A stretch of DNA of 39,016 bases from Gammaproteobacteria bacterium. Lineage in GTDB: Bacteria > Pseudomonadota > Gammaproteobacteria > S012-40. Below, one piece after another: positions 1-39,016 of the stretch. The DNA is taken from assembly GCA_029883265.1 (NCBI GenBank), contig JAOUJM010000019.1, positions 1 to 39,016 of the forward strand, read 5' to 3'. Position numbers and translations under genes: made by a program. Each line of letters starts with the position of its first letter. Position 1 is the stretch's first letter. The notes under the pieces are model-generated. The model searched no databases, was not told the origin of the DNA, and saw only the letters and a list, made by a program, of their open reading frames with translations.

Positions 1-142
1 GTGACGTGCCACTTAAACTGCCATGACTTGGTTGAAGCGTCACAACAAAACTTAATTCATCTTGATCGGCATCGCTACCGGTTAAGGTGACATTGATTGA
101 TCCATCTTCGCTCAAGCTAATAGGAGTAGTTGAACCATTTGC
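1..142 (-). repeat. Near-identical tandem module copy A
   Basis: Bases 1-142 match 553-694 with about four substitutions, and the first 94 bases are identical. The offset is 552 nt, exactly two modules (184 codons), so the repeating unit is a two-domain block. The copy probably extends past the left edge. Confidence 0.85.
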
Positions 143-1654
143 CACGGGCACATCATTGGCTTGAGTGACGTTGAGACTGATCACAGCAGTGGCGGAATCA
201 ACACTGCCATCATTAACGACAAAACTAAAACTATCACTACCAAAATAATTCGCGTTAGGTGTATAGGTAAGATTCGGTGCCGTGCCGCTTAACGTGCCAT
301 GCTCAGGTTGTAGCGTGACTCGATAAAGCAAATCATCGAGATCAGCATCGCTCGCGCTCAAGGTCAGCGCAACTGAAGCATCTTCGAGCAAACTAATCGT
401 GCCATTGGAATTATTCGCAACCGGTGGATCATTGACTGGAGTGATGCTTAAAAGAATCGTTGCGGCAAGCGAATCACTAATTCCGTCATTGGCGACAAAA
501 CTAAAACTATCACTGCCAAAATAATTTGCATTCGGTGTGTAAATCAAATTCGGTGACGTGCCACTTAAACTGCCATGACTTGGTTGAAGCGTCACAACAA
601 AACTTAATTCATCTTGATCGGCATCGCTACCGGTTAAGGTGACATTAGTTGATCCATCTTCGCTCAAGCTAATGGGAGTAGTAGAACCATTTGCTATCGG
701 TGTGTCATTCATGGACACAACCTCAATATTCACTAGTCTGGGCTCGCTCACAAGCTCGCCATCACTAACCGTAAAACTAAATTGATCGGCGCCGTGATAG
801 TTTGCATTGGCCTGATAGGTCCAATTGGAATTATTGCCTTGGCTAATTGAACCATGTTGTGGTTGTCCACTAATGGCGACGACTAAATTCTCGCTTTCAA
901 TATCACTACCCGCCAAGGCCAACAAAACACTATTATCCTCAGACACGGTCACATCCGGCACGGGTAAAGTAATTGGACGATCATTTAATGCAAGAATTGT
1001 GATTTCATATAGAAATGGCTCGCTTTGCGCTACCCCATCGGTAGCAACGAGATAAAAACTGTCCGTACCGTTGTAATTTGGGTTGGGATGATAACTCAAG
1101 TTGCGCCCATCAATGCTGGCTTCGCCGTGACTGGCTTGGGTACTAATGGTAAATTCAACATCTTCAGGTGATGAGTCAATATCTTCAATCGTCAATACAA
1201 TAAACATATATTGATCTTCCTGAATTTGAATATTCTCGGGAACTGAAATCGTCGGTGCGTCATTAACGGCTTCAATTTCAAACGTGATTTCACCTGTTTT
1301 TGTTATACCGTTTTCGACAAAAGAAAAACTAAACTTGTCTTCGCCAAAATAATTGGCTTCAGGTGTATAGGTGAATACAGGAAAGTCTCCTGTGAGTTCA
1401 CCATGTTCGGGAGGCGTAATTAAGGTAAATTGAACATCGGCAACCGTGGCAATCTCAAATTCAAATTCAAAATTTTGGTCTTCTTGAGTTTCCAGACGCT
1501 GGGCTTTAAGTGAAACAACAACAGGCTCATCTTTTTTTTGTTGTTGACTGGTCTCATCCACACCCTGGGCGCAAGCACTTAAGAACAGGGTAATAAAAAG
1601 GATAAATCCAAAACGATGATAGCAAAACCCTGTATTGTTGTTTTTACCCAACAT
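1..1654 (-). CDS. Tandem-95 / cadherin-like repeat lipoprotein (3' end outside window)
   Basis: Exported surface protein built of cadherin-like beta-sandwich modules. It starts with ATG at 1654, preceded by an AAGGAG Shine-Dalgarno about 6 nt upstream. The first ~28 residues are a lipoprotein signal ending in LSAC, so the mature N-terminus should be a lipidated cysteine followed by a Q/K-rich linker. About five and a half modules of 90-95 residues follow. Each opens with an NDxP motif, has an acidic SEDGS-like segment and a DADxD calcium-site-like segment, and ends with NYFGxDSFSF followed by a NDG element, which is typical of tandem-95 repeat proteins. The reading frame is open to base 1, so the C-terminus is missing and the full protein may be much longer. 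Modules 4 and 6 are nearly identical in DNA. The partner is unknown; adhesion or matrix function is inferred from the fold only. No clear promoter was found. Confidence 0.85.
   Translation of the reverse strand, partial: MLGKNNNTGFCYHRFGFILFITLFLSACAQGVDETSQQQKKDEPVVVSLKAQRLETQEDQNFEFEFEIATVADVQFTLITPPEHGELTGDFPVFTYTPEANYFGEDKFSFSFVENGITKTGEITFEIEAVNDAPTISVPENIQIQEDQYMFIVLTIEDIDSSPEDVEFTISTQASHGEASIDGRNLSYHPNPNYNGTDSFYLVATDGVAQSEPFLYEITILALNDRPITLPVPDVTVSEDNSVLLALAGSDIESENLVVAISGQPQHGSISQGNNSNWTYQANANYHGADQFSFTVSDGELVSEPRLVNIEVVSMNDTPIANGSTTPISLSEDGSTNVTLTGSDADQDELSFVVTLQPSHGSLSGTSPNLIYTPNANYFGSDSFSFVANDGISDSLAATILLSITPVNDPPVANNSNGTISLLEDASVALTLSASDADLDDLLYRVTLQPEHGTLSGTAPNLTYTPNANYFGSDSFSFVVNDGSVDSATAVISLNVTQANDVPVANGSTTPISLSEDGSINVTLTGSDADQDELSFVVTLQPSHGSLSGTS
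553..694 (-). repeat. Near-identical tandem module copy B
   Basis: This is the partner of the copy at 1-142. Similarity falls sharply after about 694, where the NDxP inter-module joint lies, so the conserved block ends at a domain boundary. The intervening module (about 214-520) is related but clearly diverged. Confidence 0.85.
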
Positions 1655-2158
1655 AGGCACTCCTTTGTTATTGTTCGACATTCAAGTTAATTCCATTTCG
1701 GAAGTTTTGCAGCGCTTATAGTAACAAGCTTCAATTAATTATCCTATGGGGTGCTATTGAAATTTCTTGGCTTATGCTGCGATAAAAGGATTAAAACGAT
1801 TTTTTTTGAAATTACACAGGACTTAATAATTAAATGCTACATTAGAATTTTCTTACGTAGCCGATTTATGCCTAATTAAAAAGCGATTGAAGAATATTTT
1901 AAACTTGCGTTTTTTTCAAAATCAATTTGTGAAACAGGATAGTATTAAAATAGTCGCCACCACTATTAAAAAGTATTACCAATAAAAAGCGATGGGATTG
2001 TTTAGAGCGTGTAATTGAATAGTGAATGAAAAAAATTTGCATATAAATGAGACTAGCTGCAATAGATAACAATGGATCAGGGATCATGGTTTTGTGGAAC
2101 ACGAGCCATATTTCCAATTCATACACAAAACAATGTTTGATGCAAAAAAATGAAAGCT
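1655..2158. other. Gene-poor AT-rich stretch
   Basis: About 500 bp upstream of the tandem-95 gene. I see no convincing coding region, RNA gene or mobile-element trace. A 75-codon minus-strand frame at 1899-2126 has no ribosome-binding site and low-complexity hydrophobic content. The stretch presumably holds the promoter of the minus-strand lipoprotein gene, but no -35/-10 pair stands out. Confidence 0.5.
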
Positions 2159-2239
2159 TTAATTGTCATTGGCTGGCACGAGTTTACGCAAAATACTAAC
2201 AACATCAAAAGCAAGGCCAAAAATACTCGCTGCTTCCAT
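2159..2239 (-). CDS. Possible 26-residue amphipathic small protein
   Basis: A short frame from ATG 2239 to TAA 2159. It is preceded by AAGGTGAT, a very good match to the anti-Shine-Dalgarno complement, with about 5 nt to the ATG. The peptide starts MEAASIFG, has a hydrophobic or amphipathic middle (residues about 5-20) containing a single RK pair, and ends in a polar PANDN tail. It is divergent from the rhodanese gene. I recognise no family. The short membrane-active-looking helix resembles small membrane peptides or type I toxin-like peptides in general character only. The main support is the ribosome-binding site, so this could be chance. Confidence 0.4.
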   Translation of the reverse strand: MEAASIFGLAFDVVSILRKLVPANDN

Positions 2240-2357
2240 AGTTATCACCTTCTACACTGAACCAGCTAGCGACTTATCCTTATAAAATGCCTGGATAATA
2301 AATTAAAGTATTTCGCCCGCCATCTACAAAAAAACTAAAAAAAGTTTAAACCAAGGC

Positions 2358-2386
2358 TTGCCTATATTAGTTTTTGCTAATATAAT
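2358..2386 (+). promoter_or_regulatory. Sigma-70 promoter of ygaP with overlapping palindromic operator
   Basis: The -35 box TTGCCT (2358-2363), a 17-bp spacer and a perfect -10 TATAAT (2381-2386) lie about 80 bp before the rhodanese start. A perfect inverted repeat, TATATTAG-N6-CTAATATA (2363-2384), fills the spacer and enters the -10 box, so a dimeric repressor bound there would block RNA polymerase. In other proteobacteria, rhodanese/sulfide genes are often repressed by ArsR-family persulfide sensors (YgaV/BigR/SqrR). That such a regulator acts here is inference, and no regulator gene is adjacent. Confidence 0.7.
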
Positions 2387-2466
2387 TATTTACAGATTGA
2401 TGAGTAATACACTCAGGTATTTAGAACTGAAATTATTTAAACAAAGACCATACGGAGCCAAAGGAA

Positions 2467-3009
2467 ATGTCACAAGTTATTATTGATGTAAGAGAAAAAG
2501 ACGAATTCGCAGCTGAACATGCGCCTGATTCGGTTAATATCCCTTTATCATCATTTGCAGCCATCGCCCCTGGCGTATTGAATCAATTAAAAGACCGCAA
2601 AATCACATTTATGTGTCGTTCAGGTGCTCGCGCTAGCCAAGCACAAGCTATTGCTAGTGGTCTTGGTTTTAATGATGCCCATAGTTATGACGTTTTTGAA
2701 GGCGGCTTAATGGCGTGGAAACTTCAAGGCAAGCAAATCAGCCAACACAATGTTAAAGCACCGCTTCCGCTGATGCGTCAGGTGCAATTGCTCATCGGTG
2801 CGATGGTTATTGCATTTGCCTTATTAGGTGCCTTCGTGAATTCAACATTCGCAATTGGTGCAGCAGCAGTTGGTGCTGGTTTATTTTTAGCGGGTGCTAC
2901 CGGATTTTGCGCTTTGGCCACGCTAATGGGTAAATTACCTTGGAACCGCGGTGACTTATTAGCGCAAAAGCGCATGTGTGCCGCCAGTTCCAATAACGGT
3001 GCTTGTTAA
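2467..3009 (+). CDS. ygaP: Rhodanese-domain inner-membrane protein, YgaP-like
   Basis: 180 residues, close to the 174 of E. coli YgaP. Residues 1-100 form a single rhodanese domain with the active-site loop C50-RSGAR, where the cysteine would carry a persulfide. The conserved GGLMAW segment follows near residue 80. The C-terminal third has two hydrophobic helices (about 108-126 and 130-155) of the DUF2892 type that anchor it in the inner membrane with the rhodanese domain in the cytoplasm. The expected role is sulfurtransfer and persulfide handling (thiosulfate or sulfide metabolism). The ATG is preceded by GGAGCCAAAGGAA. It appears monocistronic, with its own palindrome-covered promoter upstream and a strong terminator 30 bp downstream. 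Confidence 0.88.
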   Translation: MSQVIIDVREKDEFAAEHAPDSVNIPLSSFAAIAPGVLNQLKDRKITFMCRSGARASQAQAIASGLGFNDAHSYDVFEGGLMAWKLQGKQISQHNVKAPLPLMRQVQLLIGAMVIAFALLGAFVNSTFAIGAAAVGAGLFLAGATGFCALATLMGKLPWNRGDLLAQKRMCAASSNNGAC

Positions 3010-3039
3010 GTCTTCTCCCCTCCCTCCTCGAAGAAGACA

Positions 3040-3070
3040 AAAGGGGCCTTAGTTGGCCCCTTTCTTTTTT
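3040..3070. terminator. Rho-independent terminator, probably bidirectional
   Basis: The stem GGGGCC (3043-3048) and GGCCCC (3055-3060) has a TTAGTT loop, flanked by A-rich sequence on the left and TTTCTTTTTT on the right. It lies between convergent genes, ygaP (plus) and the DUF427 gene (minus). The A-run gives a T-run on the minus strand, so it can serve both. Confidence 0.88.
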
Positions 3071-3350
3071 ATCGCAAGACTTCAATATCACCCCAGAATG
3101 CGATGTAGTTTTTAATATTTTCAGCTTCCGGTTTGGGCGCTGGATAAAACCAGGCCGCATTTTCTAAAGCTTCGCCTTCGACTTCTATATTGTAATAGCT
3201 AGCTTCGCCTTTCCATACACAAAGACTGTGTAATTGGCTGAGTTTGAGAAAAGCTTTTTCGACGGATTCGGGGGGAAAATAGTGATTACCTTCGAGAACG
3301 ATGGTGTAGGCGCTATTTGCTAGTTCAACGCCTTTCCACACTGCACGCAT
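3069..3350 (-). CDS. DUF427 family protein
   Basis: 93 residues matching the compact DUF427 fold: the opening AVWKGVELA, a central FPPESV segment, then SLCVWKGEASYYNI and AWFYPAP near the end, followed by NYIAFW. The family is widespread in bacteria and fungi and has no firmly established activity, so no function is assigned. The start at 3350 is well supported by AGGAGG six bases upstream. The gene follows trhP by 16 nt and is probably cotranscribed with it. Its stop touches the shared terminator. Confidence 0.85.
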   Translation of the reverse strand: MRAVWKGVELANSAYTIVLEGNHYFPPESVEKAFLKLSQLHSLCVWKGEASYYNIEVEGEALENAAWFYPAPKPEAENIKNYIAFWGDIEVLR

Positions 3351-3366
3351 GCGAGCCTCCTGGGAG

Positions 3367-4647
3367 TTACAATTCCTTTACTAGCAATGCTAAATCACCA
3401 GGGGGATGAGGCAAGTGAATACAAATTTGGTATCCGCTTCCAGGTGCTTCCGTGACCGGCTTGCCCCATGTGTCTTCCATGTGATGCAAGACAAACTGAG
3501 TGTTGCCCCCTGGCGTTAGCATCACTACCGTATCGCCAACTTCCAGGCGATTCTTTATATCAAATTTAGCTTTTCCTGTAGCTTCATCATATTCCAGCAT
3601 TTCTGCGACGAATAATTGCTCGCTGCTGACAGAACTTCCGGTTTGGTAGTTTTGATAATCCTCGGGCACATGGCGCCGGTAAAAACCTTCGGTATAACCA
3701 CGGTTGGCCAAGCCATCGAGTTCTACCATGAGATTTTTGTCGAAAGGTTTGCCAGCCACAGCATCATCAATAGCACGACGATAAATTTGCGCTGTTCGCG
3801 CCACATAATAAGGTGATTTGGTGCGACCTTCGATTTTTAATGAATCCACACCGATTTCGGCCAAGCGCCAAACATGTTGTACCGCCCGTAAATCCTTGGA
3901 ATTCATGATATAAGTACCATGTTCATCTTCGTAAATTGGCATAGGCTCGTCCGGGCGCTTGGGTTCCTCTAACATCATCACCTGGGTGTCGGGTCGGTGC
4001 AGACGCACATCGCCCGTATCGGTTGTTTCGGTTTGATGAACTTTATAGTCCCAACGACAGGCATTAGTACAAGTGCCTTGATTTGGATCTCGATGATTCA
4101 TGTAACCGGATAATAAACAGCGACCGGAGTAGGCGATGCATAAGGCACCATGAACAAATACTTCCAATTCCATATCCGGGCAGTCTTGGCGAATTTCTGC
4201 TACTTCGTCCAGAGACAATTCGCGCGATAAAATCACTCGTTCTATACCAATTGATTTCCAAAATTTCACCGCAGCAGAATTCATGGTATTAGCCTGCACT
4301 GACAGATGAATCGTCATCTCCGGCCAGCGCTCACGTACCATATGGATTAAACCAGGATCAGCCATAATCAACGCATCAGGCGCCATTTCGATTATGGGTT
4401 CCATGTCTTTCATGTAGGTTTTGAGTTTTGCGTTATGCGGTAATAAATTACTAGCGACAAAAAACTTTTTCCCTTGCATATGGGCTTCATTTATACCCGT
4501 TCTCAAATTTTCCATGGTGAACTCATTATTGCGCACGCGTAAGCTATAACGCGGTTGCCCTGCGTAAACAGCATCAGCACCAAAGGCAAACGCATGGCGC
4601 ATGGATTTCAAAGTACCGGCGGGAGATAAAAGTTCTATGGATTTCAT
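3367..4647 (-). CDS. trhP: tRNA 5-hydroxyuridine synthesis protein TrhP (U32 peptidase family, YegQ)
   Basis: 426 residues of the peptidase U32 family. The family signature is clear at residues 162-180 (EVFVHGALC followed by YSGRCLLS, with C170 and C177), and further cysteines C193 and C197 follow in GTCTNAC. The N-terminus ELLSPAG is also typical. In E. coli, YegQ/TrhP acts in prephenate-dependent formation of 5-hydroxyuridine at wobble position U34 of tRNAs, with cysteines implicated in an iron-sulfur cluster. E. coli YegQ is slightly longer (about 450). Translation starts at ATG 4647, inside the foot of a 5'-UTR hairpin. The DUF427 gene follows in the same direction. The U32 assignment is very sure. 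The TrhP subgroup is likely, because the length and motif order match YegQ rather than the UbiU/UbiV pair. Confidence 0.9.
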   Translation of the reverse strand: MKSIELLSPAGTLKSMRHAFAFGADAVYAGQPRYSLRVRNNEFTMENLRTGINEAHMQGKKFFVASNLLPHNAKLKTYMKDMEPIIEMAPDALIMADPGLIHMVRERWPEMTIHLSVQANTMNSAAVKFWKSIGIERVILSRELSLDEVAEIRQDCPDMELEVFVHGALCIAYSGRCLLSGYMNHRDPNQGTCTNACRWDYKVHQTETTDTGDVRLHRPDTQVMMLEEPKRPDEPMPIYEDEHGTYIMNSKDLRAVQHVWRLAEIGVDSLKIEGRTKSPYYVARTAQIYRRAIDDAVAGKPFDKNLMVELDGLANRGYTEGFYRRHVPEDYQNYQTGSSVSSEQLFVAEMLEYDEATGKAKFDIKNRLEVGDTVVMLTPGGNTQFVLHHMEDTWGKPVTEAPGSGYQICIHLPHPPGDLALLVKEL

Positions 4648-4648
4648 G

Positions 4649-4706
4649 ATCGCTCGATTTAAATCAAAAAGAGCGATATTTTAGCAGATTACTAGGTTTT
4701 TGACGA
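4649..4706 (-). promoter_or_regulatory. Candidate trhP promoter and 5'-UTR hairpin
   Basis: Read on the minus strand there is a -35-like TCGTCA (4706-4701), a 17-bp spacer and the -10 TAAAAT (4683-4678). The predicted start (about 4671) falls at the arm ATCGCTC (4677-4671), which pairs with GAGCGAT (4655-4649) immediately before the ATG at 4647. The second arm holds the only purine-rich stretch that could serve as ribosome-binding site, so the hairpin might limit translation. The -35 match is weak. Confidence 0.4.
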
Positions 4707-4716
4707 AAGGATTTAC

Positions 4717-5145
4717 CTAGTCGGAATGTTCGAGTTGATCGATTTGTGGGAAGTCAGCGGCATGGCGGCGAATCCACTCCCTGGCTGCTTCTTCACCCGA
4801 AAGTACACGCCCTTCTTTCTCTTCTATTTCACGCTTATAATGTTCGATATGGCAAATCTGTTCAATCATACGCGCTTGAAAGGCTTCGTTTTGATCGCTT
4901 AACTCGACCCCAATATCAAATCCATTTTCAATAGATTCACACCAAACCACTTTTCCATGCGCGCTAAAATTTGGTTCGATTAATGGTATTTTCACCACAA
5001 TGCGACTGCCCAGTGAAATTGAATGGCTGGTCTTAAAAGACAAACCACCTAAGCTAATGTTGCTTAAAGTGTCCTGGCTTGCTTGCCCCTCGTCGGGTTC
5101 GCATACCAAAGGAATATCCGATGGATGACGAATGTATTTACGCAT
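4717..5145 (-). CDS. PilZ-domain c-di-GMP-binding protein
   Basis: 142 residues. The PilZ c-di-GMP-binding motifs are both present: R2-x3-R6 at the extreme N-terminus and N29-x-S31-x-x-G34 in the following strand. The beta-barrel pattern (SRIVVKIPL, GKVVWCES, GFDIGVEL) continues to about residue 85. A charged helical tail with EEKEG and an EWIRR segment fills residues 90-142 and may contact a partner. It is soluble, with no signal peptide, and is expected to be a cytoplasmic receptor for c-di-GMP. The motif is too near the N-terminus for the start to be much further downstream. A 7-bp inverted repeat (4691-4697/4715-4721) overlaps its stop codon. The output target is unknown. Confidence 0.87.
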   Translation of the reverse strand: MRKYIRHPSDIPLVCEPDEGQASQDTLSNISLGGLSFKTSHSISLGSRIVVKIPLIEPNFSAHGKVVWCESIENGFDIGVELSDQNEAFQARMIEQICHIEHYKREIEEKEGRVLSGEEAAREWIRRHAADFPQIDQLEHSD

Positions 5146-5342
5146 TGACCTGTGCTCCTGGCGGGTTTAAATATCAGCTCAACAAATGCTGGACATAATG
5201 CATTTATTAGGCCTGATAATAGGAACTTTTTCACCAGCCTATCTAGCGGTAAAAAATTTACAATAGGCAACAAAACCAAACGCCGCGCCTAGGTACTGGG
5301 CTCCAACATCTTTACTTCTATACTATTAATCCGAGTGAATAA

Positions 5343-7151
5343 TTAGAATAGCGAAGGCGTTTTCTGCAGTAAATACCCCGAGAAATTTAACAACTCTTCG
5401 TCGTCGCGTTTTTCTACGAGAATTTTTTCGTTCAATCCACTACCAAGCCCCGGCAAATACGCATGATTGTCGTCAATAATTTCAAGTGGAATTTTTAGCG
5501 TTAAGGGAATCAAACCCGGTAAACGATATTTGAATACCAAACGACTTTTTTCTAAAAGCAACTCGCCCTCTTCAATTTTCATTAACTCGGTCAAGGCGTC
5601 AGGATTCGCCAATTGGTATTCTCCCAAACGCTGCTGCCAGGCCGCACTTGGTGATTTAGATTCACTAAGTGCCGTGGCAAACACATAACGTTGGCCATGA
5701 TAATAAGATAATAAAATCGGCTGTTGCATGATTTCATAAGGTGCGAAATGAACTTTTGTAATCCAATCCAACTTTAGTGGTATAAACCCGAATAAATCGT
5801 ATTGCACGGCGAACCAGCTTTTTTCGTCTTTTATCAATTGAAAATCCCAACCCATGACATCGACTTCATTGGGCTGAGCCTTCAAGTCTAAGGCCAACAA
5901 TCCAACATAACTACTATAATACGGCTGTAACTTGAATGGATTTTCTTGCAAACTTAATTGCGGGGTTAGTTCACGCTTTTTATGTTGATAGGTATTGGCA
6001 TATTCTTCAACAACAGTATTTCGTATGGTTTCAAGTAATTCCCAACTGCTCTGATCATTGGCAAACACCAGCATGGCAATATTGTATTCGCGTATTAACA
6101 TTATATGCGCTTTAAAAAATAGTGTTGCGCCATACATGACTGCGGTATTCAAATCTTCGAATGGCGTGCGCTGAAAGCGCCAGGACAAACCTACACGTCG
6201 ATCCAAATCCATGGGTATATGTTCATTTTGGTTTTTGAACATCTCATCAATCAGTTCTGCCGCAATAATTTGTTGCCCATTGTAGCGGCCACGATGCATT
6301 AATAATTGCACCACTTTCACCATTTCTTCCATGGTGCTAATTAAGCCCAAGGCTGGTTTATCACGCACATCCAATAATTTCTGCACATCACCTTTTTTAT
6401 ACGGTCGAGCCAGATTGGTTTTGGGCAATTGTTTGATATCGAAATAGGCCTGTTTGATATCGAGTGGCTCAAACAAATAGGTTCGAATATTTTCTTCATA
6501 AGAGCGTTTGCTGACGGATTCAATAACAGCAGCCACCACGGTATAACCAATATTGGAATAACTAAAAATAGTATTTGCCGGATACACTGGCTTTAAATTT
6601 TGATTTTGCAATAAAAGAAACTTGTAGGAACTTGGTTGTTCAGCCCAGCTATCTTTATAGTAGTTCAAAGGCAAACCTGAGTGATGACTTAGTAATTGAC
6701 GCAGATTGCGATCACCAATAGAATTTTTTAACAAGCGATAATTGTCATCGAGGTAATATCGAATAGGTGTGTCAAGGTCAAGCAACCCCAATTCGACAAA
6801 TTTCAAAGTCAACAAGCCTGTCACAAGCATGGTCAACGATCCCTGGCGAAACAAACTATCAGGCATCACTTCCACACGTTCGGCTTTGTTGATATAACCA
6901 AAGTTTTTTTGTAAAAGCATTTGCTTGGCATCAAACAAACTAAATGCCAGGCCAGGCACATTTGCTTCTTTAAACGCGGCTTCCACCCGTTGACTGATTG
7001 TTTCCATTGAAACTGTTTTAAGATCAGTGCTGGCATCGGCGAAAACGCTGCTTATCGGTGTTAGTAACAATAATAAAACTAACCAGCAATGCATAAAGCT
7101 TCTCAATGGGATGGGTGTTAGACCTGTGATTCTACTGGTTTTCAAGCGCAA
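5343..7151 (-). CDS. Exported beta-lactamase-fold protein with degenerate active site
   Basis: 602 residues. A hydrophobic signal segment (about 19-38, ending VFA) is followed by a class C beta-lactamase/serine hydrolase domain (about 50-390) and a long C-terminal beta-rich region. Fold landmarks are clear: FRQGS, a conserved LLSHHSGLP (153-161), and Y198-S-N200 as the YxN motif. The first catalytic motif, however, reads S105-L-T-M108 where S-x-x-K is expected, and no clear KTG/HxG triad follows. The nucleophile is kept but the general-base lysine is lost, so hydrolase activity is doubtful. The longest frame begins at TTG 7151; ATG 7094, with GAGAAG upstream, gives a shorter signal peptide and may be the true start. 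It follows the GGDEF-EAL gene by 12 nt and is probably in its operon. The substrate is unknown; a cell-envelope binding role is inference. Confidence 0.8.
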   Translation of the reverse strand: MRLKTSRITGLTPIPLRSFMHCWLVLLLLLTPISSVFADASTDLKTVSMETISQRVEAAFKEANVPGLAFSLFDAKQMLLQKNFGYINKAERVEVMPDSLFRQGSLTMLVTGLLTLKFVELGLLDLDTPIRYYLDDNYRLLKNSIGDRNLRQLLSHHSGLPLNYYKDSWAEQPSSYKFLLLQNQNLKPVYPANTIFSYSNIGYTVVAAVIESVSKRSYEENIRTYLFEPLDIKQAYFDIKQLPKTNLARPYKKGDVQKLLDVRDKPALGLISTMEEMVKVVQLLMHRGRYNGQQIIAAELIDEMFKNQNEHIPMDLDRRVGLSWRFQRTPFEDLNTAVMYGATLFFKAHIMLIREYNIAMLVFANDQSSWELLETIRNTVVEEYANTYQHKKRELTPQLSLQENPFKLQPYYSSYVGLLALDLKAQPNEVDVMGWDFQLIKDEKSWFAVQYDLFGFIPLKLDWITKVHFAPYEIMQQPILLSYYHGQRYVFATALSESKSPSAAWQQRLGEYQLANPDALTELMKIEEGELLLEKSRLVFKYRLPGLIPLTLKIPLEIIDDNHAYLPGLGSGLNEKILVEKRDDEELLNFSGYLLQKTPSLF

Positions 7152-7163
7152 CGCCTAGCAGAT

Positions 7164-9521
7164 TTATTGAATATACTTTTCACGGATTGACAACACATCA
7201 ATACTGGAATGGCGATTGAGTAATTCTTCAAATAGGTCGGCGGGCAGCGGTTGGCTAAAATAATAGCCTTGAATCTTATTACAATTCTCATTAATAAGAA
7301 ATATAAGCTGATCCAGTGTTTCTACGCCTTCTGCCACTATTTCAAGCCCAAGGCTTTGCCCCATGTGCATGATGGCACGCACAATACTCGCATCTTCCGG
7401 GTCGGTAATAATATCTCGAATAAACGTGCGATCGATTTTTAGTGTATCAATGGGAAATTTTTTCAAATAACTTAACGATGAAAAGCCAGTACCAAAATCA
7501 TCCATTGAAATACGAATACCTAATGTACTGATCGCGTGTAATATATTAACCGCTTCCTCGGCATCCTCCATTAGTAGACTTTCGGTAATTTCTAGTTCTA
7601 AATATTTTGGATCATAAGATAATTGCTTTAATGTTTGATAAATTCGAGTAATCAGATCACCTTGACGGAATTGCCTTGCAGACAAGTTTATTGATAAGTT
7701 TAATTTAGGATAGCCTTTGTTCATCAGTCGTTTGTTATGCGCACATGCGGTTTTCAATACATAGTCGCCAATTTCACTAATCAATCCGGTTTCTTCGGCA
7801 ATATAGATAAATTGATTGGGTGCTAACAATCCTTGCTCCGGATGATTCCAACGTACCAACGCCTCCATGCCATAAATTTCCCCCGTGGCCAAATCAATTT
7901 TTGGCTGGTAATACAAGATCAATTCATTTCGTTCCACCGCTTGCCTTAACGCGGTTTCTAAAACGATTTTATTATGCAGCAAGGTGCTCATTTCGGCTGC
8001 ATAAAATTGATAAGTGGCCCCACCCTTTGACTTTGCGCGATACATAGCAGTCTCAGCATTTCGTAATAAACCTTCAACACTTTGCTCATCGAATGGATAA
8101 AATGTGACGCCGATACTGGTTTGCAAATAATATTCTTTATTCGCATAATAAATTACATTGCTAACACTAGAAATAATTCGTCTTGCAATCATTTGCACAT
8201 CACTACTATCCTGAGCTTCGTGCAAAATAATTGCGAACTCATCACCGCCTAAGCGTGCCAATAAATCGGTGGCTTCAAGTTCATTTTTAATTCTATCAGC
8301 GACTACGCGCAATAAAGCATCCCCCACTTCATGTCCCATGCTGTCATTAATATCCTTAAATCGATCCAGGTCCAAAATTATCAATGTGAATATACGCCCA
8401 GACTCATCAGAGGCATGTATGGCAGCAATTAACTCCTGACGCAAACCTGAGCGGTTAGGCAAATTAGTTAAACTATCCTGATTGGTTGCCCAATTGAGTT
8501 GTTGCTGGGTTTTTCTAAGTTCCGTCAAGTCGCGCAGAAAAGCAGTAAATATTTTCTGTCCTTCGAATTCAACATAAGACACGGCTACTTCCGCAGGAAA
8601 AACATCGCCATTACTACGCATGGCTTCTACTTCGATGCGCTGCTGCAATACGCGTTGAGATGGATATTCGGCAAATCGACTTAATAATTGTCTGTGCATA
8701 TTGCGTTTATTCTCAGGCAATAACACTTCTTCCATGCTCCGTCCCATGACTTCATCTTTCTTATAGCCAAACATACGTTCAGCCGCAGGATTAAATTCGA
8801 GAATGCAACCCTGCTCATTGGTCGAAATTATACTGTCGAGTGCTGATTGCACGATTGCGGTTTGGCGTTTTTGAGTCAATTCCACAGAATCGAGCATTGT
8901 GTTGATTATTTCAGCGACTTGCTGGAATTCATCGTTATTTTCAATTAACAAACGTGACTCAAAATCTCCACGCGCTACCTTTGTTGCAAGTTTCTTTACT
9001 GCCCGTTTATTATGTGAATTCCACAAACTAAATACAAAAAAACTAACCACGGAAGACATCATGCCAAGTAGCAAAATTCCCATTAAGCTAAACTTGGTCA
9101 CATATTTTTTTTCCATGAATGACTGATTATGATAAATGGTTTTTACGTGTATTTGCCTTTGGCTAATTTTGATTGAGCTACTGATAACATCCACATTTTC
9201 TTCTAGCTCACTATTGTCATGAGTTTGCACATATTTAGCTGATCCCAAATATGCAAGCACCTGTCCTTTTTCTCCCCATAAACTTATGGATAACACCGCA
9301 TCATTAAGTATTATATTGTTTAACCACGTTTTGGGGGCATCAGACTGATTAACATTTTTTTCTATGCGCAATAAGGTCGTGTGTTGGTGTTGGCTTCTAA
9401 ATTCCTGCCAGTCACTTTTTTCGTGTTGGCTTAACATGAAAAAACCTAACCCAATCACCAAAGTGATCAATAAAACCTGGGCAATCACGAAAACAATAAT
9501 CGATCGCTTTGAACGTAACAT
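7164..9521 (-). CDS. Membrane sensor with HAMP-PAS-GGDEF-EAL (c-di-GMP turnover)
   Basis: 785 residues from ATG 9521 (AGGTGG just upstream; a GTG at 9527 would add two residues). The order is: TM helix about 6-30, a periplasmic segment of about 110 residues, TM about 143-167, HAMP about 168-218, PAS about 219-338, GGDEF about 345-510, EAL about 515-770. The diguanylate-cyclase signature GGDEF is intact, but the inhibitory I-site RxxD is absent (EATD in its place). The EAL domain keeps EALVRW, the LEITES segment and DDFGTGFSSL, so the phosphodiesterase looks competent. Either or both activities are possible; the PAS and periplasmic regions should set the balance. The periplasmic domain is unrecognised. 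The gene is 150 bp downstream of hrpA and precedes the beta-lactamase-fold gene. Confidence 0.92.
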   Translation of the reverse strand: MLRSKRSIIVFVIAQVLLITLVIGLGFFMLSQHEKSDWQEFRSQHQHTTLLRIEKNVNQSDAPKTWLNNIILNDAVLSISLWGEKGQVLAYLGSAKYVQTHDNSELEENVDVISSSIKISQRQIHVKTIYHNQSFMEKKYVTKFSLMGILLLGMMSSVVSFFVFSLWNSHNKRAVKKLATKVARGDFESRLLIENNDEFQQVAEIINTMLDSVELTQKRQTAIVQSALDSIISTNEQGCILEFNPAAERMFGYKKDEVMGRSMEEVLLPENKRNMHRQLLSRFAEYPSQRVLQQRIEVEAMRSNGDVFPAEVAVSYVEFEGQKIFTAFLRDLTELRKTQQQLNWATNQDSLTNLPNRSGLRQELIAAIHASDESGRIFTLIILDLDRFKDINDSMGHEVGDALLRVVADRIKNELEATDLLARLGGDEFAIILHEAQDSSDVQMIARRIISSVSNVIYYANKEYYLQTSIGVTFYPFDEQSVEGLLRNAETAMYRAKSKGGATYQFYAAEMSTLLHNKIVLETALRQAVERNELILYYQPKIDLATGEIYGMEALVRWNHPEQGLLAPNQFIYIAEETGLISEIGDYVLKTACAHNKRLMNKGYPKLNLSINLSARQFRQGDLITRIYQTLKQLSYDPKYLELEITESLLMEDAEEAVNILHAISTLGIRISMDDFGTGFSSLSYLKKFPIDTLKIDRTFIRDIITDPEDASIVRAIMHMGQSLGLEIVAEGVETLDQLIFLINENCNKIQGYYFSQPLPADLFEELLNRHSSIDVLSIREKYIQ

Positions 9522-9677
9522 GGCCACCTAACGTACTTGCGCAAAATATTTAGTGAAATAGACGAGCCCAACACTGCTCTGTTTAAATCTATCGACGCCT
9601 TTGGGCTTAAGCTTGATGTAGTGTTTATTTACAAAATCTTATACTTACGAGATGCAGTCAAATAATTGAAAAGTGAA

Positions 9678-12600
9678 TCACAAGGATTCAATTTGGCCTC
9701 GCAGTTTGTTTAGACGTTCGATGGAAACCTTGGTCTGAGTACCAATTTCCTGAGCAAATAATGAAATACGACATTCTTCAATCAAACGCCCAAAGTTTAA
9801 CAATTCAGGCCCCGCCTCAGTTGAAACCTCCTGCAAATACCAAAGCATTAGTGGTCGCAGCAATCTCACGTTGGCTTGGTCTTTTTGAATTTTATCCGGC
9901 CATTTTGCGATGCGTTTCTCCAACGCATGTAGATAGCGAGGATAATTGATCAAGCTTTCAAAAAGCGAATCACGAATAAAGTGAGGACGAAATAAATAGT
10001 CTAATTGTAATTGAATATCTTGGATTGATGATAGAAACAGAGGTTGATTCAATTTTTTCAGATGTCGATTAATGCTTTGTCGAGCTTTTAAGGCGTGAGT
10101 CAACGCATCAAGCAATTGATTGAGTTGGCTCAATAAGTGTGATTGCCCCTGTGCAACACGGCTATCAAATGATTCCGCATCACGTATAGTCACCGACGGT
10201 GTAAAACAATGCAAGAATATTGCATCCACAACATCTTCTACCAAATGCCCCTGACTATCAATAGGTTGATATAATAGACAAATTGTCGACTGCTGCTTTA
10301 CTTGTTTAACAATATATTCAACTTTCTGTTTAAGATGGCGTTTGAGCAAAAACAAGACGCCCGCCACATGATCTCGCTCTGCTTGATGTGCATCGCTTAA
10401 TGCCGTCAGATACAGCTGCGATTGCTTAACACACAGACAAGGAAATATTTTGATTTGATAATTCTGTTGTCGGGTCACTTTCTCTAAATCAATTGAACCA
10501 AAATCCCAGTCCTTACTGTCAATCAACTGCTCTGTTGTTTCTGAGTGTTGATTGACGACATGTTGCATTTGATTGGCAAGCTGTTGCTTCAACAAATGCA
10601 AATCCCGGCCAAAAGCAAGCACACGCTGATGATTATCAACAACACGATAATTGATTGATAAATGCGCTGGAACAATCGACTCATCAAAATCTTGTATTTG
10701 GATCGTCTGTCTGCTTAACTGTTTAAGCTGTGCAAGCAATTGCGGCAATAGATCTTGATCACGTTTAAGCTTGGACAAAACACCTTGTGCCGTTGCGGGT
10801 ACTGGTACAAAGTGACGTCGTTGTGCTTTGCTCAGGCTTTTGATTAACAAAACTATCTTTTCAAGCACGAATGCTGGCACCGCATTGCTAAATGCATGTG
10901 CATCGACCTGAGATAGTAAAGGTAATGGAATGATTACACTGGCACCGTCTTGTTCATCACCAGGTGAAAATTGATAGACAATTTTATATTCGACTGCATT
11001 AACAGTTAGCGAACCAGGGTATTGTGACAAGCTATTTTCTTGGCCGGTTTTAAGGACTTGCTCTCGCTTAAAACAGAGCGCTTCGTGTTGCTCTAAATTC
11101 AAACCTGCAAGCCAATGCTTCAACTGATGTCCTGAATTTATCTTTTGTGGAATCCGTTCATCATAAAACCTAGCTACTGCATCTTCATCAAGCAATTGTC
11201 CCGGGCGACGCAAACGCGATTCATCATCGTTGATGGCCTGCATCACGGCCAAATTGGCTTTTATGAACGCAGGTAAGGGTTGAAAATTTCCATTTAACAA
11301 ACCATCACGAATAAATATGTCTCTGGCTTTCTCAGCATCAATATTGGAAAAATTGCGTTTACGTTGATTAAAAATCGGTAATCCATAAATTCGACCGGCA
11401 CAATTCACCATGGCCACTTGGCGTTTTGTCGACCAGTACGGTTCAGCACAATTTTCTTTGATTAAATGCGCGAGTTGTTTTTCTATCCACTCAACTTCAA
11501 TTTTTGCAACCACTGATGCATAGGTTTTGTGAGTTTCAACAATATGTCCAGCGACTATCCATTTGGCTTTCAACTTGTGCATACTTGATTTAGGGTGAAT
11601 ATAAAATCGTTTATCTCTGACGCCGACAAATTCTAAATCTTGTTCACGCAGACCGATGTGATCGACAAAACCTGTGATAATTGCCTGATGCACAGCTTCG
11701 TAACTGCCTGCTTGATTTGCATGCTTAAAGCCAAGTTGATTGACTTTCTCGATTAGCTGAGACACGATTTGTTGCCATTCGCGAAACTTCATAAACGAAA
11801 TAAATTCGGACTGACACAATTTTCGAAATTTGTTATGTGAAAGATCGTGCTGTTGTTGTTGCAAATAAGCCCATAATTTTAAAATACTCGAAAACGCAGA
11901 CAATTGATCTTTAAAACGAGCATGAAATTGCTGCGCTTGGGCTTGTTTGTCTTTGGGTTTTTCTCGCGGGTCCATGCCCGCTAATAATCCAACAATGACA
12001 ACAATGTCATGCAAGCAATTTTCCTGATCCCCGGCCAGCACAATTCGTCCTAATCGTGGATCAATGTTTAGTTTTGCCAGCTTCATACCCAGCGATGTAA
12101 GCTTCATCTGATGATCAAGCGCCTGTAATTCCTGCAATAGACGCCGACCGCTATTCACAAAACGTTGATCGGGTTTATCAATAAAGGGGAAGGCTTCAAT
12201 ATCATCAAAACCAATGGCTTTCATTTGCAAAATAACCGACGCTAAGTTAGTTCGTAGAATTTCGGGTGTGGTAAAAATCGGACGTGATAGATAATCTTCT
12301 TCACTATACAAACGAATACACACACCCGGTGCAATTCGACCACAACGCCCAGCACGCTGGTTAGCCGACGCCTGTGATATTTTGCGAACAGGCAAGCGCT
12401 GTATTTTGGTGCGAAAATTAAACTCGCTTTGCCTAGCGGTTCCCGTGTCAATAACATAATGAATGCCTGGCACGGTCAACGATGTTTCAGCAATATTCGT
12501 CGCTAGAATAATGCGACGTCGCAAATGGGTTTGAAATACTTTATCTTGCTCGGATTCATTCAATCGTGAATACAACGCCAAAATTTCAGTTTTTTCCGGG

Positions 12601-13502
12601 TGATGTTTGCGTAATAACTCAGAAGCATGACGAATATCAGCTTCACCTGCGAAAAATATTAAAATATCACCCGGCCCCTCATGCGCCAATTCATCCACGG
12701 CATTGACCAAAGCACGGTCGTATGCATCGGCCTCATGCTCATGATAACGGATTTCCACTGGATAAGTTCGTCCGGAAACATCGATGATTGGAGCGTTAAA
12801 AAAATGCTTGGAAAATTTTTCAGTATTAATCGTTGCCGATGTGATAATCAGTTTTAAGTCGGGACGATCCAGTAATAGCGATCGCAAATAGCCAAGCAAA
12901 AAATCAATATTCAAGCTACGTTCATGTGCTTCATCAATGATGATTGCATCGTATTGAAATAACTTTCGATCACTCGCGAGCTCCGCTAGCAACATGCCGT
13001 CGGTCAATACTTTTACCAGACTTTGGTTGCGCACACTATCCCGGAAACGAACTTTATAACCCACGGCTAGCGGATTTTCTAGTTCAGCCCCCATACGTTG
13101 CGACAGTGTCTTTGCTGCAACCCGTCTTGGTTGCGTGTGCGCAATCATTGGACGTTTGCCATAACCCAGATCAATAAGAATTTTTGGTAATTGTGTAGTT
13201 TTGCCTGAACCAGTTTCACCACAAACAATCACCACTTGATGAGTTTGCAACGCCGTTTTTATATCATCAACCCGTTGTGAAATAGGGAGTTGAGGATCAT
13301 ATTCGATTTTTATTTTAGTATTGCATTTTGTTTGATATAAACGTAGACGGGAGTCGATTAGGCGCTCGATAGTTGCTTGGTTTTTCTGCGTGCCCGATGG
13401 CTTTTGCCATTGGTTCAATTTCTGCCGAAGATAGGCCTGGTCCGAAACGTGACACTGAGAAATTTTTTCTACAAGCTGCTCAAATGACGACCCCACAATC
13501 AC
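9678..13502 (-). CDS. hrpA: ATP-dependent RNA helicase HrpA
   Basis: 1274 residues, matching the ~1300 of E. coli HrpA. The DEAH-box helicase core comes first: Walker A GETGSGKTT around K101, motif II DEAH at 190-193, SAT (TSATIN) near 222, and the motif VI segment QRAGRCGR. Helicase-associated and OB-fold-like domains follow, then the long C-terminal region (DUF3418) that distinguishes HrpA from the shorter HrpB. HrpA family helicases act on structured RNA, and E. coli HrpA has been linked to rescue of stalled or collided ribosomes. The start is GTG at 13502; a second GTG lies two codons later. The AGG in front overlaps the mazG stop codon only 3 nt away, so translational coupling is likely. 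No clear terminator is seen downstream. Confidence 0.94.
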   Translation of the reverse strand: MIVGSSFEQLVEKISQCHVSDQAYLRQKLNQWQKPSGTQKNQATIERLIDSRLRLYQTKCNTKIKIEYDPQLPISQRVDDIKTALQTHQVVIVCGETGSGKTTQLPKILIDLGYGKRPMIAHTQPRRVAAKTLSQRMGAELENPLAVGYKVRFRDSVRNQSLVKVLTDGMLLAELASDRKLFQYDAIIIDEAHERSLNIDFLLGYLRSLLLDRPDLKLIITSATINTEKFSKHFFNAPIIDVSGRTYPVEIRYHEHEADAYDRALVNAVDELAHEGPGDILIFFAGEADIRHASELLRKHHPEKTEILALYSRLNESEQDKVFQTHLRRRIILATNIAETSLTVPGIHYVIDTGTARQSEFNFRTKIQRLPVRKISQASANQRAGRCGRIAPGVCIRLYSEEDYLSRPIFTTPEILRTNLASVILQMKAIGFDDIEAFPFIDKPDQRFVNSGRRLLQELQALDHQMKLTSLGMKLAKLNIDPRLGRIVLAGDQENCLHDIVVIVGLLAGMDPREKPKDKQAQAQQFHARFKDQLSAFSSILKLWAYLQQQQHDLSHNKFRKLCQSEFISFMKFREWQQIVSQLIEKVNQLGFKHANQAGSYEAVHQAIITGFVDHIGLREQDLEFVGVRDKRFYIHPKSSMHKLKAKWIVAGHIVETHKTYASVVAKIEVEWIEKQLAHLIKENCAEPYWSTKRQVAMVNCAGRIYGLPIFNQRKRNFSNIDAEKARDIFIRDGLLNGNFQPLPAFIKANLAVMQAINDDESRLRRPGQLLDEDAVARFYDERIPQKINSGHQLKHWLAGLNLEQHEALCFKREQVLKTGQENSLSQYPGSLTVNAVEYKIVYQFSPGDEQDGASVIIPLPLLSQVDAHAFSNAVPAFVLEKIVLLIKSLSKAQRRHFVPVPATAQGVLSKLKRDQDLLPQLLAQLKQLSRQTIQIQDFDESIVPAHLSINYRVVDNHQRVLAFGRDLHLLKQQLANQMQHVVNQHSETTEQLIDSKDWDFGSIDLEKVTRQQNYQIKIFPCLCVKQSQLYLTALSDAHQAERDHVAGVLFLLKRHLKQKVEYIVKQVKQQSTICLLYQPIDSQGHLVEDVVDAIFLHCFTPSVTIRDAESFDSRVAQGQSHLLSQLNQLLDALTHALKARQSINRHLKKLNQPLFLSSIQDIQLQLDYLFRPHFIRDSLFESLINYPRYLHALEKRIAKWPDKIQKDQANVRLLRPLMLWYLQEVSTEAGPELLNFGRLIEECRISLFAQEIGTQTKVSIERLNKLRGQIESL

Positions 13503-13505
13503 GAC

Positions 13506-14300
13506 CTATTCGTCAGATTTTGCATAATGCCATAATTCATCAAGCGCTTGCTCATCCATTGTTTGCATCGATACACCAAGATGTTTTGCCCTAAGTTCCA
13601 TTTTGTTGAATCGAGTTACAAACTTCTCGTTGGCAGCGGATAGACTAACATCAGCATCTTTTTTCAAATGACGACTTAAATTCACCACCGAAAACAACAC
13701 ATCGCCTAGTTCTTCACTTATATTCTTTTCATTTTTATCAGCAATAGCCGCTTCCAATTCCGCCAATTCTTCCTTTAATTTTTCCACTACGGGTGACAAA
13801 TGTTGCCAATCAAATCCAATTGTTGCCGCCTGATGCTGTAATTCTTGGGCTCGTCGCAATGGTGGTAATGCATGACTAATTGAATCCAAAAGTGACTCAT
13901 TAGTATCCAAGCCTTTTGCTCGCTTTTCTTCTGCTTTAATATCAGCCCACGCTTGTTTTTGTTCTTCGATAGTGGCATAGCGCACATCTGCAAACACATG
14001 AGGATGCCGTCGAATCATTTTTTCTGTGATTGTATGCACGATATCGTCAAAACAGAACAATGAGTTTTCTGTCGCTATTTGACTATGAAATATGATTTGA
14101 AATAGCAAGTCGCCTAGTTCTTCACATAATAGATGCGATTGCTCACTATCAATTGCCGCTAGCACTTCGTAAGCCTCTTCTACTAAAAATGGTTTTAAAC
14201 TTTCATGGGTCTGTACTTGGTCCCATGGACAACCTTTTTCCCTATCACGCAGTGAGCGCATCAAAGTCAGTAGATCCGATAATTCGTAATGTTTATTCAT
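13506..14300 (-). CDS. mazG: Nucleoside triphosphate pyrophosphohydrolase MazG
   Basis: 264 residues, the usual length for E. coli-type MazG with two tandem domains. The N-terminal domain has the signature CPWDQVQTHESL, then EEAYEV and EELGDLLFQ with the metal-binding acidic residues. The C-terminal domain repeats it (KLKEELAELEAAI and SEELGDVLFSVVNL). It hydrolyses NTPs and dNTPs to the monophosphate and pyrophosphate, cleaning the nucleotide pool and modulating (p)ppGpp effects. It sits 4 nt behind relA, the arrangement seen in many Gammaproteobacteria (there often with mazEF between), and 3 nt before hrpA. No mazE/mazF genes occur here. Confidence 0.95.
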   Translation of the reverse strand: MNKHYELSDLLTLMRSLRDREKGCPWDQVQTHESLKPFLVEEAYEVLAAIDSEQSHLLCEELGDLLFQIIFHSQIATENSLFCFDDIVHTITEKMIRRHPHVFADVRYATIEEQKQAWADIKAEEKRAKGLDTNESLLDSISHALPPLRRAQELQHQAATIGFDWQHLSPVVEKLKEELAELEAAIADKNEKNISEELGDVLFSVVNLSRHLKKDADVSLSAANEKFVTRFNKMELRAKHLGVSMQTMDEQALDELWHYAKSDE

Positions 14301-14304
14301 GTTT

Positions 14305-16422
14305 TTATGTTTTCCGATGAACAGATAAAACTGACTGAATTTGTTCCAGTCGACTCATGGCGCGAGTCAACTGATCATGATCACTTAATTCTAATGTAAT
14401 CACCATTTTTGCTTCACGTGTCCGTTTATTCGTTTGGGTATTGGCAGCCAACACATTAACATCCTCAGCCGCAACCACAGATGTGACATCGCGCAATAAA
14501 CCCGATCGATCAAGCGCATGAATTTCAACATCAATCTCGAAGCGACTATTCGTTCCACCACCCCAATCAACATCCACAATTCGCTGTGGGAAGCGGCGCT
14601 TTAAGTTCATTAAGTTTTGACAATCTAATCGATGCACAGCAATACCCCGTCCTCGCGTAATAAATCCCTTAACCTCGTCTCCTGGTAATGGCTTACAGCA
14701 GCGAGCAAGATGCGACATAAGATCATTCACACCGTTAACCGCAAATTGACTTTGTTTAGCTTTCGTCGCTCCAGTTTTGACTTTGGCAACCAAAATGCTT
14801 TCATCGTCTGTAGGTTTTGATTTGTCTAATAATTGATTCTCAACCTGATGAATACCAATTTCACCTCGCCCGATGGCTGCATACAAGTCATCTTCGCTAA
14901 AAAAATTATAGCGCTTAACCAAGGGAGCCAATTCAATTCGATCAAGATGCAAATGTTGTTGCATGGACTGAATCGCAGACTTGCCGCTATTAATATGCTC
15001 TTGCCTAAATTGTTGCTTAAACCACTGACGCACTTTCGAGCGCGCACGTGATGTTTTAAGATAACCGGATTGTGGATACAACCAGTCTCGACTGGGCGTT
15101 GCATTTTTTTGTGTAATAATTTCCACTTGCTGACCACTTTCGAGTGCGGTTTTTAGGTTGACCATATGACCGTCAACTTTAGCGCCTCGGCAGCGGTGAC
15201 CAACATTCGTGTGTACATGATAAGCAAAATCCAACGCGGTTGCGCCTCGAGGCAAACTGATGACACGTCCCTGTGGGGTCAATACATAAATACTTGCGGT
15301 TTCGGTCAGTGTTATCTTTTGTGAGGATGTGGCTTCATCTTGAATATTTTCCAGTTGATTACGATAAAGGTCCAAGGTGTTATCAAGATGCTCATCCGCA
15401 TGACTACCTTCTTTATAGCGCCAATGCGCCGCGATGCCATTTTCCGCATTATCATGCATTTCAAAGGTGCGAATTTGTACTTCCACAGTTTTGTTTTCTG
15501 GACCTAACACAGCCGTATGTAACGATTGGTAACCATTCGACTTGGGTGCGGCAATATAGTCATCATATTCCGACGCAATATAATTCCAAAGACTATGCAC
15601 TAGACCCAGCACCGCGTAACAGTCATTAATATTTTCGACTAATACACGAACCGCACGAATGTCATAGAGCTGCTCGAAACTCAGTTCTTTTTTTTGCATT
15701 TTTTTCCAAATACTATAAATGTGCTTTGGTCGGGCATAGATGTCTCCCTGGATATGATCCAAGGCCAATTTTTCTTTGAGTTGTGCGGCAAATGCCAGCA
15801 CATACGTTTCTCGATCAATTCGCTTTTCTTCGAGGGCTTTTGCAATTTTTTTATATTCAGCGGGATGACTAAAGCGAAGCGCCAAGTCTTCAATTTCCCA
15901 TTTGAGCTGCCCCAAGCCTAATCGATTCGCGATCGGGGCAAAAAAATTGAAACTTTGCCAAGCTAGTTCTTGTTGCACGGTTTCTGTTTGCTGTTTGTTC
16001 ATATTTAAAACGGCTAAATGCTTCGCTAGTACCACAAATACTACCCGCAAATCTTTCACTAAAGACAAAAACATCATTGGTTTTTGCGCAACATCGGTTT
16101 CAGCATCTGCAGGGGTGGGCATCCATAGTTGAGATTTTTGCTGTAATTGTTCAAGTTCAGCACTTAATTCGAGCCCTTGTGAGCCACAGGACTTCTGAAC
16201 ATCCCCACCGAGCTCAACAGCTAAATCTCGTGAAAGCCAAAGCGCTGTTACAATATAAGCCTCTGCACCCAGGGCGTATTCCGCCAATAAAGCAAACGCA
16301 GGCTCCAACACATTGGTGGCTTCGGCTTGAGTAAATGCACTATTTAAGGCATCTATGCACTGCTGTTGCTGTGTGTCGAATGTTTGCTGTACGGATTCAA
16401 ACGATTTAATATTTCGCTTCAT
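14305..16422 (-). CDS. relA: (p)ppGpp synthetase RelA
   Basis: 705 residues. The N-terminal region (about 1-200) keeps the RelA/SpoT helical fold but lacks the HD hydrolase metal motif, so the enzyme should not degrade (p)ppGpp. The synthetase domain (about 225-345) has the EYDD acidic signature at 285-288 characteristic of monofunctional RelA (SpoT/Rel types have RxKD), followed by PKSNGYQSLHT and VEVQIRT. A TGS domain lies about 380-440 (TPQGRVISLPRGATALDFAY), then a helical and zinc-finger-like region with CCKPLPGDE, and a C-terminal ACT domain with DRSGLLRDV. It is the ribosome-associated stringent factor that senses uncharged tRNA. It is the first gene of a relA-mazG-hrpA run. A TAAAAT box sits only 6 nt before the ATG, but without a good -35. 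Confidence 0.95.
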   Translation of the reverse strand: MKRNIKSFESVQQTFDTQQQQCIDALNSAFTQAEATNVLEPAFALLAEYALGAEAYIVTALWLSRDLAVELGGDVQKSCGSQGLELSAELEQLQQKSQLWMPTPADAETDVAQKPMMFLSLVKDLRVVFVVLAKHLAVLNMNKQQTETVQQELAWQSFNFFAPIANRLGLGQLKWEIEDLALRFSHPAEYKKIAKALEEKRIDRETYVLAFAAQLKEKLALDHIQGDIYARPKHIYSIWKKMQKKELSFEQLYDIRAVRVLVENINDCYAVLGLVHSLWNYIASEYDDYIAAPKSNGYQSLHTAVLGPENKTVEVQIRTFEMHDNAENGIAAHWRYKEGSHADEHLDNTLDLYRNQLENIQDEATSSQKITLTETASIYVLTPQGRVISLPRGATALDFAYHVHTNVGHRCRGAKVDGHMVNLKTALESGQQVEIITQKNATPSRDWLYPQSGYLKTSRARSKVRQWFKQQFRQEHINSGKSAIQSMQQHLHLDRIELAPLVKRYNFFSEDDLYAAIGRGEIGIHQVENQLLDKSKPTDDESILVAKVKTGATKAKQSQFAVNGVNDLMSHLARCCKPLPGDEVKGFITRGRGIAVHRLDCQNLMNLKRRFPQRIVDVDWGGGTNSRFEIDVEIHALDRSGLLRDVTSVVAAEDVNVLAANTQTNKRTREAKMVITLELSDHDQLTRAMSRLEQIQSVLSVHRKT

Positions 16423-16478
16423 AACTGTATTTTAGCGATTTTTACTCACTGGGGAAACGTTAAAAACAATGGAACGCT

Positions 16479-17510
16479 TTATTTAAGGCTAAATTTCTTT
16501 AAACAATCAGAATTAACTACAACACGGTTTCGTCCCATGTGTTTGGCTTCATATAGTGCAGAATCTGCTGATGCAATTAAGTCATCAACACTGGCACGTG
16601 CGTCATAGGGCTCACAACAGGCCACACCGACGCTGATTGTGACTCGATCAGCAATTGAGGAAAACTCATGTGTTAAATTCAAGGCTTCTATATGTACACG
16701 TAATTTTTCTGCAACCATTTCCGCGCCATCAATGAAGGTTTCAGGTAAAACCAATACAAACTCTTCACCACCATAACGTGCCAATAAATCCGCCGGTCGC
16801 CGATGACCTGCCGACAAATTTTTTGCTACTGTAATTAAACACTCATCGCCTTTTTGATGACCATAATTATCGTTATAAACCTTAAATTGGTCGATATCGA
16901 TCAGAATCAAGAAGAGAATTGATTTTTTTCGAATCGCCCGAGCCCATTCGGTTTTTACAAATTCATTGAAGCGTCGACGATTCGCAATACCCGTCAAACC
17001 ATCCATGCTTGATAAGCGTTTTAGTTCCGCATTACTTTCTTCTAGTTTGACTTGCAACTCCCTAAGTTTTCGATAAGCCTCGTCGCGTTCAAACTGTGCC
17101 AGGTAGCTACGGGAATGTGCTTTAATACGCGCAATCATTTCTATTTTATCCGGTAACTTGACCAAATAGTCAGTGGCACCAACCGAGAAGGATAAACTTT
17201 TGTCGATGGGATCTTCCTTCGTTGACAAAATAATAATTGGCACTGATTTAGTCACCGGATTCTCGCGTAATATCTGAGTAAGACTGACACCATCAATCTC
17301 AGGCATCATCAAGTCCTGAAGAATAACCGTCGGTCTAACTGCTTCCGCGACATCTAAGGCTTGTGCAGGATTTTGGCAGTAATGAAATTCTATCTCGGTT
17401 TCATCGGCCAACATGCGACGAACTTTTTCCGCCACAATGATCTGATCATCGATCAATAATACAACAAATGATTCATTTTTTTTTGACAAACTTTGTTTAG
17501 ATTTGCACAT
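16479..17510 (-). CDS. wspR: Response regulator diguanylate cyclase (REC-GGDEF, WspR-like)
   Basis: 343 residues. The receiver domain (about 14-130) has the acidic pair D21-D22, phospho-acceptor D66 in LQDLMMP, and K118. A predicted coiled coil (about 138-165) leads into the GGDEF domain. The catalytic motif is GGEEF at 247-251, and an intact inhibitory I-site R238-P-A-D241 precedes it. This is exactly the architecture of Pseudomonas WspR, in which phosphorylation drives oligomerisation and c-di-GMP synthesis. The gene closes the chemosensory operon, 16 nt after the CheA-type kinase, which is its likely phosphodonor. ATG 17510 has only a weak ribosome-binding site. The wsp name rests on architecture and neighbours rather than on a sequence search. 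Confidence 0.92.
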   Translation of the reverse strand: MCKSKQSLSKKNESFVVLLIDDQIIVAEKVRRMLADETEIEFHYCQNPAQALDVAEAVRPTVILQDLMMPEIDGVSLTQILRENPVTKSVPIIILSTKEDPIDKSLSFSVGATDYLVKLPDKIEMIARIKAHSRSYLAQFERDEAYRKLRELQVKLEESNAELKRLSSMDGLTGIANRRRFNEFVKTEWARAIRKKSILFLILIDIDQFKVYNDNYGHQKGDECLITVAKNLSAGHRRPADLLARYGGEEFVLVLPETFIDGAEMVAEKLRVHIEALNLTHEFSSIADRVTISVGVACCEPYDARASVDDLIASADSALYEAKHMGRNRVVVNSDCLKKFSLK

Positions 17511-17526
17511 CTAAATACATCTCATA

Positions 17527-19776
17527 TTAACGCTTCAATTGCTGACGATTATGCAAAAAGGATTTAATTGCATCTAATTTTTGCAATAACGCGGTTTTTG
17601 AAAACATAGCCTTTGGTAATATTTGCACGTTTGAATTCTGCTCCCGAATGGTTTTCAGTTTCTTTAGTGGATGATCAGAGACAATTAACACTGGCAAATC
17701 ATTACCAGCAACGGATTGCCTCAGATGTCGCAATAAGCTGACAGCATCGAGTTTAGGTAAATCTAGATCAGTAATCAATAAGTCAAATCCCGAGTCAGTA
17801 ATTTTTTGCAACGCGGCTTCGCCATCCGTTGCAAATTCCACGACATGTCCATGGCTTCGCAATAATTTTGCTTGCACTTCACGCGCAGTCAATGATGCAT
17901 CAGCAATCAGTATGTTAAGCACACGATTGTCCGTCTGAACATCAACAAACCAATTGTTGTCAAGCATGTCCATCGACTTGAATTTTTGAAATTCGGTTTT
18001 TAAACTTTGCACATCCAATAATAAAATCACTTCGCCGTGTTCATTAACCGATACGCCATTAACTAAATCCAGTTGTGATATAAATTTTGTAGCCTGTTGC
18101 AACAACAATTCTTCTTCTACAATAACTTGATCGACTACCATACCCAACATGCCATTATCTGTGTCCAATAACACGATGCTATAGCTTTTGACAGCGTCCG
18201 CACATACTAATTTTTCTAGTATTTGATTAATGTGAATCAGAGGCACTGGTGTTTGATGGTAAATTACGTAAAACGTTCCCGACTCTTCGTGTATTTCTTT
18301 TCGACTTGCTTTTAACACATGAATCAGCTTCGCGACAGGCAAACCGTACAATTCTCCACCAGCAGAAACAACTAATGATTTTAAAAGTGAACGATTTAAA
18401 GGCAATAAAATTTGAATCGTCATTCCCTTACCCAAGGCCGTTGTCGCATGTACGGTACCACCAAAACTTTTTATGACCTCATGCACAATATCCAATCCAT
18501 AGCCACGACCAGAAAATTTGGATGCCTCACTTCTTGTACTAAATCCTGGAGTGAAAATATAATCTAGCACTTGCATATCATCTAATTCATCAAGTTCACC
18601 CAAGCGTTGCAAACCTTTAAGCGCAATGGTTTGCTTCAATTGGTGCAGATCAATGCCCTGACCATCATCCTGAATATTAATAAACAACATGCCTGCAACC
18701 ACTTTGGCGTGTAGTGAAATGTTTCCATATTCAGCTTTAGTGGCAGCCATACGCTGCTTCGGAGACTCGATACCATGATCGATAGCATTTAAAACAATGT
18801 GCTCTAACGGCGCCACCAATGCATCAAGCATGTCTCTGTCAACAAGCACATCGACACCTGTTAGGGACAAATCGACTGACTTTCCAAGTTTTTTAGACGC
18901 ATCTCTCACCATCCGCGGAAAATCCCGCAACGCTTCAGCCAAGGGACGGGTGCGTGTGAGTAATAGATTTTTCTGTAATGTTTTTGTTAGCAGCGACAAT
19001 TTGTATTCGTGCAAATTGTATCGATCAATACCATCACTGATGTCGTTTTTTAATTCGCCAAGCATTTGACCTAAATGCTTTATTGGCTCCACATAATGTC
19101 TACCTAATGAGGAATTTTGCATATGCCGGTAGATATCTAATAGATTATTGTCTAACTGATAAAGTTTTTGCCGCGTGCGATTAAAAAAACTGGCTAAAGT
19201 CTCGAAGCGCCTCGCTTCGATGACAGCATCATCAGCGGCTTGTATAATTGTATTTAGTATATTTTTCTTAATTCGAATATAGTGTTCCTGACCAGACGTT
19301 GCTGGCTTGCCACTGATTTGTGGCTGATGCGTTACCGGCTTCAACATCCTCGACGGCACTTGTTGCAATAGCGCACTCAATGTTGCAATATATTGCTCGA
19401 CAATCAGTTTTACAGTTTCAGCCCATTCAGCCACATCTTTTTCTGCAATATCTTTGAGATTCTTCAATAGATCAATCATTTGCCAGAGAATGGCGAATAG
19501 GGGATCACTGGCCAAGTGTTTATTATTCAGCAAGGCAACAAAACTTTCTTCTAGCCAGTGCGCGATTGTCACTACAACATCCAATTCAATCATGCGTGCG
19601 GCGCCTTTGATGGCATGGGCTGCACGCATTAACTCATTCAGCAATACTTCATCCAATGCATTTTTTTCTACTTTCACCACCACGGATTCTATCAAATCAA
19701 GCTGACCTTCTAGCTCTAAATGGAAAAGTTCATGCATGGACAATGATTGCAAGTCATCAAGGTTTTTTGAATTCAT
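17527..19776 (-). CDS. wspE: CheA-type hybrid histidine kinase with C-terminal receiver (WspE-like)
   Basis: 749 residues. An Hpt domain with phospho-histidine H54 in AAHAIKGAAR is followed by a linker (about 135-170) and a dimerisation helical pair. The HATPase domain has an N-box (HIVLNAIDHGIES, 326-338), a G1 box (DDGQGID, 370-376) and G2 (GRGYGLDIV). A CheW-like domain covers about 465-600 and a receiver about 620-745. Receiver residues are D626 (acidic site), D670 (phospho-acceptor in LITDLDLP), S700 and K722. There is no obvious P2 domain. The order Hpt-HATPase-CheW-REC is that of WspE, which phosphorylates WspR. The start ATG overlaps the stop of the CheW gene (ATGA, 19776-19773). The terminal receiver may act as a phosphate sink. 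Confidence 0.92.
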   Translation of the reverse strand: MNSKNLDDLQSLSMHELFHLELEGQLDLIESVVVKVEKNALDEVLLNELMRAAHAIKGAARMIELDVVVTIAHWLEESFVALLNNKHLASDPLFAILWQMIDLLKNLKDIAEKDVAEWAETVKLIVEQYIATLSALLQQVPSRMLKPVTHQPQISGKPATSGQEHYIRIKKNILNTIIQAADDAVIEARRFETLASFFNRTRQKLYQLDNNLLDIYRHMQNSSLGRHYVEPIKHLGQMLGELKNDISDGIDRYNLHEYKLSLLTKTLQKNLLLTRTRPLAEALRDFPRMVRDASKKLGKSVDLSLTGVDVLVDRDMLDALVAPLEHIVLNAIDHGIESPKQRMAATKAEYGNISLHAKVVAGMLFINIQDDGQGIDLHQLKQTIALKGLQRLGELDELDDMQVLDYIFTPGFSTRSEASKFSGRGYGLDIVHEVIKSFGGTVHATTALGKGMTIQILLPLNRSLLKSLVVSAGGELYGLPVAKLIHVLKASRKEIHEESGTFYVIYHQTPVPLIHINQILEKLVCADAVKSYSIVLLDTDNGMLGMVVDQVIVEEELLLQQATKFISQLDLVNGVSVNEHGEVILLLDVQSLKTEFQKFKSMDMLDNNWFVDVQTDNRVLNILIADASLTAREVQAKLLRSHGHVVEFATDGEAALQKITDSGFDLLITDLDLPKLDAVSLLRHLRQSVAGNDLPVLIVSDHPLKKLKTIREQNSNVQILPKAMFSKTALLQKLDAIKSFLHNRQQLKR

Positions 19777-20423
19777 ACAAACACCTTTTGAAGCCGGGTG
19801 CGTAAAAATTCCATATTTAGCAAATAGACTTTTTGATTGGAAAAATTCACCGCCTGAGAAGTCAGCCGATGCTCGGGCAAATATTCGTTGGTCAATGCGA
19901 TATAGTCGTCCACGCTACAGGCCTGCAAACCTAAAAAACGGGTAATCGGCAACGCAACTTCCATTTGTGGTTGTAGCCGCAAAATGATTACTTCTCGCAA
20001 CGATTCACTTCCACCTTCAGTTGGCATTTCCATTACAAAGCTTACATCCAAGCCATACACTAAACGTCCCTCGACATAGGCAATACCTTTGATTAGTTCA
20101 TTCTGAAATTTTGGCAATGAATGCAATTTTGGTTTGTGCGCAACCGCAACAATGCATTCTGTCGGTACCAAATAGTTTCGATTAAATAAACCGAGCATAG
20201 CCACCGCAAACCGTTGTGTCGGGCTTGTATCTTCTTCTATGCTTGAGGACAGACAAAACGCTTGAGTATTATTACGCTGCCCGAAAAATCTGTTGGCAAT
20301 TTCCTTTAACACATGACAGTCACTACAATGACCGACCAGCGCCAAGCGTTCACATTGTGGTTCGGTTTCACTCCAAACGCCAATTTCACGCCAGCAGGGG
20401 TCGATTTTCACATCGGCATTCAT
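19773..20423 (-). CDS. wspD: CheW-family adaptor with N-terminal cysteine motif (WspD-like)
   Basis: 216 residues. A CheW-like domain (about 65-216) should bridge receptor and kinase in the array. The first 50 residues are an extension with PCWREIGVW and cysteines C10, C24, C33 and C36, the last pair in GHCSDCH. A cysteine-containing N-terminal extension opening with a CWxxIGV-like segment is a feature I associate with WspD, not with ordinary CheW. There is no signal peptide or membrane helix, so the protein is cytoplasmic and the CxxCH is not expected to receive haem c; a metal or disulfide site is more plausible. It overlaps both neighbours by ATGA (20423-20420 and 19776-19773), implying translational coupling. 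No second CheW (WspB) gene is present. Confidence 0.85.
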
Positions 20424-22423
20424 GTCGAGCGATCGCTTTGGCGTCTGCCATTCACACGAAAGCGCGCAATACTTTGCTGCAATTCACTTTCGGCATCACT
20501 GAGAAAATGCAATGCCCGACTTGAACTTTGCAATTGAGTAACGGTTTCTTGAGCACTATTATTCAACAAGGTAATTGCATCAGTGATTTTGTTTGCTCCC
20601 ATGGATTGTTCACGAGTCACTTGATGCACAGTTTCTATTTTTGGTGCAATCGTTTCCACTTTATCAATAATCAACGCTTGTTGCTGACTAACGCCTTGAA
20701 CTTGGGACACAATCGCTTGCACTTGGCTACTAAACGTCAACATACTCGCAACCGAGTCGGTGACGGACTGTTGCATTTCAACAATTATTTGCTCAATATC
20801 CAGAGTTGACACCGCCGTCTGATCGGCTAAACGTCGAATCTCGCCAGCAACTACACCGAATCCGCGACCATACTCACCAGCTTTTTCTGCTTCGATCGAC
20901 GCATTAAGTGAAAGCAAATTGGTTTGGTCTGCAATTTTACCGATTAAGGTGACGACAGAATTAATGTTGCTTGCTTTGTCACGCAAGATATTTAATTTAA
21001 ACGTAATATTTTCAACCGCGTCTCCAACATCTGTCATTAACTCTTCCAAGCCTGCGAGACCGCTATGACTAGTTTGCGCGGATTTTGCTGCTTCTTCAGT
21101 AACACGGGACAAGCTATCCATAGTTGTCAACAACTCGCGACTTTTATTTGAAATATTTAATGCATTACTGGCGATTTGATTGGTGTTGTTGGCCTGTGTT
21201 ACCGCATTGGATTCTACTTGACGAATACTGGTCTGAATTTCATTGGTCGCATTTCCCACTTTCAACATACTCAATTGAATTTGCACCACCAAGTCGTTGA
21301 GACTATCCGTCATGGCTTGTACACCCACTGCCAGTTGCGCAATGGCATCATCACCTTGAATCAATATTCCCTGAGTCAAATCGCCATGAGACACTTGCGT
21401 AACCAAGGATAATATCTTATCCACTTTTTGCTTCAGTTCTTCCACCGTCTGTTTTTTCTCGTCGATAGATATGCGAATATAATCAATCATGATTTGCAGA
21501 CTTCCAGCAAGTTCACCAATGCTATCATCGCCAGAGAAGCTGATCTTAGTATGAAAATCGCCGTCGGTGACTCGATTCACTACGGTCAACAACTCATCTA
21601 CTTTTTGCTGTAAATCAGCCGCATTTGCCAGTTCCCGTTGAATACTTGCATCAACATTATCCGCCATAATATTGAACCCATCGGCTAACTTGCCTAATTC
21701 ATCGGGATTATGGATGTCGGCGCGTGCGCTGATATTACCTTGGGCACGTAAGTTCACTACTCGCATAAGCGAATCGATGGGTTTCACTACCCACTTGGTA
21801 ATTAACAAATTGATAAGAATCAAACCGAGAAAAGAAAAAAATAAATTACTGACGATATTAAAAATAACTTCTTTTTTTAAACCATCATCATATCTTTGTA
21901 AGGAATAACTAACACGAATGGCACCATTAACCGCTCCGGGAGTAACGTTATGACATTCTAAACAGTTTACGCCGCGTGTATTATCGGTAGCGCGAAACGG
22001 CGTAAGTACGGTCAGCACCCGACCTTTGGAATTTCGCTCTACCAGAATAATTGATTCACCTTGCAGTGCTTTATGATCCCATTCATCCACTGCAGCCTCT
22101 TCGGTTAAGCCGGGACCATATTGTTGCGTCACCGGTTGTCCACGAATAACTCTTGCTTGAGTGACATTCGAACGTGCTAATAATTTTTTGCGTAAAATAC
22201 CACGATCTTTCATAGTTCCCGTCAGCATCATGGTATTCAAACTATCAAAATACCACGTCGTTAAATCGGTCACTTGTTCTTTCGCCAATTCCATCATGGC
22301 TTCTTGTTCGTGCTTTAAATGCATTGCAGTCACCACACAGACCACAATTATAAAAATGGCTGCAATCGTTAGATTGAGTTTAATGCGGATAGATAATGAA
22401 TTGATAAAACTTGGCTTTTCCAT
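20420..22423 (-). CDS. Methyl-accepting chemoreceptor with periplasmic haem-c motif and three HAMP modules
   Basis: 667 residues from ATG 22423; a GTG at 22459 would add 12. The order is TM about 17-36, a periplasmic sensor domain of about 150 residues, TM about 187-209, HAMP modules about 209-260, 273-323 and 333-383, then the signalling hairpin whose tip has [19 protein letters not shown] and [13 protein letters not shown]. Near the end of the periplasmic part lies C154-LE-C157-H158, a covalent haem-c attachment motif. The layout resembles haem-c PAS-like or DUF3365-type sensors, as reported for some Geobacter chemoreceptors. Ligand or redox state of the haem is thus the likely signal. It lacks a C-terminal CheR-tethering pentapeptide. 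It heads the four-gene operon and is the presumed input to the WspE-like kinase. The position matches wspA, but haem sensing is unlike Pseudomonas WspA. Confidence 0.9.
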
Positions 22424-22512
22424 CTGCGTAAAGCGGCTCCATGCAATCGCCTCGGGCACTTGGAGTTCATCGGCAGATGGTTAAAAAAATAAAGTAATTC
22501 GCTGAATTTATT

Positions 22513-22544
22513 CGAGTAAAACCCGTCGCTATGGGTGTTACTCG
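22513..22544 (-). terminator. Intercistronic hairpin, possible weak terminator
   Basis: Arms CGAGTAAAACCC (22513-22524) and GGGTGTTACTCG (22533-22544) pair over 12 positions with one mismatch and an 8-nt loop. The hairpin includes the stop codon of the Ig-like lipoprotein gene. On the minus strand an AT stretch follows, with a T-run about 20 nt further on rather than immediately. It may attenuate read-through into the chemosensory operon or protect the 3' end of the upstream mRNA. Confidence 0.5.
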
Positions 22545-25500
22545 ATTTCTTCGGTCACATGAATGGTGTAACGTGAACCACCTTGGCGTGCGGTATCGAG
22601 AAATGAATTATCATTGGTTTTATGCGCATATACATTAATCGAGTAGTGATTATCACTTAAGTTACGATCACCATAGCGAACCACACATTCAATACTCTGA
22701 GAGTCCAGATTGCTTTGCTGGGGCTCCGGACATGGCACTTTGGTTCCTGTATCGTCGGGACCTGATTTAATTACTTCCAAATACACTGAACCAGTAACAT
22801 TGCTCAAACGAATATGATGATGATTCACTACTGAAACACTCGATCCATAGGTAACCACGTAGCTACTCATGGATACACCCTCTATTCCACGGTTTTGTAC
22901 CGTACCTAGATGGGTCTGATTCATGTTAAGCGGAATGTTTTGTTCATTGCTGTATTGATGCTCAGCCATTGGTGTGTGTTCAATGCTCAAACGCACATGC
23001 GGCCGGTTTATTCGCAAGTCTCGTGATTCAGACTCGGCTAACAAACCTAGATAAAGTTCTTGAGCTTGATCTAGGCGTAACACGCACGCAAGTGTCGTTG
23101 CCGGATTTTGTCCAATGCCGACGCAAAAATCACTCGGACCTACACCACCACTCGTACCCCAAGCACGATTCGCCGTAAACAAACTAAGTTGGAAGCCATG
23201 ATTATTTGCACGATCCACTTTAAATGCATTCATGCTAGTTATCTGATTGACTTCGCCCAAGCATTCATCGGGACTAACAATATAAACACAATCAACCACG
23301 ACCCGTAATGCTTTATTCGGTGCAATCAAACCCATGTTAGAAACATCACGAAACCAATGAGGGGTCGAAACATTATACTCACCGGGAATAGCCGCGCTCA
23401 TTATAAAGGGCGCGCTATCAACTGCACCACCGATTAAAGGTGTTGCTCCGCGAATCACGGTTGGCTCACTGACACCGCTAACATCAACAAATATACTTGC
23501 TGATAACGCTTGAATATTGCAACTTAAATCCTGACTATCTATATTCATGCCGCTGGCTACGCATAAACGCTGAGTGAAATCCCAGTCAGCAGCCACTTTT
23601 AATTGATCACCCGACGTGAATGCTTTGCCATCCTTGGGGTGCAAACGAATATTGTACATTTGCCCAGGCACTGCGCCGAAGACATAATATTTTGCGTGAC
23701 TTTGACCTTGATCACTCCAATCAGCGACCGGCACCTCAAGACCGGAAGTTGCTAAGTCGATGTCGCCGATTTTAGGCAAAACATAAACATTGGCGACGTC
23801 TTCCACAGTCGTAATAAAAGTGTCATTAGCTAAGGTCCATTGCGCCGAAATTTCGGCTTCCGCTTTTGTTAACAAATCATTGGCGCTGACCTCACACTGG
23901 CCTTTCACCGCTGAAACAGTCATAGCGTCATTGGCTAATACTGTGAGTGGTTCATGGGAAATCAATGTGAGATTACACACAAGATTGCTCGAATCTGGTT
24001 CAATATCGCTGATAAAACCACCACTATTACCGCCGGACAATTTAGTGTCTACATCAAGCGCACCCGTCTCACCGGGACCTAACCCAAACTGGCTTGGTGA
24101 CATGCGTAATCCAACAATATTACGAAACTCAAAACTAACACTAGAGGTGGTTATAGTGGATGTATCATAAGCCGTGGCTTGTAACTGGATATTGACCCGG
24201 TCATTTGCATCAGCGATAACATCGGTTTTGTTTAATAACATTATTTCATAAGCCAATGTTTGATCAGTCCACTGCAACTGGAGTCCCGGCATAGCCGTAG
24301 CAAATGTTGCGTCAATATTGATTGTTAATGGTTCCCAGCCTGAGGGAGTATTGGTATTGGTGTAACGCACTTCAACACTGAGCTGAAATTTTTCTTTGAT
24401 ACCCGGCGTCATCCAATATTCGGACGGGCTTGGACGCAAGCGCAAAGATTTTAATCCAGGAGGATCAATAAATAAGGATTCCAGCACTTGTTTGTCCGCA
24501 TAAGCGGCTTTAATATTGACGGCTCCAGGCTGTATTGATTCAAACTGCATAATATTCGAACTACTATTGCCACTAGGCATGCTAACAATCCGCCCCTGAC
24601 CTTCACCATCAGTACTCTCCACTGACCAGTCAAGGAAATCATTTAAAATCACTTCTTCATTTTTTTCAGGACCATAAACGCCGATGGCCTGAACTGAAAA
24701 ACCCAAACCGGCAGTCACGTTGGCGGGAATCGTCTGACCGTTATTGCTTCCATCGGTGTAAAGTTGAATACGAATTTCATCGGGTTTACCAGGAATGGAT
24801 TTGATAACAAAACTGCTGGTGATATTGCCTAGTGAATAATTGACTTGAGATTGCTGTCCATTGCCGCTTAATGAGGTGAGCCGTACTGCTTCACTCAGAC
24901 TTATGGAAACCACGGATGGATTGGCCACTTGCCAATGTTCAAGGGCTAAAGCTTCACCTTCAATGACACGCGCACCGTTACTGTAATTACCCACCAAACC
25001 TAACTCGAAAAACTCATTGCGTGGTAATTTAATCTCCAGACCGGTCATCACAGCCCCATCCGCTTGATTAATCACATCTATTGATACTAACACCGGTGGC
25101 AAAATGCTGATTTTGATCGGTTCGATAGGCGGCATATCATCGCTTAATGGCGCCATCAGCATAAACGTTTCACCGACGGTAAAACTACTCACCAATCCCG
25201 GTGCTTCAGCGCCACCGGTAATATCGGCAATCAGTGTATCTTCGATCGCGAACTGGTATTGCTGTGTCACAAATTCAAAATTACCATCGCTATAATCTGC
25301 ACGTACTTGAAAGTGACGATCAAAACCTAAGGGCCATTCAAAACCGCCGCCACCCGTGGCGACGACACTGACTCCACTCAAAACTGCTTGATTAATTTTA
25401 ACAGTTGCATCAGCGCTTTTAATCGTTTTGCCATCACGGTAGCTAAACCGCAATGTTGTTTCACCGTCATTATCACCACGCGAAACCGAACGCAATTGCA

Positions 25501-25840
25501 AATCGTCACTGACACTGTTGACAGGAATACTGCTATTGACTTCGAACATGCAAGTCGAGCCATCACAACCGGGTTGCTGTGACCAAGTCGCGTCTTGAGA
25601 AATATTAAACGAGGAACCGTCGACATAATAAGCGGTGACCATAAAACCCACAGTGCTACCTAATGGAATTTCCACATGATCGGGCGTTACTTCAATTTTG
25701 AGGAGATCAGCAAGAGGTTCAGGCTCAGGGTCTTGAGTGTTGGTGCAACTGAGTATTGGGCTCAACATCCATATGATCATTAACAAGCGCAGGCTTGCCG
25801 TAATCACAGGCCAATCTGAACAAGTCCTATAATTTCTCAT
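22538..25840 (-). CDS. Large Ig-like-domain lipoprotein
   Basis: 1100 residues. The signal segment ends in PILSC, making C32 the lipidated residue, followed by an acidic proline linker (DPEPEP). The next ~650 residues are bacterial Ig-like (Big_2-like) modules, recognisable by IEVTPDHVEIPLGSTVGFMV and later segments such as VSIDVINQ and LRLRPSPSEYWMTPG. The last ~350 residues differ and hold paired cysteines typical of an exported, disulfide-bonded domain (for example CVYIVSPDEC). An SD-like GGAAGAG precedes ATG 25840. It is transcribed away from the small lipoprotein gene at 26022 and toward the chemosensory operon. The family is not recognised beyond the Ig modules; a surface-exposed adhesive or structural role is inferred. 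Confidence 0.8.
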   Translation of the reverse strand: MRNYRTCSDWPVITASLRLLMIIWMLSPILSCTNTQDPEPEPLADLLKIEVTPDHVEIPLGSTVGFMVTAYYVDGSSFNISQDATWSQQPGCDGSTCMFEVNSSIPVNSVSDDLQLRSVSRGDNDGETTLRFSYRDGKTIKSADATVKINQAVLSGVSVVATGGGGFEWPLGFDRHFQVRADYSDGNFEFVTQQYQFAIEDTLIADITGGAEAPGLVSSFTVGETFMLMAPLSDDMPPIEPIKISILPPVLVSIDVINQADGAVMTGLEIKLPRNEFFELGLVGNYSNGARVIEGEALALEHWQVANPSVVSISLSEAVRLTSLSGNGQQSQVNYSLGNITSSFVIKSIPGKPDEIRIQLYTDGSNNGQTIPANVTAGLGFSVQAIGVYGPEKNEEVILNDFLDWSVESTDGEGQGRIVSMPSGNSSSNIMQFESIQPGAVNIKAAYADKQVLESLFIDPPGLKSLRLRPSPSEYWMTPGIKEKFQLSVEVRYTNTNTPSGWEPLTINIDATFATAMPGLQLQWTDQTLAYEIMLLNKTDVIADANDRVNIQLQATAYDTSTITTSSVSFEFRNIVGLRMSPSQFGLGPGETGALDVDTKLSGGNSGGFISDIEPDSSNLVCNLTLISHEPLTVLANDAMTVSAVKGQCEVSANDLLTKAEAEISAQWTLANDTFITTVEDVANVYVLPKIGDIDLATSGLEVPVADWSDQGQSHAKYYVFGAVPGQMYNIRLHPKDGKAFTSGDQLKVAADWDFTQRLCVASGMNIDSQDLSCNIQALSASIFVDVSGVSEPTVIRGATPLIGGAVDSAPFIMSAAIPGEYNVSTPHWFRDVSNMGLIAPNKALRVVVDCVYIVSPDECLGEVNQITSMNAFKVDRANNHGFQLSLFTANRAWGTSGGVGPSDFCVGIGQNPATTLACVLRLDQAQELYLGLLAESESRDLRINRPHVRLSIEHTPMAEHQYSNEQNIPLNMNQTHLGTVQNRGIEGVSMSSYVVTYGSSVSVVNHHHIRLSNVTGSVYLEVIKSGPDDTGTKVPCPEPQQSNLDSQSIECVVRYGDRNLSDNHYSINVYAHKTNDNSFLDTARQGGSRYTIHVTEEIE

Positions 25841-26021
25841 GAATCAGCTCTTCCCCAATTTATTCTAATATTTTTCAATCAGTTAACTTGTCTTCACGGC
25901 GTGGCGCCACTACACTGGCCTAATTATAACAAAAATGTAGGATTTTGATTTTTTTCTTATTTCTACTAGGTTTACTATGTTGAGCTTAATACAGAGTTAA
26001 TAGCGAGGGAGCAGTATCTAC

Positions 26022-26360
26022 ATGAAATATTTCACCCGTTTAAACAAAGTTATTCTAGCCGTTACGCTTCTAGGTTTGAGCGCATGCGCCACGCTGCATT
26101 TTGGCAAAGACTTTGATTCGGATAAATTTCAGCAATGGGTCAAACAAGGACAGACCAGCCAAGATGAGGTCAAATCCTTTTTGGGTGAACCGACCAATCG
26201 AGGAAAAATTTTCGAGAGCAACGGCAGCCAATATACCCGCTGGGTGTATTATTATGCCGCAGGCAAGCCACCCAATTTTAAAGATGCTAGATTTAAAATG
26301 CTGGAAGTGATTTTTAATTCAAACAAGGTGGTCGATCGGTATAACTGGTCTGCACAATAA
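26022..26360 (+). CDS. Small lipoprotein with BamE/SmpA-like fold
   Basis: 112 residues. The signal peptide ends LSAC, so C22 is the lipidation site. The mature part has the pattern of the SmpA/OmlA (BamE-like) domain: a short helix-turn with QGQTSQDEVKSFLGEPT, then aromatic strands (YTRWVYYY) and a final strand LEVIFNSNKVVDRYNW. BamE proper belongs to the outer-membrane beta-barrel assembly complex, but the fold is shared by many lipoproteins, so this need not be BamE. A GGGAG lies about 10 nt upstream of the ATG. It has its own intergenic region on both sides. The role is unknown beyond outer-membrane lipoprotein. Confidence 0.75.
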   Translation: MKYFTRLNKVILAVTLLGLSACATLHFGKDFDSDKFQQWVKQGQTSQDEVKSFLGEPTNRGKIFESNGSQYTRWVYYYAAGKPPNFKDARFKMLEVIFNSNKVVDRYNWSAQ

Positions 26361-26460
26361 AAAAGGTTTGCTTGGACATATGCGTCAATTCGCCATGACA
26401 ATGCTACAAGTAAGCGAAAATAATCATTAAATAATAGAAATACGCGTGGGGAGGTAACAT

Positions 26461-29400
26461 TTGTATTTAGTCGCAGCTATTTTCCTAATTTTTTCCGGCA
26501 TTGCTGCACTCACCTACCAAGTTACTTGGGTTCGATTGCTAGGGCTGAGCATGGGCTCTACCAGTGCTTCGATTAGCACTGTGCTAGCAGCATTTTTCAT
26601 GGGCATGGCCTTGGGTAGCTTTATGGCTGAGCGCATGACGCGTAACCGCATTCATAGTTTTCGCCTTTATATCGCTTTAGAAATAATTATCGCGCTTAGT
26701 GGATTGGCACTATTGCCCATTTTGTTAAATTTGCCCGAGCTACTAGCGTCATCACCCGCGTTAGGTCAACACCTGGGTTATAAGTTTTTTACAGCTATGG
26801 CTTTACTCGCGATTCCCACTATTTGCATGGGTGCCACATTCCCAGTCATGGCGTCGATTCTGGTTCGTAAAGAAAATGAAGTGGGTTTGCGAATTAGCCA
26901 GCTCTATAGTCTAAATACGTTTGGCGCAGTTCTCGGTGCTTTGTTTGCCGGATTTTGGTTTATCCCCAGCGTGGGCCTTGATGGCGCCATTTATATTGCC
27001 GTGGCATTAAATCTTTTCGTTGCTACATTGGCCATGCTTTTCAATCGGCGCATTAGTTTACCGCCACTTGAAACCGAACTGAGCACGCCCTATAACCCAA
27101 CCGAAAAGGCCTTACTCGGCACGCCCGAGCATCGCACCCTTGCCCTAATCGTTTTATTCGTTACTGGCTTCGCCAGTATCGCCACAGAAGTGGCTTGGAC
27201 CAAATATTTATCCATATTCACCGGCACTACCATTTATGGATTTGCCGCCATTCTCGGAATATTTCTTATCGGTATCGCTGCGGGTTCCTGGGCAATTAAA
27301 AACCGACTCGAAAGCATACAGCATCCCGCCCGCTGGTTGGCCTATGGTTTATTGCTTGTTGGTCTATTGCTAATACTAACGCGCGCCGGACTTAATATGG
27401 TGCCTGCAATTTACGAAGGAATAAACCACTTGGGCGGTCCTGGTTGGATTAAACAGTGGCTGAAATACTTTTTAGTTTTTATTTTATTATTCCCAGCGAC
27501 GTTTGTTTTTGGCGCACTGTTTCCCATTAACTTAAAACTTTATTGTGGTGATTTACATGGCGTGCGCACACGTGTAGGAAAAGCCTATGCGATAAACACA
27601 TTAGCCGCCATCGCTGGCTCAATCACTGCGGGTTTTTGGCTAATCCCACAATATGGCACCAATACTTTGCTCAATCTGATGGCCGGATTAGTCATACTAA
27701 CGCCTGTTTTATTTTTATTTCGTTCACAAGCCTTAATTCGCATCAAACCACTTGCGGCGAGTTTGTTATTTCTTGCTTTATTGCATTGGTTAATTCCCAA
27801 TCTAGACTACCAACGTTTAATTACCTCAGTTGGCTACAAATTTGATGTAGATGTGTTATCCGGCAAAGCGCCTAATTATTTATTTCTCAAAGAAGGTAAA
27901 GTGAGCGTCATCAGTTTAGTGACCTATGATGAACGCTACGCCAAAGTGCAAGCCAATGGATTGAATGAATCCATTATCGATATGCAAAACCCGAACAATG
28001 CCTTAGTCGTCGAATCATTATTAGCCTATATGCCTTATTTCTTACACCCTAAGCCAGAATCTGCATTTGTTGTTGGCTATGGTGGCGGCATAACCACTCG
28101 AGCCTTGACTCATACCAATTTAGCATCGATTCGTGTTGTTGAGCTAGAGGAAGCCGTGATAGAAGCCAGTCGTGTTATAGAGAATGGACCTGCGTTAGCG
28201 CTAAATGATCCTCGAGTCAATTTACAAATCAATGACGCCCGTAATACCTTGCTCGTCGAGGATAATCAGTATGACATTATTGCAGCACAAGCATCACACC
28301 CATGGCTTGCCGGTGCTTCAAATGTATTTACTCAAGAGTTTTTCCAACTGGTGCATTCGCGTTTAAACGATGATGGTATTTATTCACAATGGGTGAATCT
28401 ATTTCGCATGGACGTAACAACCTTACGATCATTACTCAAAGCATTTTACAATGTCTTTCCTCACGGCTTAACTATGGCGAATCTTGAGCAAGGTGATTTT
28501 TTAATGATTGGCTCCAAGCAAGCACTGAGCTTGAACTATGAGCAAATTGCTCAGCGTATGCAAGCACCTGCGATTAAACCCGTATTGGATCGTTTCCTCA
28601 TTAACAAACCGCGAGACCTGCTGTGGTTTTTTGCCTTGTCGCGTGATGAAGCAGTTGCGGCTGCTGGCGATGCAACCGCGAATCGCGACACTAATATTCT
28701 TTCTGAAGTTCGCTTATCAAAAATTATTGATAACCCGGTTGGTGATGAAAATCCTTATTTATACCTGCAATCTCAGTTTCAATTTGATCTTGTTGGCTAT
28801 CTAGAACCACAACAAGCCAAACAACAATTATGGGAAGCTGCAGAATTTTATTTATATTGGAACACACCCGTTACCGCAGAAAAAATTATCATTCAATTAA
28901 AAAAAATCGACCCAGACTGGGGCGAAGCTTTGCTACATCATTATCTTGCCTGGCAACTCAATTATGAAGCCGCCACTGAATTATATCTATCGCGTAATCA
29001 TTGGTTGGACCAAGCACATATTCAACAAATGCAAATCTATCTCGAACAAGAACAAACCGAGAATGCTCAAAAAAGTCTAGCACGAATCCAAGAAACTCAA
29101 GTACGCCAACAAGCACAGGCAATGCTAGCGTATTACACGGGCGCCAACAGCAAGCTCCAAGTCATCGAGCAACAAACACAATGGTTAGCGCTATTGGCTT
29201 CACGTGAAAATATAAAACAAGCTAGATTTGATTCGGCTTATTATCAAGACATGTTAAACCACGATGTACATACGCTACGCAGCTTGATTGAATATAGCAG
29301 TGCGAATAATCAATTGGCTGAATTTAACCAGTGGACCAACGCATTAAACAATTTATACGAGCAACAAGCTGAGCGTTATAAAAGCTTGGCCGATACCGCA

Positions 29401-29550
29401 CTGACGCAAGAGCAGATCAGTTGGGCGCAACGTTTAATTCAACAGCTCGAATTGATCAATCCAAAGCTTGATGGATTATATTTTTTAAAACAACGACTGC
29501 ACAAACAGTTGGCTAAGAATAACCAGGCCCTGGCAGCAAAGGGCATCTAA
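26461..29550 (+). CDS. Membrane-fused spermidine-synthase-like protein with helical C-terminal domain
   Basis: 1029 residues. Residues 1 to about 460 contain a dozen or more hydrophobic helices in two halves, as in 'fused MFS/spermidine synthase' proteins (opening FSGIAALTYQVTW). A Rossmann methyltransferase-like domain follows at about 480-700, with VVGYGGG near 535 and VVELEEAVIEAS. The catalytic-loop region reads AQASHPWLAG, so the aspartate of true aminopropyltransferases is absent and polyamine synthesis is doubtful. The last ~230 residues are glutamine-rich helical, TPR-like in appearance. The start is TTG at 26461, strongly supported by GGGGAGGTAACAT directly upstream. pgl follows 36 nt behind. 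The function is not established; transport or modification of a small substrate is conceivable. Confidence 0.8.
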   Translation: MYLVAAIFLIFSGIAALTYQVTWVRLLGLSMGSTSASISTVLAAFFMGMALGSFMAERMTRNRIHSFRLYIALEIIIALSGLALLPILLNLPELLASSPALGQHLGYKFFTAMALLAIPTICMGATFPVMASILVRKENEVGLRISQLYSLNTFGAVLGALFAGFWFIPSVGLDGAIYIAVALNLFVATLAMLFNRRISLPPLETELSTPYNPTEKALLGTPEHRTLALIVLFVTGFASIATEVAWTKYLSIFTGTTIYGFAAILGIFLIGIAAGSWAIKNRLESIQHPARWLAYGLLLVGLLLILTRAGLNMVPAIYEGINHLGGPGWIKQWLKYFLVFILLFPATFVFGALFPINLKLYCGDLHGVRTRVGKAYAINTLAAIAGSITAGFWLIPQYGTNTLLNLMAGLVILTPVLFLFRSQALIRIKPLAASLLFLALLHWLIPNLDYQRLITSVGYKFDVDVLSGKAPNYLFLKEGKVSVISLVTYDERYAKVQANGLNESIIDMQNPNNALVVESLLAYMPYFLHPKPESAFVVGYGGGITTRALTHTNLASIRVVELEEAVIEASRVIENGPALALNDPRVNLQINDARNTLLVEDNQYDIIAAQASHPWLAGASNVFTQEFFQLVHSRLNDDGIYSQWVNLFRMDVTTLRSLLKAFYNVFPHGLTMANLEQGDFLMIGSKQALSLNYEQIAQRMQAPAIKPVLDRFLINKPRDLLWFFALSRDEAVAAAGDATANRDTNILSEVRLSKIIDNPVGDENPYLYLQSQFQFDLVGYLEPQQAKQQLWEAAEFYLYWNTPVTAEKIIIQLKKIDPDWGEALLHHYLAWQLNYEAATELYLSRNHWLDQAHIQQMQIYLEQEQTENAQKSLARIQETQVRQQAQAMLAYYTGANSKLQVIEQQTQWLALLASRENIKQARFDSAYYQDMLNHDVHTLRSLIEYSSANNQLAEFNQWTNALNNLYEQQAERYKSLADTALTQEQISWAQRLIQQLELINPKLDGLYFLKQRLHKQLAKNNQALAAKGI

Positions 29551-29586
29551 CTTGCACAATAATTGATTTTGCTTGGACAGGATGTA

Positions 29587-30327
29587 ATGCAAGCCCAATT
29601 AACTATTTTCTCCAGTGATAAGGCATTAGTCGAAGCAGTTGCCTCACGCATGATTCAGCTAATACAGCAAGCACATGCCGAGCAGCGCCAATGTAATATT
29701 GCATTATCCGGTGGCAGCACACCCAAACGTTTATATGAATATTTACGCCAACGTGCACATAACAACGACATCCCATGGGAACATGCACATTTTTTTCTTG
29801 GCGATGAGCGATATGTACCAAATGATCACCCCGATAGTAATTATGCGTTAGCACAACGCTATTTGTTTGATGACTTGCTTCAACATAAAAACAAGGTGGC
29901 AATCGAAGCCGTCGCCACTCATTTAAGTCCGCAACAAGCGGCGCAAGACTACAGTCAACGTTTAAGTTGTTTACCGCAGAAGAATCACTTACCGGTTTTT
30001 GATTTAATATTATTAGGCATTGGTGAAGACGGCCATACGGCGTCTTTGTTCCCTGACACAAACGCACTTAAAGAAACCGAACACGGATTTGTTGCTAACT
30101 ACGTGGATAAATTAAAGTGCTGGCGGCTAAGCATAAGCATTCCCGTGATAAACCAAGCCAAACAGATTATTATATTAGCCTGCGGCGCAAGTAAACAAAC
30201 CATTCTCAAACAGGTTTTGGATGAAGCGAAAACTGATCCACAATACCCGGTCAATCATATTCAAGCCCAGGGACAATTCGAATGTTTTGCCGATAAAGAA
30301 GCAGCGAGGTTAATTGATGGCAAATAA
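29587..30327 (+). CDS. pgl: 6-phosphogluconolactonase
   Basis: 246 residues from ATG 29587, preferred because CAGGA lies at proper spacing; a TTG at 29563 would add eight residues. The family motifs are plain: NIALSGGSTPKRLYE (about 37-51), FFLGDERYVP (about 69-78) and GIGEDGHTASLFP (about 143). The enzyme hydrolyses 6-phosphogluconolactone to 6-phosphogluconate in the oxidative pentose phosphate or Entner-Doudoroff pathways, in the cytoplasm. Its 3' end overlaps glk by 11 bp, so the two are cotranscribed. zwf, edd and eda, frequent partners, are not in the window. Confidence 0.94.
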   Translation: MQAQLTIFSSDKALVEAVASRMIQLIQQAHAEQRQCNIALSGGSTPKRLYEYLRQRAHNNDIPWEHAHFFLGDERYVPNDHPDSNYALAQRYLFDDLLQHKNKVAIEAVATHLSPQQAAQDYSQRLSCLPQKNHLPVFDLILLGIGEDGHTASLFPDTNALKETEHGFVANYVDKLKCWRLSISIPVINQAKQIIILACGASKQTILKQVLDEAKTDPQYPVNHIQAQGQFECFADKEAARLIDGK

Positions 30328-31285
30328 TATATTATTGGCGGCGGATATTGGTGGTACTCGTAGTCGTTTGCTATTAGCCAAATTCAATGGCAAAACCTTC
30401 AACACCCTTAAACAACAAGAATATCCCAGCGCTGACTTTTCCAACTTAGGGCCGGTTATTCAGTTATTTCTCGCGGACAGCCCCAACCCTACGCGTGCCT
30501 GTTTTGCAATCGCAGGCCCTGTGCACACCTCCGCAGACGGAGAGCAAACTGCACAAGTCACAAATTTACCATGGCGAATCGATAGCCGTGAATTAAAAGC
30601 CCAATTAAAAATAAAACAACTATGCATCACCAATGATTTCACTGCAATTGCACATAGCATTGCACTATTAGAGGCAAAAGATCTTCGAGTGTTGCAAGCC
30701 GGACAAAAAATTACACCAGGCATGATAGCCATCATCGGTGCAGGCACTGGTTTAGGCTGTGCTTATGCTTATCAGGATAGCGATGAGATTAACCCATTCA
30801 ACTCTGAAGGTGGACACGTAGATTTTGCGCCAACGACTGAGAAACAAATCGAGTTATTGCATTTTCTATACAAACAACATGAGCATGTTTCATTGGAACG
30901 CGTATTATCAGGACAAGGTCTTGAAAACATTTATCGCTTCCTAGGCCGCCAATACGATATTATTCCGAAAAATATGCACGCTGCGAAAATTACAGAAGCC
31001 GCAACTGCACGCCAAACCTTGGCCATGGATAGTATTCGTTTATTTATGCAAATTTATGGAGCATCTGCAGGGAATATGGCCTTAAACTTGCTGCCCACCG
31101 CCGGACTTTATATCGCTGGGGGTATTGCGCCACGTCTGCTAAACTGGTTCAATGAAGGTGAATTTATGCAAGCATTTTTAGCAAAAGGCCGTATGCGAGA
31201 AGAATTGAGCCGTATTCCCGTTACAATTATTTGCAACACACAAAGTGGTTTGCTGGGCGCCTTAAACCTAGCGAGTAAATTATGA
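30317..31285 (+). CDS. glk: Glucokinase (Glk family)
   Basis: 322 residues from ATG 30317 (GAGG 8 nt upstream); a TTG one codon earlier is also in frame. It phosphorylates glucose with ATP to glucose 6-phosphate. The N-terminal phosphate-binding motif ADIGGTRSR (D10-T14), NDFTAIAHS with the catalytic aspartate around residue 98, IGAGTGLGCAY and SEGGHVDFAP identify the PF02685 glucokinase family rather than ROK kinases. With pgl immediately upstream it provides sugar-phosphate entry steps. Its last 4 bp overlap apaG (ATGA). Confidence 0.93.
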   Translation: MANNILLAADIGGTRSRLLLAKFNGKTFNTLKQQEYPSADFSNLGPVIQLFLADSPNPTRACFAIAGPVHTSADGEQTAQVTNLPWRIDSRELKAQLKIKQLCITNDFTAIAHSIALLEAKDLRVLQAGQKITPGMIAIIGAGTGLGCAYAYQDSDEINPFNSEGGHVDFAPTTEKQIELLHFLYKQHEHVSLERVLSGQGLENIYRFLGRQYDIIPKNMHAAKITEAATARQTLAMDSIRLFMQIYGASAGNMALNLLPTAGLYIAGGIAPRLLNWFNEGEFMQAFLAKGRMREELSRIPVTIICNTQSGLLGALNLASKL

Positions 31286-31689
31286 GTACTGAAGAGCAAA
31301 GTCTAAACACACAAGATAGCGTTTATTTAATACGTGTCGAGGTTAAAACTTCATTTATTGAAGAACAATCAGCGCCTGAACTCAATCGTTATGTGTTCGC
31401 TTATACCATCACCATCATAAATGAAGGAAATATAGCCGCTCGCTTGATAACCCGTCATTGGACCATTACTGACGCATTAGGCAATGTACAGGAGGTCCGA
31501 GGCGTTGGCGTTGTTGGTGAACAGCCGTTCCTTAAACCCGGCGAATCATTTCAATACACCAGTGGCACAGTTTTGGAAACACCCGTGGGTAGCATGGAAG
31601 GCACTTACCAAATGATCGCCGATGATGAAACTGAATTTGCGGCTACGGTTCCCGCTTTTACCTTGTCGATTCCACACGCTTTACATTAA
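31282..31689 (+). CDS. apaG: ApaG domain protein
   Basis: 135 residues, slightly longer than the ~125 of E. coli ApaG. It is a single beta-sandwich ApaG domain with FAYTITIINEG, RHWTITDALG, VRGVGVVGEQPFLKPGESF and YTSGTVLETPVGSMEGTYQM. The family is named for a cobalt/magnesium-resistance phenotype, and its biochemical role is not settled. In many Gammaproteobacteria apaG lies with ksgA and apaH; here it instead overlaps the end of glk by ATGA, so it is likely translated from the pgl-glk transcript. Confidence 0.93.
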   Translation: MSTEEQSLNTQDSVYLIRVEVKTSFIEEQSAPELNRYVFAYTITIINEGNIAARLITRHWTITDALGNVQEVRGVGVVGEQPFLKPGESFQYTSGTVLETPVGSMEGTYQMIADDETEFAATVPAFTLSIPHALH

Positions 31690-31715
31690 ATATAACTAAA
31701 TTATTTTTTACCTCA

Positions 31716-32600
31716 ATGGAAACCATACTCGAAGTCAAAGACTTAGTCCGGCATTTTGGAAAACTAACCGCTGTTAACAATGTTAGTTTTAAGATTCCGC
31801 GCGGTGTTTGTTTTGGACTGTTAGGCCCCAATGGCGCAGGAAAAACCACCACGGTAGAAATCATGGAAGGCATCCAGGCTCCGTCTGCTGGACAAGTACT
31901 TTATAAAAATCATCCACTGGATCAACAATTCCGCCAAGAGGCGGGCATTCAATTTCAATCCACCGCCTTACAAGAATTCCTTACCGTGCAGGACACTTTA
32001 AACTTGTTTGGCAATCTTTATCAAAAGACCATCCCCCAACAAGAGCTGATTGAACTCTGTTCCTTAGGTGATTTTCTTGATCGTTATACTCATAAACTTT
32101 CTGGTGGCCAACGACAGCGCGTTTTATTAGCCATTGCATTGATCAATGATCCCGAAATTATTTTTTTAGATGAACCCACCACTGGTTTAGATCCACAAGC
32201 GCGACGTAATTTCTGGCAACTGATTGAACTGGTTAAGTCCCGAGACAAAACCATTGTGCTAACCACCCACTATATGGAAGAAGCTGAAACCTTATGCGAT
32301 ATTATTGCAATTATGGACAAAGGCAAAGTTATTTCACAAGGTACGCCTAGAGACTTGTTACAAGCGCATTTTGCCGACACAGTGATACAATTACCCAAGG
32401 ACATTGATGAGCAAATCTTGCATGAAATGCAACTTAGCTTTTATGTGCGAAATAGCCACTATGACATCCAGAGCGAAAATATTGAACACACCATTCAAAC
32501 CTTATTGACACATAAGATTCCACTGCAACAAATGCAAATCCGTGCCTGGAATTTAGAAGATTTGTTTTTATCACTCACCGGTAGCGAGTTACGAGTTTAA
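31716..32600 (+). CDS. ABC transporter ATP-binding protein
   Basis: 294 residues. It has Walker A GPNGAGKTT (37-45), a Q-loop region (IQFQSTA), the signature LSGGQRQRV, Walker B with IIFLDEPTTGLDP, and the H-loop TTHYMEEAE. The C-terminal ~70 residues are the extra domain typical of ABC-2-type exporter ATPases. It pairs with the permease that starts 2 nt after its stop. The gene begins 26 nt after apaG with no obvious Shine-Dalgarno. The substrate is unknown; members of this group export drugs, lipids or polysaccharide precursors. Confidence 0.93.
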   Translation: METILEVKDLVRHFGKLTAVNNVSFKIPRGVCFGLLGPNGAGKTTTVEIMEGIQAPSAGQVLYKNHPLDQQFRQEAGIQFQSTALQEFLTVQDTLNLFGNLYQKTIPQQELIELCSLGDFLDRYTHKLSGGQRQRVLLAIALINDPEIIFLDEPTTGLDPQARRNFWQLIELVKSRDKTIVLTTHYMEEAETLCDIIAIMDKGKVISQGTPRDLLQAHFADTVIQLPKDIDEQILHEMQLSFYVRNSHYDIQSENIEHTIQTLLTHKIPLQQMQIRAWNLEDLFLSLTGSELRV

Positions 32601-32602
32601 TC

Positions 32603-33610
32603 ATGCAAGCATTTATCGCCATTTTTCTAGCGAGAAATAAAGAGTTTTTGCGGGATCGTTCCTCACTCAGTTGGAATATTGCGTTTCCGATTTTATTAGT
32701 CTTTGGCTTTTCAATTATTTTTTCCGACGACAACAATTTACTCTACAAAGTCGGTGTGATCGGTACGCAGCAACAACTAACGACAGTGCTGCCAAATTTT
32801 GCGCAAACCCAGCATATTCAATTTGTCGAATTCACTGATACGCAACAAGCGCAAGACCGGGTTCGTAAACACCAGCTTGACTTAGTCATTCAAACACACC
32901 CACAAGCCGTGTATTGGATCAATAGCAGTTCTCCCAAAGGCTATTTGCTCGAACGTATTCTCTGGGGCAGCGGTGGCCAAGACTTCGCACAACAAACCGT
33001 TGAAGGCAAAGAAATTCGTTATGTTGACTGGGTGCTACCTGGCATACTCGCCATGAATATGATGTTCTCGTGTTTATTTGGTGTAGGCTATGTCATTGTG
33101 CGTTATCGTAAAAACGGCTATCTCAAACGTTTAAAAGCGACACCACTATCCGCCGTGCAATTTTTATTAGCACAAATGGCATCCCGTCTCATATTAATTC
33201 AAGCAATCACTGTTTTTGTTTATGTCGGGTGTGATTTATTTATCGACTTTCACATGATTGGCTCTTACTGGCTTCTATTTTTTGTATCAACACTAGGCTC
33301 GATTTGTTTAATCAATATGGGTTTGCTTGTCGCTGCACGTTTACGTAGTGAAGAACTGGCGGGCGGTATGCTCAACTTATTCTCCTGGCCCATGATGTTA
33401 TTGTCCGGTGTGTGGTTTTCTCTGGAAGGCAGCCCCGAATGGGTTATTGCGCTAGCTCAAATTTTACCACTGACCCATTTAGTTGAAGGCGCACGTGCGA
33501 TTATGACCGAAGGCGCAGGCATCACCCAAATATTTCCAGAATTATTAGCGCTTAGCTTAATGAGCTTGCTATTTCTTATTATCGGCGCTCTAATTTTCCG
33601 TTGGGAATAA
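32603..33610 (+). CDS. ABC-2 type transporter permease
   Basis: 335 residues. It begins with NKEFLRDRSSLSWN and a membrane helix (about 24-42), then a periplasmic domain of about 100 residues, followed by five or six hydrophobic helices from about 145 to the end. This topology is that of ABC2_membrane permeases partnered with a separate ATPase. The spacing of 2 nt to the ATPase gene shows they form one exporter. The C-terminal part contains LPLTHLVEGARAIMTEG, a conserved feature of this family. The cargo cannot be inferred from sequence. Confidence 0.9.
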   Translation: MQAFIAIFLARNKEFLRDRSSLSWNIAFPILLVFGFSIIFSDDNNLLYKVGVIGTQQQLTTVLPNFAQTQHIQFVEFTDTQQAQDRVRKHQLDLVIQTHPQAVYWINSSSPKGYLLERILWGSGGQDFAQQTVEGKEIRYVDWVLPGILAMNMMFSCLFGVGYVIVRYRKNGYLKRLKATPLSAVQFLLAQMASRLILIQAITVFVYVGCDLFIDFHMIGSYWLLFFVSTLGSICLINMGLLVAARLRSEELAGGMLNLFSWPMMLLSGVWFSLEGSPEWVIALAQILPLTHLVEGARAIMTEGAGITQIFPELLALSLMSLLFLIIGALIFRWE

Positions 33611-33718
33611 ACCAAGCGCTTCATATCCATTTATACTGCTGATTATCATTTATTTACTTCACTTTTGTAGCTGTGCGCTCGATAAATTGGCACGGGGACG
33701 CAGTAAACGGAAGAATCC

Positions 33719-35317
33719 ATGGTAACAAACGATGAATTGCTGGCTCGAGTTGAAGAGCTGAACGCGATCGGCATTTCCTTATCCGCGGAACAAAACCGCG
33801 AGAAAATGCTGGAGCGTATTCTTATTGGCGCAAAAAAAATCACCAATGCCGATGGGGGAACACTTTACCTGGTTAAAGATAATCACTTGCATTTTGAAAT
33901 TATGCGCACCGCATCCTTAAACATAACAAAAGGTGGTACCACGGGTGAAGCTATTACCTTAAAACCTGTGCAACTTTATAATGAAAACCAAGTGCCTAAT
34001 ACCTCGTCAGTTGCAACGTTTGCTGCTATTAGCGGACTCACGGTTAATATTGCCGATGCCTATGATCATACCGGCGAATTCGATTTTTCCGGCACCAAGG
34101 CATACGATGAACAAACCGGCTATCATTCCAAATCTTTTCTAACAGTACCCATGAAAAATCATGAAAACCAAATCATAGGCGTACTGCAATTAATCAATGC
34201 GTTGGACCGAACTAGCAATGAAGTGATAAGTTTCAGTATGGAGGATCAGCAACTCGTCGAATCATTAGCCTCGCAAGCAGCCATCACATTAACCAATCAA
34301 TTACTCATTAGCGAATTACGCACACTCATTGAAAAATTCGTCGAAGTTATTGCTTTCACCATCGACGAAAAATCACCTTATACCGGTGGTCATTGCCGTC
34401 GTGTACCGGATATTGCCATGCGCATCGCTGAAGGTGTGAATGATTGTAATCATGGCCCACTAGCTGAGGTAAACTTCAGCGAAGAAGACCTTTATGAGCT
34501 AAAAATTGCAGCGTTATTGCACGACTGCGGCAAAATCACTACACCAGTGCATGTGGTCGACAAGTCCAGTAAGCTTGAAACCATTTACGACCGTATCGAA
34601 AATGTGCAGTTACGTTTTGAGCTAATTCGTAAAGAACGCGAACTTGCGCTATTAAAAATGCAAATCGCCGAGCAATCTGAATTCAAACCCAATGATCACG
34701 CGCAAAAACTCTATAAAGAAATGATGCAAAAACTGGATGGCGACCAAGAATTTTTAGCTCAAATGAATAAAGGCGCGGAATTTATGGAGGATGCCCATAA
34801 AGCACGGGTTCATGAAATTGGCTCCTATAGTTACCAACTACATACAGGTGAACATCGACCATTGCTCAATGCTGATGAAATTGAAAACCTGTGTGTTAAT
34901 CGTGGCACTTTGAATGACAAAGAACGCGAACTCATTAACAACCATGTTGTCACCAGTATTAATATGTTGGCGCAGCTACCCTTCCCTCGTTATTTACGAA
35001 ACGTACCAGAAATCGCAGGTTCTCATCACGAACATATGGACGGCAGTGGTTACCCACGCGGACTTACCGGTGAGCAAATGTCGGTACAAGCACGGATTAT
35101 GTGTATTGCAGATATTTTTGAAGCTTTAACCGCATCAGATCGTCCGTATAAAGTAGGAATGAAATTATCGATTGCCATGAAGATCATGCAGGATATGGTC
35201 GCATCCGGTCATCTTGATCCTGATTTATTCACTATGTTTGTCGAGCAAGGCATATTTTTGGAATATGCCAAACACAATCTAAAACCGGAACAAATAGACC
35301 AAAGAAAAGTTTCTTAA
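33719..35317 (+). CDS. GAF-HD-GYP c-di-GMP phosphodiesterase
   Basis: 532 residues, cytoplasmic, no membrane helix. A GAF domain (about 10-195) has the pattern NADGGTLYLV and FLTVPMKNHENQIIGVLQL. The HD-GYP domain follows with its metal ligands intact: H225 in GGHCRR, H268-D269 in LLHDCGK, H409, H436-H437 in HHEHMDGSGYP (GYP 444-446) and D465. It should hydrolyse c-di-GMP to GMP or pGpG. Between HD and GYP there is an extra helical, highly charged block of about 100 residues (about 281-392), longer than in most HD-GYP domains. GGAAGA precedes the ATG. It is monocistronic as far as can be seen. The GAF ligand is unknown. Confidence 0.92.
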   Translation: MVTNDELLARVEELNAIGISLSAEQNREKMLERILIGAKKITNADGGTLYLVKDNHLHFEIMRTASLNITKGGTTGEAITLKPVQLYNENQVPNTSSVATFAAISGLTVNIADAYDHTGEFDFSGTKAYDEQTGYHSKSFLTVPMKNHENQIIGVLQLINALDRTSNEVISFSMEDQQLVESLASQAAITLTNQLLISELRTLIEKFVEVIAFTIDEKSPYTGGHCRRVPDIAMRIAEGVNDCNHGPLAEVNFSEEDLYELKIAALLHDCGKITTPVHVVDKSSKLETIYDRIENVQLRFELIRKERELALLKMQIAEQSEFKPNDHAQKLYKEMMQKLDGDQEFLAQMNKGAEFMEDAHKARVHEIGSYSYQLHTGEHRPLLNADEIENLCVNRGTLNDKERELINNHVVTSINMLAQLPFPRYLRNVPEIAGSHHEHMDGSGYPRGLTGEQMSVQARIMCIADIFEALTASDRPYKVGMKLSIAMKIMQDMVASGHLDPDLFTMFVEQGIFLEYAKHNLKPEQIDQRKVS

Positions 35318-35334
35318 ATTTTCATAATGACTTC

Positions 35335-35364
35335 TTCGTCTGTTGCCAAACACAGACGAAATGT
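35335..35364 (+). terminator. Hairpin after the HD-GYP gene
   Basis: A perfect 9-bp inverted repeat TTCGTCTGT/ACAGACGAA (35335-35343/35352-35360) with an 8-nt loop lies 18 nt after the stop codon. The following ATGTTTTC is a weak T-tract, so it is a plausible but not strong intrinsic terminator. Confidence 0.6.
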
Positions 35365-35849
35365 TTTCAATTAACTCAGCTTGGAATAATAATTATCTTA
35401 ATTAACAATTACTTAACTAATGATTCAGGCTTGGCCTGGGACTTGCTGAAGCAGAATATAGGATGCGCCAGCTTGGGTTGCCCAACCCCTGATCACGCCC
35501 ATCCTTTGCATTGGGGCATAAGGGGTTGATCACATCCCCCCTCAGTTGACGACTCTTTGTGTCCTAGTGCTGTCTTATATAAATGATGCATTTAACCTTG
35601 AATATCCTCGGCGTAACAACTATCTTTTTCCCTATAACAATAAGTCTGTAACAGGACTTTTTCACGTGGGGTAGGGAAACTCTCATAACACAATCGCTTG
35701 TTCTACTGAGTATTGCGTTGTTTTATCCAACTAGATGTTCGGAAATCGCTAAATCATTAAGCGCATAATTCTGAGAATCCTCACCTAAAACATAGCAGCT
35801 GCAAAGTCAGCGTAGTTTCGTTCTCAAACGATTCGATGGGGAAGGGATA
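35365..35849. other. Structured 485-bp intergenic region
   Basis: No convincing ORF. Around 35475-35533 there are two mutually exclusive pairings: GGGTT/AACCC (35475-35479/35484-35488) and CAACCCCT/AGGGGTTG (35483-35490/35521-35528), the latter nesting GCCC/GGGC. The heptamer TGATCAC occurs as a direct repeat at 35490 and 35527. A small hairpin AAGTC/GACTT followed by T's lies at 35642-35662. The region may hold a small RNA or a leader for the PKD lipoprotein gene. It matches no RNA family I can name. Confidence 0.4.
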
Positions 35850-38429
35850 ATGACGCCTATAGCAAATCAGCGAAAGCTGAAAGTCGGCCTAATGCTGACA
35901 CTTTTTGGATTTGTTTTACTAGCTTTATATTCATGTGGTGAGCAAGCACCGATTCAATTCAAAGGTCAGGAAATTGTAAGCCAGGCTTTTTGGGATTCGA
36001 CTACTCAAAGTTTAAGCGTTTCTGGGCAAGCCCATGTTAGCGGTATTAGTGTGCAAATCGCTGACAAAGATAGTGGCACTAGGCTGGGTCGTGCTCAAGT
36101 GGATCAAAGTCATCAATGGGTTTTTAATAGCGGCAATTTAACCCGAGCACCCTGTACGATTGAAGTCAAACTTCATCACGAAACCATTAGTAAAAAAGTC
36201 AAAGGTGCGCCTGCAAGCTGCGAGCAAATAGCAGCGGCTAACAACTTTACTATCTTAAATGATTCCAGTCTCAATGCGTTGGCTCCTAATGGCATCATCA
36301 CTTCACCAGCCGATCCAGCCATATCGATTAATTTTGGTGAAACATTACAATTTTCCGCTATTGCAACCGATCCAGGCAATAACACCCCATTAAGCTTCCG
36401 CTGGTTATTCGATGGTGCTGCGCCGAATACTACCGCGCAAAATCCGGGCACCATAAAATTCAGTTCTCCAGGCATTTATCGCATCAAACTAATCGCCACC
36501 AATAGCTTAGGTATCCCTGACGAAACCCCAGATCAACGGGTAATTACAGTGCAAGACCCGAATGCTTTGCTGGCTACACCACCGGAAGCTCAAATCCTCA
36601 GCCCTCAAGGCTCACCTATGATCAATGTTGGTGATAGTTTGAACTTTTCTGCCAATGCCGTGGGAGGCACGGGTGTATTAAGCTTTCTCTGGGATTTCAA
36701 TGGAGTGACTCCCAATACCACGGTTCAAAATCCTGGTGATGTTGTATTTTCCAAAGCGGGCGTTTTCACTATTAGCTTAACTGTCACCGATGAGACTGGT
36801 GTGCGCAATACCTTGCCTGCAGAAGTTGTAGTCAGTGTTGGCAACTTAGCTGGTCAAAACCAAGCACCTAGTGGCATTATTCGTTCACCGACAAATAATC
36901 AAACCATTTTGCTCGGAAGTAGCGTGTTATTAGAAGGTGGTGGAACAGACCCAGAGGATAATTTGCCACTCTCATATTTTTGGAATCTCGATGGCGCCGC
37001 ACCGAACACCACTGTGCAAAATCCAGGCTCTGTGCAATTTAATTCCCTTGGTGTGTTTAACATTAGTTTAACTGTTACCGACGCTTTGGGCCTCGCTGAT
37101 CCCAATCCGCCTGTGCGAACAATTACCGTTAGCAACTCTATTATTGATACCAGTGATTTTCCTGAAAGCACCATTCTCACACCTGCTACGGATGTAACCA
37201 TCGATGCCGGTGCGAGTGTGGATTTCACTGGGGAAGGCTTGTCACCAGCGGCTAATGATCCGTTGACCTTTTTATGGACATTTGATGGCGCCGCTCCTGA
37301 CTCCATGGATCAAAATCCAGGACCAATTATGTTTGCCGATCCTGGTGTTTATAGCGTCACCTTTACCGCGATTGATTCCCTTGACCAGGGAGACCCAACA
37401 CCTGACCAACGAATAATCACTGTGGTGAGTACTACGGCGGCCACGCCAGAAAGTGAAATTACTCGCCCACGAGGTCCTGAACTAACATTGATTGTCGGAG
37501 AAACTTATGAGTTCCGTGGTGAAGCTGATGATGTTCCACTAGGCGGTGACCCAGTCACTTATCTATGGACATTTGATGGCGGCGCTGAAGATTCTGTGGA
37601 AATGAATCCGCTAATAACGTTTGATACTGTCGGAACTTATGCAGTTACGTTCACTGTTACTGATGCAACAGGTGTTGCAGATCCAACGCCAGCGGAAGTC
37701 ACGGTTATTGTTGAAGATGGCACTCCACCACCAGCAGATCCATTACCAACTGATCCAACACCAACCGATCCTCCGCCAGGCGACACCGCTGCACCAGACG
37801 CTGTTATTGTCACGCCTGATATGGACATGGAAATCGCTGTAGGAGACAGTATCGACTTTAGTGGCGACGGTATCCCAAGTGCAGGTGCAACCATTACCGA
37901 TTTCATGTGGGACTTTGATGGTGTAATACCTAACAGTATTGATCAAAACCCTGGCTTAGTGACTTTTGACACAGTTGGGGTTTTCGAAATCATTCTTACG
38001 GTCACTGACACTAGCGGTGCCGTCGATCCCACGCCAGCGATGCGCATTATCACTGTCATAGATCCAAACGCACCCGTAGATACGACGCCGCCACCTGCGG
38101 ATCCCACACCGGTAGCGGAACCACCAATGGCGACCATTGTATCCCCTGATGGTGACGTGACTATTTTTGTCGGTGAGTCAGTTGAGTTACTGGGTGAAGG
38201 CAGTGATCCGAGCGGTGATACGGAACTCAGTTTTAAATGGGAATTTCATGGCGCTGTACCTGACATTATGGGACAAAATCCAGGCATGGTGACATTCGAA
38301 ACCGTTGGTGTCTTTGAAGTTGAATTGGAAGTTACTAATAGTCTTGGTTTAGAGGGTGAGGATTTCTTCATCCTAACAGTGGAAGCAGAACCTGCGCCCG
38401 CTGCTGCTGCACCTCCCGCCGGACCCTAA
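35850..38429 (+). CDS. Seven-PKD-domain lipoprotein
   Basis: 859 residues. The signal helix ends in ALYSC, a slightly atypical lipobox (tyrosine at -2), followed by a ~120-residue N-terminal region with a cysteine pair. Seven PKD-type beta-sandwich modules of about 85-90 residues occupy about 145-845. Each has an opening SP element, a WxFDG core, a recurrent PN-x-x-x-QNPG segment, and a closing GVFxIxLTVTD. Proline/aspartate-rich linkers separate modules 5/6 and 6/7, and the tail is Ala/Pro-rich. GGGGAAGGGA precedes the ATG. It probably stands at the cell surface as a stalk or adhesin; no enzymatic domain is visible. A strong terminator follows, so the transcript is likely monocistronic. Confidence 0.87.
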   Translation: MTPIANQRKLKVGLMLTLFGFVLLALYSCGEQAPIQFKGQEIVSQAFWDSTTQSLSVSGQAHVSGISVQIADKDSGTRLGRAQVDQSHQWVFNSGNLTRAPCTIEVKLHHETISKKVKGAPASCEQIAAANNFTILNDSSLNALAPNGIITSPADPAISINFGETLQFSAIATDPGNNTPLSFRWLFDGAAPNTTAQNPGTIKFSSPGIYRIKLIATNSLGIPDETPDQRVITVQDPNALLATPPEAQILSPQGSPMINVGDSLNFSANAVGGTGVLSFLWDFNGVTPNTTVQNPGDVVFSKAGVFTISLTVTDETGVRNTLPAEVVVSVGNLAGQNQAPSGIIRSPTNNQTILLGSSVLLEGGGTDPEDNLPLSYFWNLDGAAPNTTVQNPGSVQFNSLGVFNISLTVTDALGLADPNPPVRTITVSNSIIDTSDFPESTILTPATDVTIDAGASVDFTGEGLSPAANDPLTFLWTFDGAAPDSMDQNPGPIMFADPGVYSVTFTAIDSLDQGDPTPDQRIITVVSTTAATPESEITRPRGPELTLIVGETYEFRGEADDVPLGGDPVTYLWTFDGGAEDSVEMNPLITFDTVGTYAVTFTVTDATGVADPTPAEVTVIVEDGTPPPADPLPTDPTPTDPPPGDTAAPDAVIVTPDMDMEIAVGDSIDFSGDGIPSAGATITDFMWDFDGVIPNSIDQNPGLVTFDTVGVFEIILTVTDTSGAVDPTPAMRIITVIDPNAPVDTTPPPADPTPVAEPPMATIVSPDGDVTIFVGESVELLGEGSDPSGDTELSFKWEFHGAVPDIMGQNPGMVTFETVGVFEVELEVTNSLGLEGEDFFILTVEAEPAPAAAAPPAGP

Positions 38430-38450
38430 GCTCGCTAAGTAGGCAAACTA

Positions 38451-38481
38451 AAAAGCCAGTGTGAAAACACTGGCTTTTTTT
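38451..38481 (+). terminator. Strong Rho-independent terminator
   Basis: The stem AGCCAGTG (38454-38461) and CACTGGCT (38468-38475) has loop TGAAAA, preceded by A-residues and followed by six T's. It lies 22 nt after the PKD lipoprotein stop. Confidence 0.92.
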
Positions 38482-38566
38482 CGTTCCTATTAAAAGCTGA
38501 GGCGGCTTTATATTAATCACTGTTCTTCGTACAATGAATATAGTTTACGAATGTATGGTGACCTGA

Positions 38567-39016
38567 ATGAGCACGCGCCTGCCGCTTTTTATTTTTATCC
38601 TATTATTCAGCACGCTTTGCTATGCTGAAGAACATCGCTATGAGTTTAGCTTTGGCACCTCGCAAATGTTAGTCGATGATATTCAACGCAGCGAACTAAA
38701 ATCCCAACATAAAATTGTGCTTCCCACAACTTCAGCGCTCATGCTTGGCGAATATGTTTGGAACAAACGCTGGGGAACCCTGGTCGCATTTAATATGCCC
38801 TTAGTCACACAGAAATTTATTGTTAATGGCGAGTTAGTGGAAGAAACTGCTTCCAATAGTTTAGTCCTTGCCCAACGCTATAGTTTGTTTCGCTTCGCCA
38901 TAAACAAGACTTCTGAATTGAGTTTTCAAACCGCACTTGCCGCGAGTACTATTTTTGCCGATGAAATTACATTAACACCTACACTGGCCATGCGCCTACA
39001 TGTGTCGGAACAAACG
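38567..39016 (+). CDS. Exported protein, 5' part only (C-terminus outside window)
   Basis: The frame is open from ATG 38567 to the window end (150 codons). The N-terminus is a classical signal peptide (MSTRLPLF, hydrophobic core, cleavage after CYA). The mature part shows alternating hydrophobic strands ending in aromatic residues (YEFSFGTSQ, MLGEYVWNK, WGTLVAFNMPL, SLFRFAIN), suggestive of an outer-membrane beta-barrel. A GGTGACC-like site precedes the ATG. It follows the PKD gene after a terminator, so it is probably a separate unit. The family is not recognised, and the missing C-terminus prevents a firmer call. Confidence 0.7.
   Translation, partial: MSTRLPLFIFILLFSTLCYAEEHRYEFSFGTSQMLVDDIQRSELKSQHKIVLPTTSALMLGEYVWNKRWGTLVAFNMPLVTQKFIVNGELVEETASNSLVLAQRYSLFRFAINKTSELSFQTALAASTIFADEITLTPTLAMRLHVSEQT

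Follow-up and report, generated by a model that had tools for sequence, protein, structure and literature searches.

The window analysed here, a stretch of 39,016 nucleotides spanning positions 1 to 39,016 of contig JAOUJM010000019.1 of a gammaproteobacterial genome assembly, carries a close-packed run of minus-strand genes which opens with a chemoreceptor and continues with genes for a CheW-like protein, a CheA and a receiver-GGDEF protein, followed by relA, mazG and a DEAH helicase. The relevant features are:

20420..22459, minus strand: wspA-type chemoreceptor with a putative haem c (open reading frame; 679 aa from GTG, 667 aa from the ATG at 22423)
21866..22324, minus strand: predicted periplasmic haem-c Cache sensor domain (AlphaFold2 model, fold match to 3b42, profile alignment with GSU0582)
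22226..22228, minus strand: Met66, the probable distal axial haem ligand (invariance and alignment with 3b47)
21950..21964, minus strand: CLECH, putative haem-c attachment motif, C154/C157/H158 (conserved in homologues; H158 is the expected proximal ligand)
21653..21805, minus strand: first HAMP domain (Pfam PF00672, which matches two stretches of the receptor)
20564..21025, minus strand: MCP signalling domain (Pfam PF00015, 8.3e-34)
19773..20423, minus strand: wspD-type CheW protein with a conserved CW...IGVW...C...HCxxC motif (PF01584, alignment A1, motif across loci)
17527..19776, minus strand: wspE-type CheA with Hpt, HATPase_c, CheW and receiver domains (Pfam)
16479..17510, minus strand: WspR-type response regulator diguanylate cyclase (3bre match; GGEEF and RxxD I-site intact)

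Residues are numbered from the ATG at 22423, as in the initial annotation, and the corresponding numbers in the 679-aa frame are higher by 12; the start codon of the receptor is uncertain by these 12 residues (GTG or ATG), which affects nothing else. A Pfam scan of the receptor returned the two HAMP stretches and MCPsignal without any named sensor domain. In the AlphaFold2 model the C154-LE-C157-H158 motif lies between the two membrane helices, ahead of HAMP and MCPsignal, as had been read from the sequence, and the neighbours implied by that reading (CheW-like, CheA-REC and REC-GGDEF genes) were recovered by Pfam.

The structure predicted for the sensor from 38 sequences (mean pLDDT 91.4, pTM 0.82) places the CxxCH, which is residues 145-149 of the model (C145-H149), on a short helix with strand 3 of the predicted fold (125-135) before it and strand 4 (156-165) after it; a CxxCH on a short helix between strands is a structural mark of haem-c Cache domains (PMC12889525). 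The fold matches the Geobacter haem-c sensors, the best PDB match being 3b42, the haem-c sensor GSU0935 (E 4.1e-5), followed by the Cache sensors of WalK, CitA and DcuS. TM-scores to GSU0935 were modest (0.51 by target), probably due to the domain-swapped dimer in the GSU0935 crystal. By sequence profile the best PDB match over the whole domain was 3b47, GSU0582, with an E-value of 0.087 that is weak alone, and the match to GSU0582 was stronger by hhalign (E 4.5e-7), at a sequence identity to GSU0582/GSU0935 of a low 17-21%. In the alignment with GSU0582, Met66 falls on residue 26 of the 3b47 chain, which corresponds to Met60 because the histidine of the CxxCH is residue 109 of that chain and is called His143 in the literature. 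The window sensor thus shares an aligned CxxCH and Met60 with the two proteins that match it best by profile and fold, and differs from them in its output, as the available portion of the literature on GSU0582/GSU0935 describes no WspR diguanylate cyclase for the pair.

A comparison with the DUF3365/Tll0287-like family (PF11845, termed sCache_heme; Deshpande et al. 2026 preprint, PMC12889525) had also been proposed, and was borne out in part. The extracytoplasmic Cache fold, the CxxCH between strands and the fusion to MCP modules are shared. However, the sensor scores below the Pfam cut-off (E 0.071), a PF11845 search of its own genome gave no matches, and the Pfam model matches five of the 38 relatives, weakly (best E 3.9e-4). 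Set by profile against PF11845 proteins from the class, the sensor aligned over no more than 52 columns surrounding the motif, and it is without the longer segment which follows the CxxCH in those proteins. PF11845 was rejected as the family of the sensor on account of the cut-off and the 52-column alignment, the GSU0582/GSU0935 type being nearer. Falling below the cut-off, the sensor therefore belongs to a divergent branch which would escape a Pfam-based survey. Judged by sequence and model, the receptor is almost certainly a haem-c Cache receptor ("sCache_heme"), as a divergent relative and not a Pfam member. The words Wsp and methionine are absent from the main text of the preprint (PMC12889525).

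The conservation of the motif in orthologues was followed in three sets. The first search, with the 150-aa sensor against 144 genomes of the window's family and class, gave matches in 28 of them, and the CxxCH was kept in every aligned homologue at identities of 24-68% over the domain. Met66, within MMLTG or its equivalent, was invariant in all 34 rows of this set including the window, as were Pro142, Gly105 and Gly167. All five features are likewise 100% conserved in 38 of 38 wspA-type receptors; these were chosen as wspA-type reading frames with a CxxCH, so that the motif is a selection criterion there, while Met66, invariant as well, played no part in the choice. The real test of CxxCH conservation is provided by the unselected first-search and phylum-wide sets. 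Across the phylum, 91 of 398 genomes gave matches to the sensor, for the most part on non-wspA receptors, and the CxxCH is present in 29 of 30 aligned segments; the sole exception is a partial segment from a locus whose other segment carries the motif. On these alignments the conservation of the CxxCH is far beyond what chance would be expected to give. In contigs of named genomes scanned with the whole receptor, distant MCPs only were found, and an Aeromonas caviae record contains a relative of the receptor at a place which bears no annotation.

The window's own genome also carries the genes by which a haem could be attached, in a contiguous run of ccmA, ccmB, ccmC, ccmE, ccmF, ccmG, ccmH and ccmI, with ccmA recognised as an ABC ATPase in the right place and ccmG as a redoxin. 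Across the 39 genomes with a haem-type wspA, CcmE was found in 37; the two that gave no CcmE are G092 (99% complete) and G045 (86% complete), and close relatives of G092 do have it. An unconserved motif or an absent maturation system had been named in the initial annotation as grounds for abandoning the haem, and neither came true.

The genes downstream of the receptor are of the WspD, WspE and WspR types, which supports the earlier reading that a haem-c-type receptor here takes the place of WspA in a c-di-GMP pathway. In the PDB the window's WspR is matched best by 3bre, the WspR of P. aeruginosa (E 2.6e-104), in an alignment that runs colinear from residue 14 to 331, with both the catalytic GGEEF and the inhibitory RxxD intact by motif check, and the CheA has the C-terminal receiver expected in a Wsp system (Pfam). 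The WspR type and the domain order of WspE are those of the Pseudomonas Wsp system (wspABCDEFR), and the gene order is the same in complete relatives. The WspD-type protein has the N-terminal CW..IGVW..C..HCxxC in nearly all operons examined, haem or not, and these cysteines might form a metal or redox site. A CSDCH within 19773-20423, weighed as a further place for haem, was discarded, as the family is cytoplasmic, its cysteines belong to the WspD motif and its histidine is not conserved.

In contrast to Pseudomonas Wsp, the window holds only A, D, E and R of the set. No wspB, wspC or wspF was found in the window (gene content by Pfam), nor an orthologue of any of them elsewhere in its own genome. 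Three genes for CheR and three for CheB were found there; the CheR frames, at 280-288 aa, leave no room for the TPR that WspC has at its C-terminus, the full-length CheBs share 28-33% identity with WspF references which among themselves reach 40-65%, and no CheR or CheB is as near to the WspC/WspF references as these are to each other. Two relatives of the same family (L038, L042) have kept wspF. As the seven genes wspA-wspF and wspR are not all present, the window is Wsp-like and reduced, and of the Wsp system initially read here the WspR-type output and the WspE-type CheA stand whilst completeness does not. The window receptor has also lost several Glu/Gln residues that are conserved in 80-100% of receptors from beyond its family, for example to T, N and S at positions 421, 435 and 449 of the 679-aa numbering. 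The loss of adaptation enzymes and the erosion of likely methylation sites fit together, and the window version probably reports its signal without dedicated adaptation. In the tree of WspD, WspE and WspR the window sits on a long end branch of 2.72 changes per column, and on so fast-evolving a branch signalling could have drifted or function been lost, even though both WspR motifs are intact.

In relatives, the same receptor opens an operon of receptor, CheW, CheR, CheW, CheA-REC, CheB and WspR, the wspABCDEFR order, and the wspA of the full operons is homologous to the window receptor across its entire length. The distribution was sampled with a WspD profile over 370 genomes of the class, the clusters around the matches being read; GTDB's class Gammaproteobacteria may include former betaproteobacteria. 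A haem-type wspA was found in 32 of 51 scorable operons, a ratio which may be biased upward since the profile was built from haem-type operons, and in one more that is split between contigs (L048/L109); 19 clusters have a wspA without CxxCH, and nine are cut before wspA or otherwise unscorable. L109 was rejected as a non-haem receptor, being a contig-edge fragment that probably belongs to one gene with the haem part found in L048. When WspD, WspE and WspR were placed in a tree with the receptor left out, the haem label needed one haem/non-haem change, and a WspE-only tree under a simpler model needed three; shuffled labels needed far more (means of 15 to 21 for single groups). The trees are quick searches without bootstrap. 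With so few label changes the haem-type sensor would therefore be an inherited feature of a large lineage and not the product of recent shuffling. A haem-c-type receptor as wspA, noted at first as a combination not seen described, is widespread and no oddity of this genome. What is new here is that such receptors serve as wspA in complete wspABCDEFR operons of many families within the class, largely as one lineage.

Taking these observations together, we consider it probable that the locus encodes a haem-c Cache receptor whose Met66 is switched by redox state or NO and which drives a WspE-type kinase, and through it the production of c-di-GMP by WspR. The receptor would be a homodimer with one covalent haem c per periplasmic Cache domain, attached by the Ccm system to Cys154 and Cys157, with His158 as the proximal ligand and Met66 as an exchangeable distal ligand. 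A change in the redox state of the haem, or the displacement of Met66 by NO, would alter the N-terminal helix, which in the model is continuous with the first membrane helix; the HAMP domains would relay the change to the signalling tip, which together with the WspD-type adaptor would set the activity of the WspE-type kinase, and this kinase would phosphorylate WspR to give c-di-GMP, through which biofilm formation may be affected. Relatives with the full set of genes would have WspC and WspF to reset the receptor through methylation. A precedent is found in Geobacter, where a review describes Met60 of GSU0935 as the distal ligand of one crystal haem, binding the reduced haem and being displaced by NO or CO, and favours a redox-linked switch for the GSU0582/GSU0935 pair (PMC8396549).

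The nature of the signal had been left between oxygen, nitric oxide and redox state, and by analogy redox or NO now seems likelier than oxygen. An oxygen sensor, in which O2 would bind the ferrous haem directly and so set c-di-GMP, has a parallel in the Desulfovibrio haem-c receptor DcrA, described in the same review as sensing redox potential and oxygen (PMC8396549). However, a signalling-type sCache_heme protein binds NO tightly, forms no stable O2 complex and autoxidises (PMC12889525), and an invariant distal methionine should disfavour O2, which makes this reading unlikely; given the missing O2 complex of the relative and the redox-linked Geobacter pair, oxygen is the least likely of the three signals. 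It is also conceivable, though quite unlikely, that the haem merely stabilises the domain and that surface contact or membrane state is sensed via the helices, as has been suggested for P. aeruginosa WspA, chimeras of which with other sensor domains are still surface-responsive (PMC8846402). Against this, the sensor is highly conserved and its distal methionine invariant across many families, largely in one lineage, which suggests more than a structural part.

In several families (L055, L056 and L156-L184) this haem-type sensor is also frequent among receptors whose reading frames are shorter, in one case (L056) as two sensors in tandem genes; these receptors are mostly about 530-600 aa long and the wspA-type ones mostly about 650-690 aa. 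Where the neighbours of the shorter frame were read (L055, L056), no wsp operon lies beside it, as might be expected if the window held an ordinary chemotaxis receptor adjoining wsp-like genes by chance, yet the longer wspA-type receptors are homologous over their full length and are the first operon gene in dozens of genomes, and a chance neighbourhood is very improbable. Equally hard to sustain is a motif without haem, serving as a metal site, a disulphide or a relic: PF11845 is indeed unmatched at its cut-off, but the histidine is as invariant as both cysteines, in the predicted fold the motif has the position that it takes in haem-c sensors, and the genome carries the ccm genes.

With a redox- or NO-switched haem-c receptor as the preferred reading, we lean towards a wider proposal in which an old and widespread branch of Wsp uses a haem-c receptor, so that the input in a large part of Wsp bacteria would be periplasmic redox state or NO, instead of or besides surface contact, and in which the window's family then lost methylation adaptation. 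The signal of WspA was called still a mystery in a 2022 review (PMC8846402), and a probable covalent haem with an invariant, probably switchable methionine ligand offers a specific hypothesis for the Wsp input, namely redox state or NO. The sensor of Pseudomonas WspA is a 4HB_MCP_1 domain (PMC8846402), whereas many relatives have the haem-type sensor. A survey of 794 wsp operons found Pseudomonas to be the only gammaproteobacterial genus with Wsp, singled out the WspA sensor as the part that varies most, and nowhere uses the word heme (PMC8552884); the operons described here extend the range of Wsp beyond that lone genus. In a study of Wsp from iron-oxidising Zetaproteobacteria, CxxCH is mentioned for cytochromes only and not for WspA, and a literature search, with most subscription papers outside its scope, found no paper linking haem and WspA. 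The Geobacter Esn network of electrode sensing is likewise an MCP-CheW-CheA-diguanylate cyclase pathway, but EsnA is without a putative periplasmic domain and the Esn genes are scattered (PMC5585712).

Scans for consensus promoters and terminators gave no more matches than were obtained in shuffles. Directly upstream of the receptor, on the same strand, 22538-25840 encodes a protein of 1100 aa whose start resembles a signal peptide and for which Pfam gave no match. At 26461-29550 lies the gene of a 1029-aa protein in which a spermidine-synthase domain is fused to a membrane part of multiple helices that matches MFS weakly. The window is rich in c-di-GMP genes, with a PilZ protein at 4717-5145, a PAS-GGDEF-EAL protein at 7164-9527 and, in the same c-di-GMP-rich region, a GAF-HD protein with an HD-GYP-like motif at 33719-35317. 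The ppGpp synthetase gene relA (14305-16422) follows wspR after about 56 bases, and the order wspR-relA-mazG-helicase is common to the window and one genome of the same family (L043); given this shared order, two second messengers may therefore be co-transcribed.
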